DNA of 64,000 bases from Ephemerocybe angulata. Its lineage: Eukaryota; Basidiomycota; Agaricomycetes; Agaricales; Psathyrellaceae. The DNA lies in NCBI GenBank assembly GCA_013368325.1, contig JAACJK010000001.1, forward strand, positions 868,001 through 932,000, in the 5' to 3' direction. The notes beneath the pieces were generated by a model. It was not told the origin of the DNA. It worked only from the letters and a program-made list of their open reading frames with translations, and searched no databases. Shown here in pieces: positions 1 to 64,000 of the stretch. Numbering within the stretch: position 1 is the first letter of the stretch; the number at the start of each line of letters is the position of its first letter. The translations under genes and the position numbers were made by a program.

Positions 1-775
1 CCACAACCCGTTAATTATGCTAGGGTTACCTCAAGTGGCCCAATTATGTCATGTACGGTTTCTCTTTGCTCCTTCTTCGCCTAATCGAACAGCGGGGTCC
101 TGCCAGGCACAAACGCGATCGCGCAGCTTGTCAACCGAAGGCTGCATGGCCAACGCGGTCGCCGCGATTTAGCCAACTTTCTTGCACCCGCTTATCTCCT
201 TTATTGAAGCTAATGGATGCCGTGTTGGGGTCATACGACACAAAGCAATGCAATTTAGGACATGCTTTACTGCAATAGGTGTAGATCGGATGCATGATCC
301 CATGTGGTTGCGCCGCCAGGGTAACGCCATCCTGGCATCACAAATGTAACAAGGATGGTCTGGCTTGGGTGCCCAAGATTTGGAGTCAAGAGAGCTCCAG
401 GTCTTAGAGGGGTGACCCATGTCCCCGTCGGACAAGACGTGAAGAATTGCCGAGACAGACAGAATGCATACGCCACACATATTACAGTGACTCCTGACAG
501 AGACCTCAGACTCCGTCACTGATAGTTCTGGAACACGGCGCAGATTCTCATGCATCTGACTCCTCAAGAACCATGCTTGCTGCGAGCTTTGACCCGACCC
601 TAATAGTTATGTTACACACGAGGCGAGGCATCATTGTGCTACGAAGTATCCTGGGAGATGAGTCAGCTTTCTCTAACAAAAGCAACACATCCAACGAGCA
701 TCAGGACCCGCCCTTCTGTCCTTTTTATCCCCTCACTCCATCAGACTTCCTCTTCGGAAGGCTGCCTGTCTAAAC
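1..775. other. No gene recognised
   Basis: Only short overlapping reading frames without recognisable domains are present. The last part may hold the 5' end of the pseudokinase-like gene that begins near 776, but no convincing upstream exon was found. Confidence 0.5.
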
Positions 776-1888
776 ATGACACCACTGATGAACCTGCTTT
801 TTCCTTACCTGCTTGGCATTATAAACCTCCTTCCTTTTGCCACGACAGTCTCGACGTTTGTCGACGTCTTCGTCGGTCTTCACAACTCCCGGCAGGTGAC
901 ACTCAAGCAATATCGCCTTCACAAGACCACCCGAAAGGACGCAATCAAGGTACGGCAACGTCTTCCTATTCCGAATGCCCTACTTAAATTGTATCCTTCA
1001 CATAGCGAACGACCAATGAAGCATACATCCAGTACAACGTCCAAGGCCCCAACGTCGTCCCCATCCTAGGACTCTTCTCGCACGACGAAGGGCTATGTAG
1101 GACTGGCCTCTACTTGGTCACACAGTTCCCCGAACCCATTCCTATAGCTCTGTATCTCGAGACCAATCCGGCAATTAACAGGCGCTTGTTGGTGAGCCGT
1201 AAATTTTACTAGTGGACGTGGCCGTCATTCTGACTTCCTGCTTGCGCAGGTGAGGGATGCTCTTCGCGGGCTCTTCCACATCCATACAAAAGGCGCAGCA
1301 CACGGGAATATTGGGGAGGGCAGTGTTTTCGTTAACAGCTTGGGACGTGCTGTTATTGGAGGGTTCGGGTTCGCTCGCCTCGTGAAGTGCGGTACGCAGG
1401 CGGTGCCTTCGTCGTTTGAAGCATCCAGCCACGTCATTGAAACCGCCCCCTATCAACCCCCGGAGTTTCTGGAAGCCCACCTCGCGGACGAGTCCACCAG
1501 TCCAACGATGGCTGGGGACGTCTATTCCATGGCCTGCTGTATTTATAAGGTATGGCGGTCCGGATGCTGTATGAATGGGCTTTTCTGACCCCACATTTAA
1601 TTCCAGGTCATGACTGGCTACACCCCTTTCTACGAGGTCAGCCCCGGCACACCGTCCCTTTTTCGCCACTGTCGTATTATGGAGGAGGTCCAAGGCGGGA
1701 AGGCGCCGCTCAAACCCCAAGTAACCGACCGCGCCTTTACCCATTTCGGTCTTACTCAGGACTTGTGGGACATGATGACGGGGTGCTGGGACATAGAGCC
1801 TAAGCGCCGACCCCTGACGCTTACCCTTGTTGAATGGCCGTCACTTTCAGACATCGCAGACCCACGGCCGACCTTGATTGAGGTTTAG
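776..1888 (+). CDS. Protein-kinase-like protein lacking catalytic Asp residues (pseudokinase)
   Basis: Four exons (776-949, 1006-1191, 1250-1549, 1607-1888) join in frame to about 313 residues. The kinase fold can be followed: beta-3 lysine in VTLKQYR (K44), the alpha-C region and hinge in exon 2, a catalytic loop reading HGN at 138-140 where active kinases have HRD, GFG at 158-160 in place of DFG, a PPE motif standing for APE, DVYSM, and a C-lobe ending with a W..P..RP motif. Both catalytic aspartates are therefore missing (Asn and Gly). Known of the family: such changes usually abolish phosphotransfer and leave a binding or allosteric role. The glycine-rich loop is not evident, so the N-terminus may be incomplete. 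The intact frame across three introns argues against simple decay. Alternative: a recently silenced TKL-like kinase. Confidence 0.7.
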
Positions 1889-2599
1889 AATTTAGAAACC
1901 TTAAACGACTTACCTTCAATAATCTGCTACGAACGCTCATCGGATTGGCGAACAAGAAGCTCCCATGCATTTCTATCTCTAGATACCCATTGTCCGCAAT
2001 GAAGCGACCCTTCGGGGGCACCAAGAAGGTCGCAGGTGTTCTACCCCGGTTCGCCAGGCGACTGTCCCGCGGCGCGCGAGAAAGTCGCCCACCATTGGAC
2101 CACACCTAACTATACCCACAGCTCTTTAAATAACACCTAGATTTACCAGCTCTCTACTCTAGTACTTGCTATATCTACATACCATGTCCGTACCATTCTG
2201 ATTGTCCATGTTCTGATGGAATCGGGACAAGAGTCCAAGAACCGGGTTCCTTGTACCTTGTATCATTAACAATTATATACGAAGACATGTCTCCATACTA
2301 CCAAGTCCAAGGCTAATTTACTCGCTCCTTCGCTTTCGATTCGCGCTTCCCAAAACTATATACCCTGGTGAAGAGGCTGCCTCTACTTGAGCGCCTAGCT
2401 GTTAAGCGCCGCCACCTCGGTGCCGCGCTCGGCCGCCGCGGCGGGGCGGGATCATTATGTAAGTTACGTCCCGCGTGCTCAGGGGCCCGGCACCGAGCAT
2501 GGCTGGTATCGAAGCAACCAGTGAGCGGAATCACCCGTCCTTAACTCTGTACATACTCCAGCTCATCCAAGACTCAGTGAGTTCCTCAATCGTTGAAAT
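1889..2599. other. Intergenic region
   Basis: No gene seen. A GC-rich stretch lies near 2,400-2,460. The F-box gene that follows begins at 2600. Confidence 0.5.
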
Positions 2600-4468
2600 A
2601 TGGAAGAGAAGCTCAAGAAAACAAGGTTCATAACGCCTTACAACCCCAGAATGACTTCGATTCGCGAGAAGTTTTCGCCAGCGACGAAGAAGATCCTTGA
2701 GGAGGACGCGAACACACTCGAAGGAAACGACGTTGGAGTCTACCAAGATTCCCTCATGAACCGGATCGCCGAGCTTCAGGAAGAGCTGCGAGCTTTGAGA
2801 AGTCGCCAGAATAGCCTCGTCCCTATCAACCGTTTTCCTCCCGAAATCTTATCGAAGATCTTTATCGCGGTCGGAGGGGACAGACCTATCCTTAGGTGGA
2901 TTCAAGTCATGCACGTCTGCCAGTACTGGCGCGATGCCGGAATAGGGTGTGCAGAGCTCTGGAGCAATGTTCAGAGCCGCACGTTTCGCACTCCTGGCTT
3001 GGTGGGGCTCATGCTCGATCGATCGAAGGATTCCCTGCTCTCAGTCACTTTCAAGAACTCGAAAAAACGAGGCGCGACCATTCCATCAGAGCTGACGGAG
3101 GTGATCTCCCAAACGCACCGATTGCGCTCGCTTGAGCTCACCGATATTGGCGGAGAGGACAACTTCGTTCGTGAGCTGTTGGAGGGCCACTCGGAGGATG
3201 CACTCCCGTACCTGGAAAAGCTCTCCCTCGTCAGCGATAACCTAGCCGAGATGAAGTTCCTAGGTCCTAAGCCAATCTTTGGAGGGGGTTGCCCATCGCT
3301 CAAGTCTCTCGAGGCGGTTTCTTTCATCCTTAACAATTGGATGATCCTCCCATTGGGTTCATCCCTCACGAATCTCACGATCGACGGCCGCTCCTCCGAT
3401 GTTCAGCTCCATCACCCTCCAACGAACGGGTTCATCGGAGCTCTGTCCGAAATGAAGGAGCTGAAGCACTTGCGCATCCACCACTTCCTCCCCTACGACA
3501 CCCCTGCGGATCCGACCACTACTCCTATTGCTACCCTCCCTCATCTCGTTCGTCTAGACCTAATGGACACGATCCATTCAGTCACCACATTCGTTCGTTC
3601 GCTTCGCTTTCCCAAGACGACCTCCCCTATTTTGCAAATCTGGGACCGCCCCAGCCAAGCAGCCTTCGATTACCTTTTGGCTACTCTCGGCGAATCCTGG
3701 AACACAGTTCACGCCTACAGCTCAGGAAATTGGCCCTTTGCTTCTACCTCGGCTTCAAGGAGCTCCCGTCTCGGGATCCAAACCCTCAGCATCAACAACT
3801 TTCGTTCCTTTGATAGAGAGACATACCGACTCGCCCTCAACTTCGAATTTTCGCCCAAGTCCGGACATAGCCCCCTCAATATCGATTTCTGGGATGTTCG
3901 TGCCGAGGAACCCGGCATCCTCTTCGCCCCAGTTGCCCAGCATCTCGACATGACTTCGATTCAGCAGCTGCGTATCGTCGATTCGGATGCTCTTCCAGAG
4001 GCCTTTTGGCAGAGATTTGCAGCGCTGAAGAAGCTGAATGCGCTATACTTCGAGTTTAGCAAGATTCATACGTTCTTAGAGTGGATGAATGGCGACCCGG
4101 CTTTTCAGAGACTGGGCGAAACCCAGGCCCTGGAGGTCGATTCATCAGACAATGGAGGATCGGTCGCAATGACGGAGCCAGCAACGCCATATTTCCCTCA
4201 GCTCTCAATGCTCGAGCTCTGCGAAGTACTGGTGGGCACAGGCTCCGACTCAATGGGAGACACATTCTTCGACTGGCTCGAAAAACGGTTGCTCTTGAAG
4301 CCGTTGGGATGCCCCACTATGCAAGCCAGGCTTCGGCATTGCGAAAGCTGGTTTGACCCAGAGGATTGGGAGGAGGCGTGTTTGATGCTTCCAGATGTAT
4401 ATGTGAAGTGGGTTGGGCTGGGTAGCTCCGACTCTGAGGATGACGCAGATGACTCGCATGATGTTTAA
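2600..4468 (+). CDS. F-box-like domain protein with degenerate LRR region
   Basis: One uninterrupted frame of 622 residues. Residues about 45-75 look like a coiled coil (RIAELQEELRALRSRQ). They are followed at about 75-115 by a typical agaric F-box-like module: INRFPPEILSKIF, then VCQYWRD, then CAELWSNV. The remainder is a long series of imperfect leucine-rich segments (LRSLELTDI, LKHLRIHHF, LVRLDLMD). Family knowledge: such proteins link Skp1/cullin ubiquitin ligases to substrates, and agarics carry very many with unknown targets. The C-terminus is acidic (SSDSEDDADDSHD). The start at 2600 gives the coiled coil before the F-box as is usual in the family. No introns are needed. It belongs to a different F-box group from the multi-exon genes at 4.6, 34.9 and 43 kb. 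Confidence 0.8.
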   Translation: MEEKLKKTRFITPYNPRMTSIREKFSPATKKILEEDANTLEGNDVGVYQDSLMNRIAELQEELRALRSRQNSLVPINRFPPEILSKIFIAVGGDRPILRWIQVMHVCQYWRDAGIGCAELWSNVQSRTFRTPGLVGLMLDRSKDSLLSVTFKNSKKRGATIPSELTEVISQTHRLRSLELTDIGGEDNFVRELLEGHSEDALPYLEKLSLVSDNLAEMKFLGPKPIFGGGCPSLKSLEAVSFILNNWMILPLGSSLTNLTIDGRSSDVQLHHPPTNGFIGALSEMKELKHLRIHHFLPYDTPADPTTTPIATLPHLVRLDLMDTIHSVTTFVRSLRFPKTTSPILQIWDRPSQAAFDYLLATLGESWNTVHAYSSGNWPFASTSASRSSRLGIQTLSINNFRSFDRETYRLALNFEFSPKSGHSPLNIDFWDVRAEEPGILFAPVAQHLDMTSIQQLRIVDSDALPEAFWQRFAALKKLNALYFEFSKIHTFLEWMNGDPAFQRLGETQALEVDSSDNGGSVAMTEPATPYFPQLSMLELCEVLVGTGSDSMGDTFFDWLEKRLLLKPLGCPTMQARLRHCESWFDPEDWEEACLMLPDVYVKWVGLGSSDSEDDADDSHDV

Positions 4469-4609
4469 CGGTGACAATATATACTTATCGTGTAAATGTG
4501 GGATTAACATAGGCATATTTCTGTTGTTTGGGGAATGTAAAGGTAGTGCTGCGATTCAAATCGAGGGTATCTTTCTAGGTTTCCCAGAATTGTTACATCA
4601 GCGGTAGCC

Positions 4610-6375
4610 TTAGCGAGCTTTCTCTATCCTGCAGAGGCGCCTGAGTATGGGATCCAACGCGACGCTCCATGTACCGCCGATGGTCACGCCAAACGAATCC
4701 ACCACTGGAATCGAGGTTATATCAGCTTCGCAAACATTTTCTGCAAAATTCACTCTTAGTGATTCATCAACTTTTTCCGCATAGCCGGGTACCCAATCCC
4801 AATCCTCCCTATCGTCCTTTAGCATGCCAATGTATAAGTGTTTGAGGTGTAGAAGGTGCGATAATATCTGCGTGATGAAAGTTGACTGCACAGAGAGCGA
4901 TAGTAATAGAGGTCAGCACGCGATACCAGTCGGCGGGTGGCAGTGAAGAGACTGTACTCACCACACCGATATCTGCAAAGCCGGATCCTCCGATGTAGTG
5001 AACTGGGAGGCCCAATTTTCTAAGATTCCTGCACTGGAGTACATAGTCGAAGAATTCCCCCTCCAATGCCCATGGCATGACAGAGACGTAATCCATTCGG
5101 AGGTCCTGTAAGGTAGCTTGGTGCCGAGGAAGTACGTCGCGATAGAGCCGACGGGCCATGGTCTGCTCTTCCTTGAGACACATCTTCTCCGTCTCCTGAT
5201 CAAAGCGCCCAGTGTCGATTTCAAGAGTTTCGAGACCAGTGTACGAAGTGAGATAGGCGATAGCAGCTGGGACAAGGGGGTATATCCGTAACGACTTGAG
5301 CTCAATCCTTTCGCGGGAAAGTGCCTTCCAGAACGAAGGCTCGATGTCGTACTTGGCAGCTTGCGGCTCTTCAACATGAAGCTCAGTCAGAGCGTTGAAG
5401 TACGGAAAACATGACGCCGATAACTTGAGGTTACGGTCATAGATTTTTAGCTTTTTGAGCATCGGCCTCTGTACAGTTGATGGAAGGATCTGAACTATGT
5501 CGAGTGACTCGGAATACCATGGTGGGGGTGGATACTCGATGCCACGATTCAGAACTAGTTCCTCATCTTCATCCTCGCCTGGCCGCAATGCGAAACCGCG
5601 CAGTGCTAATGATTCGAGTGACGGAGAGGAGGCTATCGTTTTGGCCACCTTTTGGATGGTAATTTGGCGAGAGCTTGGGATATCTAGCTCTAGAGAACGA
5701 AGGTTCGTTATCTGGTCAATGGCTGGAATGTCGTCATGGCCCCAGTCCCAATCAAAATCGACTCGAGCCGATATTAGCTGTGGTAGCTGAGATAATGCGC
5801 GTAACACATCATCGTTTGGGCGTCCCATTTGCATGTTTAGGCTTAAACGCGATTGAGCATCTCGTTGCAGCTGGATGAAAGGAGAGATCAATCCTCTCAC
5901 CAAACTGAAGAGACCCTTCTCAAGGCACGGATAGCTGGAATCAGTAGTTCATTTTGGCAAACCACCATTGTCCCTTCCAGCTCTCGCCGCCTAGCCGACC
6001 TTCGCACTCCCGGATCATCTCCAACACTTGTCGAGCTACTTTTCGCAGGGACTAGATACTCGATGAGGAGGCTAGTCGTCCATCGATTGTTAGGACAATC
6101 ACCCGCAACTATCGCGCGCAGTTGGCCGGGCGTATGCAGCCTGCTAAAGTTTATCTTGGTTGTAGAGAAAACCTTGGGCTCGATAAGGGTGCTCATGGCT
6201 TTAGAAACAAGTCGCATTTCGCACAACGGCCCCTTTCCATTGGTATTGCGGGCGATCTGGGGTTCGGTAGTAGATCAGCTCCAATTTTCGTGTCCACGGC
6301 CACAAAGGTCGGTACCTCTGCAATGATGAGACTGAGCACATCCGCTGAAAGGACTTGAAAGATACTGGGATCCAT
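4610..6375 (-). CDS. F-box/LRR-like protein, family A (intact, four exons)
   Basis: Exons 6375-6316, 6256-5901, 5841-4962 and 4885-4610 join in frame to about 523 residues. The first exon is exactly 20 codons (MDPSIFQVLSADVLSLIIAE), a layout shared with paralogues at 12.2, 34.9 and 43-44.8 kb. Exon 2 begins the module LCEMRLVSKAMSTLIEP, which resembles the second half of an F-box. Exon 3 holds leucine-rich segments such as LRSLELDI, LESLALRGFAL, LKKLKIYD, LKSLRIYPL and LETLEID. The substrate is unknown; by analogy it would be an adaptor of a ubiquitin ligase, but that is inference. The exon 2-3 intron was placed at 5842-5900 because a closer acceptor would give an intron of about 30 bp. Confidence 0.72.
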
Positions 6376-6973
6376 AATATAGATCAAGTCGAGTTTGGGA
6401 CAAGACAAAGGGAAGCTGTCGAGGTCAGTTCTCGAAGCCGCAGTTTGAGCGGCGCCGTCTTATTTTATCGATTCCGACCAGCACTAGTGTCACAAATGTT
6501 TGCTCAATACTGCTAACGTCCATATGCTTCTATTCTGCATCCAGAGCCTAGGAGTATTCTTCTGAGTTTTTCATGACTGGTCGTCGAGAGGACAAGGGCA
6601 ATTAGACGCTCACACTGCAGCTGGGAATCTTATCTGATTATGTAATTAAGGCACTTAACTTTCAGTTTTCCAGCTCCGCCTCATTATTAATTATTACTTG
6701 GCTCTCAGTGCTGACTTCGACTCGTCTTCGCCGCCATGAATCGGTGCCAACACATGCAGCGGCTCTCTCCGGTGGTTCAAGGCTTTGGAGGCCTATAGCT
6801 CGGGATGGCTCTGGTTCAGTAAATGTGACTCCAGACTGAGGCTTACTGTCAGCCCGGTCAGCTTAACGGGTCGCTGTTGAAATGGAGTGGATGACCACAA
6901 TGGATACGATTTCCGACCTTTCACCATACCTTCTGAATCCAAGACCACCCACGAAACCTGGAATGCGCCGGAG
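6376..6973. other. Intergenic region between divergent genes
   Basis: This lies between the divergently transcribed F-box/LRR gene and the disordered-protein gene and presumably holds both promoters. No other feature was seen. The frame of the next gene is open from before 6887, so an upstream exon is possible. Confidence 0.45.
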
Positions 6974-9713
6974 ATGGCGCCAAACTGGACCCTGAACGTA
7001 ATTTCTTGGTTCTGGCGCGTCTTCTATCTTCTGCGATCCCTTTCCGTCTACTGGAAGCCACGGCCTGAACTACCTATGTCTGCTTCCAATATAGAGCTGG
7101 AGAACGGCCTGTTTTACAAGATGGTGGCCAACTCGTCCCGCGAGCACTTCCATCCCTCGAAGACACACCACGAGACTGATCATACCAGTGCAAGCCCGAA
7201 GTCCTTCCAGTTCCACTTTCAAGAGCCGACTCGGAGTACCAGCGATACAAGTCAGCGTTCGACAGGTTTGTCTATCCCTTATAAATTCTAAAAGATGACA
7301 CTGAATGGTATCAGAGTCGCAGAGACAGGAATTCTTAGCACATCCTAGCCCTCGCGCGACGCCGAGGTCCCCTCGCCGCAAGCGATCTCGAGAGAGCGCA
7401 GAGCGCAGAAGACAGAGGAGGAATGGCCAGTTTCTCAACTTTAATCCGCCCCCCGAAATTTATATCGAGGATTGGAGCGAGTCACTCAGCGAAATGCAAC
7501 CAAAGGCGGTTCCAATCGGACCCCACCTCGACATGAAGCACGGTTATCCGCCTCCGAGCCCTACGGTCCCGTGCGTTATCATCACCCCGTCTACACCTAG
7601 CGAAGAGAACACAAGTCGATTCACTCTGCATCCCAACTCGCCGTTTGTGATAGCGAAAAGTCCTTTGAATAGTCCACCTCCAACTTCGTCGCCAGTACTG
7701 CAGTCCTCCCCTCCAGTCGGGGATTCTTCGAGTACCGTCGTTGCTTTGCCTTCGCCCCTCGACTCTCCTCCCAGCTCTGAAATATATTGCAACCACACTG
7801 CCGAAATCGTCATGCAATCTAGCGAAGATTCAGGTGGCTCTGAGAATGCAAAGGAGACCTCCCAACAACAACGGGGCTTCGCATTTTCGGACTCTCTGGC
7901 TGACATCGTGTTCAAGGCGCTCATGGCTTCCAATGAGGGTAGCACCACGGTGGAGCTGTCTTCTGTTCCTCATGTCACAGCCGCCGACCCGTTCCAGCCA
8001 CCTCACATGAGCACACCTCGGCTGGGCTCAGACAGTAGCAGCCCGGACATGACCCTGGGATCGCTTATATACGACGACTCGCTCCCAGTTAATACTCCAG
8101 GCAGTTCCTCCCAAAGGCGTAGCGCCCTTCCGTACCCCGAGGTATTTGACCTAGACATGTACGCCGCAGACGTCCGTGCCTCAATGGCTGCTTTCGGTAC
8201 CCTCCCCAATTATGACGACACTCAAGACCGTTCCATCCCCACTCACCTTCCTTCCCCTCCATACTATCTCCATTCGCCCACTCAACCTCCAACCCTCGGC
8301 AGGTTCAGCTTCGCCCTTCCACCACCTCCGAAAGCATCTACAGATTCGAATGCCAATGACTCTCCCGTCGTACCCATTGACACTCCTGTTATTCCTGGAA
8401 CGAACCAACACGGATCCAAGGCAAACAAATCTCGAGACGCCGATAGCCCAGTTTGGTGGGCTGGAACACGGAAGAGTAACGCCTCCCGCTTCTCCCGACT
8501 CCAACTGCCTCCTCCCCCTGCCATACCGGAGTCCCCAGATGTGTTCTCTGACCATCGCCTCTCGGACTCTGTGGGTAACCTCTTATACGATGACGAGACG
8601 GATCCTTCAATATCCATGGTCCGAACGCGAGAGATTCAGGATGGCGATGTCGTCGATGGGTCGACGGGCAGTAACACCACCCTTACCGATCACGTTGGGC
8701 ACGACAGCGAACGGCCCCGCGTCCACTACCGACATCGCGCAATCTCGCGCCTGTTAAGCCACGGCGACCTGGGCTCAGGGCTGCTTGAACCTAGCCCGTC
8801 GTCTGACTCTTCGAGTTCAGATCACCATGTTTCACCCACGCTCAACAAGTCAAAAAGGAACTCTTCAGTCACGTTGGGAATGTTTCCACCGACCGAAACG
8901 GTAGGCGGAGACAATAGCGTAACGGATGGTTCCTCGAAGACGAAAGTGTTAAGGAAGAAGCCCCCCGCCAATCCAACTGTGTTGAGAGCGGAATCGTCCG
9001 GCTCGGCCTCCAGTCGAGAACGGGCACAGGCCTCGAGGAGTCTTCGAAGACGCCCGCCAATGAAGCCGATGTACCGCGTTCCGCGCAGCATCAGTCTGCC
9101 GCTTCGCGCGGTGAATAAGGAGTTGAATAGTGGGAGACCCTTCGACACGTCGCAGGACCAGCCTGGTCCGAAGGGGAAGGGGAACTCGTCCTTGTCGTCC
9201 ATTATGAGGCTTCGATTGATCAGGCCAACTAAGCAGAAGAGCGGTATGAAAGAGAATATCTCACTAGCCTCTCTCAAATCTGTGGGGGGATTGCTGTCTG
9301 GAAGCACTGGTGCAGGGGAGCGGATAGGGGGACTTTCTGGGAGCGTTGTCCGGCGGATAGCGACGCTGAAGGCGAGGAATCAAGGTCATAAGGATGGGAG
9401 TAATAGTGCTGAACCGGAGGTGGGACTCGGAGGGAAGGCATTGCATCTGCTTAAAGAGGTGAATCGCATGGAAGAACTGCGGAAACTGGGTGTGTATTCG
9501 ACGGGTGTCGGAGATAACACCCTCAACAGTATGATGACAGCAGCGGATGTGGATTCAGATTATGGGGGCGTGTTCTTGGATAGGGCGATTCGGGCCGTGA
9601 ATGGTTCTGGGACGCGTAGATATGGGATTGGACGACCTGACTCTGGGCACGTAGGTAAACCTGACTGGGCATCTGAGCCTCCGACTCCCGTTAGGCGACT
9701 CGCGAAATTGTAG
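6974..9713 (+). CDS. Ser/Pro-rich, mostly disordered protein of unknown function
   Basis: Exon 1 ends at 7265 and exon 2 is 7315-9713; the join gives SQRSTESQRQEF. The first in-frame ATG is at 6974, giving about 896 residues. Near the start is an aromatic stretch (NVISWFWRVFYLLRSLSVYW) that could be a short membrane or amphipathic helix. Most of the rest is low-complexity Ser/Pro/Thr with basic patches (PRRKRSRESAERRRQRR). The C-terminal part from about 9,050 is basic (SLRRRPPMKP). It then becomes more ordered around LLKEVNRMEELRKLGVYSTGV and ends with repeated Gly-Ser. No catalytic domain is recognised. The composition resembles many agaric hypothetical proteins with possible cytoskeletal or signalling roles, which is only a guess. 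Confidence 0.7.
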
Positions 9714-10426
9714 TTTATGATCTCTCAGCATAAGATTACCCTGTTCTCTACTATAATAATATTTCTAATGATTACTCGGAACCTTGGTCTTCAGACCTCC
9801 ATCCTTTCTCTATTTCTATGGTACTTTTCCCTTCGGAAAGCGTTGTGGACAGCAGTGGGTGTTGGACTTGGCAAGCACTTCTCCTATTTAGGAGGCGGGC
9901 CGATTGCATCCGTGAGTCCCGGGGCACCTTACGTCATAAAATTTCCAGTTTTGGACCGCGGTTCGTTTCCAGCACTGCCGGGCTTCTGGCACAGCGCTGA
10001 ACACTCCTTGTCCTGAACGTTCATCATCTACCACTTGTGCCACCTTCTCCTCATTACGGGTGCATGATAGCCGCACGGCTGAGCCTACTTTATACTCAAG
10101 ATTCCTGAAGTTGGTCTCAACCAACGCCCGAACCCTCTGGAGAACCCGGCGAATCTGTTCTTCTCAAATATCAATTCTGTGGGCACGGGTGGCATGGCAT
10201 CGAAACGAACTGGGAAGACCCTTCAGGTAGAAGAAATTGTATTGCTTCCTCGTTCCATGACGCTTATAGCCATATATGAATAGGAGAGAACAAACCTGCC
10301 CTTCAATACCAAGTTGGAATCGACTGGCTCAATAAAGCCAGCTCGGTGAGTGCTTGGAGCTTATGAGTTTATTCAGACATCCTAATCTTCCTCGGTAGGG
10401 ATGCCAACCCTCACCAAGCCCCCAAA
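9714..10426. other. Intergenic region
   Basis: No gene recognised between the two disordered-protein genes. Confidence 0.45.
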
Positions 10427-11794
10427 TTGATGAATACTACCGCTAACGACATTGATGCACGCCACTTCCATCAGCGTTCAGGGCTCTCCGGCAACCTCAA
10501 CCTTGCTCCCTCCGTCATCATGCTTGCGCAACCTACCTCTACAACACCGACCCCCTCCTCCTCGGGTACCCTGCCTCAGATTCAACTTCTTCAAGCTGCA
10601 ATCAACCTTTTGAAAGCTCATGCCAAAGACGCAGGCTCCAACATCGAACAACTTCGTGTTTTGTTGGCCAACAGGGACACCGAACCTGCCACATACCAGT
10701 CACTGCAGCAACAGAGGTTGCTACAAGAACGACGCGAACTCGATGCCCATAGAGCGCTCTGGTCGACGGCGCAGAAAGTCTCTGCTATCTTGAAGGACGA
10801 CGAGGAGAGGTTTGAACTTCAACGGCGGTCAGATCAATCATTAGGGCTGTTCAACACCTCTTACCGCCCACCACTCATTCCATCAGCTACCCCAGAGGCC
10901 CAATCACGTCTTCGCAAACACCGCCGGCTAGTATCATTGACCCTCGCATCTAAATTCGACTTCACACCTAGAACCCCGAAGCCTGCCACTGCCAGCGAAC
11001 CCTTCCCTCCCACGATACCCTCCGAATTTCAGCCCGAGCCGGAACCACAGCCAATGCTCAGCACCCCGTCATGGCCTACACCCCGTCCTCGATATGTCAG
11101 TGTCGCAAAGAAGGCAGGAACAGCGGCCATATACCGACACACTGCGAACCCGGATCGCGAGGGTCTGGCACAACGGATCAAAGACGTCGAGGTCTCCATG
11201 CCAGACTATGTCGGAGATCTCTTGCTGGAATTCGACTCCCTTTCGAACGCACCTCCATTAGAACTAACATCCCCACCTCCGTCGCCCAAGAAGAAGAAGG
11301 TATCTTCGTGGATGCCCCATGCCATTCCACCTCCTACATCACCGAAGGCAGAAGCTTCAGCTCCGGGCCACACATCCCTTGAACTACCGCGGAACCAGAT
11401 AAAGCACAAAACATCCCGTAACCGGTTCAGCGACATATTCATCTCATCATCGAAGAAGCATACCTCTACCACGAGCCTTATTCCCCCGACTTTGGACGAG
11501 TTGTCATTCCCACAAGAGTCGCTCACTTCTCCGAATCTCCCTACTCCAGCTAGCGCTACCTCCCCCGCATCTACGCTTTTCTCCCCGGTGTCCGTCATGT
11601 CCCCCGTTCCACGCTCTGGGAACTCGTTGTCTGCAGTCCCCGAGGATCAGAACGCAAAACGCTTTTCTGCAACAAGTGTGTTGAGTTTAGTGTCGAGCGT
11701 GAATGAACCGAGGGCGTCGACGGAGAGTCAGGCCAAGGAGACTGGCGGGATCACGTCCAGGTTGAGGAAGCGTATGTCAAAGCTGAGAGGGTAA
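10427..11794 (+). CDS. Hypothetical protein with central coiled coil
   Basis: A single open frame of 455 residues. Residues about 45-130 are predicted helical and coiled-coil-like (IQLLQAAINLLKAHAKDAG, then QQQRLLQERRELDAHRALW, then VSAILKDDEERFELQRRS). The rest is Pro/Ser/Thr-rich with acidic-proline patches (EFQPEPEPQP). The end is strongly basic (SRLRKRMSKLRG). No known domain was identified. The first ATG of a Met-Met pair was taken; no splice sites are required. Its position downstream of another disordered protein on the same strand gives no functional hint. Confidence 0.65.
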   Translation: MMNTTANDIDARHFHQRSGLSGNLNLAPSVIMLAQPTSTTPTPSSSGTLPQIQLLQAAINLLKAHAKDAGSNIEQLRVLLANRDTEPATYQSLQQQRLLQERRELDAHRALWSTAQKVSAILKDDEERFELQRRSDQSLGLFNTSYRPPLIPSATPEAQSRLRKHRRLVSLTLASKFDFTPRTPKPATASEPFPPTIPSEFQPEPEPQPMLSTPSWPTPRPRYVSVAKKAGTAAIYRHTANPDREGLAQRIKDVEVSMPDYVGDLLLEFDSLSNAPPLELTSPPPSPKKKKVSSWMPHAIPPPTSPKAEASAPGHTSLELPRNQIKHKTSRNRFSDIFISSSKKHTSTTSLIPPTLDELSFPQESLTSPNLPTPASATSPASTLFSPVSVMSPVPRSGNSLSAVPEDQNAKRFSATSVLSLVSSVNEPRASTESQAKETGGITSRLRKRMSKLRG

Positions 11795-12180
11795 GCGATA
11801 CGCCAACTTCCGTTCCAGCCTACCTCCCTGCTTGCTATTTATGCCTATTTTATGATGGACCTGTGCACATCTATCACTCTTCCTTGCGCTGCTTCTTGCT
11901 GGAGTCTCTTAAAGACTGAAAACCTTTGCTTTCCTCTCCTATGCTGTGCTTTAGAGTTACCGTTTCTTTCCCATCAGTGTACACCAGCGATACCTATCAT
12001 ACGAACACCCACTATCGCCTGTAGCTATCTTCGATGGGCTCCTCTGTTCTTCGGGTTACTGCGGGGCTCGGGGCCGATAGTTGACTCGGGCCGATTTCAT
12101 AGAGCGCCGCACTCCTACCCTCTGTTTTCTTTACCCTCTGTTTTTTACTTGTCCTTTCGGGCACCGTGGTGAGGAGCAGT
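11795..12180. other. 3' region, no gene seen
   Basis: Pyrimidine-rich sequence following the previous stop codon; only short frames without recognisable domains. Confidence 0.4.
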
Positions 12181-12600
12181 ATGGGCGTTGACATATTCAG
12201 TGTTCTGCCGGAGGACGTACTAACTCTCGACGTTGCAGAGGTACGACACCGCAGAGGATGTCAAAGAGGGAAAGTTCTGATTCATTAACTATCCCTGATA
12301 GATTGCCCGTAATGCTCAATCGGCAAAGCATCTATGCGAGATGCGTCTGGTTTCCAAAACCACGAGCGCACTTTTCGAGCCCAGGTTATTTTGCTTCAAC
12401 AACAATAGACTTCTCTCGGGCGTGCACGGTTGAGGACCTATGTAATTCTCGGTGCACGACTCGCCTTCATCAGGTATTTAAACAGCCGGGAGTATGGACT
12501 GGGAACTGAAGCTGAGAGTGATGTCTGAGAGGCAGGAGAAGAAGGAGAGCAAATGCTGCAATGTCAGGAGACACTACTTGTCCCAGGTATCAAGGCTTTA
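12181..12600 (+). pseudogene. Truncated relic of an F-box/LRR family A gene
   Basis: The 20-codon first exon of the family is preserved (MGVDIFSVLPEDVLTLDVAE). It is followed by a GT..AG intron (about 12241-12300) and a second exon reading IARNAQSAKHLCEMRLVSK and continuing LFEPRLF, as in the paralogue at 4.6-6.4 kb. After about 12,420 the frame is lost and no leucine-rich exon follows. The exon-intron match with the intact paralogues shows DNA-level duplication followed by decay. A minor alternative is a very short truncated protein. Confidence 0.75.
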
Positions 12601-13987
12601 GTTAATGTGACCTCAGCCCAGTGAGCAGTGCGTTACCCTCTTCGAATTCCACATTCTTCTATGCACGAAGCTGAAAAAACTGGGCTGTGCACTACACAGC
12701 CAAGGAAGGGCTCGGGGGCGTCAGTGCGGCGCGTGGTTAGACTCCTATTAATAACTCTCCGACGTGCTAACTTGGTATATACAGCCTTATATGACCGAAA
12801 GCGTCGCTCGAGAAGTGTGTGTTTCTGGCTTATGGGTGCTCGTATTCAATCCTTTCACTGGGAACTTCGTGAAAGGATAGGAGCCGTTTGGAAGACCCCT
12901 GAGTGGGCCTACCATATTGCCAGTGGGAAGCTGCCCTGGGCCACACCGGCCGATCTATAGCCGATCAGAAAAATAAGCGCCCAAGTCATATTATACCAAA
13001 AATATCTGGTAACCCCCTCCTGGGGATATCTGAGCGATATATTCTCTTTCCAGTGGTATATACAGCTTGCTTCCTCTCCATCGGATCTATTTTTCAGTGA
13101 GACCGGAGAGTGCAACCACGCCACTGGCTCGAGTCTAGAGCAAGACCTTACAGAGGTGACCTACCCAAGCCAGGATGCTATCCTGATCGGTCTGTCCTTT
13201 TGTCTAGCACTGCCAGTCAGAGGAAGCTTCATTTTCCAGTATTCTACGGCTGGGGCTATACCTTTCACCTGAAAAGGAGACAGAATCCATCTAGATAACC
13301 CTCGTTCGGCCTTTTAATGGCCAGGCTGGGCCACTTCTGCCATATGACCCACAGAAGGCGACCCATTAACAGAACACTCGAAAATGGCGTCTCCGTTTGG
13401 ATTAAGGTGAGATTCGGTTGGATCGCGTGAGCTAACCCACCCCATCTCCGGGGCCATTTACTTTGAAAAGTGGTCAACGATTGGTTGCCAGTTGCTGCGC
13501 GTGACCGAAGTATTGAGGCGGGCGCTTGATTTCTTATCAGCCCTGGGGGACCTTCCTGCCTTCAAACGCCGCTCTCAACGGGCGTATTTGCTTCATAGAA
13601 GCTAATGCTTGCATATTTCTGCGCTCTCCGACCTGTGAAAGTTGGGCTTAATCCAGTCGATGGTGGGTTTGGGGAACACGGGCGCTCAGGAGTCAGGCTG
13701 GCAATATTTGTCAAACCTTAACAAATAAACTTGAAGGAACGGCGGTTTGCACACATTTCCAAGCAGCTCTGCTTTCATTTAAAGTCTGGTAGAAAGCCTC
13801 GGATCTGTTGATGGACCAAGGTTGCCCTCAAGAACTTGACTTTCGTAATGGGTGGCGCAGAAGGACGGCGAGTAGGCAGAATGGTAAGCCACAACCGGAA
13901 GCATTAGGAATGTCGTACCAAATGCATAGTTAGCGGCGGACTCCCCGTCGTCATCTCTAACAACCACGATGCTGAGGGCGTTTGGGG

Positions 13988-14021
<34 letters not shown>

Positions 14022-14406
14022 GGTAGGATCTCTGTTTCGGTGGTCGTTATACCTTGTACGCCCCTCCACGTCGTAGATCGTTTGTCGGTATTACCCAACA
14101 GTCGGAGAAATTGTATTGCCTGTCTCAATTAGACTCGATCTTGATTCCCGTCTCTCTCAAAGGTACCATTCCGAGTCTGCCCTATCTCGGTCTGGTCAAA
14201 TAAGGGAGGCCCTGAAGTCGCTGTTATCTAGGTTACCCCTCCTCCTCTCACAAAGCTCATTTCCGGCCTACAGCTACTTGACGGAGAATGTCTATAAGGT
14301 CGGTACTACGCACATAGTACTTCTCCAATAGCAGATCCCTGATGTTTCTTTTAGGTTTGTGCGCTTCTATCTACAGGCTTCGCTCAAGCATTGAAGTTTG
14401 ACCCAG
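12601..14406. other. Gene-poor region upstream of the caspase-like gene
   Basis: No convincing coding sequence. It contains a 28-base T run (13994-14021). The 5' exon or exons of the caspase-like gene probably lie in 14,100-14,400 but could not be fixed. Confidence 0.4.
13994..14021. repeat. Poly-T homopolymer (28 T)
   Basis: An uninterrupted run of 28 T after CTC. It could be the trace of an inserted polyadenylated copy on the minus strand, or simple slippage. No flanking duplication was identified. Confidence 0.8.
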
Positions 14407-17313
14407 CTCTTCCCCACATCGTGTTCATGCTCTTATCATTGGCATCGACACCTATTCCTTCGACCGAACGGGGTTCTCACCTTTGAGATCTGCCGTCTCG
14501 GATGCAAAGAAATTCTGTGAATGGGTAGTCAAAGATCTCAAGGTACCGCGATCATCCATTCATATGCTTCTCGACGACGAGGCAACGCGAGAAAACATCA
14601 TACAAGCACTCAAGGATCTAGCCAATGACGAACTCATCGAACATGACGATCCTATTATATTCTACTTTGCGGGCCATGGAAGCGAGGCTCCTGCACCAGA
14701 GGACTGGCACTGGGGCCATACCAATATCCAGATGATCATTCCTTGGGACTGCAGGCCATCTGTCGATCCCAACAGCGCTGTGCATGGCATACCCGATCGT
14801 ACCCTGGGCCACTTACTTACTGAGATGGCCAACGGCAACAATGGCAACACGGTACGTCCATAATCACGGATATCTGTTTAAACGGTGCCCTTATTGTTAC
14901 ATAGACAGTCATATTCGACTGTTGCCACTCTGGATCTGGGACTCGATCCGATGAGGGCGACTCCCAAACTAGAGGTGGCGACTACATGGGCAAGCTACCT
15001 GCGGACCTCGACAAGAACATTCTCTCCGAATCCAGCAATGGAAACCGAGGAGTCAGCGTACCACATAACTTCAGACACCACGGCCTCCGGTCACATATCC
15101 TCCTGGCCGCTTGTGCTCCGCACGAGGTGGCGAGGGAGGAGAAAGAGGCAGGCCACTTCACACGGGTCCTCCTGAAGGCATTGTCGGGCGTGTCCACAAC
15201 TGAGATCACGTACGAGGATCTACTACAAAGAATGGACAAGCTAGTCAAGTACGTATCTGCAAATGACTTTACTGGATTGAACCTTACGCGGCCCGGCAAG
15301 TCAAACTCCCCAGTGCGAAGGACCCCTCCGCTCTCGATATCTCTTTGACAAGAAGGTCCCGAACACCAAGGCAATCCACCAAGTCGTTCTGAATCGGAAG
15401 GCGGACGAGGCCACCATTGGTGCTGGGGCAATACACGGCGTGGAACTTGGGACAATGTTTGGCCTGTGGAAAAGCCAGGCGGACGTCCAAGGCTCGCCCG
15501 ACGCTAAGGTGGAAGTCACCGCGACAAGCGTTGTCCGTGCAGACAAGTCCACTGTTACCTTCCGCCCCGGGCCCGATATAGTCGAGCCTATGGTCGCCCA
15601 AATACTGGGGGTCCCAAACCCGAAGCTGTGCATCTATGTCGCACCCGAGGTCAAGAAGCTGGAGTGCTACAAGATTGCTTTTTCAAACCTGAATGGCAGA
15701 GGGCTACCGCCAGTCACCGTCGTCGACACAAAGCACCTGGCCACCATCGGCCTGTATATTCCTGACAGTGATGCCTGCTTTATTGGCTTTGAGATGTTGG
15801 ACCCCATTGCCAAGGAGGTGATTCAAAAACAACGGATACGCCATGTCATACCCCCTGACGCCGCCAATCTTCAAGATGCACTGTCGCATATTGCAGCGTA
15901 CTACCACCATAAGGATCGCGTAAACCTCCGCCCTCAGGCTGTGGGAGAAGTGAACGAAGTGGAACCATTCTCCTCCAAATTCACCGTCGATGTATTCGTC
16001 CTGGAATGGGTTAGCAGGAGCCGCCAATGGGTTCCTAAGGGACACAATCGGAATGTCCAGGGGACTGGCGTCAAGGTCACGGTCTGCGAACAGACCAAGG
16101 ACGACTACTACGGCTTCACCGTCAACAACCACACTGATACTGATGTGTTTGTATACCTCTTTTACTTCGACAGTTCTGACTTCAGCATCAGTGAGTGCAT
16201 CCCTCATTGTCGTTCCTCGAATGCATCAAAGAACTCATACTTCCTTCTCCGCAGCGGAGATCCACAAGCCAATGGCGGTCGCCCAGTCTGACCATATTGC
16301 ACCATTGGAAAAGGGGAGCTTCCTTACCATTGGGCATGGAAAATCTGCGGTCGGTCCTCAAGTACTAGAAATTTCCGACCCTGAGGCCGACTTCGAAATG
16401 GGATATCTCCGGTGCTTTGTATCCGCCACATACGTCGATCTTTCTTCCATGGTGCAAGGTGTGATCCCCACGTCTGCGGCAAGGGGTATGAGAGATGCTC
16501 CTAAGGCCTCGACGCCACTGTGGGATTGTATCACTGTGCCTATCATCATGGAACGGAGTCCTTTGAAGCCTCCTGAGCATATGGTTGGGTGAGTCGGTTC
16601 GACATTAGAACTTGTACGCGAGTCATAACAGTTCTTCGAAGAATCATAGGATCGAAGGGAAATGGAAAACATACAGTGGGGATCTCGCTTTTTGAAGCTT
16701 GTGCACGCAATTCTGATCTGTCTTCGTTTCAGTTCTTGGCAGAGTTCTTCAAATCGCTCGTTGGGAATCAAAGCCCGAAGCCATCCTTCAAGAATGCCTA
16801 TGTCAAGGAATACAGTATCGACATCCCAGAACGCAGTCCATTTGCTGTAGTGGACTTACCAAGCTTTGAAGACTCCGAAGATATCAACGGTCGCATCGCT
16901 GTCGTACAGGCCACGCTCTCGTACTTGACCAAAGAGTTAGCACATCCCTTTGGAATGTCAGCGTTACACCAGTACTGACGCTGAAGTTCATTGCACAGGT
17001 ATCAACACGGTCGTCGCTTCAGGTCCTTCATCTGGTGCTACAACATCTCGACCCCCATGTCTGAAGTCGACAGAGCGAACCTTAAGCTCGTCATGGACCT
17101 GTGCGGCGATGGCAAGTTCAAAAATGTAGTCGTCGTCACCACCCACTGGAACCGAGGTGTGGCAGTCGGTTTGAGCAAACCAGCTAGCAGAGGATCCATT
17201 GCTGGTGTCCTCTCCCCTGTGGAACAGTACGAGAGGAACGAGCAGCAACTTCTGGAGGTCACCAAACTCCAGAAGTGGCTTAGGGAGGGTCGAGTCCGGT
17301 TCGAGAGGTTCGG
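14407..17313 (+). pseudogene. Caspase-like (C14) domain + GTPase domain protein, 5' part, split by a transposon
   Basis: Exons 14407-14851, 14905-15248, 15301-16190, 16255-16588, 16642-16935 and 16999-17313 stay in one frame (about 874 codons here). The order is a p20 caspase fold beginning ALIIGIDTYSF, catalytic His in FYFAGHGSEAP, catalytic Cys in FDCCHSGSG, a conserved LLAACAPHEVAREE segment, then a beta-rich C-terminal region typical of agaric metacaspase-like proteins. The intron 16589-16641 leads into a G domain with P-loop GSKGNGKH, Walker-B-like VDLPSFED and a G4-like strand NVVVVTTHW. If that intron is retained, the caspase part stops at 16592, so two adjacent genes is the alternative. 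An in-frame TGA upstream of 14407 shows that an earlier exon exists; it was not found. The transposon inserts after 17313, and the protein would now read about eight foreign codons and stop near 17329. Confidence 0.78.
17303..17313 (+). repeat. Left copy of 11-bp target-site duplication
   Basis: GAGAGGTTCGG occurs here and again at 33943-33953, directly flanking the inverted repeats. The bases on either side of the two copies differ. One copy is needed to restore the host frame. Confidence 0.85.
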
Positions 17314-17404
17314 GGCAGGCGCTGAGTAACCTGTCGGTCCAAAGGACCCCGACTGGTCGATAGAAAGGACCCCGACCTGTCGGGTTTTGGTGAACGCTCA
17401 CGTG
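17314..17404 (+). repeat. Left terminal inverted repeat
   Basis: Pairs with 33851-33942 in inverse orientation. Shared blocks in order from the tip are ACCTGTCG, CCAAA, CCCGACTGGT, GACCCCGAC and GCTCACGTG. A hand alignment of the inner 76 bp shows about 54 identities. Each repeat contains two copies of a GAC-C/T-GGTCG-like motif, a plausible transposase site. Confidence 0.82.
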
Positions 17405-17479
17405 GTAAGCCACCCAGGGTGGGGCAAGGCACCTTGCCTAGGGCAGGAGCCGAAGGCCGATACAACGTCGTGAGCTTGT

Positions 17480-18510
17480 AATCGAAGATGTCTGACTACT
17501 TCCCCGCCTACCAAACCACTGTTGGATGAAGGTCTATAGATCTTCCTTACGAGAGGTCCACCTGGGGGGGAAGATGGCGGTAGCTCTGCCTCCTCTCTGA
17601 AAATCACAGGGAAGATGTAGATGTCTTCCTTTCCGAGAGGTCTCCCTGGGAAGGAAGATGGCGACAGCTTCGCCTACTCTCAGTGAACCGCAGAGAAGAT
17701 GTAGAACCCTTCCCAAAACCCTATATCCTCCCTGCTAGGCGGAATAAAATGATTTGACCTGAGGAGTCGAACAAACGTCCTCCGAAGGGTCTTGGAGCAC
17801 CCTATCCACTGCACCACTTGTCCTTGTATATAGGTATGTTGATAGGCTACATACCTCTCCTCCTCTTCCACCCCGCACTTGGCCTCCCCAAGACAACCCC
17901 GAGACGGGCGTATCTTCCGTGAGGTCTTGCGGGGCATGCTCCGAGGGAACTGGTATCTTCGGCCTCGCGCGTAGGTTAAATCAGAAGATATCTATGTGTT
18001 CCAGTTCGAGATCACCATCTTCAAGGCGCGAGCATGGACGGGTCGGGAAGATATGTCCATCTGCCAAAGACCTCAGGTCCTGGTGGCCGAAGATGTACTC
18101 ATCTTCTGAGGATGTAGCGGGGTAAGCTCGGACTGGGGTGATATCTTCAAGATCGCGCTTAAAGGCTGGTTCGGAAGATAATCTTATCTTCCAGTTCGCA
18201 TCCGGAGAGGATAACACCTGCTTCGAGAGGCGAGCAGGCATGGATCCGAAGGTATGTTCATCTGCGCCAAGGACTTCCGGGCCTGCTCTTCGTACCAGGA
18301 GCAAATATCGCCTTCTTCTGGATGACCCGGGCATCAACAGCTTGGAAGATATGCACTGCATCCAAATGGCCGGTGAGACGAATGTTGAAGTCGCGCTCAT
18401 CTTCTGCGCTTTAAGTCCGAATCCTATGGAAGATATACACGTCCTCTGGACTGTCTTCCTGGCCGGTGAATGATGGATGATGGAAGATATCCGCGTCTTC
18501 TGGAGGCAGC
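17480..18510. repeat. Left subterminal GAAGAT/ATCTTC array
   Basis: About twenty GAAGAT or ATCTTC hexamers in both orientations, spaced roughly 30-80 bp. They are often paired as short palindromes, for example GAAGATAATCTTATCTTC near 18174. There is no conserved reading frame. The same motif fills the other end of the element, which suggests clustered binding sites for the element's own DNA-binding protein (inference). Confidence 0.75.
17741..17825 (-). other. tRNA-like relic (A-box and B-box)
   Basis: The minus strand reads AAGTGGTGCAGTGGATAGGG (A-box-like) and, about 45 bp on, TTTGTTCGACTCCTC (B-box-like). The T-stem does not pair and the anticodon loop would be 8 nt, so a functional tRNA is unlikely. 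Probably SINE- or tRNA-derived. Confidence 0.4.
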
Positions 18511-19047
18511 ACGGTGCGGGCGAGTGCGGGCGCCTATCTCATCAAACCCAACGGCCCGGCGAATGGCAAGAGCGTTCTCCCAATGGTCGTGGAGACTAAC
18601 AATCCACCGTAATCTATAAAAGCAATGGCTGAACGGTTATGGATGGCGATGGAAAGTGGTTATACCCGCAGCTTGGGGTTCGACCCATGCTCAATGCTTT
18701 ATTTTTTATGACTATCCGAAATATCAAAGACAGGGGCAGAATTACCCAATTCGCCAAATCGCTCCAGGATTTGGCTTCAATCCTGGAGCACTTTGGCGAA
18801 TGCGGCAATTGATACCCCTATCAGGAGCCTGCCAGAACGGATACCAAGCCCAACCATTCCTGGGTCAAAAGTGATGCATTTTTTTTATCTAAAATGCATC
18901 ACCTTACTTAAGAAACTATGTACTGATTGGAGTCTGCGATGGGTAGGAGGGGCACACGATTTGATTTGACTTAGGCGCTCGGGTGCGAAATATCAATGAA
19001 ACACGTTTAAGAACACTAATGACATACAAACAACCCCGGTATAACAA
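18511..19047. other. Spacer inside the transposon
   Basis: Between the left subterminal array and the 3' end of the transposase gene. No gene recognised. Confidence 0.45.
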
Positions 19048-22000
19048 CTACGAAAGCTTCAAGTTCTTAATGCGGAAGCGGTTCCAAACAGAAAGGAAGG
19101 TCTTCGTATATATAATGGCCCTTTCCTGCGACATATAGCTCACCGATTTACGGATACGACGCAGAGCACTGTTACCGCACTCGCCTGCACTCGAGTTGAT
19201 TGAGATCAGCCTGGGGTCGGCATTCGCGTATTCATAGAGGAATGCTGCCGGGCTGCATTTGGTGTGACCAGTGGCATGGAAGTCGTCGATCGCGAAGAGC
19301 GTGTTCTTGAAGAATTCAGGTTCTCTGAGCAGGCAGTACGGGCCAAGAGCACATGCGAAGTCATAAATGACACGCTTCGGTGCGACTGGCCAGCGCGTAA
19401 CCATAGCCGAAAAGACATCGTTTCGCCCCTCGCTCGACGGAATGCAGTGAAATCCGTAACAGACGCTGTGCGTGCACCAGCCAGCCATTATCCCGCCCAT
19501 CTTGCTCTTCTCACCGTACTCCGAGTAGAACTTCCCACATGTATCGCCCCCTCGCGAAGAATCCTCCTTCTTTAGGTCAGAGATAAGCTTTGGGTAGTCT
19601 GGTCGGTGACGGATCTGCTCCAGACTATAAAAACAGCCAGTCTACAGTGAGGTATACAAATCAATATGTAGTCAACAGGTTAGGCGGGATCGAGACATAC
19701 CAATCTCCAGTCGGCCTGCGCTGATTCGTTCGGAAGGATGACGGGAATCGGACGCTCGTCAACGGTAATGTCGTGCCAAACAGACGAAGCCCGGTCAGCA
19801 ATCCAAGTCATCATGGGGATGAGCCCTTGGATGTTGCCGTGGAGCTTTAAAAGCTGAAAGAGACCGGGAATAGGGAGGAGGGTCGACAGCCGGTTTTCCA
19901 TGGGATTAGCAATGAAGTCTCGGAGACGCGTAAGCGAAGGTGGGTTGACCATTTGAAGAATCGATTCCTCGGCTGCAATCTGCGCAGAATTAGTGGTAGA
20001 AACATACCAAGCAAAGACGGCGCCGTACCTGAAGAAAGAAGCTACGGTAGACAATGGAAGGTCGGATCTTGCTCTCGTACGCGTCGAACCCGTATGCCGT
20101 CAGGAATAGCAACCCAAGAGCAGGGCATAGGTCATTGAGCTTCCCGTATACTGTGTCGATGCGGGTGATGTCGTCCACAACCAGGTCATCCTCTGCAAAT
20201 GCATCCTCCTCCTGCTCCCCCTCCCCCGCGCCCGGTTGATCAACCCCATCACCGTCTCCTGATGTCTGGCCAGAATCGACCTTGAAGCTCTTGATGACTT
20301 GGCGTACCTGCTTTCGAAGGGTGGCGTCCGTTATCAGCTGTTGTCCACGCAGGTTCTTCACCAATGGCCGAGAGATAGACTGGGAAGACTTCTCCGTAGG
20401 GGGAGATATCGTAGACGAGAGGTGCTTCTTGTGAAAGGCGACGGTCACACCATCCCAGATGATTGTCTCCGGGGCCGATCCGCAGATGGAGCAGCCCATG
20501 TCATTCTCAAAAGCCTGGATAGATATGTAGGCGAACCAAACGGTGCGGAAGAGGTCCTCCCCCATGAATGTTGCATTGACCGTGGCGTAGCGGTGCTCCA
20601 TCACGGTAACGTAGGCTGAAAATGGCGTCTCCGAGGTACAATAGCTGATCGTGTAATCGTCGAGTAGTTCATGGCTCACGATGACGCTGTTGTTGTAGTT
20701 GAAGAGGCCGCGCTCGCGGAGGTCTGGGCCAATGTGACGACGGCGCTTCCCGGGGCAGGTAGGGCATTGTTGCAGTTGTATCTTGGCTGAATGGACGCCG
20801 TTGGTGAGTGTAAAGATCCGACAGTTCTTAGTTACGATATCCGCATCCTTGTTGAACATCGACCTCGCATTCTGCGGGCAGGCGCACGTGGAGTGCTCGT
20901 CGATTGGAAGCGGAAGGGTAGGGGCGTCACGGAAGGGAGGTGGGCGGGAGTAGAGGTGTTCATCCTTGGGGATCATGACTGATACTGGTGGGAGAATGGG
21001 CTTGTACGAGATGGCGCCGTGACGTGAAAGAGTAGCTATTTGGGCAGGGATGAGCATATTGAGTAGAAAAGACAGAGACATACGCACCTAACGGCCGTGC
21101 TGGGACTAATACTTCCTTTGCGACCGGCGACCCTGTATCCTCTGGCATATCACTTTCCCCTGCAAGCCCGAGCAACTCCTTCAATGCCCTCTTTGCCTCA
21201 GGTATATGGGTGCATCGGTAGGCGCCGGAGTGAGATTTGGAGCATCGCCAGACGCCTGCTGTCGGAAGAGTCCCTTTGTGGGTGACAATGGCACGACCCT
21301 TTAAACCTGGCTGTGTCCGACTCTTCACGGAGAACATAGTGTCCACCTCGTCGGAATTTGGGACTTGCTGGCGTACACAGATAACTGCGTCAGAGTCTAT
21401 AACCCCAGCGCAGGAAGTTAGGAACATGCATGAGGAAGAGAAGAGCAATTTCGAGACGCACCCTGAGTCGATGTCGACTGCAAGCAGTCAAAGTACGATT
21501 CTATGTCCAGGTCCTTGGTGAACGCTTGGTGAATGCAGACTCTGTTTTGAAGTGCGAGAGGGCATGTACACGCAACGTCTACTACGCCCTCTTCACGCAT
21601 GTACTCAAGGTGATACCACAGCCCCTGTAAGAGTATGTTAGCTGGCGTCCCGCCGTCGATAATAAAGTATACACGTACAGTACTCTCCTCCTTTTTGATG
21701 TTCCAACCTTCAACGGCAAAGACGGTGTCCTCAATGAAGTAGAAACCGGCCGTGAAGGAATCCACTGCGTCGTGGTATACGCTCAACTGTTCCTCAGTGT
21801 AACCGTGTGAATGGGTGTCAGAATCCCAAGACGGCGTGTTGCCGGCATCACCATGGTCTTCCTCCCAACCACCACTACTGCCATCGCCCTGCTGCCCTCC
21901 GCCAACATCATCTCCGCCTACACTCGATTCCGCTCCACTCATTCTTCCACCAATATCCAATCCTTTCAACCTCTCCGTCAGCCCCATCGCACTCTTCTCC

Positions 22001-22224
22001 TCAAGCCAAGCAGTGGCGTCTGGCACAGCAGGAGGTATGCCGCGACGACCTCGCTTCACACCTCCCTTCCGGACGAGCGGTTGCTGATATTGGCGCAGGG
22101 CCTTGGTCGGCGAATGGGGACCCTTTTCGTTCTGGGCAGAATCGATCAGGGAAGCGGGATAGTCCTGGTATTCCTCGTCCGAGAAATCAGTTTCGAGTAT
22201 CGCGGCGCCTCGTTTGGGGGCCAT
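19048..22224 (-). CDS. KDZ-type transposase with SWIM zinc finger and CxC5/CxC6-like cysteine clusters
   Basis: Exons 22224-21462, 21396-21088, 21035-20029, 19979-19701 and 19641-19048 join in frame. A further 54-nt in-frame intron (GTACGT..CTAAC..ACAG, about 21682-21628) is likely in exon 1, giving about 965 residues. The N-terminus is acidic and disordered. It is followed by a SWIM-type finger (VACTCPLALQNRVCIHQ), then Cys-rich segments (WRCSKSHSGAYRCTH, STCACPQNA, CPTCPGKRRRHIG) preceding GLFNYNN and LLDDYTISY, which I recall as features of CxC5/CxC6 clusters tied to KDZ transposases. The RNase-H-like core has candidate acids in GGDTCGKFY (about D801), VIYDFACALGPYC (D862) and NSSAGECGNSAL (E922), plus IDDFHATGHTKCS. 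Role: cutting and joining the element's ends in the nucleus. No stop or frameshift is visible. Confidence 0.83.
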
Positions 22225-22521
22225 TCTACACAGAGAATTGCACAGAGAAGCTTGTCAGTCCAAGCACGTCTTGTTCCACGCTGCACAACAATGGCATCAC
22301 GGCGATGGCTACCTAATGCGTTTATCCCAATAGCCGAGCGGCTCAGCGCTTAGAAGACCCCAAGAGACCCCATAACTCCCGAACCAGCTCGTGCTCTGCG
22401 AATGCCCCTGCAAAATTTTTTAGGGTGCAAGGTGTTCGCATATCGTCATTTGTTTGGTACGCCCGCCTCCCGATTCCATCGCCATCTCTAACCTTCTCTT
22501 TGCCCAGTTGTCGCTCGGAAA
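22225..22521. promoter_or_regulatory. Divergent intergenic region, transposase / accessory gene
   Basis: Only 297 bp separate the transposase ATG (minus) from the accessory gene ATG (plus), so both are probably driven from one bidirectional promoter. No clear TATA box was found. Confidence 0.45.
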
Positions 22522-23753
22522 ATGGGACGCCCGGCCGCGAAGAAGCCCGCGGCGTCTGCGAAGAAGGGAGGAAAGGCCTCCAAGCCGTCGCCCTCCAAGC
22601 CATCCCGCCCTCCGGTAGATGCATCATCGCCCACCAAAGCTCGCGCCCCGCGACGCTGTAACGTCTGTCCAGATCGACCCCTGAAGTCCGAGTGCGCCTG
22701 CTCGAGCCGCGGGAAAAAGGTGTGTTAGTCTCTTGACATTTCATGTCAAATCCTTCTGACAAATCTATTAGAAAGAAGGTCCTGCTCCTCCATACCCTGT
22801 CCCTTCGCCGGTCCCGCCCCCTCCCGTCACTCCTGTCGCCCAGAGGCACGTCCCACAGGTTGCGCTGCTGCCATCAACCCCGACTCGCTCTTCGACTACT
22901 CCAGGCACGTTTGCTCTGCCGCCCACAACTCCCGCATCGCAAACTACACCGGCTGCCCAGTCGCAGCCCGTAACACCCGTACCAGCGTCGCCTCCAGAGG
23001 AGGAGGGCTCTTCGACACGCTCTACGCCTGCCCCAGACGAGACCCAGGCCGACCCCACAACCACGCCGCAACAGAAACGTGTTCATCCCTCGGACACCAA
23101 CGCGGTGTATGGGCATGTCAACGGCGCAGCCCGAGGGACAACGGTAATCAGTAAGCCCATTCATAGTACCTATTCTACACTTTCCCTAACTAATGAATCT
23201 CAGAGATGGCACGCGTCCGCGCAATGAAGGCCCCATACACCACTCGCGCGACAGCCACGCATGGCTTTGACTACCTCAGTCGCGACCTCATCTCCCGCGT
23301 AAGTGCCACATTTCCCTCAACGTCCCCACTGCCCCCTGCTGACGGCATGCTATTCCCCCCAAATAGTGTGAAGCGCTTGCGGATAGGACTTCTGGATGGC
23401 TATACATCGCCATGCAGCACCCGGGATCCAAGCTCCCATTCCTGCACTACACCTCCAGAAAGCTCCGTCGCGAAGCGGCTGCCGAGATGAACACTATCCA
23501 CAAAGAAGTGGGGGACATGATGAAGCTTGTCAAGCGAGGGGACCGCGCTCAAGATCTCAACATCGAACGTGTTACGATGCAGGCAGAGAAGATGGTACAG
23601 GAGGCGACCGATATGGCGACGAAGTCCGAGCAGGCTGCCAAAGCTGCCCAGGAGGAGAATGCGCGACTCATGGCTGAACTCGCCGCTCGTGATCATCAAA
23701 TTGCTGTTCGTGATCGCCTCCTGGCTCGTCGGGGACCTCAAGCGGTAGAATAG
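22522..23753 (+). CDS. Transposon accessory protein with basic N-terminus, CxxC cluster and coiled coil
   Basis: Exons 22522-22719, 22772-23150, 23204-23298 and 23367-23753 give 352 residues. The start MGRPAAKKPAASAKKGGK is AT-hook-like (GRP within a basic stretch). A small cysteine set follows (CNVCPDRPLKSECACSS), then a Pro/Thr linker. Next comes a compact segment (THGFDYLSRDLISRCEAL, SGWLYIAMQHPGSKLPFLHY). The end is a coiled coil (ERVTMQAEKMVQEATDM, KAAQEENARLMAELAARD). The function is not known. Divergent pairing with the transposase and DNA-binding-like features suggest a role in transposition, such as end binding or regulation (inference). Confidence 0.72.
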
Positions 23754-24101
23754 TCAGATAATTTAGTATGTCGTGCCAGTACCTTAGACAAATACAACGT
23801 TTTTTGCCCTTCTATCTCGCTGTCTCGGCCACCTGCAGAGCTCAAATCGCCTGGCGCAGGAACACAGTGGAAATTTTTGCCTTGTTCTCTAGTACATCTA
23901 ACTTCCTATGACATGGCCCAAGTTACATTCTGTAGAAAGGATCTCATAGTCCAGTCGGTAGATCGTTCGACGTTGTGCAGCCAGTGTGCCGGGTGTTCGA
24001 ACCTTGATAGGTGCGACCTTTTTTGCAGCCATATTTCCCAAGGTGCGACAACTTGGTACTGGGTCATGGCTCTTGTGGCTGCCGGTACTCTCTTTTTTCC
24101 A
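23754..24101. other. Spacer with tRNA-like relic
   Basis: The + strand at about 23945-24015 carries TAGTCCAGTCGGTAG (a good A-box) and GTGTTCGAACC (B-box-like). The T-stem does not pair, so this is probably a tRNA-derived relic rather than a working tRNA. Confidence 0.4.
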
Positions 24102-24781
24102 ATGTCCTCGCGCCGCCCCACTCGTAAGAAAACCCCTCAAGAAGCTATTGACGCAGAAGAACAAAGGAAGGAGAAGAGCCGCAGATCCAGTAGAAATAAC
24201 TACTACAAGTACGCGAGTCTTTTTGCTGCAGTCAAACGCGTCTGAATTCGTTACAGGGATGTAAAGAAAACTAGGGCATACAACGCCAAAAAATCGAGCG
24301 ACTACAGAGCCAGGCAAAGAGCGTAAGTTTGTGCACGGCTTGCCCATCTACATAACCTGACCTTGTATCCATTCTAAGGAAAAAACAAGCCTCAGTCCAG
24401 GCCATACCCGAAGATATTCAAGTAGAGAACAACACACCAACGAGACATCCCTCCTTGTCGCCGCTTCCCTCCTCCTCCATACCGTCTTCTCCATCCCTTC
24501 CCTCTTCTCCATCTCTTCCGTTGTCGTCACCCCCCTCGTCGCCCTGCAGTCCTTCTCCTCAAACAACTCAGTCAGTACGCCCACCTCTGCCAGCTGCCTT
24601 GGGGCCGCTTGTGCGCATGGCAGCCTCCCCACCCCAAAAGGGTGATACCACTGCCGGCCAATGTCCTCGACGCCCCCAAAAATCGACAGCTCCCCAATAT
24701 CGAGATGCTCGCATGACCTACCCATCCATCTCATCCCTGGCGTCTGCGCTGAAGCTGTACAACTCAGTCCGGAAGTTGTAG
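24102..24781 (+). CDS. Small basic transposon-encoded protein
   Basis: Exons 24102-24208, 24257-24322 and 24379-24781 join in frame to 191 residues. The first 70 residues are strongly basic and helical (RRPTRKKTPQEAIDAEEQRK, then AKKSSDYRARQRAKKQ). They are reminiscent of, but not matching, the basic region of a bZIP protein; no leucine zipper follows. The middle is a Ser/Pro low-complexity run (PSSPSLPSSPSLPLSSPPSS), and the end (YPSISSLASALKLYNSVRKL) could form one amphipathic helix. The function is unknown. The three-exon frame continuity supports a real gene, and the charge suggests nucleic-acid binding. Confidence 0.62.
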
Positions 24782-24983
24782 ATCCTGTTCCCGCTGTACC
24801 GTACAATGAATGCGAATTATGCGATAGTAGAAATAAATTCACTTCATGATTCTATCTACTGGAAAGCCCTAGCTATACTACTTAAAGGGAAAAGAGGGTC
24901 GCATTGGGGTCGCATTGGTGTACTGAAGAGTTAATCAGCGTCTGAGCTCGGGATCATGGAATGGGAATAGCATACCTTTTTGG

Positions 24984-25499
24984 CTAGAGCTCCCGGTCAA
25001 GCCACTTGTCCAGGGCCTCGCACTCCTCCATGTCGACGGCCTTCACCCAAGAGTCCTCGTTGGGGCTATACCCCAGCCAGCGTACCAAGTACATCAGGCA
25101 TTTCCTCTTTTCTCCCTCGGGGACTCGCCGCTCTTCGTCGACAATGCAGTCGACGTACCACTCTACTTCTCCCTCAGCTGTGATGACCGGTTCGCGGCTG
25201 GTGCAGGCGCATGGACGCCCAGAGATGGGGTCCGCGATGGGGCTGTGGGGTGCCAGCATGGGCCCGGAGGCGTCGGCGCGATCTTCGTCGACCATCGCGA
25301 TGGGGGTGTGCGCAGACATGGGGGCTTCGTCGGGGGGAAGGAGCTTTATGGACGCAGCGGGAGAAGGAGGTATGGTGGGATGACGGGTCGAGGATGGAGA
25401 TTGAGGAGGGTTGGGTGGAGGGTTGGACTCGGATACGTGTGACCTCTTCATTTTTACTGGCAGCTGGGGCGGTGGTGGGGTGCTAAAAAATCTTTGCAA
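24984..25499 (-). CDS. Chromodomain protein carried by the transposon
   Basis: A single exon of 171 residues. Residues 1-95 are Pro/Ser-rich and disordered. Residues about 113-170 form a chromodomain: EWYVDCIVDEER, then KCLMYLVRWLGYSPNEDSWV, then a C-terminal helix EECEALDKWLDREL. Aromatic cage positions (Tyr115, Trp141, Tyr144 region) are present, consistent with methyl-lysine binding. Family knowledge: chromodomains often steer transposon integration or chromatin association, and a free-standing one beside a transposase and a TET/JBP enzyme fits a targeting or silencing-evasion role (inference). The gene lies antisense between two plus-strand genes. A short Cys pair (PCACTS) precedes the domain. 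Confidence 0.83.
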   Translation of the reverse strand: MQRFFSTPPPPQLPVKMKRSHVSESNPPPNPPQSPSSTRHPTIPPSPAASIKLLPPDEAPMSAHTPIAMVDEDRADASGPMLAPHSPIADPISGRPCACTSREPVITAEGEVEWYVDCIVDEERRVPEGEKRKCLMYLVRWLGYSPNEDSWVKAVDMEECEALDKWLDREL

Positions 25500-26461
25500 T
25501 CGTCCTTCGGGCGTATCCGAGGCCGGCTTTGATCCGTCACTGGCACGGGCGTCTAAGATAGGCAGGACCGAATCGGGTCAGTGACGGGTCAGTGATGGGT
25601 CAGTGACGCCGTTGGTGTTTTGGTAGTCTCTCGGACTCTCTCCATTAGCCTAGATGGCCCAAACTGCAATACACTGAAGTGGTGGTATATTGGCCACCGC
25701 GCATTTGTGAGTTTGAACCCAGACTAGGCGCCCAGGCCTAGGGAGTATGGAAGAGGGGAATGTGGCCAGGTCAGTGACGGGTCAGTGACGCGCACCTCCA
25801 CAGCCTGTTTACCAGCTTTGGGCACATTTACTGCACCTCTATGACTCTGTATTGGGTGGAAATAACTCACCTGTAATGTATCTTAGTGTAGCTCCTGAAT
25901 TCCTGTAAATAAATTGAGTGGGGAGCATGTTCTTGATTCTGTGTCTCTGCATCTATGGCGATCGAGGATCAAACCTGCTGACACTGCCTGACAGGTGCAA
26001 TTGTTGGTTCTCGGCCAAGACTAAATACACGTCTTAACCCTAGACCTCAACCATCCCCCTTCGCTCTCTCTAACACATTCCAGCTGCCCTTTCTTGCGAC
26101 CTCTGACACAGTTCTAAGATTTATTCAAGGCTCTACCACTGGTGTGTAACGCGAAAGGGCGGTAAGTCGCTCGCTCAAACTCTTTCTGCATTACCTCTCT
26201 CCCTCTGCCTCCGTGTCACTCCTCAGCCGCCCATGCGCTGGGCGCGGCTCTTGCGGATACAGCCCATGGATCTCACCCAAAGGTCCTAGCTTATCTTTTG
26301 CGAGACCGCCCTTGGGGCCCGGGGCAAGTGCTCGAACGCTGTTCAGCGTGCTGCTCCCGGCAGCTGACTCGATGCTTGGGAGACTCGCTCTGGAACTCTC
26401 CGTGTACCCATCCTGACTGACCCAGCCTATCCTAGGTACCCTGTTTCGAACACGCCTCGAC
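25500..26461. other. Non-coding spacer in the transposon
   Basis: No gene seen. It holds short direct repeats at 25,570-25,800, a tRNA-like relic at about 25,640-25,735 (GTGGTGGTATATTGG with GAGTTTGAACCC, T-stem unpaired), and presumably the promoter of the TET/JBP gene. Confidence 0.5.
25574..25795 (+). repeat. GGGTCAGTGAC direct repeats
   Basis: The 11-bp motif GGGTCAGTGAC (one copy GGGTCAGTGAT) occurs head to tail about three times at 25,574-25,608 and again as a near-tandem pair near 25,770-25,792. It lies upstream of the chromodomain gene and could be its operator or another transposase site. Confidence 0.7.
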
Positions 26462-28365
26462 ATGTCTCGGAAGGTACGACACCCATACGCTCTTCCTGAA
26501 ACCGTCTCATCTCTGTTTAGACTCGATCTGGCCGGACGTTTTCCTCCTTCACAACAGGAGAAGATGCAGACGAACACAGCGAGATCGGCGTCTGGAAGAC
26601 AGACTTCTCTAGTGCTCTTTACTTCTCAGCAGCCTCTAGTGCCCAGAGAGCTGTAGGGTATGCTGTCGACGATGACGGCTTCGGAGATGATGAGCTGCAG
26701 GTCATGTCCCGCTCACCGTCGCCTGTGCTGTACGGCGATGAGGATATATATGGCATTATAAGCGGGGAAGCTGTGAGTTCTCATCTTCCCGTACTGTCTG
26801 CTTGCATGCTAAGACATTTCCACAGCTAACCAGCACGCCATTGGAGGAGCACTCTGGCTCTGCCTGTCCCCCCCTTGGTCCGCCACCTACACCATCCCGT
26901 CTTGCAGAACCATCGTCTCCCAATCCCGAGACCGTGTCGGCCAAAGCTGGCTCCAGTCATCGCAGGGCGGCGACTCAACGAGAGGCCAATGCCAAGTCAT
27001 CCTCTCCCGCTACCCCGGGCGCCGCATCAGCGAACACAGGCTCCAGCCGTCGCAGGATGGCGAGGCGACAAAATGCCAAGGCAGCTCGCATTGCTACGTT
27101 CGCCACCAATGCGGCTGTGACGCATCGTCCGAAGTCCCAGACGCTGCGCCGATACACCAAGCATCACCGAAGGGCTGCTGCGTTGAAGTCACTGAGGGAC
27201 TTGCCTCATGCTGGGGGAGGGTCCTGGATCGGGCGGCGGGGCGGCAGTGGAAAGAAGAGTTTGTGGTCATTGGAGGAACTCCGGGAGAAAGAGTATGGCT
27301 ACGTCGCGTACGAAGCTGGGTAAGCCACTACTATGCGCGCATGTCGATTCTCGTTTACTGACAAGCGCCTATCCAGGATGAACATCTTCTTCGTAGACGC
27401 TGACGACGTCATCGTCAGCGCTCTTATTGATCGGCCTCAGTGCGAGGACTGGCCCATAGTTCTTGACGAGGCTGCCCGCTGCCTTCGGGTCTCCCGCATC
27501 ATTGGATTGGAGCAGCTCGCTTTCTCAAAGGCCTTCACCGAACACCGGCGCGGGGACTTCTTAGCCTTACCGGTGGGTGTCTCGATGGGCGGGGGTCAAG
27601 TCGTGCGTGAATTCCTTTTATGTCGCCCGCACATCGTTGCCTGACTAGAGCCTTCAGAAACCTGGAAATCTCGTTCACCAGGTCTATGCGCGACGCAGGA
27701 TTGCACAATCTATCTTACGAAACCGGGCAGTTCGGCGCCTCGCTGGCTATCAATCGAGTAAGCACCCCTGTAGTATATCTGTCAGAATCTAGGGCACTCA
27801 TTTATGAATAGGCGCATTCGCGTTTGTCGCCCCAAAATTATACCGGCGTTACTCGACAGACCTCTCGGCACTATTTGAACACCACAAGGAGCTCCAGTGG
27901 AACTTTGATAACAGCATCTTCCCTGCAGCGAGCTTCAATTGTGGACCGCAGAGTGCGTCCATTCAACACTTCGACCATAACAACCTTTCTTTTGGACTTT
28001 GCGCCCTCACCCCCCTCGGAAATTTCGATTGGACGAAAGGGGGACACCTCGTCTTGCACAGTTTAAAGTTAGTTGTCGAGTTCCCGCCAGGCACGACGGC
28101 ACTTCTTCCATCCGCGGCGGTGGAGCATAGTAATATCCCCGTACAGCCGGGTGAGGATCGGATGTCGATGGCACAGTATGCCGCAGGTGGACTGTTTCGC
28201 TGGGTTGCGTATGGCTTCAAGACGGCGAGTAGCCTTTCCTCGACCGCTGCGGGGCGCGCAAAAAGGGTATCGGTTGACGGAGGAGTAGACGAGCGTTGGG
28301 AAAATGGACTGCATTTATATTCTACTTTAGATTCTTTAGATAGTGACTACACCGTGAGTCGTTAG
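26462..28365 (+). CDS. TET/JBP-family 2-oxoglutarate/Fe(II) dioxygenase
   Basis: Exons 26462-26473, 26521-26772, 26826-27319, 27377-27602, 27658-27757 and 27812-28365 join in frame to 545 residues. The first third is disordered and basic (SSRRRMARRQNAKAAR). The C-terminal half is the double-stranded beta-helix: PGNLVHQVYARRRI, KLYRRYSTDLSALF, the HxD iron motif HFD (H414, D416), LTPLGNF, GGHLVLHSLKLVVEFPPG, distal iron ligand in VEHSN (H467), the 2-oxoglutarate arginine in GEDRMS (R478), and GGLFRWVAYGF. All cofactor ligands are kept, so activity is expected. Family knowledge: these enzymes oxidise 5-methylcytosine or thymine in DNA, and fungal copies are expanded together with KDZ elements. 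The likely role is changing methylation of the element or its target (inference). Confidence 0.85.
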
Positions 28366-28842
28366 ATGTGCCTGCACTTGTGGGCTTGGCGCCGAATATA
28401 TGAGCCGGGTTCCGCCTTCGCTTAACATGCGGTCGGTTTTGTCGGGTCTTGGGGATACGTTCTGGTTGCTGGTCGCACTGACATGTTGGGCCAATGCACT
28501 CTACACTTGAATATATAGTTACGCCCTGCTCTTTATCTCTCCCGCTGTGTGCGGACTTTCCACAGACAGAATATTTGAGGGCGCTAGTTACCGGCGCCTA
28601 ATTGAATGCCTGCCGGGGATACTGCCTATAGCCGAGTCGAGCCGAGATGCCGTACCTCCGGAAGCTCTGCCAGTTCCCAATTTAGAAATCGAACTGGGTG
28701 AACACCTCACTACGCTCATCGCGAGCCACCATGCACACGAAATGCAATCAGAGCCTCAGGGACCCCGTAGGCACATATCCGAGCTCCTTGGCTTTCGTTC
28801 TCGCTTCTCTGCCCTTCGCCGCCCACGTCAAAGCCCAACCTG
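28366..28842. other. Spacer upstream of the large accessory gene
   Basis: An open frame at 28,547-28,843 lacks an ATG and known domains. It may be 5' untranslated sequence or an unresolved first exon of the next gene. Confidence 0.4.
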
Positions 28843-31800
28843 ATGTCGCAGCCAGCCTCTGACCTTGCCAGCGTTGTCGGTACGCGGATTATACTCGCTC
28901 ATACCAACCCCTACTGACCTTGGTTCCAGCTAACCCTCTAGTTGGACCCTTCCCAGATTCTCTGGACGAAGTCAACGCCCTACTGGAGGCATGTCAGGCC
29001 GCGTTGGTCAGTCTCAAGGCAGAGCAAACTCTCCTTCTCAGTACGTGCATTTGGCTTCGACCGCCATCGGCCGACTAACCTGCTATCTAGAGAATGGCAA
29101 GAAGGATGAGGCGGGGGGAATATCGAAGCAAACTGCGACAATACGTCTGAACATTCAAAGGCTGGGAGGGAAGAAGTCGGCGCTCACCAGGAGCTTGAAG
29201 CGAGGGAGAGAGGGTCAGGTGGCGGAGGACGTGCAGCCACCACCGCCCAAGAAGGTGCGCGAGGATGTGCAGCCTGCAGGTGTGTTCTTTGATGATATGA
29301 TATATCAATGTAATATCTGACTTATTTCTGAAGTTCATGCGGGCCCATCAACCGTAGACAAGCCTGGCGGACCGCCGTCTCTAACCCAGCCGCACTCTAC
29401 CTCGCCACCAGCATCACACCCCCAGCCCCGCCCTGTTGTTTCGAAGGTCTACAAATCCTCGGCGACGGCAGCAGCAGCAGCAGCAGCTACGGCAAACCCA
29501 CAGCCTTCTTCGGTCGCCCCCACTCCCCAGGCTGCCCCGGCAGCGACTGCCATTCCCGCCACTATGCCCGTCACTCCCGTAGCGACTGCTAAGCCCGCCG
29601 CTAAGCCCATAGCCAAATCCGCTCCTACTCCCATTCCCACCTCCACCACTAAGCCCATCGCATCGGCGAATACTGTCACTAAGACCGTACCTGCTACCAT
29701 CCCCGCTGCTAAAACCGTTTCCCCACCCACCCCTACGACAAACACGGCCACCAGTTCCCCAACCACCCCTCGCCTACGTTCCTCAAGCCTTACCCCTGTC
29801 CCCCATGATGGCAATGCACAGGAGGATGGCGATGGTGGGGACCTCCGATTCCAGGACCTGGATTTTGACGACGACGATGTCCGTGTTGGAGGTGGCGGCA
29901 TGGAGGATGTTCCCTCGAGCTTGGTTGCCAATGAAGACCTTCCACTAGGCCCTAGGCCCGGTCCCGGCGGCATCCAGGACATCAACATGAATGCAGAAGA
30001 GCTGGACGTCAAGGACCTGGATGTTAAGCCGAATCCAGGGGATGAGTTGGCTAGAGACGGGCCATGGGGTGCGACCTTTGCGTCGTACGAAGAGTTCAAG
30101 GCATGGGAGGAGGCGTTTATCAACACCCATGTCAACAGCGTGATGGGCGGTAAGCCGTGTACGCACTGCGGTTCCAGTAAGTCCACTGCGCTGCCCGGCT
30201 GGCCGTTACCCATTAACTTATACTCTCCCTTTAGAACCTAGTGACGCATCGGAGGCCGAACATGGCGAGGAGGAGACTCAGGAGAGAAAAGGGCGTGGGC
30301 GCAAGTGTGCAGATGGAGAAGAAAACGAACACTTAGGCGATAGGTGGGAGAACCTTCCTGTGGAAAAGCAGGATGAGATTATCGGTACGTCGCATAAGCC
30401 CGGTACTACCTGACGTTACTTATTCGTTCGATCAGACAAATGCAAGGCGGCGTTCACTGCGCATCTCGCTACGGGGGAGCCCATACCGCTTGATCAGAGA
30501 TGCTGGTGTCGACGAGCACCCGCTTGCTTCCCTAAGCTCACGACCCACTCGTACACCCTCGCGGCCAGTCTCCTCATCAATCGCGAGGGTCGGACTGTAT
30601 GCCCCTACCACACCATGTACCAGCGCAGCGGCAAGATCGACAACGACATCAATAACGACGCCTCAAAGACTCGTTACACCGTCACTGGCGTCCCCTACGA
30701 TTCACAAAAAAAGGCGGAACCCAACCACCCCCCAAGCTTCCTTGACCGCCCAAGCTATTCCACGCCCGACGGCGCGACGCGCTGCGCGACGGGGTGGAAT
30801 GCTAACTTCACTCGCGACAAGGTCTTATCATTCTTCCTCAGGGGCGAAGGCGGTCTTTACCTGCACTGCGGGTGCGACTTGGAGGAAGTTTTGGTCGAGT
30901 TTGTCGTGTGGAAGACCCTCAAGATCAGCTCTCCATCTCGTGTCGAGGGCTGGGGGGAGGGGAGACTTCGCCCTATCAAACCCCGCGACCGCGCTATCAT
31001 CTACGTTATCATCACCAGCTTCATGAACTATGACATCGAGGATCTTTTCGACGTCGACTCAAACGGCTTTTCCCTCGACGATGCCCGGAAGCTTCGCCAC
31101 CACGTCAGGCGCTTAACGAGGGTTTACGAAACGCCGTACGGCACGGTGGATAGTAGGGGTCAGGGCCGAGTTGCGAAAAGGAACATGGCTCGAGATATGG
31201 AGCTCTCTGACCAGGAGCACAAGAGGTCAACGCCTGGTACCGTTAACCCGAAGTCATCAAAGTCATCAAAGCCCCCTTCTTCGTCAAGCTCTTCCTCCTC
31301 CTCTAACCCATCCTCCTCCGACTCATCCTCCTCCGACTCATCGAGCAGCTCCACCTCTGATTCGGATTCCATCTTGGCGCCTCACGTCTCGGACGAGGAG
31401 GACTCCAAGGCGAGGGTGAAGCTTGAAATTGAAAAGCGGGATAAGAAGAAGAGTAAGGCGAAGAAGGAGCGGCGAAAGGAGAAGGAGAGAAAGAGGGAGC
31501 GGGAGCGAGAGAAGGAGCGAGAGAAGGAGCGAGAGAGGGAGCGAGAGAGGGAGCGAGAGAGAGAGAGGGAGGAGGAAAGGGAGAGGGAGAAAAGGAGAGA
31601 AAAAGCGAGGAGGAAGGAGAAGAAGAAGAAGTTGAAGGAGCAGGAGAGGGAGAAAAAGAGGGAGAAAAAGCGCGAGAAGGAAGCGAAGGGGAAAGGGAAG
31701 GAGGAAGGGCTGTCGAAGCAAAAGGTGAAGGTGGAGGAAAATGGTACGGCGTTGAAGGTTGCCTTGATGGGCACTAATTTAGGCAGCTCGTCTAAGGATG

Positions 31801-31847
31801 CGATTGTGCTTTCCGACTCCAGCTCGGACTCCAGTGGAAGTGATTAG
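28843..31847 (+). CDS. Large transposon accessory protein with Cys/His cluster and Arg/Glu-rich coil
   Basis: Exons 28843-28879, 28942-29040, 29091-29279, 29334-30176, 30235-30384 and 30436-31847 join in frame to about 909 residues. The order is a short coiled region (LDEVNALLEACQAALVSLKA), an Ala/Pro/Thr linker with an 8-Ala run, acidic patches, CTHCGSS, then an ordered zone with candidate metal ligands (KCKAAF, RCWCRRAPACF, CPYHTM, LHCGCDLEE). A Ser run and a highly charged tail of Arg/Glu/Lys repeats (EREREKEREKERERERERER) follow, with a closing Ser/Asp-rich end. Not a family I recognise. The Cys/His zone resembles a KDZ-associated zinc-binding module, and the charged tail resembles RS/RE-type nuclear proteins. 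An earlier start cannot be excluded. Confidence 0.68.
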
Positions 31848-32479
31848 TAGCTGTATCTTATGTCTTATGTCTCAAATAGTAGTGCATCATATCAGTTTGG
31901 ACTAATACAACTCTCGTCAACCCGTATTCCTGACCTCTGATACTGTTACAAAGTTTGTTGTCCTGCCTTCTCAATATTAATGTTGGAACTTGGACGTAGT
32001 ACAGCTGTAAAGGTACAAAAACATAAATCGTCATCAACGGGATTCAAAGGTACAAAAACATAAATCGTCATCAACGGGATTCGAACATCGGGCCTCAGGA
32101 AGGTAAGCCCTGAGCGTTCAGAAGCTTATCGTGCCAACCGTTCTGCCATTTGGACATGTAGAATGGGCTTTTACCAACAAGAATGAGGGTTGACGCCCAC
32201 CGGCCATCTTCTCGCCACCTCCCGCTGACTGCTTCATTTGCTCTTACTTCCTCCTTGTTTCGCCACTCCCACCTAGGTAAGATTAAAAACTTGTTTCAAC
32301 GGCAGCCATTTGACATGCATGCTGGTAGCATGCAGGGGCTCACCTATCTCCCTGGGCCCGTTCGGGAGATGCTCTTCTGTATTTTTTTAATGCTTTGGCT
32401 TGACCGCGACTCGAACCCTGGACCATCTGGAGACCTGGTGCCGGAGTATTCGCCGCCCGTATCTTCCTTAGGCGCCCGA
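31848..32479. other. Spacer with tandem repeat and tRNA-like relics
   Basis: No gene. It contains a 37-bp tandem duplication (32011-32084). There are two minus-strand tRNA-like relics, at about 32,064-32,160 (GGCAGAACGGTTGGC with GATGTTCGAATCCCG) and about 32,400-32,475 (GGGTTCGAGTC B-box). In neither does the T-stem pair. Confidence 0.5.
32011..32084 (+). repeat. 37-bp tandem duplication
   Basis: Two adjacent copies starting AGGTACAAAAACATAAATCG, with only terminal differences (..GATTCAA versus ..GATTCGA). The second copy runs into a tRNA-like B-box. Confidence 0.85.
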
Positions 32480-33850
32480 TGGTTGGAGCGAAGACGCGGG
32501 TATCTTCCTTGGTTTCCGTGAGGCTCGCAGCTGGTAGGAACGACCATCAACTTATCTTCGGTGTGCTTCCTGTCAGTCGATATTGAAGGTGCCTATATCT
32601 TCAGTTTGGGTCACGGTAAAAGAACTCGATCTTCGGCGTGTCTCCTGAAGATGGCTAGTATATCTTCTGTGGGCTGCATCTCTCGAGGCTGAAGATGAGT
32701 GTAAACTCCCTGTTGAGAGGTTGAGGTTTCGATTTATCTTCGGTATTCACTTTTGATTCACTTTGGAGACGTCTCGAAGATGGTGGTATCTTCCATGCGT
32801 CTCGCCGTATGGGAGGCTGAAGATGACCACAATCTCCCGGGCCTGGCTCCAGGTGGGCTCGAAGTTCAATTTATCTTCGGTGGTCCCTCTGCATGGCGCC
32901 TCGAAGATGGCAGTATCTTCCGTTTGACCCGCTTTATGGGCGGCTGAAGATGCCCACAAACTGGCCGGGGCTGTAATCTATCTTCGGAAGTCTCTCTGCA
33001 CGGCGCCTCGAAGATGGCGATATGTTCCGTTGGCCCCGCTTTGTGGGCGGCCGAAGATGACCACAATCTCCCGGGGCTGGCTCCAGATGAGCTCTCGAAG
33101 TTCAATTTATCTTCGGTGCAACTTCGGTGGACTCTCTGCACGGCGCCTCGAAGATGACGGTATCTTCCGTTCGACCCGCTTTGTGGGCAGCTGAAGATGA
33201 CCACAATCTCCCGGGGCTGGCTCCAGGTGAGCTCTCGAAGTTCAATTTATCTTCGGTGGTCTCTCTGCACGGCGCCTCGAAGATGACGGTATCTTCCGTT
33301 CGACCCACTTCATGGGTGGCTGAAGATGGTCACAAACTCAAGTCCGAACGAGGTGTCTTCGGCACGCCTCTCTGGCGGGTGTGTCGAAGCTGGTTGTATC
33401 TTCCGTGCATCTCCCTGGAGGGGACCAGGAGGACATGCATATGATGATATATCTTCCGTGAGGGGTCTTGCTGAGCCGCCATGCCAAGGTACCGAAGATG
33501 GCATTGTCTTCCGTACCGGCCACGGTAATCGAGAATGAAGACGCGTCTATCTTCCGCGGGTCAGACACAGGCGGGGTGGAGGGCGCTGGAGGTTCGATGG
33601 ATCTTCCAGGTGTCTCCTTGGAGGTTGCCTCAAAGACGGTGATTTCTTCCTTGAATCTTAAGGCTTCGAGAGGAACCTCTCATCTTCCATATATCAGCCT
33701 GCTGAGTCTACCAAGAAGTGTTTATATCTTCGGAATTGAGGTACAACTCTGAGCGAAGACAGTGTGTTCCTCTGCTTCGAGTGCCATCTCAAGTACTGAA
33801 GATATCGAAGACTTCTACCATCTAAATTTCGCTTTTGAATTTTGAAGATT
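32480..33850. repeat. Right subterminal GAAGAT/ATCTTC array with 105-140 bp tandem units
   Basis: The same hexamers as at the left end, here organised into degenerate tandem units. The block GGCGCCTCGAAGATG recurs near 32,895, 33,002, 33,142 and 33,271, and GAAGTTCAATTTATCTTCGG recurs at 32861, 33097 and 33237. Units contain one ATCTTCGG, one GAAGATG..ATCTTCC pair and one CTGAAGATG. Frames opened by the repetition are not genes. Confidence 0.78.
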
Positions 33851-33942
33851 CACGTGAGCAGTCCCCAAACACCGACCAGTCGGGGTCGATATAGCGTACC
33901 AGTCGGGTGGGTTTGGTACGACAGGTCGTTCACCGGGTATCT
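33851..33942 (-). repeat. Right terminal inverted repeat
   Basis: Inverse partner of 17314-17404. It begins on the + strand with CACGTGAGC and ends in ACGACAGGTCG, followed by about 16 less conserved bases up to the duplicated target site. Confidence 0.82.
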
Positions 33943-33953
33943 GAGAGGTTCGG
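33943..33953 (+). repeat. Right copy of 11-bp target-site duplication
   Basis: GAGAGGTTCGG, identical to 17303-17313 and immediately followed by the displaced host exon. The true duplication may be shorter (8-11 bp) if the element's ends share bases with it. Confidence 0.85.
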
Positions 33954-34248
33954 CGTGTTTCAAGATTTATCAATCCGCGACCACTCTGCGACGGAGAAAA
34001 TCAAAAGTCCCTCGGAACTCCTCAAGTTACTCTTGGAAAAGAGTCCCCAGCCTCTTCTAGCTCAGGAGGAGGCGTGCAACACCAAGACAGTGACCAAGAC
34101 CACCGCTGGGAGGACTCTGCAGTCCATAATCCAGAAGGAAATCGACAGCATTCGGTCGCTTGGAGACGAGGATAGGAAGAATGAGGATATTGCTCGTTGG
34201 GAGGAGAGGCTCGAAGATTTGGGTAGCGTGAATAGCGTTTACCACTGA
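33954..34248 (+). pseudogene. 3' part of the split caspase/GTPase gene
   Basis: The sequence after the right target-site duplication continues the G-domain protein exactly in frame from 17313: VRFERFG joins VFQDLSIRDHSATEKI. It then reads LLKLLLEKSPQPLLAQEEA and KTTAGRTLQ, matching the usual end of agaric G-domain proteins (a LL.N.PLPL-type segment followed by TAAG). The stop codon is at 34246-34248. It has no start of its own and is severed from its 5' exons by 16.6 kb, so a normal product needs excision of the element or removal of it from the transcript. Confidence 0.82.
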
Positions 34249-34940
34249 CTGCGACTGTATAACCAAAGTTGAGCGCTGAGCTGTCCTAATGATTTGTATA
34301 TCAGATAACTGTCCCGTATTACTTTCCTTGAAATCAAAACGTCCGAATTGTGGCAGCTGCTGCGCGCCCTGTGGTTCAACCAAGTGCCTTCTTGCCATCG
34401 TCCTGCGCTTCTAGTCTTGGCCGAGCGTGTCTGATACAGAATCCGTACTGGCAATGGTCCTATGACGGGTGGGGGTTCCTCTGGCAAAAAGGATGTGATG
34501 TTCTTCGTGCCGTTCAAGTTGTTGGGACCGTCAGGGCAAAATCCGGTGGTCTATCGAGTGCGGCGTGGCTACGGCACCTGACGCCAAGGTTACGTATGAA
34601 GGAACCTCGCTTGCACAGTCGTTCGGGCATTGGAGGACGAGATGATGGTTGCAGCAAGCTTTGACTGCACGATGTCGAACTCACATCAGAATTTGATGGT
34701 TTGGATGTTGCTCTCGACCACCACATTCGACGATAACGATTGCCAGATGCCGCAATGCAAGGACATGAATTCGAAATCTGGGATCGTTCTGCGCTGTTCT
34801 GCGCTTTGAAGACGACTCCGCACCTTGCCCGCAGCTGATAATGATGGATATATGAGCCGTGGGTTGCGAGGGCAATTGGTGACCTTGACTTGACCTTGCC
34901 CTCCACAAACACCACGGTACCTCCATTGTTGTTCGGCTCG
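34249..34940. other. Intergenic region
   Basis: No gene seen between the displaced GTPase exon and the F-box/LRR gene. Confidence 0.45.
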
Positions 34941-36426
34941 ATGTGTCCCAAGCTATTCGACATCCTCTCCGAAGACGTGCTTGACCTTATCGTTGCAGAA
35001 GTACGCTTCTCCCACCCCAGCGCGATTTGCAAACTGACCTTCCATGGGAATCCAGGTAGCGAAGGATGCAGGGCTTGAAGAGCTGTGCGAAATGCGTTTC
35101 GTCTGCCGAGACCTAAGCTATGTTTTGGAATCCAAGCTATTCAAAACCGCTACTATCAACATCACTCGCCCCGCACGCACAGAGCCAATTGAGAATCATG
35201 GCCTCAGGGAATGGGGCGAATGCTCGGTGGACTACGCATTTAAAAGTCCAAAGCCTTCCTCGAGCGGCAAACAGATCCCAGTCTACCCTTCTCAGGAAAG
35301 CCATCGAAGGTCTGAGGAAGTTGGAATCGGCACAGTGAGTCGTGGGCCTATCCTCTTTAGATTCACGTCCAATAATTCCCCCGCTGTAGCATTCAATTCT
35401 AGATGGTCTTGAACTACGACGTTGTCCTGGCGGTATCCCAACTCCCGAAACTACGCAGTGTGCAGCTCCTGTTCGAAACTGGCTGGCGCGACAGTGCTCC
35501 ACTGCTACCTCTTGAATACTTCAAAGGTCTTCACTCACTCGAACTGAGTAACCTTCCCCTTTCGCAGAGGGCGGTCGACGCCTTGCGCCAAACGATAACG
35601 ATATCACCCGAGCTCCAGAGCCTGAATATACTCTACCAGGGCCGGCACTCTTCGCTCGAAGACCTGGCCTCCGTGTTCGCAGACGCTGTCGCTGCGCCTG
35701 CTTTCGTTCCAACATTAGAACGCCTAATCCTACGTGGCCGCCACATTACACTCTCACCAGCATGCGTTCCCTACCTCTCCGCACTCACAGACCTTCAGAT
35801 CGACCAATGCGCGACGGCCCATGCAGTGGATCCTGCCTTCTGGGAAGCACTCGCAGATGGTCGAGTTCGTCTCCAACATCTCCAAATATACCCTCTGTCT
35901 CCTTCAATCGTTGCTTATCTCAAGACGTACACGGGTCTCAAGACCTTGCGGCTCTCTGGGAATGGGAAGGATGAAAGTTCGATCAACAGGCAGCTGCATA
36001 TGGTCGAAGACCTATACCGTGAAATTGTACCCCATCATCGTGAAGCGCTACGCGTTTTATGCACTGGGAACCTTCCGACGACGGTCTGGGAACTTGAGGC
36101 CAAGAATCTCAAGGCTATTCTCCGGTGCAGGAACTTGGAGACACTAGCTCTCAAGTACCGATACGACGTTGGGAAAGGAAATATTGACTTACCAATTGTG
36201 CGTCTCCCCCTGCGTCCCCACTCAGCTTTTCCACTTGCTAATGTCCACCGCTCAATTTCTCTAGAGTAATCTAGTGACGGAGGTTGTCAAAAGGCTGCCA
36301 AAACTGGCAAAGGTCAATATCCACCTAAACGAGGATGTCAAGTTCTCCGAACGTCTTCCAAATCCTGCCCCGCCCCCAAACCTGCCCAACCACGTTCCAC
36401 CTCTCCACGTCCTCTTCAACCACTAA
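34941..36426 (+). CDS. F-box/LRR-like protein, family A, with frame-shifted exon 2
   Basis: Exons 34941-35000, 35056-35334, 35403-36197 and 36265-36426 keep one open frame of about 431 residues. The 20-codon first exon (MCPKLFDILSEDVLDLIVAE) and LEELCEMRFVCRDL match the paralogues. From about 35,165 the paralogue-like sequence (IMASGNGANARWTTHLK, then LRKAIEGLRKLESA) lies in another frame, while the frame that splices on reads unrelated residues. An indel has therefore scrambled roughly the last 55 residues of exon 2. Exon 3 resumes normal leucine-rich sequence (LHSLELSNLPL, LERLILRGRHI, LQHLQIYPLSP, LKTLRLSG). Either a pseudogene or a protein with a novel insert. Its stop lies only about 8 bp before the duplicated homogentisate dioxygenase segment. 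Confidence 0.65.
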
Positions 36427-36433
36427 ATCCGCT

Positions 36434-37106
36434 TGTGGGCTGGGCTAGGTCGGTTGCAGTAGCCAGCGTGTTGGTGGGTGGGCCAGAGCATGATATATGC
36501 GAGCGTTTGAGTGCCTCCTGGCTGCCATTTGTGCAGATCGTAGGCAGTTTGAGTGCCCTGGCCGATTCGAAGGCGGAGAAGTGGACGTCGAAGGATGGAG
36601 GCAAGGCGGACGGACGGTCGTCGAAGGTGGAGGGACGGCGCCAAACGCGCAACGGCCGCGTCTGAAATGGCGCGGGAGGGTCGAGAATGGGGGCGAGAAG
36701 AGGAGGCGTGCGCACATATCTACGCGCAAACGCAGCAACACTTCATCTACCATCATTTCAGGCCCTAAGACGAGCGCTCCAAGAGTTCGCGTGGCGCTTC
36801 ACGCCGTGAAGCGCGAAAAAGTGCCCAACCTGGGATATGTGGTACGGCTTCCCTGATACATTGGACCACGGGGTCGAGCATATATGCAAACAAGCTCCCA
36901 TCTCTGAACTTTTTGAGGAGGACGTGGCGATCTGATACGAATACTTACCTTCATATACCTGGTGCCCGGAAATTCGGTTGCAACGGGTTTGACGGGTTTG
37001 CTGAACCGCCCATTACTTCATCCTTGTACTCGGGTTGCCTCCCCGGATATATAAGAGGTTCCGCTAACCGTCTAGGAAGCCCCCATCCGTCTCTCTTCCC
37101 CTACCC
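36434..37106 (+). repeat. Duplicated upstream region, homogentisate dioxygenase copy 1
   Basis: Nearly the same sequence occurs inverted at 47,771-48,475, and a shorter version at 56,172-56,572. Shared landmarks are GGGCTGGGCTAG near the outer edge, AACGCAGCAACACTTCATCT and the TATATAAG promoter block. Frames in it are not conserved as protein. Confidence 0.75.
37048..37055 (+). promoter_or_regulatory. TATA-like box of homogentisate dioxygenase copy 1
   Basis: TATATAAG lies 52 bp upstream of the ATG and is kept in all three copies (the others at 47822-47829 and 56223-56230 on the minus strand), which supports a functional core promoter. Confidence 0.6.
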
Positions 37107-39263
37107 ATGGCTACTGCATCTGGAGCATCTGCCCGAGGGGCCTTCGTCACTGAAGCCCGCTCTGATGACCCTTACCTTTACCAAGTCGGCTTTGGGAACC
37201 GCTTTGCATCTGAAGCTCTGTGGGTCTTGTCCATGTCGCCCTTGTATCTGAGACTGACTGGTCTTCAGCCCCGGTGCCCTTCCCAAAGCACAGAACATGC
37301 CCCAGAAGCTGAAGTACGACCTCTATGTCGAAGGCGTATGTACCCCATGACCCCTCCACCCGCGGAGCATACTAATCCTATCATTGCAGTTGACAGGGGC
37401 GTCTTTTGTGGCACCACGGGCAGAAAATCTAAATGCGTATGTGGTGTACAGTTTGCATGTGCTGCTGTGTTTCTTACCCTGGTTCTGTAGCTGGCTGTAT
37501 CGTATGCGCCCGTCCGTCGCACACAAAGGCTTCAGGAAACTTCCAGCTAACCCCGACGTCAGTCCTGTTCCGCCTTCTAATTTAAACTACATACTGACCC
37601 CGGATTTCATCACAACCAGCTCGAGTCCTGCTTCCTCACTCTCAATCCCAAAGTCCACATCAGCCCTACCCAGCTCGCATGGCACCCATTCGACATCCCT
37701 TCAGGCAGCGAGAAAGTCGACTTCATCCAGGGTTTGAAGACCATCGCCGGCAACGGCGATCCTACGCTTCATGAAGGTCTCGCCATCCATATGTACCTGG
37801 CGAACGCTTCGATGGAAAAGAAGGCCTTCCGCAATAATGATGGCGATTTATTGATTCTTCCTCAGCAAGGCCGTCTCGACATACAAACGGAATACGGAAA
37901 GTAAGCCCTTCGAAGGCTTCGAATTGGGCGGAGAACTGACTTGCTCTTATGCACAGGTTGATGGTTCGCCCGGGAGAACTCTTCGTTGTCCAGCGTGGGA
38001 TGAAGTTCAAGGTCCTGCTTCCTGATGGCCCGTCTCGCGGATGTAAGCGCCCCGCTTTTGCGGGTATGTCGAGGATACTTACCGCGGATAATCCTCGCAG
38101 ACATTCAAGAGATATATGGACAGCATTATGTTCTGCCCGAGCTTGGGCCTTTGGGTGGTCATGGCCTTGCCAACCCTAGGGATTTCGAGTCCCCGTTGGC
38201 GTCGTTCGATATAGATCAGTCGGCTTGGGAGAGTGAGTGTCTTAGCCTTATGTCACTGTGTTATTTTGGCCGCTCATCTGACCGTCCTTGAAACTAGTTG
38301 TGTACAAGTTAGTGGAATTGTCCTTTCAGACCGGCGTATTCTAAACTGCTGTTCCAGGGTGGGCGGAGAGCTCCACGCTTGCGACCAGGATCACACCCCA
38401 TTTGACGTCGTCGCTTGGCACGGAAAGTGAGTCGTCCCCCAAATTCGTTATCGCAGGGGAAATATTGAGGTCTTTACAGTTACGTGCCCTACAAGTACGA
38501 GCTGGAGAAGTTTATCGGTGTCGGCAGCATCACGAAGGACCACATCGACCCTTCGTGCTTCTGCGTCTTGACTGCGAAGTCGAAGCAGCCGAATGTACCG
38601 CTTTGCGACTTCCTAATCTCCTACCCTCGCTGGGACGTCGCGTCCAACACCTTCCGACCTCCTGTGAGTTGCGAATGGAGCGGGCAGACGTGAAGATGCC
38701 GGTTGCTGACTTCTTTTTGTTCTGTTTGCTTTCAGTACTATCATCGAAATTCGTCGACCGAGTTCATGGGTCTCCTGTACGGCGGCTATGGTGGGCGCAG
38801 CGACGGCTTCCAACCCGGTGGAGCCAGTTTCGAAAACAGCTTTACGCCTCATGGTGGTATGTTTCTTTCCCCCAGAGGACTAAATTTCTCGCGCCTTACT
38901 CTTCTTTCCTTCCTCTAGTTTCATACGAGGAGTGGGAGAAGGCGACCCAGCACGAGCTGGAGCCCCGCAGAATCTCCGAGGGCACTGTTGCTTTCATGTT
39001 CGAATCGAGCATGATGTTCACAATCTCCGACTGGGCTATCAAGCGGTCCGGCAAGCTCCATGGTAAGCTCCCCACCTTTTTTGTGAGTTTGCTTCAGTTC
39101 TGATGGTATCGATAGAACATGAGCCTAAGATGTGGGATGGCCTCAAGGCCAAGTTCATGGACCACATCGACGACATCAATGCGGAGCTCCAGGCGCAGGG
39201 CCTGCCTCTCCTTGGTGAAACCGCACCAGCCGTGGCCAAACCTGCACAAATCTCAACTACTTG
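37107..39263 (+). CDS. hgd: Homogentisate 1,2-dioxygenase, copy 1 (altered C-terminus)
   Basis: It opens the aromatic ring of homogentisate to maleylacetoacetate in tyrosine/phenylalanine breakdown (cytosolic, Fe(II)). About 13 exons separated by 45-75 bp introns read through the whole enzyme: PYLYQVGFGNRFASEAL, LTGASFVAPRAENLNA, WLYRMRPSVAHKGF, GDPTLHEGLAIHMYLANASM, LMVRPGELFVVQRGMKF and onward. The metal-site region is intact: DHTPFDVVAWHGNYVPYKY, HRNSSTEFMGL (His and Glu ligands) and FTPHG (His ligand). One exon is only 10 nt (about 38298-38307). Differences from the other copies include LISYPRW for LIFHPRW and FRNNDGD for FCNNDGD. The last residues are replaced: after AVAKP it reads AQISTT and stops, because an adjoining repeat is fused at a CCTG junction (about 39,241). 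Confidence 0.85.
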
Positions 39264-40275
39264 ATTCCATTAAGATGGAGCTGAAGGATGCATAGTGACC
39301 ATTTCCCACCTGTTTGGACCTGAGATTCCCAGCAGAGTTGACTTGTCGTGTCGGGCGCTTATTGACGGCTGGGCGCTTGTCATTCGCAGTCTTACTGTCT
39401 CACTTCCTGTAGCACTATCCATGCCAGGAATCCGACTTAGATGTAAGGGGTCCTTGCTCCCAAAACAGCCCTTTTGGAGGCAGTGGGTACCTATGAATTG
39501 TATCAAGCGACATTATGATGAATTTGCTTTCGAATTTGTATGATTATGGGACTCGGAGCAGGTAAGTTCTGGTCTACGCCCAAGAGTGTAAATCTCTGAG
39601 CAAGTAGTTGACAGTTTGCAGAGAGATTGGACGTACTCCTAGCGACCTTGGTGACAGGTTCAACCAGGTCAAGTTTCACGCTTTCCTAGCGGCTCCCCAA
39701 TCCTGGTCGATAAGGGCGTCGTTGTGCAGAGCAATCCAAGAGATGCACAAGCATAACCCCGCAATGGCAGCTCCCGAAAACTGCCAGCCTTCTTTGAAAG
39801 GATCGAATGGATCAGACAAATTCATCCGGACATCATGGCGAGGGAGGTTCAGTTCATGGCATTTGCCTTGGAATTGACAGCTTTCGCCACGACTCCGATG
39901 GATACTGCCAGTGAATTGAAGGAAATCATTACTGCGCCAACTTACCTCTAATTAAGTTCTAGAAATCTTTCCTGGCAACGCGTCGACTCCAACAGCTAAG
40001 TATGTGATGGGAGCTTAAATAGACGCCTGCGCGAAGTAATCACACCTGCTGGCTTTAAACGCATTGAATCGGCCTGTTTATCAGTAGATTGGCCAGGGGA
40101 GGGGACACCTTTATCCTATGGTGCTCCCAGACATTTAAATGAAAGAAAACGGTGCTAAAATGAGGTATCGCCGATGAATTCGGGGCCAGATAAGCTAGGT
40201 GCATATTACATAATTGATGGAATTGAAATGCTAAGGTATTTGCTCTAATCCAAACTGGGTCTTTTGTTCTACCAG
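39241..40275 (+). repeat. Segmental repeat R, copy 1
   Basis: Matches 45165-45593 (partial) and 49518-51534 in inverse orientation. Landmarks are ACTTGATTCCATTAAGAT, CATTTCCCACCTGTTTGGAC, GGTCCTTGCTCCCAAAA and GTCTGGGAGCACCATAGGAT (the last read on the minus strand here). Around 39,885-39,985 it carries the last bases of an F-box/LRR family A gene. No protein of its own is convincing. Confidence 0.75.
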
Positions 40276-40686
40276 CACACCGCTGTGACGATATGGTTTG
40301 CGTCTGAACCACCACGACACTCTATACCCATCTTTCTTGTCTGTTACAGAGGACCAGAGCCTTTTCTGAACCCACAAAATGAGCCGGGTAATCGTAGAGG
40401 TGCAGTCCATTGTTTTACATCCGACGAAAGCCTCCGATTCTCATGGTGTGGGACGATACAGGCGCTGCCGAGGCTGGAAGTCCCCAGGACCAGTCTGTGC
40501 ACGAGCTGCGCCCGCTCTACCGAGTCTAAATGCCTATGGTGCTCGAGCACCGAACAGCTTGAAGCTCCTGCAGCGAGTCCCAGCAGCTGGACCCCAGTTT
40601 CAATACAAAAAGGAGCCTCCGAACCGAGGAGCACCGAACGAGATGTAAACGGCCTACCGTCTTCGACATCAAAGACCCCCACACAT

Positions 40687-42330
40687 ATGGACCGGCGTTT
40701 GAGCGTCGACCTTCGAGACGAATCTCTGTTGGACGCCCTATCGTCATCGTATCCATCTTTTCTGCAGGGCAACGTCCCGGACAGGAAAGTCATACCGATA
40801 CGGCCTGATGAGAACGCATTTTCCCCGAACGAGGACGACGATGTTGCTATGGTGAGTTGCGAAGATTGCTATATAGTTGCAGATAGCGTTAACCCAACCT
40901 AGATTCATCCTTCGGTACCCATTCGCAGTGAAGCTGGTTCTTCGACTTCCTCCTCCGACTCGTCGCGGGGTCTACGCTCCCGTTCCCGTTCCTTGTTCTC
41001 TCTGACCCTCTCTTCCCGCCCCAACTCTACGCCGTTAACGACCCCCAGCACCACGACATCCCCCATGATCACTGTCGCAAGATCCCTCACGCGGCGGATC
41101 TCGTCGACTACGCCGCTGCGGGCTCAGCATGTGCAAACGCACGACTCCCCCGAGGCGAAGAAGTCCTTGTCCCAGGACGACGACGCCTTCAGCGTGGGCA
41201 GCGACCGGTCTCTGCGCCGTAAGAAGCGGATGAACCCCCCACCTCCAGGGCCAGGACTCGCCTCCCGGAAGGTCAGCACAGCAAGCCTGAAGAGCCAGCC
41301 TCCCATCGCGATCACCCTGCGCCCGGGAACGGCAGACTCGGGCACCTCGTCCCGTCGCGACGCGAGCCCGCAACCCGAACAGCGGACCCCGGAACAAGTG
41401 TCCCCTACCCGCACCGTTCGCTGGTCTGTCGACGAGAAGCAGGACAGGCCTAGCGCACCGGAGGCGCCGCCGCCGCCTTTTGTTCTGCCTGAGGTCCCCC
41501 CGCCCGCTCCTGTGCAGCAGCTCCCCCGCCTAGGCCATCCGAGCCGGCCATACTACAGTGCGATCCGCAAGCATTGCATGTCGTCCCCAGCAAGCTCGCG
41601 TCCATCGTCGATCGACCAGACCGCTGCTCCGCCTCTTCCGATCACCTCGCGCTCCAGACCCACGTCCACGTCTGTCCCTCCCTCGGCGTTCAATATGACG
41701 AGCGTAACGCCCTTTACGAGGAGACCCGTATCCATTGGCGCCGTCCCGCTCTCAGCCCCTGCAGCGTCAACCTCGATCCCCGCGCGCGCCGCCACGGATC
41801 TGAGCGTGTTCGAGATCGCGGACGAGATGTTTGAGGAGGAGGAAGACGAGAAGCCCGAGCCTCACCAACGCAAGTCGAGTAGCCTTTCGCGTGCCTTTGG
41901 CCGCAGGCTCAGCCAGTCGAAGCTCACGCCGACGACGAAGAAGAGGTGGTCTGCATCCTCCCTCTTCGCTGAGGGAAGCGCGAGGGACAATGCTTCCCCC
42001 GTCGAAGCGAAGTCTACGTCGCGCGGGCCGGAGATGGGCGGTAGGATGATGGGGATCTCGATGAGCGGCGAGATTGAGATGCGGATGTCGTTGGCTATGC
42101 GCCAGCAGCAGGAGGAGGGGCAGGCGGCGGGGGTTTCGCCACAAAGAGAGGGGTCGCAGGAGAGGGGGTACCGGTTCAGGCGGACGCTTGAACAAGCGGC
42201 AGCGGGGAATGGCGGTGCAGGACTACCGTCGACTGAGGGGGGTGCGGAGAGAGAAGGGCGGTCGGAGAAGAGGAAGGGCCAGTCCAACGTTCTGGCTAGG
42301 ATCAAGCGAGGCTTGAAGAAGGTGTTTTAG
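40687..42330 (+). CDS. Disordered Ser/Pro/Arg-rich hypothetical protein
   Basis: Exon 1 (40687-40851) and exon 2 (40903-42330) join DDVAM to IHPSVPIRS, giving about 530 residues. The start at MDRRLSVDLRDESLLDAL is the first in-frame ATG; the frame is open upstream, so a further 5' exon is possible. Composition is low-complexity (SSTSSSDSSRGLRSRSRSLF, PPPPFVLPEVPPPAP). A patch FEIADEMFEEEEDEKPEP and a basic end (NVLARIKRGLKKVF) stand out. No known domain. Codon choice becomes very GC-rich from about 41,000, unlike the AT-richer flanking repeats. It lies inside the loop between inverted homogentisate dioxygenase copies 1 and 2 and is single copy here. Confidence 0.65.
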
Positions 42331-43012
42331 TACCTTTGAACCTTTTGATTTCCTTTACCACAGGCTTGAAGCATCCTTTCTATCATCATGAACACTCACG
42401 ACGAACTTTCATGAACCTAATTTTTACTGCCTATTGACCACTTTGCTTTCCATCTTTCATGCTCTACATCTACTGCTACCACTTCGGATCTGCTACACTA
42501 CTATATTCCTTATAATGCTCGCTTCTCCAGGTTGGATTTACTTGTTGGGAGTTGTTTCGCTTTCCCTTCTCTGCACCTATTGGGCATATTCGTTGGCTTC
42601 TCTTACCTACTTATCGTTACACATCGGGTTTATTGGATTTATTTTGACCTTATCCTTCAGCAGGTCGCATCTGGCGCTTATCATTCTCAGATCTCAGCCT
42701 GTCTGAAGATCTCCTCATTACATCACTCCTGCTTTATGACCTACACCACACCGCATCTATACACCATCTACATACAGATTCTTCGTCACCTCTTTCCTCC
42801 TTCGTCTCCTTCCTTTCAAGGACCAAGGCTGGTTGAGGAGATTCTCGTTTTGTAGTACGGTAACGCTCAAGTTTGACGCCTCATAATTAAGCTCCTTGGC
42901 TGTTGGTCTCGACGCAAAATCCGAGAGATTTTGGGAAACATTTATGGCGCTTAATTAGATGTTAAGTCAACAGAATTCTCTATGAGTTCCCTCAAATTTC
43001 AATAAACTTGTA
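42331..43012. other. Intergenic region between convergent genes
   Basis: AT/pyrimidine-rich. The frames at 42,434-42,855 read hydrophobic but have no family resemblance. It probably holds 3' untranslated regions. Confidence 0.45.
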
Positions 43013-44789
43013 CTAGTATCCATAGAAGTCGTAGTCGCACGCCACCCTTACAAAACGGCCAGCATTTGGGTTGTGTATGAGCTTCCCATCGCCTGCTCCA
43101 TCGACATATATCTCAAACGAAGCCTGGTGGATCTTGATCTTGCAAACTTCCTCCTCAAACGCCGAAGCATGTTCATACACCTCGTCCTCGTCGGTGTCAC
43201 ATACACCGTAATCTTCACATACGCCGTATAATTCCATACTCGTTGGGGCCCGGTCGATTGGGTGCGTGTCGATTGGGTACTTGGCAAGGCTGATGTAGAG
43301 TTTTTGAAGATGCTTTAGTCTTGCGGAGACTTGGGAAATGAGGGTATACTGTCCCATGGAATTTAAATATACACTTGAGGAATGGATGATTAGAGGTGCT
43401 CACCACAGGGATATCAGGACTCCTCCGATCTGAGGTATAGTGAAAGAGTAGCCGCAACGTGCGAAGCTCGTTGCACTGAACAACACTGTCAAGATATCTC
43501 CCCAGCGTCCACGCCTGGCTCCACCTGATGTCACATATCTTAAAGGCCCGCAAAGTTTCCTTATGTCGGGGTAACACGGTATGAAACACCAAGCTCGCCA
43601 TCGCACGCTCTCCCGCCACAGATATGTTGTCCTCATTACCCCAAATATTCCTCGACACATTGAGGGTCTCCAATCCCGAATATGACTCGAGGTACGCAGC
43701 GACGGCCGGCGTGACAGGGTATATCCGCAAACTGGCGACTCTTAACCCCACTGAGGAGAGTGCACTCCAGAATGTGGACTCGTCGACGGTTTCACCTTCT
43801 ATTGCCTGGTTTTCGTCGATTGCCAGATTTATCAGGGCACCGAGATACGGGACGCATGCAGGGGAAAGCGCGATGAAGCGTCTCGTTCGCCCGCGTAGCG
43901 CCAATTTCCTGAGTCGAGGTACGAATGCCGGGGATGCAAGAGCTCCAGCGAACAGTTCAGCAAGGTCCACCAGGTCGTCCGTTCCGCGATCTCGGGTTGC
44001 TCCCTGTAAGGTCAACGATTCGAGCATCGGCGATCGAGATATCAAACCCGATACAAGAGCAATTGATTTTAAGGAAAGACTCGGGATGCCCTCCAATGCC
44101 AGAGAGGTGAGGTTACCCAAGGGGCTGATATCAGGGAAAGGCTTGAGACTCTCCCATTCCGGTTCGAAAACGAGGGTTAGCTCCTGTAACTTGTGGAGCT
44201 GGGAGATAGTCCGTATGACTTCGTCGTTGGGCCGGAACGTCTGAAAGAGAATTCTGCGTATCCGTTTTAACTCAACCCAGTTGATCATGAACAGCTTGAG
44301 GAAGTTGGGCGCTTACCGGACTGACTTGACATTCGCCAATGTTTTGATTGCTGGTATCAGAAACTTATTCTGATACTCCCGCAATTGCGCCGCCTGCTCC
44401 TGCTGCGAAGCCAGATCCCACTGTCCTCTCCGACCAATGTCAGGCGAGTCGTCGCTTGCCACGCGGAACAGAAAGTCTATCTTCAGGCGCTTCGTCCATC
44501 GAGCATTGGGCCCGGTTCCTTGCGCCAGACACTCCAGCTGTCTGCCCGTGCGTAAACGTGTGAAGTCAATTGTCGTCGATGCGAAAGCTTTGGGCTCGAT
44601 GAGCTCGTTCATTGCCTTTGACACGAGCCTCATGTTGCAAAAGGTTTTGAATTGGGCGCCACGGATACCCTGCGCGACCTTCGGAAAAGAATAAGTGACT
44701 TTTAAAAAGGCAAGCTAGTACTAACATACCTCGGCTATGATTATATCGAGGACATCCCTTTGGAGAGTTTCAAAAAAGTGACAACTCAT
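43013..44789 (-). CDS. F-box/LRR-like protein, family A (intact)
   Basis: Exons 44789-44730, 44678-44317, 44253-43404 and 43348-43013 join in frame to about 535 residues. The first exon is again 20 codons (MSCHFFETLQRDVLDIIIAE). Exon 2 has FCNMRLVSKAMNELIEPKAF and the family block GTGPNARWTKRLKIDFL. Exon 3 carries leucine-rich segments (LTSLALEGIPSL, LESLTLQGA, LRKLALRGR, LRIYPVTPAVAAYL, LETLNVSR). The last exon is acidic (CDTDEDEVYEHASAFEEEVC) and ends DYDFYGY. It is the closest intact relative of the tail fragments found in the R repeats, so it is the probable source of that sequence. Function unknown; ubiquitin-ligase adaptor by analogy only. Confidence 0.75.
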
Positions 44790-45164
44790 GGTAGGCTCGA
44801 GCTACCCTGTGAAGGCAGAAGAAGGGGTGAATCGGACATCGGTATTGAACAAGCTGCTTTATACTGAGGGAAGGCGGCCTTTATAATTTTGACTACCAAC
44901 TTTGCGGTGAATATCCATGACGATCGGCTCTCAGTGAGTTTCACGGGAAAGGAGAAGATTGGGGTCGAGAGGGGAAGGCACAGCCTTGGCGTATACTACT
45001 GCGCACCCCGCTCCATCAGTCTATTAGGTCGTAAAGAACTTTGTCACATTCAAATGATACATCAGCCTTTGATATGAAGCTATGCGAAAAGCCGACGTAC
45101 ATACAAAGAGTCATGTCAAGCCTCCTCAACCAGGTTTCGACAGCACAAACTTACCTGCTCCGAG

Positions 45165-45593
45165 TCCCATAATCATACAAATTCGAAAGCAAATTCATCA
45201 TAATGTCGCTTGATACAATTCATTGGTATCCACTGCCTCCAAAAGGGAGCTTTTGGGAGCAAGGACCCCTTACATCTAAGTCGGATCCCTGGAATGGATA
45301 GTGCTACAAGAAGTGAGACAGTAAGACTGCGAATGACAAGCGCCCAACCGTCAATAAGCGCCCGAGCCAACAAGGCAACTCTGCTGGGATTCTCAGGTCC
45401 AAACAGGTGGGAAATGGTCTCTATGCATCCTTCAGTTCTATCTTAATGGAATCAAGTAGTTGAAATTTGTGCAGGAGAAAGCTAGTTGCTGGTCTAGGAT
45501 GTAATCTACCAATGCCACTCCCGCCTCGACAGCGGGACCCTGGCGGGACCTATCATCGGGGTGGGCAGACGTACGCGACGGATCACTTTCTTG
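45165..45593 (-). repeat. Segmental repeat R, copy 2 (partial)
   Basis: Reverse complement of 39,247-39,545 plus the repeat's proximal part (CGGGAG..GGCATTGG, TAGCAAGAAAGTGATCCG), which is shared with 51,440-51,534 and absent from copy 1. It joins directly to the shortened end of homogentisate dioxygenase copy 2. Confidence 0.75.
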
Positions 45594-47770
45594 CTACGGA
45601 GCAGCCTCCTTCGGCACATCCTTGACTTCATTCGCACCATTGATCACAGGCTTGGCCACGGCTGGCGCGGTTTCCCCAAGGAGAGGCAGGCCCTGAGCCT
45701 GGAGCTCCGCATTGATGTCGTCGATGCGGTCCATGAACTTGGCCTTGAGGCCATCCCACATCTTGGGCTCATGTTCTATCGATACCATCAGAACTGAAGC
45801 AAACTCACAAAAAAGGTGGGGAGCTTACCATGGAGCTTGCCGGACCGCTTGATAGCCCAGTCGGAGATTGTGAACATCATGCTCGATTCGAACATGAAAG
45901 CAACAGTGCCCTCGGAGATTCTGCGGGGCTCCAGCTCGTGCTGGGTCCCCTTCTCCCATTCCTCATATGAAACTAGAGGAAGGGAAGAAGAGTAAGGCGC
46001 GAGAAATTTAGTCCTCTGGGCGAAAGAAACATACCACCATGAGGCGTAAAGCCGTTTTCGAAGCTGGCTCCACCGGGTTGGAAGCCGTCGCTGCGCCCAC
46101 CGTAGTTGCCATACAGGAGGCCCATGAACTCGGTCGACGAATTTCGATGATAATACTGAAAGCAAACAGAACAAAAAGAAGTCAGCAACCGTCATTTTGA
46201 TGTCTGCCCGCTCCATTCGCAACTCACAGGAGGTCGGAAGGTGTTGGACGCGACGTCCCAGCGAGGGTGGAAGATTAGGAAGTCGCAAAGCGGTACATTC
46301 GGCTGCTTCGACTTCGCGGTCAAGACGCAGAAGCACGAAGGGTCGATGTGGTCCTTCGTGATGCTGCCGACACCGATAAACTTCTCCAGCTCGTACTTGT
46401 AGGGCACGTAACTGTAAAGACCTCAATATTTCCGCTGCGATAACGAATTTGGGGGACGACTCACTTTCCATGCCAAGCAACGACGTCAAATGGGGTGTGA
46501 TCCTGGTCGCAAGTGTGGAGCTCTCCGCCCACCCTGGAACAGCAGTTTAGAATACGCCGGTCTGAAAGGACAATTCGACCAACTTGTACACAACTAGGTT
46601 CAAGGATGGTCAGATGAGCGACCAGTGACATAAGGCAAAGACACTCACCCTCCCAAGCCGACTGATCTATATCGAACGACGCCAACGGGGACTCGAAATC
46701 CCTAGGGTTGGCAAGGCCATGACCACCCAAAGGCCCAAGCTCGGGCAGAACGTAATGCTGTCCATATATCTCTTGAATGTCTGCGAGGATTATCCGCGGT
46801 AAGTATCCTCGACATACCCGCAAAAGCAGGGCGCTTACATCCGCGAGACGGGCCATCAGGAAGCAGGACCTTGAACTTCATCCCACGCTGGACAACGAAG
46901 AGTTCTCCCGGGCGAACCATCAACCTTTCAGAGCAAGTCAGTTCTTCGCCCAATTCGAAGCCTCCGAAGGGCTTACCTTCCGAATTCCGTTTGTATGTCG
47001 AGACGGCCTTGCTGAGGAAGAATCAATAAATCGCCATCATTATTGCAGAAGGCCTTCTTTTCCATCGAAGCGTTCGCCAGGTACATATGGATGGCGAGAC
47101 CTTCATGAAGCGTAGGATCGCCGTTGCCGGCAATCGTCTTCAAACCCTGGATAAAGTCGACTTTCTTGCTGCCTGAAGGGATGTCGAATGGGTGCCATGC
47201 GAGCTGGGTAGGGCTGATGTGGACTTTGGGATTGAGAGTGAGGAAGCAGGACTCGAGCTGGTTGTGATGAAATCCGGGGTCAGTATGTAGTTTAAATTAG
47301 AAGGCGGAACAGGACTGACGTCGGGGTTAGCTGGAAGTTTCTTGAAGCCTTTGTGTGCGACGGACGGGCGCATACGATACAGCCAGCTACAGAACCAGGG
47401 TAAGAAACACAGCAGCACATGCAAACTGTACACCACATACGCATTTAGATTTTCTGCCCGTGGTGCCACAAAAGACGCCCCTGTCAACTGCAATGATAGG
47501 ATTAGTATGCTCGGCGGGTGGTGGGGTCATGGGGTACATACGCCTTCGACATAGAGGTCGTATTTCAGCTTCTGGGGCATGTTCTGTGCTTTGGGAAGGG
47601 CACCGGGGCTGAAGACCAGTCAGTCTCAGATACAAGGGCGACATGGACAAGACCCACAGAGCTTCAGATGCAAAGCGGTTCCCAAAGCCGACTTGGTAAA
47701 GGTAAGGGTCATCAGAGCGGGCTTCAGTGACGAAGGCCCCTCGGGCAGATGCTCCAGATGCAGTAGCCAT
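45594..47770 (-). CDS. hgd: Homogentisate 1,2-dioxygenase, copy 2 (shortened C-terminus)
   Basis: Same exon plan and nearly the same sequence as the other two copies, read on the minus strand. Iron-site motifs are intact: HTPFDVVAWHGN, HRNSSTEFMGLLYGNYGG and FTPHG. Start codon at 47770, stop TAG at 45596-45594. The tail reads VAKPVINGANEVKDVPKEAAP and stops where the R repeat (CGTAGCAAGAAAG) begins. It is therefore about 17 residues shorter than copy 3 but longer than copy 1. Substitutions such as EKGTQHEL and the N in NGANE distinguish it. The upstream TATA-like box is retained at 47822-47829, so transcription is plausible. The tail lies beyond the conserved fold, so activity is probably unaffected (inference). 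Confidence 0.85.
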
Positions 47771-48475
47771 GGGTAGGGGAAGAGAGACGGATGGGGGCTT
47801 CCTAGACGGTTAGCGGAACCTCTTATATATCCGGGGAGGCAATCCGAGTACAAGGATGAAGTAATGGGCGGTTCAGCAAACCCGTCAAACCCGTTGCAAC
47901 CGAATTTCCGGGCACCAGGTATATGAAGGTAAGTATTCGTATCAGATCGCCACGTCCTCCTCAAAAAGTTCAGGGATGGGAGCTTGTTTGCATATATGCT
48001 CGACCCCGTGGTCCAATGTATCAGGGAAGCCGTACCGCATACCCCAGTTTGCGCACTTTTTCGCGCTTCACGGCGTGAAGCGCCACGCGAACTCTTGGAG
48101 CGCTCGTCTTAGGGCCTGAAATGATGGTAGATGAAGTGTTGCTGCGTTTGCGCGTAGGTATGTGCGCACGCCTCCTCTTCTCGCCCCCATTCTCGACCCT
48201 CTCGCCCCCATTCTCGACCCTCCCGCGCCATTTCAGACGCGGCCGTTGCGCGTTTGGCGCCGTCCCTCCACCTTCGACGTCCGTCCGTCCGCTCTGCCTC
48301 CATCCTTCGACGTCCACTTCTCCGCCTTCGAATCGGCCTGGGCACTGAAACTGCCTACGATTCTGCACAAATGGCAGCCAGGACGCACTCAAACGCTCGC
48401 ATATATCATGCTCTGGCCCACCCACCAACACGCTGGCTCCTGCAACCGATCTAGCCCAGCCCACCACCCCCAAGC
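47771..48475 (-). repeat. Duplicated upstream region, homogentisate dioxygenase copy 2
   Basis: Inverse copy of 36,434-37,106. It has an extra 18-bp tandem unit near 48,186-48,221 (CTCGCCCCCATTCTCGAC repeated). Confidence 0.75.
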
Positions 48476-49517
48476 CCTCAGGACGACGAGAAAGTCGCGC
48501 GCGCACGACAGAAATGTCGAGAAGAGTCATCGCACCTGCGATGATGCTGGTTGTAGGGAATTGACGCGGTAAGTGCCCAAATTCGACGTGAAAGCTCGCT
48601 TGCTCACCTTTTCTCCCCAATCGCAGGCCCCCACCAACCGGAAACTTCGTTCACACCCTTCCAATACCAAAAATGCGCAGAGTTCGCCCATTCACGCGAG
48701 TCCCGAACGTCGTTGCACCCAACCGGCCCCATTTCGCGAAGGATTTTCGCCCATCGCGCACGCGCGCCTTGTTCGCCAGGGATTTCAACAAAGCTAGTTG
48801 CAAGGGACCGGTGCGGTAAGTGCCCAGGTCCGACACGAAAGATAGGTAACTTACACACCTTTTAACCTCAATCCAGACCTCCATCCGCTTACAACCTCGT
48901 TCGAACGCAAGCCCTGCGCCCATCGACGTACCGACGTCAGCAACAGGCCGGAAAGCTCACGACGTCGCGGACACCAGAGCCAGCGCACAGCACGGGCAAC
49001 GACGCGACGGAAACCATCGACTTCCAGCCTGACCGTGAGCAATGATGGAGCGTGGCGACAGAGCGGGTGTTGGGTGGACGTCGGCGTTCCTGTCAACAAG
49101 CTGTAGAGAACAAGGGTGAGTCTATTGCTCAACAAAGAATATCTAAGCATTGGTACTCACCGAAAGTCAAGGTTGAACTCAGTCGCCTTGGCCCTTTCGT
49201 CACCGGCGCCTGGTAAACCTCACGCTTTCCGACGCCAACCCATGGCGTCGACTTCGAGCTCGTTGAGCGACACGGCGGCTAGTCAAACAAACAAAGGTTA
49301 GTACGACTCGGATGCTGCGCCCACATGTCTACGATTTACTTACAGTTTGTATTGTATAGGCGCGCGCAGTGGCGAAATCCGGCGACCGCACGAGGGATAG
49401 CTAGAATCGGAAGAAAAGGTCAGTTTCACATTGCGAAGCACTGCATTATGTTACTTACTAGTTACAATAGGTAATCGCTCGCTATGCTGACCGGGATGAA
49501 GCGCGCACAGAGAATCG
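48476..49517 (+). other. Possible truncated 5' gene fragment with several intron-like units
   Basis: Intron-like GTAAGT/GTGAGT..CAG segments occur at about 48569-48626, 48814-48877, 49111-49166 and 49297-49345. The first two start with the same GGTAAGTGCCCA and share a CGAC..GAAAG core. An ATG at 49242 opens MASTSSSLSDTAASQTNK just before an intron. The series ends where repeat R begins (49518). It could be a spliced 5' leader cut off by the rearrangement; no product identified. Confidence 0.35.
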
Positions 49518-51534
49518 TCCACGGTAGAACAAAAGACCCACCTTCCAGTTCGGATTATGTCGCAAAATACCTTAGCAGTTATGTAATGCTTGGCTTATCG
49601 GCTCCGAATTCATCGGCGATGCCTCATTTTAGCACCGTTTTCCTTCATTTAAATGTCTGGGAGCACCATAGGATAAAGGTGTCCTCTTCCTTGGCCAATC
49701 TACTGATAAACAGGCCAATTCGATGCGCTTAAAGCCAGCAGGTGTGATTACTCGGCGCAGGCGTCTATTTAAGCTCCCATCACATACTTGGCTGTTGGAG
49801 TCGACGCGCTGCCAGGAAAGATTTCTAGAACTTAATTAAATGTAGTCAGCGCAGTAGTGAATTTCTTCAATTCACTGGTAGTATCCGTCGTAGTCGTGGT
49901 GCGAAAGTTGTCAATTATAAGGCAACTAAACGTCTTGTAACGGGCACTCCTTCGTGCGGGTGTGTTACTGACAGAAGTCGCGCGCCACCCTGATCTTGAT
50001 ATCGCAAAGTTCCTTCTCCAATGCCAAAGCCCTTTCATCCTCCACCTCATCCAGGCCGTTACTACATTCGAAATCCTCCAAGTTCATTGGAGCCCCGGCT
50101 CTTTCTCAATTTGGTGCGCGACAAGATCTACGAAGAAGTTTTAAAGGCACTCTAGCCTTCGATTGCAGAGGCTTAGAAACCTATATACCGTCGCGGCCTA
50201 CTTTCAAGCTTCAATTCACCGAGGTCGCTCCTATGCCTGAGCCCCCACGCCTCTTTTGACAGGCACGCGCACCTATCCTTGAGGCGGCGCCTAACAGCCC
50301 CCACACTAGGCGCCGGCGCTGATCACCCGAGGAACATCCGAGCCGACTTGGCAATTGACCAGGTTCCCCCGTGCGTCCACGCATAATTATCCTCTCACGA
50401 GCCCCCAGGTGGTAGATCATTGACAATTTGAAGGCTGGCCGTGGAGAGAGGAGCAATTGCCTCACCCCCGGACCTTGCGGCTTTCAATCGGGCAGCGCGC
50501 AGTTTCCACTGAACGCGCGATGTGCCCAGGACTCGCCAGGAGTGGTGGTAGAACCCAAGCTGGGGCCTATTCATGTCCTCCGTCAGGATATGATAGCGGA
50601 ACGTGTCGGGCTGCGCGGAGGTTTTGGGCACTGGGCGTCTGAAATGGAGGATTACATGGTCTACCACGGTTCATCATTGACCGAACGTATACTATGATTG
50701 CTCTTGCACAACGGGCGGCAAGAGGTAGTACTTAATCTGCGCTGGTATGGCACGGATTCTAGTCAAAATCAAAGCCCCCTTCCAGCTCACTGCTCTACCT
50801 CCCCTGCCATGTCAGTAGCATGGATGAACTTGTCTGATCCATTTGATCCTTTCGGCGCAGGCTGGTATTTTGCGGGAGCTGCCATTGCGGGGTTGTGCCT
50901 GTGCATTTCTTGCATTGCTCTGCACAACGACGCTCTTCAAATCGACCAGGATCGGCGAGCCGCTAGAACGTGAATCTTGGGCTCAGGCTCCTGGTCGGAC
51001 GTTATCAAGGTCGCTAGAAGTACGTCCAATCTCTCTGCCAACTGTCTGCTATTTGCTCAGAGATTTACACTCTTGGTCATAGGCCAGGACTTAACTGCGA
51101 TATAGGCGGTTCCGAGTCTCATAATCATACAAATTCGAAAGCAAATTCGTCATAATGTCGCTTGATACAGTTCATTGGTACCCACTGCCTGCAAAAGGGA
51201 TCTTTTGGGAGCAAGGACCCCTTACATCTAAGAGGGATCCCTGGCATGGATACTGCTACAAGAAGTGAGACAGTCAGACTGCGAATGACAAGCGCCCAGC
51301 CGTCAATAAGCGCCCGACACGACAAGTCAACTCTGCTGGGAATCTCAGGTCCAAACAGGTGGGAAATGGTCACTATGCATCCTTCAGCTCTATCTTAATG
51401 GGATCAGGTACTTGAGATTTGTGCAGGAGAAAGCTATTTGCTGGTCTAGCGTTTAATCTACCAGTGCCTCTCCCGCCGCGACAGCGGGACCTGGCGGGGA
51501 CATACGCGACGACGGATCACTTTCTTGCTACGGC
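49518..51534 (-). repeat. Segmental repeat R, copy 3 (longest)
   Basis: Inverse of copy 1, with about 0.9 kb extra in the middle. At 49,830-50,060 it contains a decayed end of an F-box/LRR family A gene (ELCDIKI.., then a DYDGYY-like end) comparable with the last exon at 43,013-43,348. One boundary lies at CTTTCTTGCTACG (51,534). Confidence 0.75.
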
Positions 51535-52049
51535 TTCCCACGCCTGACACATATTTTCTCGCAGTCTTGGAAACCTTTGTTTCGACTGTCTTTCCTGCTA
51601 CCTTTCATTTCCCGAGGTCGATCTCAGGCAAGTTCATTGTCATCCGGTATCCCTTTGCTTGTTGGATACTCAGTGCTTCCTATTTCAATTCTAGGCAGGC
51701 AGCCTTTGCGACACTTTCCATCATTGTCCATCTTATTGTCCTCGATCACCCAAACTGTCCGTAATATTCTAGACTGGCTGCAGTCGTCTTTCTCGAACTT
51801 TCCTGAGGCGACAAGAATCCGGCCTCATGTCTGCGCACAGCTGACGCCTCTGCATCTCCGTCCATTGATGATCGGGCACTCACTTTATCAAGTTTTCCAA
51901 ATTAAATGTTCCTTTCGACATTGCAATAGTACAAAGGGTTCACGGGATGATGGATTGATCAAAGAGACCCCGAGCTGGCACTCTGCGGAATGCTCTTTGA
52001 CCAACTCTCCTTTACGGTTGGCGAATAAAACGCTGGACGAATCCCCAAC
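51535..52049. other. Upstream region of the zinc-finger gene
   Basis: No gene recognised. It may include 5' untranslated sequence of the zinc-finger gene. The boundary with repeat R is at 51,534. Confidence 0.45.
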
Positions 52050-53565
52050 ATGAACCCTCTCATTATCATGATTCACTCGAAGCTAGGTCGCTCTTCTCGC
52101 CCTGGCTCTTTCTCGTTTGATACCGCCTTCGGCAGTGGGCCGTCTATCGAGTATCCTTCGTACTTTCTTCCCCGCGAGGAGTTCCTAGAATGCAACGCCG
52201 GACTCACCCCCGCCGACCTCTTCGACGTTAACGGTCGTCGTCGCCCATCCTTGGACTGGGCGCACCCCCGTTTCGCCGATCCTTCTTCACCCCTCTTCCC
52301 CCTGTTCCCGAGCATGAAACCCCTCGACATGCTCAATCCACTTTCACCAACAAATTTATCAGGATTCACGGTTCCCAAATCACCTGGATTCGGCTCCTCC
52401 TACTCCGATGTCTTTGGCCCTAGCGCGTCACCCACCCACAGCCTGTTCCCCGTGTTTAACGCGAGCGAGGGAGGGGACAAACCCACCATCGGCTGGCCCA
52501 GCTACCACACCATTGAACACCACCCCAGCGAGGTCCCACCCATGCCCCTTTGCTCTCCTGCCACGACTCCGGTAAAGAAGACTCCGGTAAAGAAAGAGCC
52601 CACGACTGTCCGACCCCACCAACTGTCTACCGATGTCGACAAGGATCACGCTGATGCACAAGACGCGCTCAGAGCACGATTCAAGAAATCCACCAAAAAG
52701 GACGCGTCAAACGCGTCGAACGCGTCGGGATCGCGACAGTCGCGTCATCCCCGGATGGAGGAGAGCTCTCTCAAACGGTACGCCTCACGCTCACAGTCTC
52801 GCAGACCTCGCGTCTAATTACTTCCTCGGCTATTTCAGCCTGCTTCCAATGCCTGAACTCGACGAACGCGACGACGACCATCGCCCGGGTCAGGCATCCA
52901 TTCAAGCCTTTGATCCTTCCCGCACCCCAAAGCCAATCGCCCCCCTTCCACGAAACCGGATGAAAGTCGAGTCCTCCCCAGCCAAACTTGTGTTCTTCAA
53001 CCCCGAGTGTACCCCCTCCTCTTCATATCCCTCCCCCTCCTCGCCGCCCTCCTACCGCGACAAAGGACGCGACGGTGACGACGACGAGTACATCCCAAGC
53101 AGCGGGCCACAAAGGAAACGCCAAAAACGCGGCCCTTCCCCCTTGTCCTCCTCTCACCTCAAGACCCACCTCTGCCGCAGCCGAAACGGCCGAAAGACGC
53201 AGCTCGAGGTCGTGCTCGAATCCCTTCCTTACGAGATGGAGGACATCATCCGGCGCAGCGGCCAGTTCAAGTGCCCTTTCCCAGAATGCGGCCAGTGGAC
53301 AACGAGCGAGGGCGATCTCGGACGGCACCTCGAGTCGAGCATCCATGCCACCCACCGCTACGTCTGCCTTGCGGCCAACTGCCTCGAGCAGTTTGCGAGG
53401 GAAGACTCGATGAAGCGCCACCACAAGAATAACCGTGGAAAGCATCATAAGTTCGAACACACGCGTGCGGTCCTCCGTGGCTTGTCGCACCGTGTCCTGA
53501 AGGAGGACGTGCCTGCCTTGAAGGAGAGCGTCCTCGATCTGGCTCGAGGTGATGGCCTCTTCTAA
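52050..53565 (+). CDS. C2H2 zinc-finger protein, probable transcription factor
   Basis: Exon 1 (52050-52777) and exon 2 (52839-53565) join SSLKR to LLPMPELDERD, giving about 484 residues; a second ATG at 52068 is an alternative start. The N-terminal two-thirds is disordered, Ser/Pro-rich, with a duplicated TPVKKTPVKKEP motif and an Asn/Ala/Ser run. Near the end are two C2H2-type fingers: FKCPFPECGQW..DLGRHLESSIHATH and YVCLAANCLEQFA..SMKRHHKNNRGKHH. The C-terminus (VPALKESVLDLARGDGLF) is helical. The pair of linked fingers is typical of fungal sequence-specific regulators. The target is unknown. It lies between repeat R copy 3 and homogentisate dioxygenase copy 3, and nothing shows that it controls that gene. 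Confidence 0.75.
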
Positions 53566-53931
53566 CAACGACTATAGATGTCACTCAAACTGAAATGCTC
53601 ATCCCCTATTCTATTATTTGTACCACCATCGGTTCCCTTCCCCTTTCAACGTTATTCCCTTTGAAATCTCATGTCGATTCATGATATCTATGCAGCCCTT
53701 TTCCTCCTCCGTTTCTCTTCCTTCACCATCTCTCACTTCCCTAGAAATATTGTAAAGTATCCCCTCACTCAAGTCAGATCCCAAACATGTTGTTGTACAG
53801 TATCCATGTATTACTACTACCCTAGAATGCCATAGAAAAGCTAGAAATATAAACAAGTTTAGAAGTCGATTCACATAGGAGGTCGTAAGTTAGATCTGGA
53901 AGAGCTAGAAAGGCCAGAAGCGTAGGGAGAA

Positions 53932-56171
53932 TCAAGAGGAGATGCATGAGGACCCTTCCTTGGGTTCATCGCCCTTGACCTCAGCAGGAGCAGCCTCCTT
54001 CGGCACCTCCTTGACTTCATCCGCACCATTGATCACAGGCTTGGCCACGGCTGGTGCGGTTTCACCAAGGAGAGGCAGGCCCTGGGCCTGGAGCTCCGCA
54101 TTGATGTCGTCGATGTGGTCCATGAACTTGGCCTTGAGGCCATCCCACATCTTAGGCTCATGTTCTATCGATACCATCAGAACTGAAGCAGAGGCGCATA
54201 GAAAGTTGGGAGCTTACCGTGGAGCTTGCCGGACCGCTTGATAGCCCAGTCGGAGATTGTGAACATCATGCTCGATTCGAACATGAAAGCAACAGTGCCC
54301 TCGTGGACTCTGCGGGGCTCTAGCTCGTGCTGGGTCGCCTTCTCCCATTCCTCATACGCAACTAGAGGAAGGAAAGAAGAGTTAAGCGCGAGAAATTTAG
54401 TCCTCTGGCCCTAAGAAACATACCACCATGAGGCGTAAAGCCGTTTTCGAAGCTGGCTCCACCGGGTTGGAAGCCGTCGCTGCGCCCACCGTAGTTGCCG
54501 TACAGGAGGCCCATGAACTCGGTCGACGAATTTCGATGATAATACTGAAAGCAAACAGGACAAAAAGAAGTCAGCAACTGTTATCTTCAGTCTGCCCGCT
54601 CCATTCGCAACTCACAGGAGGTCGGAAGGTGTTGGACGCGACGTCCCAGCGAGGGTGGAAGATTAGGAAGTCGCAAAGCGGTACATTCGGCTGCTTCGAC
54701 TTCGCGGTCAAGACGCAGAAGCACGAAGGGTCGATGTGGTCCTTAGTGATGCTGCCGACACCGATAAACTTCTCCAACTCGTACTTGTAGGGCACGTAAC
54801 TGTAAAGACCTCAATATTTCCGCTGCGACAACGAATTTGGGGGACACTCACTTTCCATGCCAAGCGACGACGTCAAATGGGGTGTGATCCTGGTCGCAAG
54901 CGTGGAGTTCTCCGCCCACCCTGGAACAGTAGTTTAGAATACGCCGGTCTGAAAGGACAATTCGACCAACTTGTACACAACTAGTTTCAAGGATGGTCAG
55001 ATGAGCGACCAGTGACATAAGGCAAAGACACTCACTCTCCCAAGCTGACTGATCTATATCGAACGACGCCAACGGGGACTCGAAATCCCTAGGGTTGGCA
55101 AGGCCATGACCACCCAAAGGCCCAAGCTCGGGCAGAACGTAATGCTGCCCATATATCTCTTGAATGTCTGCGAGGATTATCCGCGGTAAGTATCCTCGAC
55201 ATACCCGCAAAAGCGGGGCGCTTACATCCGCGAGACGGGCCATCAGGAAGCAGGACCTTGAACTTCATCCCACGCTGGACAACGAAGAGTTCTCCCGGGC
55301 GAACCATCAACCTTTCAGAGCAAGTCAGTTCTTCGCCCAATTCGAAGCCTCCGAAGGGCTTACCTTCCGAATTCCGTTTGTATGTCGAGACGGCCTTGCT
55401 GAGGAAGAATCAATAAATCGCCATCATTATTGCAGAAGGCCTTCTTCTCCATCGAAGCATTCGCCAGGTACATATGGATGGCGAGACCTTCATGAAGCGT
55501 CGGATCGCCGTTGCCGGCAATCGTCTTCAACCCCTGGATGAAGTCGACTTTCTTGCCGCCAGATGGGATGTCAAATGGATGCCATGCGAGCTGGGTGGGA
55601 CTGATGTGGACTTTGGGATTGAGAGTGAGGAAGCAGGACTCGAGCTAGTTGTGATTAGATGTGATGATGAAATCCGGGGTCAGTATGCAGTTTAAATTAG
55701 AAGGCGGAACAGGACTGACGTCGGGGTTAGCTGGAAGTTTCTTGAAGCCTTTGTGTGCGACGGACGGGCGCATACGATACAGCCAGCTACAGAACCAGGG
55801 TAAGAAACACAGCAGCACATGCAAGCTGTTCACCACATACGCATTTAGATTTTCTGCCCGTGGTGCCACAAAAGACGACCCTGTCAACTGCAATGATAGG
55901 ATTAGTATGCTCCGCGGGTGGAGGGGTCATGGGGTACATACGCCTTCGACATAGAGGTCGTACTTCAGCTTCTGGGGCATGTTCTGTGCTTTGGGAAGGG
56001 CACCGGGGCTGAAGACCAGTCAGTCTCAGATACAAGAGGCGACATGGACAAGACCCACAGCGCTTCAGATGCAAAGCGGTTCCCAAAGCCGACTTGGTAA
56101 AGGTAAGGGTCATCAGAGCGGGCTTCAGTGACGAAGGCCCCTCGGGCAGATGCTCCAGATGCAGTAGCCAT
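53932..56171 (-). CDS. hgd: Homogentisate 1,2-dioxygenase, copy 3 (full-length C-terminus)
   Basis: Minus-strand copy with start at 56171 and stop at 53934-53932. The exon plan is the same as the other two copies, including the 10-nt exon. The iron-site motifs are conserved (VVAWHGNYVPYKYELEKF, HRNSSTEFMGL, FTPHG). The C-terminus continues past the point where the other copies are cut: PKEAAPAEVKGDEPKEGSS, then CISS. No R repeat is attached; ordinary 3' sequence follows to the zinc-finger gene, so this is the best candidate for the ancestral locus. Small differences include RRVHEG for RRISEG and an extra insertion (TGTGATTAGATGTGATGATG region) in an intron near 55,650. TATA-like box at 56223-56230. 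Confidence 0.87.
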
Positions 56172-56572
56172 GAGCAGGGGAAGAGAGACGAATGGGGGCT
56201 CCCTAGACGGTTAGTGGAACCTCTTATATATCCGGGGAGGCAACGTCCGGGCCCGAGCAGAAGGATGGAGTAATGGGGGGTGCAGCAAACCCGTTGAAAC
56301 CGAATTTCTGGGGTGACCAGGTCGTACTTGATCAAGAGATAGCTATATGAAGGTAATTATTCGTATCAGATCGCCACGTCCTCTTCAAAAAGTTCAGAGG
56401 TGGGAGCTTGTTTGCATATACGCTCGACCCCGTGGTCCAATGTATCAGGGAAGCCGTACCACATATCCCAGTTTGGGCACTTTTTCGCGCTTCACGCGAA
56501 CTCTTGGAGCGCTCGTCTTAGGGGGCCTGAAATGATGGTAGATGAAGTGTTGCTGCGTTTGCGTGTAGATAT
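56172..56572 (-). repeat. Duplicated upstream region, homogentisate dioxygenase copy 3 (short)
   Basis: Matches the proximal part of 36,434-37,106 and 47,771-48,475 up to ACACATATCTACACGCAAAC, where similarity ends. The transketolase-like reading frame enters this block from the other side. Confidence 0.7.
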
Positions 56573-59391
56573 GTGTGGATTCCAAGTCAATCTCGTAAAC
56601 TTCCTTTCTTGTACACGTACATGTCCGATTAAAACTACAGGCCTGGGCAGGGCTGATGGTTATCTTATGGCTATCTATTGGGAGAGTTGCTTGATCTTGA
56701 CGATGATAGCTAGATGTAGAATTATTGGTGAGCGAAGTTAGCCAGGATGAATCGTTCAGCAACTGACATTGCGGATCCAATCCCTGATGGGGAATTTGTT
56801 CCCATAAGCCACCGCATCCTAGATGGTTCGATTGACGTTAGAAGACGTTCAGAGTACAGAAGGGCCGATTGTCGGTAAGCAAGTGAAAACATACCCTCTT
56901 TCGTTGAGCCCATATAACCAAATTTCGGGGTGAGCTGCCTCTCGAGAAGCCATGTTCCGAACTTCGAGCCGAGCTATTGTCCAACGTTGAGCATCACAGT
57001 CGTGGCTAAAGATTGCAGAACACCACTTACCCCGGTCTTTTGGTTGAGGGACTCGACTACGAGTACAAATCCAGTTTTACCAATCTTGTGGATGACCTGT
57101 GGGCATGGTCGTTATGAACCTCTCATTCCTTCAGGGTGGCTGTAGAGACGCACCTGTTCGTCTACGACATTCAAGCAAGGTTTGTTGATGAGGCCGACAT
57201 CCAAGCCCCTCTCGCGGCAGGCGAGGACGGCGTCATAGGACCGGTATAGCATATCTCCGAATGAGACGACGTATCCCACTTTACCCTCCAAGATAACATC
57301 ATCCTTTCCAGGGATGAACTTGTAGCTGCCCTCGAAGAATCGAGACCCATCTTCCTTCAGGATCCAAGGAACTTTGGCTCTGGTGGAAAAGATGAAGCGA
57401 AGCCCACGATGGAAGAAGACTTCCTTGACAATAGCAACCATCTGGGCCGGGTCCGCGGGGAAGTAGAGGAATGACTGAACATCGGATAGGCCGTTATCCG
57501 CAAACATGTTGTTGAGACCTGGTAACTGCATCAGTACCTGGAGAGATTGGCATATTCGTTCGAGGCCTACCGAAGTGGCAAGTATTATCAGCCTAGAAGG
57601 TCAATAAGGTGAGAACTACTTCGCGGTCGACAGTCAGGTACTCACCATCTGTAAAGTTTATACGAGATGAGTGGACCATGAGAAGATATTATCGTTTTTG
57701 ACTAAAGAAGCGTACCTCGTCCACTAGACACCGGTTATCAGCGAAAGGTCAGACTGCACATCGAGGAAAAACTTACCGCCAGAATGCGAGAAGTGGCTCA
57801 GAACATTGCAGTTGTTTAGGCGAGCCATAGTAATCTCAGAGATGACCATTTCCAAGAAGGCGGAGAAAGTCGAAAAGACTCCAAACTTATGCTCATCGAA
57901 GCCGAACCCAGCAGCTGCGGAGAAATTTCCTCGTTCCATGATTCCGGAAGAAATGAAGACTTCAGGGTGCTTCTGGTGGATCGATTTCAAGCCGGTCGAG
58001 CCCTCGAGATCAGCTGAGGAACATGTCAGCGCATCGTTTTGAAGGCTAGAGTCCCGATAACACTTACAGTCGATGACCATGACTTTCTTTCGAGCCTCTT
58101 CCTTCGAAAGAGTGTCGAGGACCATGTTGACGGCCTCGCCGAATACGACTCGGTTGGCTCCCAGTTCCTTGGAGACGCCCCTGTAGATGTATGCGCTCAT
58201 AGACGGCTTGATTTCTGCGTATATTTTGGCAAGCTCGCCGAGGCCTCGTTTCTCAAGGTATTTGGTGGCGGAACTGATAGGGATAACATCATGGGCATGT
58301 GTGGTGCCTTCAATGTCTGGAATCCCTGGTGCCATGACACGCTTGACGACGACTATCGGTCTATGTTAGAGCATAAACGTGGAGATAGATAAGAACGAAC
58401 GAACCTGCAGCGGGGCCCTTATAAGAGACGGCCTCAGATACAGCGCCCCATAAGCTGTCGATATCTTCACCCTGAGCGACTGAAACTTTTAGTCCATGGC
58501 CTGCCATCGTCTTGGCAAGATCGTAGCCCGGCAAATACTCAGAAGGGTGGCCAGCGATGGTCACATTATTGTCATCAATGAGGATCTTGATGTTGATGTT
58601 CTGTGCAACGGCAAGGCGAGCTGCCTCAGCATCATCCCCTTCCTGCTGAGCACCGTCCGATCCTAAGCAGAACACAGTCTTGTCACGATTCGCCAAAGCA
58701 ACGCCATTGACCAGGGGCCTACGCGTCGCACTTAGCGGGTTTTCACTCGTGTGCTAAGAGAGAGCCTCACCACATATGCCCCAAACGCCCAGAAGAGAAC
58801 TTGACTCCGGGAGTCAGCCCGAGCTCTGGATGTCCCGGAAGCTTAGAGTTGGCAGCACGGTAATTAAGCAGGTGCTTTGGGTCGAAAGCCCCCTCCAACG
58901 CCGAAAGAAGATATTGTGTGGCGACGCGGTGACCTGCAAGACGCTTAGTAACGAAATCGACAACATCGAGAAAGGTGAATTGCTGACCGGCTTCATCGAA
59001 GATGATCTTCACATACTTGTCTGCATCACCCTCAAAAAGAGCGAGCAGGAGGCAGACTTCAGGAACGGTATCATACGCGCCGCCTTCCAGAGAACATTTG
59101 AGTTACTGTTAGAAGAGTCCATGGAAAGGCGGTATCCTACCGGTATGTCCGCTGACGCCTCGCGCAGAGCCAAACGCCGTGAAATAAACCATGGCGTCGC
59201 GTAACAGATGAATGTTGTAGTTCAGAGCATCTCGCTCTTCTGAGGACAACTTGGGTTTCGAGGGGTCAAGCTTTACTCTATGATCTAGTTAGACAACAGT
59301 TCTTTGACGAAATGGATAGAGAAACGCACTTCTTGAACGACTGGAGGTCGAAGGGGAACTTGTCAACGAGGTTCGCGGCGGCGGCAGTCAT
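56445..59391 (-). CDS. Transketolase-like thiamine-diphosphate enzyme
   Basis: A many-exon gene starting MTAAAANLVDKFPFDLQSF (exon 1 59391-59330). Recognisable segments in order: LNYNIHLLRDAMVYFTAFGS, TGGAYDTVPEVCLLLALF, FSSGRLGHMWPLVNG, the ThDP-binding pattern LGSDGAQQEGDDAEA..ILIDDNNVTIAGH (58,700-58,500), KYLEKRGLGELAKIYAEIK, a pyrimidine domain (SGIMERGNFSAAAGFGF, FSTFSAFLEM), NMFADNGLSDVQSFLYFPAD, and a transketolase-C end with GYMGSTKEG joined to CGGLWEQIPHQGLDP. Family knowledge: transfers two-carbon ketol units in the pentose phosphate pathway. This sequence is a divergent fungal homologue, so the substrate is not certain. After QGLDP the frame continues about 90 residues with no stop and runs through the duplicated segment, ending at 56445. 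Confidence 0.8.
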
Positions 59392-59888
59392 GGTGGAATT
59401 CGATATGGTGGTGGTTGGTGGTCAAGAGAGAATGCGCCTTTATATCAGGGCGTGGGGCCAGCCGCCCTATTCTTATGATTCTACGCCCAGAATCCTCATA
59501 ATACCGACGTCATGGGGTCCAGTCGATCACTCTGGTCCTCTTCCATCCTTGGGCGGTGAAACCCAAATTGATCGAACCTGGATAGATTCATTGTCGACCA
59601 GCTTTATACGAGATGCGCCGTTTTTTATGTCGAGTGAGAAAGTGCCCAAGAGGCCGTCTCCAGGCGTAGCTTTCCCCAGCGGTTGGCTTGGATCTGTGGA
59701 GTAGAGGAAGAAACCAAGAATCACGATGATGGGTGCCGCATCATCAACGGGTCCGTGCGAGCTTATATAATAAAGTCACGCGGCCCGGAATATTTAAGCG
59801 CCCGTCGTGGCGACTGGAAAGGGGGCCATATACTTTTTAGTCCACTACTTTTGCGTTGTGCGTACTTATAGACCTTAAACCCGCATGC
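59392..59888. other. Intergenic region
   Basis: Promoter side of the transketolase-like gene and 3' side of riboflavin kinase. No other gene seen. Confidence 0.45.
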
Positions 59889-60479
59889 TTATTCTACCTC
59901 TGCTGTTTCCCGCAACAACCAACTGCCATCCAGCGTGCCCTTGCCCGTCTCCCGTAATGCCCAAGCCTCGCGGTCCAAGCTTCTAAGCGCTACGTCGCAG
60001 TCCACCTTGATATCCTCAATCAGCTCGTCCACTCCGGCGTAGTCCCTCATCTCCCTAATGAATCCTGTGATAAGGATCCGCATCTCGACGCCGTAGAAGT
60101 CCGCCTCGAAGTCGTGGAGCAAGTGCACCTCCACCGACGGCACCGTGTTGTTGTAAAAGTCGTTGCGCCCGATCGACATCACCATGGGATATACGCTGAA
60201 TCCCGAGGCTGCCGTCGTAGTCGAGCTAGGTGATGTCGTAGCAGGTTGATTGGGATGTGAAGGCGGTAGGTTCAGTGCGGCCCAGCCAAAGTACACCCCA
60301 GACTTGATATCAGCGAGCCATGGTGCCGAGTCATAGTCGACCGGGAGGTTGGCGGTGGGGATGCCTAGATCCCTGGAGCCACGCCCGAAGCCGCTGATTA
60401 CTTTGCCTTCCATTTGCAGGGGATAGGGCTTCTCAGGTCCGGTCGAGAGGCCGACGGTAAGGGGGCGGGCGACTGCCAT
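59889..60479 (-). CDS. FMN1: Riboflavin kinase (FMN1-type)
   Basis: A single exon of 196 residues, the usual size for eukaryotic riboflavin kinases. It phosphorylates riboflavin with ATP to FMN. Motifs: the nucleotide/riboflavin-binding loop SGFGRGSRDLGIPTANLP (29-46), GVYFGWA, PMVMSIGRNDFYNN with the following TVPSVEVHLLHDF containing the conserved Glu, FYGVEMRILITGFIREM, and a helical C-terminus (LIEDIKVDCDVALRSLD). A Ser/Thr-rich insertion (about residues 80-94, TTSPSSTTTAASG) replaces a shorter loop and is the only unusual feature. The start ATG at 60479 places the binding loop at the normal distance. Neighbours are unrelated housekeeping and transport genes. Confidence 0.92.
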   Translation of the reverse strand: MAVARPLTVGLSTGPEKPYPLQMEGKVISGFGRGSRDLGIPTANLPVDYDSAPWLADIKSGVYFGWAALNLPPSHPNQPATTSPSSTTTAASGFSVYPMVMSIGRNDFYNNTVPSVEVHLLHDFEADFYGVEMRILITGFIREMRDYAGVDELIEDIKVDCDVALRSLDREAWALRETGKGTLDGSWLLRETAEVE

Positions 60480-60982
60480 TTGAGAGGTGGTCCTGGTAGT
60501 GACGGTTATTCCGATTAGATTTTCAGGCAGCTCTGTTGGTTTGATCGCAACGGCTCAGGCGTTCCCGTCGCCGGTCGGCGGTACCGCCCAGTATGGGCTC
60601 AGAATTGATGGTGAAATCTATACATACGATTCCAATTGCAAAGTCTATAAGAGGCCCTGCCATCCCCTACCCCCTCCATAGACTCAACTTACCACACGAC
60701 GTCAGAGTAAAATATCATCAACAAGTTGGAGTGCGATGCCATGATTGAAGAACGAGGAGCAGGTTCTATATTAGTATACAAATGGAACGGAAACCGTGGC
60801 GATGCGTGGACGTCGACCTAACGTGACATCTGATAGGCATAACTAAGTGAATGTACGATTGGCGGTGATATACTTCGAGCTGCGCCCATATAAGGAAGAA
60901 TATCCAGAACAGAACTGCACCGCGTCTAGGGTGACACTCGCCAAGGCCAAGAGATGGCAGAGTCGAGCGCCTAATCAATCCT
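60480..60982. other. Intergenic region
   Basis: Promoter of riboflavin kinase and 3' flank of the MFS permease gene. No gene recognised. Confidence 0.45.
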
Positions 60983-62977
60983 CTACTCAGTGTATCGGAA
61001 GAACTGAAAAGAGGAGCAAACAGGTTAGGCTCGGTGCTGTACCTATGGGTATCGAACAGCGCAAACTACTCACTGAGGCATAATCGCCTAGCTCCCGCTC
61101 GCTAGTCTTCATCTCCTCGGTGTAATCTTCGGGGGTCAGTCCCTTAGCCTGCATAGCAGCATCCCTGCGCTTATTCTCCCGAACGAGGTACAGGTGCATG
61201 ATCAAGCAGAGAACGAAGCTCATGGTGGTAGTCCCGATGAGAAGACCGTGGCCGGTGAAGTAGCGCGGACTATCGGTCGCGCGATAGGCAAACGAAGAGA
61301 TAACGCCTCCAAGGTTTCCGAATCCTGCCAGATTAAAAGAAGGATAAATATCGGGCATGTAGGGCGTCAAGCCTTTACGTACCAACGTGCATAGCGATAC
61401 CAACGGCGCGCTTGGTAGACCCTCCGATGTTGTTCCCGTTCCATGCAACTCCCATGGGAACATTGGGATAAATCCTGTCGCACCAATCAGCGAGTTGAAA
61501 TCAAAGGAAAGGCATTCGAATACTCACCCACTGACGGCCAAAAAGGTGCCGACGTACTGCACCGCAGGTTTATCGGTTGCGATTAAGAGGACGAATCCAA
61601 GGATGGCGACAGCACAGAAGAACATCATAAAAAGTCCCCGTTTCTTCGCCTTATCTGCTGCGTACCCTCCGGAGATCGTAGCGATACACCCCAGGACGTA
61701 TGGAGGAACGGTCATCAACTGAGCGGTATTGTCGGTGTAGTGCATATTCCGCACGATTGTGGGCAAGAACAGGGAGATGGAATAAAGGGGAGTGTAGATA
61801 CCTGATGGAATGGGCATCAGCGGCGATGTCGAGTGCTTGTAGACAAGACGTACCAATGGTAATAAGCATGTGTACCCAGATCTTCCAATCAAATATCGCT
61901 GCTCTGAGATACTTGCGATGGTACTCGTCGGCGAGGGAGGTGCGATCAAGCTTCAGCCGAGCAACAACCTCCTTCCTCTCCGGCTCGGTCAAGAACTTCG
62001 CGCTAATCAATCACCACTATTAGTTCGCAGCCTTCACCAACCAATGAATGTACTCACGACTCGGGGCTGTCGTTGATGAGCCATTTGGCGAACAAAGCGA
62101 CAATGACGGTGACGATACCCTCAAGGATGAAAATCCATGACCACCCATGCTTCCCGCCAACACCTTCCATCTCACTAATCGCTCGTGCGAGCAACCCGCC
62201 AAAGGCTCCTGCCAAAGTGGCGGCGGAGAAGAAGATGGCCATGCGGAAGCCGCACTCATGGCGGCGGTACCAGAGGGTGATGTACCAGGTAACTCCGGGG
62301 AAAAGCCCGCCTTCGCACACCCCGAGTGCCATTCGCGCGATGATCAGTCCAGTGAGGTTCTTCACGAGGCCCATCAGTGTCATGCCTACAGCACCAAAGC
62401 CTGTAAGTGGGTGCTCGCGTCAAATACATGAGGCGTGTACGCACAAATACCCCATCCAATCATGATAATGCATAGCCAGAGCGACGGGCTCGTCCTCTTC
62501 ATCATGATGTTACTGGGAATCTCGGCGGCGACATAGGTGGGGAAGAAGACGGCCAACGCAATCTATAGAGACTTTAGAATACCGACGGTCTGGGTAAGGG
62601 CGGGCGCCTCACATTGTAATCCAGGCCTGCCATGCCGAGGTCCTTCTCCAGGTGCGCAAGCCGGGCATTCCCAATGTTGGTTCGATCGAGGAACGAGAGT
62701 CTAAAAACAAGGGTCGTCAATGCTATGTTGGGATAGAGAAGACGTTAGAAGTGATAAAAATAAAATAAACATACAGGTAGAGAAGCGAGAGGAACGGCAC
62801 GATGTTCCAGTCCATCTTCCGGAGAAGCCTCGCAGTGCTCGCATCGTCAAAGGTGGGGCCTGCGAGCTCGACGTCGGAAGTCGAGGATGAGGAGGAGGTT
62901 GTCTTCTCCACCTTGAGATCCTCGACCTTGTCGGTGTGAGCGCCGGGTTCGGAGAGCGCGGCCTTCTCAGAGGACAT
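60983..62977 (-). CDS. MFS permease, anion:cation symporter (allantoate/nicotinate permease-like) family
   Basis: A multi-exon gene starting MSSEKAALSEPGAHTDKVED (62977). The first helix region (MDWNIVPFLSLLYL) is joined to SFLDRTNIGNARL, the signature of Dal5/Tna1-like permeases. Further segments: IPSNIMMKRTSPSLWL, GLIIARMALGVCEGGLFPG, RMAIFFSAATLAGAFGGLLA, GWSWIFILEGIVTVIVALFA, PERKEVVARL in the central cytoplasmic loop, PPYVLGCIATISGGYAADKA, VAWNGNNIGGSTKRAVGIAM, and FRYTE at the end (stop 60983-60985) after a final intron. About 12 membrane helices are expected at the plasma membrane. Family knowledge: transports organic anions such as allantoate, nicotinate or short peptides with protons. 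The substrate cannot be told from sequence. All conserved blocks are present and in frame. Confidence 0.85.
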
Positions 62978-64000
62978 TTTAGTTGGCTCTTGGGGGGATT
63001 CCTGTCAATCCTCAACACCCTAGAGGCTTTTGAAGGATTGCAGCTGTACACCTAATGGGCTCAAAGAAGCTCTTGGCGCCTTACCCTGGTGACACTCGCC
63101 CACGTTGCGTACTAGTGCGTATGTACTGACAGCAGCATCCATGAATGGTTGCGATTTAAGGAGGCTTCCATGCCATAAACGAGAGTATAAAATCTAGTAA
63201 TGGTCAAAAATGGTGGGCCCCAACAGACAATCTTACTCACCTTTTCCTCATTGGATGATTCTGCTGCGTTTCACCCACAATTGGACGTGGAACCTGCACA
63301 CTGGGAGGCAGCGGCGACAAGCTTGGCGCTATCCCACCAGATCCGATTCACCAATCACGAAGTTTGGACTAGGCAAGGACTAGGTATGTAATGAATGAAT
63401 TGACCGGAGTCCTGGAGCTCGGTGTTCGGCTACGCACTGCTGTTATACTTGCCGTAGGCCTCGCTCTGTCAAAGTCGCGTCGAAGAACTATTCGGCCGCT
63501 CAGCGAAGGCTCTACACGATCCATGGCATTGCGTGCAGGCTGCAAGGGAATTGGACTCTGCTAAGAGTGTGGTCAGCGACGAAGTGTGATTCGGGGGTTC
63601 AGCTAACCTGATAACCTATAACCCCACAACGCCGAGGGCTTATCGAGGGATAGGTTTCCGATGGGATGATTACCCCACAAGAGATCGCTTGATCTCCAAA
63701 GCAGTTCTCAAGAAAGCGCAGGGAGAAATTTCTTGATGAATGGGTTCATGTAAACAGATATCCACGGTGGGCATCGACCGGCGTCCCGCGGTAACGTTTC
63801 GTTAGTTCGAGACTGCAATTGAACAACGTCGAGGTAAGGGGTATCGAGCAAGGTCCCGTAGCTTCACGACACAGACACACACGGATGTCCGAAAACACCG
63901 CTGGTTTTTTGAGGAAAAGTCCTCGTTCTCAATAAGTAGCAGGATTGGTCGGCGACTTACCATCACGATAAACGCCACGAGAACGCGACTGAAGGACGGA
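62978..64000. other. Intergenic / window end
   Basis: Promoter region of the permease followed by sequence with no recognisable gene. The frame at 63,200-63,391 has no family resemblance. Confidence 0.45.

Follow-up and report, generated by a model that had tools for sequence, protein, structure and literature searches.

DNA transposons of the KDZ superfamily that carry TET genes have already been published (Kojima 2025, PMC12730594). According to the available portions of that paper, Kyakuja elements have 7-bp target duplications and CA..TG termini without inverted repeats; Zisupton and Dileera elements have 8-bp target duplications, with terminal inverted repeats in Zisupton and a TET gene in some members, and TET-bearing Zisupton elements of the Agaricales are reported there only from Agaricus bisporus. 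The same source gives Gly331 and Asp337 for CcTet, with Gly/Ser and Asp at these positions in the AG-type transposon TETs. Three KDZ elements of Cryptococcus neoformans have all been shown to move, KDZ1 with 8-bp duplications on insertion and KDZ2 and KDZ3 with duplications of 4–8 bp; as far as the available text describes them, they are about 9–11 kb long and have a Zn-chelating CxC domain and inverted repeats of 139–241 bp (PMC12810828). The boundaries and target duplications of large mushroom KDZ elements have rarely been fixed; in the genome studied here, both could be established for four elements.

We analysed a window of 64 kb (C125:868001-932000) from the inkcap mushroom Ephemerocybe angulata (Psathyrellaceae, Agaricales). 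A 16,632-bp insertion at 17312–33943 is very probably a complete DDE-type DNA transposon of the KDZ superfamily, CxC4 branch, given termini (GGGGCAG.../...TATCTG) common to three other elements, a target duplication and paralogs of the host exon with an empty site. Like the TET-bearing Kyakuja elements of Agaricomycetes, it combines a KDZ transposase with an HxD-bearing TET/JBP gene in one mushroom DNA transposon; unlike Kyakuja as portrayed in the available text, it has what is most likely an 8-bp duplication, GGGG/CAGATA ends and inverted repeats with phased palindromes, and duplication length, termini and inverted repeats ruled out an assignment to that group. With Zisupton and Dileera it shares 8-bp duplications, a KDZ transposase and the TET of some members, and with Zisupton also terminal inverted repeats, going by how these groups are described; the available descriptions of these groups mention neither a chromodomain gene nor phased palindromes, unlike what is found here. 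Cryptococcus KDZ1–3 similarly have a KDZ transposase with a CxC domain, long inverted repeats and 8- or 4–8-bp duplications, but they are of the CxC1 type rather than CxC4, and TET or chromodomain genes are not mentioned for them in the text available. The main text of Kojima 2025, as far as available, does not name Ephemerocybe or CxC and contains 'chromo' and 'palindrom' once each. In the literature at hand, seen in part, we recognised no matching description of a chromodomain gene with KDZ, of E. angulata transposons, or of palindromic or subterminal KDZ sites. The end architecture, the combination of CxC4, 8-bp duplication and chromodomain, and the TET exchange described below look new.

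The transposase gene (19048–22224, minus strand) has five exons and encodes 983 aa with a CxC4 cysteine cluster and conserved WDG, YDFAC, IDDFH and ECGN blocks. Its match to the CxC4 family of Pfam is strong (E = 7.2e-43; bit score 146, cut-off 26.9). The KDZ model of Pfam was matched weakly, by one exon at E = 0.012, under the cut-off, and was not listed for the spliced protein at E ≤ 1. Of the 35 relatives in alignment A2 (from 120 transposase homologs among the matches listed), 20 matched the same model at E ≤ 0.01, and by homology to these relatives the window protein is predicted to have a KDZ transposase domain. The KDZ-type identity proposed in a first-pass annotation is thus borne out by CxC4 in the window protein and KDZ in its relatives. 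The inverted repeats and target duplication of a KDZ element are present as well, the latter being 8 bp in four elements. A Foldseek search with the transposase model returned no PDB match at E ≤ 0.001; the ISCth4 transposase (PDB 6xg8, 6xgx) is 7–9% identical and has only the DDE core in common.

Six open genes had been noted between the ends, and each of the six gives an open frame when spliced manually at predicted exon joins. G2 (22522–23753, plus strand; 352 aa) is cysteine-bearing and coiled-coil-like, divergent from the transposase and conserved beside KDZ transposases. Another cysteine-bearing KDZ-associated protein, G6 (28843–31847, plus strand; six exons, 913 aa), has no Pfam family. 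The small basic reading frame G3 (24102–24781, plus strand; 191 aa) might be cargo, or might not be a real gene. A chromodomain protein of 155 aa (Pfam Chromo, E = 4.2e-9) is encoded at 24984–25451 on the minus strand; neither this gene nor the TET/JBP gene had been mentioned in the first pass. All frames are open in the hand-made models and both ends are present, but the suggestion of a recent, possibly autonomous insertion is unproven on both counts. Rfam gave no match at the gathering threshold in 17000–34300, and no tRNA was found within the 64-kb window.

Enzymes of the TET/JBP type are the kind that removes DNA methylation marks. In the window, a TET/JBP-like 2OG-Fe(II) dioxygenase of 545 aa with an HxD motif is encoded by six exons at 26462–28365 (plus strand). 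HFD, EHSN and a downstream arginine are present in the protein, in line with the predicted Fe(II)/2OG residues (HxD, downstream His and Arg). Columns H380, D382 and H433 are nearly invariant and R457 is invariant in alignment A1, which comprises 30 of 99 TET homologs and the window exon; the HxD count took the 86 of 99 homologs with a segment from the motif search, including at least one plainly wrong segment (P0121). For the window protein itself, searches gave neither a Pfam family at E ≤ 1 nor a PDB sequence at E ≤ 10, and a TET profile run against PDB sequences gave six chance matches (best E = 0.18) and no TET. The TET/JBP fold is supported through a 57%-identical relative (P0124); among solved structures, CcTet (PDB 7w5p, 8jkk) comes closest in fold to a relative of this TET, at about 14–16% identity. 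Counted from the aspartate of HxD without alignment to CcTet, the window TET has Asn at +3 and Cys at +9, as opposed to the Gly331 and Asp337 given for the Coprinopsis cinerea enzyme in the available text (PMC12730594).

Three related complete elements in the genome are each bordered by exact 8-bp repeats, namely C125:147285-163552 (ACCGGTTT), C185:43351-60231 (CTGAGAGC) and C150:69304-84779 (GTGCTCGG). The C185 and C150 elements are the cleaner cases because the C125 8-mer resembles the end motif and 10-bp motif-derived direct repeats lie nearby, making this boundary the weakest. One end was read of a fifth related element, on C107; its left end was not reached, and the sequence on that side looks retroelement-like by eye. 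In all five elements, TET sits between G2 and G6 in the same orientation. Between the window and C125:147-164k, no other gene is as well conserved as TET (80%, compared with 61% for the transposase and 54% for G6), and the pN/pS of TET among the window, C125 and C185 elements is 0.18–0.24, compared to 0.37–0.41 for the transposase and 0.42–0.60 for G6; apart from C150–C107, every pair is close to saturation at synonymous sites, and these ratios are accordingly rough. Between C150 and C107, the transposases are only slightly diverged (pS 0.17, pN/pS 0.11), and TET-bearing elements have therefore moved while under constraint.

The two genes nevertheless conflict in their phylogenies. The transposase tree (8 of 57 rows) joins C185 to C107 and C150 (100/99). 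In the TET tree, which holds 21 of 28 hit rows (five rows of ≤160 aa were dropped, and L029 and L030 did not enter it), C185 joins the window and C125 (97/97), and the C107 and C150 TETs fall among TETs of loci without a nearby CxC4 transposase hit (99/98). Forcing the transposase grouping on the TET data was rejected (p = 1e-82), as was the TET grouping on the transposase data (p = 0.01), with the groups in both tests named after the trees had been seen. Since the trees conflict and the position and orientation of TET are constant across the five elements, the simplest reading is that TET was replaced in place between element lineages and would act as an exchangeable module; old paralogs with loss are the alternative.

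The same conflict could point to a composite, in which a smaller KDZ element later captured or received nested genes and in which TET, chromodomain protein and G3 would be passengers without a role in transposition. Such an origin would also fit G3, for which there is no credible relative in the genome, and the chromodomain gene, which lies between transposase and TET in the window and beyond G6 in C125:149k, C185, C186, C107 and C150, whose chromodomain proteins are 33–46% identical to that of the window. Furthermore, there was no TET hit near C202 and C47, and none near a second KDZ family whose 25 places all score equally against the transposase exon; 18 of its 23 fetched loci are identical over 3,792 bp, and relatives of G2 and G6 are present. 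Because this family has no TET hit nearby, TET is not needed for amplification. Against a composite stand the fixed position and orientation of TET in five elements, its conservation and low pN/pS, and the four complete elements of similar size that all have TET inside their ends. We consider a composite origin unlikely, if still worth weighing.

The ends of this element were refined by comparison with its relatives. An 11-bp direct repeat, GAGAGGTTCGG, had been proposed as its border and is indeed exact at 17303–17313 and 33943–33953; a complete element with both ends was correctly called, but its ends shift by 1–2 bases to leave an 8-bp duplication. As the three related complete elements have exact 8-bp repeats beside the same termini, the target duplication in the window is most likely 8 bp (AGAGGTTC, at 17304–17311 and 33944–33951) rather than 11, the other bases of the repeat most likely being one and two host bases that coincidentally equal the terminal bases of the element. 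Read inward, GGGG at one end and CAGATA at the other are found in all four complete elements, the window included, each with 8 bp outside. Were the 11-bp duplication real, the element would be a KDZ variant with an 11-bp target stagger. The perfect repeat does extend to 11 bp, one host paralog has the whole 11-mer, and perfect repeats longer than 8 bp recur in C185 (10 bp) and C150 (10 bp, from extended flanks), where they can also be read as chance lengthening to a smaller degree. However, the repeat abutting the conserved termini at C125:147277 is exactly 8 bp, only the 8-bp boundary brings the palindromes described below into register at all eight ends, and the Cryptococcus elements duplicate 8 bp (KDZ1) or 4–8 bp (KDZ2/KDZ3) according to the text available (PMC12810828). 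An 11-bp stagger is thus improbable, and we retain the 8-bp boundary.

Inside this boundary, the terminal inverted repeats (17312–17404, plus strand; 33852–33943, minus strand) are identical at 64 of 94 alignment columns over the first 92–93 bp, with the sequence blocks reported in the first pass present in order, although there is little agreement over the outermost ~25 bp. Aligned locally, the two 130-bp ends scored 55, compared to a mean of 15 for 1,990 random window pairs; the single higher-scoring pair (74) proved to be a genuine inverted duplication at another place in the window. Each end contains three palindromic 12-bp sites resembling CCRACNNGTYGG, at 17326–17383 on the left (starts 17326, 17349 and 17372; 3 mismatches in total) and at 33872–33929 on the right (starts 33872, 33895 and 33918; 4 mismatches). 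These are the best and second best triple arrays in the 64-kb window and coincide exactly with the two element ends; two shifted readings that overlap these ends reach 7, independent arrays come next at 9, and no triple array in 200 Markov resamples scored below 8. Across the four elements, the sites start 14, 37 and 60 or 61 bp from the ends, on a 23-bp pitch. With the 8-bp boundary, palindromes occur at offsets 14 and 37 in all eight ends, and the third has at most two mismatches at six of eight, being weaker at both C125 ends. The predominant sequence is CCGAC..GTCGG for the window, and CCAAC..GTTGG for C150 and C185. The phased palindromes are probable transposase-binding sites, as judged from their sequence and spacing. 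Further inward lie subterminal repeats on the plus strand, two tandem 83-nt copies (77% alike) at 17547–17713 and five copies of about 105 nt (61–90% to the reference copy) at 32731–33338.

The insertion splits an exon of a host gene into a 5′ part at 16985–17303 and a 3′ part at 33952–34248 (plus strand). Joining the flanks, as the first-pass annotation had predicted, rebuilds an exon with a 202-codon open frame before the stop. Two paralogs of this exon on contig C117 (L078 and L079; 76% and 74% DNA identity) run uninterrupted across the insertion point in a single open frame and have one copy of the site each, with the 11-mer occurring once, whole in L078 and with one difference in L079. 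As the paralogs are unbroken, with one site copy and an open frame, the element arrived by insertion into a coding exon; the predicted empty site was found in these intact paralogs rather than in an allele of another isolate. A protein search with the joined flanks found nothing at E ≤ 0.001 among proteins of 0.55–1.75 times the query length, a range that a longer full gene would escape. A near-identical sister element was not found, each end region being single-copy in the genome as DNA, but structural sisters that agree in termini, in the spacing of the sites and in the 8-bp duplication were, and a 95%-identical transposase is present at the protein level in another E. angulata strain. That the repeats arose by chance, or the split exon by rearrangement or an assembly join, might be argued from the lack of a second DNA copy and the poorly matching outermost bases, but is hardly credible given two intact paralogs across the junction, termini and phased sites common to three other elements, and a matching gene set inside.

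Taken together, we see about an even chance that the CxC4 KDZ elements of Psathyrellaceae form a distinct lineage, in which a transposase multimer would read three palindromes on a fixed 23-bp pitch, the palindromes changing along with the transposase. TET and chromodomain protein would form an epigenetic module, with the resident TET giving way at its position to TETs from other element lineages but transposase, G2 and G6 staying associated, and with a TET branch carrying Asn/Cys, not the Gly/Asp of CcTet. The transposase, perhaps with G2 and G6, would bind the three palindromes of each end as a multimer, cut at GGGG/CAGATA and join both target strands 8 bp apart. The TET/JBP enzyme would oxidise methylated bases on the element DNA and thereby counter silencing; silent chromatin may be what the chromodomain protein reads, or the place to which it tethers proteins of the element. 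Alongside the fixed boundaries, the genome offers an empty site, an array of sites from which transposase assembly can be predicted, and a demethylase gene seemingly swapped between transposons. The defined ends can be used in a transposition assay, and the role of transposon-borne TETs in countering silencing becomes open to direct testing.

The TET-less family showed a biased distribution, with 22 of its 25 places no more than 15 kb from a contig end, every one of them in the same direction relative to that end. Telomere targeting was considered and rejected, since the 13 contig ends inspected lack TTAGGG/CCCTAA and several share sequence by eye; for the same reasons, assembly breaks in near-identical copies are the likelier cause of the bias.

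A second CxC4 KDZ family matched the transposase exon with equal score at 25 places on contigs of the host genome assembly (G000; for example, the fetched loci L038-L060), and 18 of the 23 loci fetched for this family had identical sequence over 3,792 bp. At 22 of the 25 places a contig end lay no more than 15 kb away, and all 22 of these end-near places shared one common orientation toward the contig end. Neither TTAGGG nor CCCTAA was present at the 13 contig ends that we inspected. The second family probably stems from a very recent burst that interrupted the assembly.

Among the relatives of the TET/JBP-carrying window element, the complete C185 element has inverted repeats of ∼870 bp with 89% identity (G000:C185:43367-44217, L087, and 59354-60215, L086), far longer than those of the other elements. 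The expected left end of the C107 element is occupied by retroelement-like sequence (G000:C107:100900-103100, L082), in which RNase H and integrase features were recognized by eye. In the window element, both subterminal regions (window 17547-17713 and 32731-33338) carry degenerate short repeats with GAAGAT...ATCTTC-like pieces, which are candidates for extra protein-binding sites.

An ORF with the cysteine motif LCPFCDEPLPP (positions 172-900 of L019) adjoins another TET gene (C28:347552); this motif may also occur in proteins close to other fungal transposases. To the right of the window element, a 2.6-2.8-kb repeat occurs in three copies with 93-96% identity among them: the first at window 36435-39244, the middle one at 45647-48464, inverted relative to the first, and the third at 53987-56575, inverted relative to the middle one. 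An ORF in the first copy matched homogentisate 1,2-dioxygenase (HgmA_C, E = 5.4e-7).
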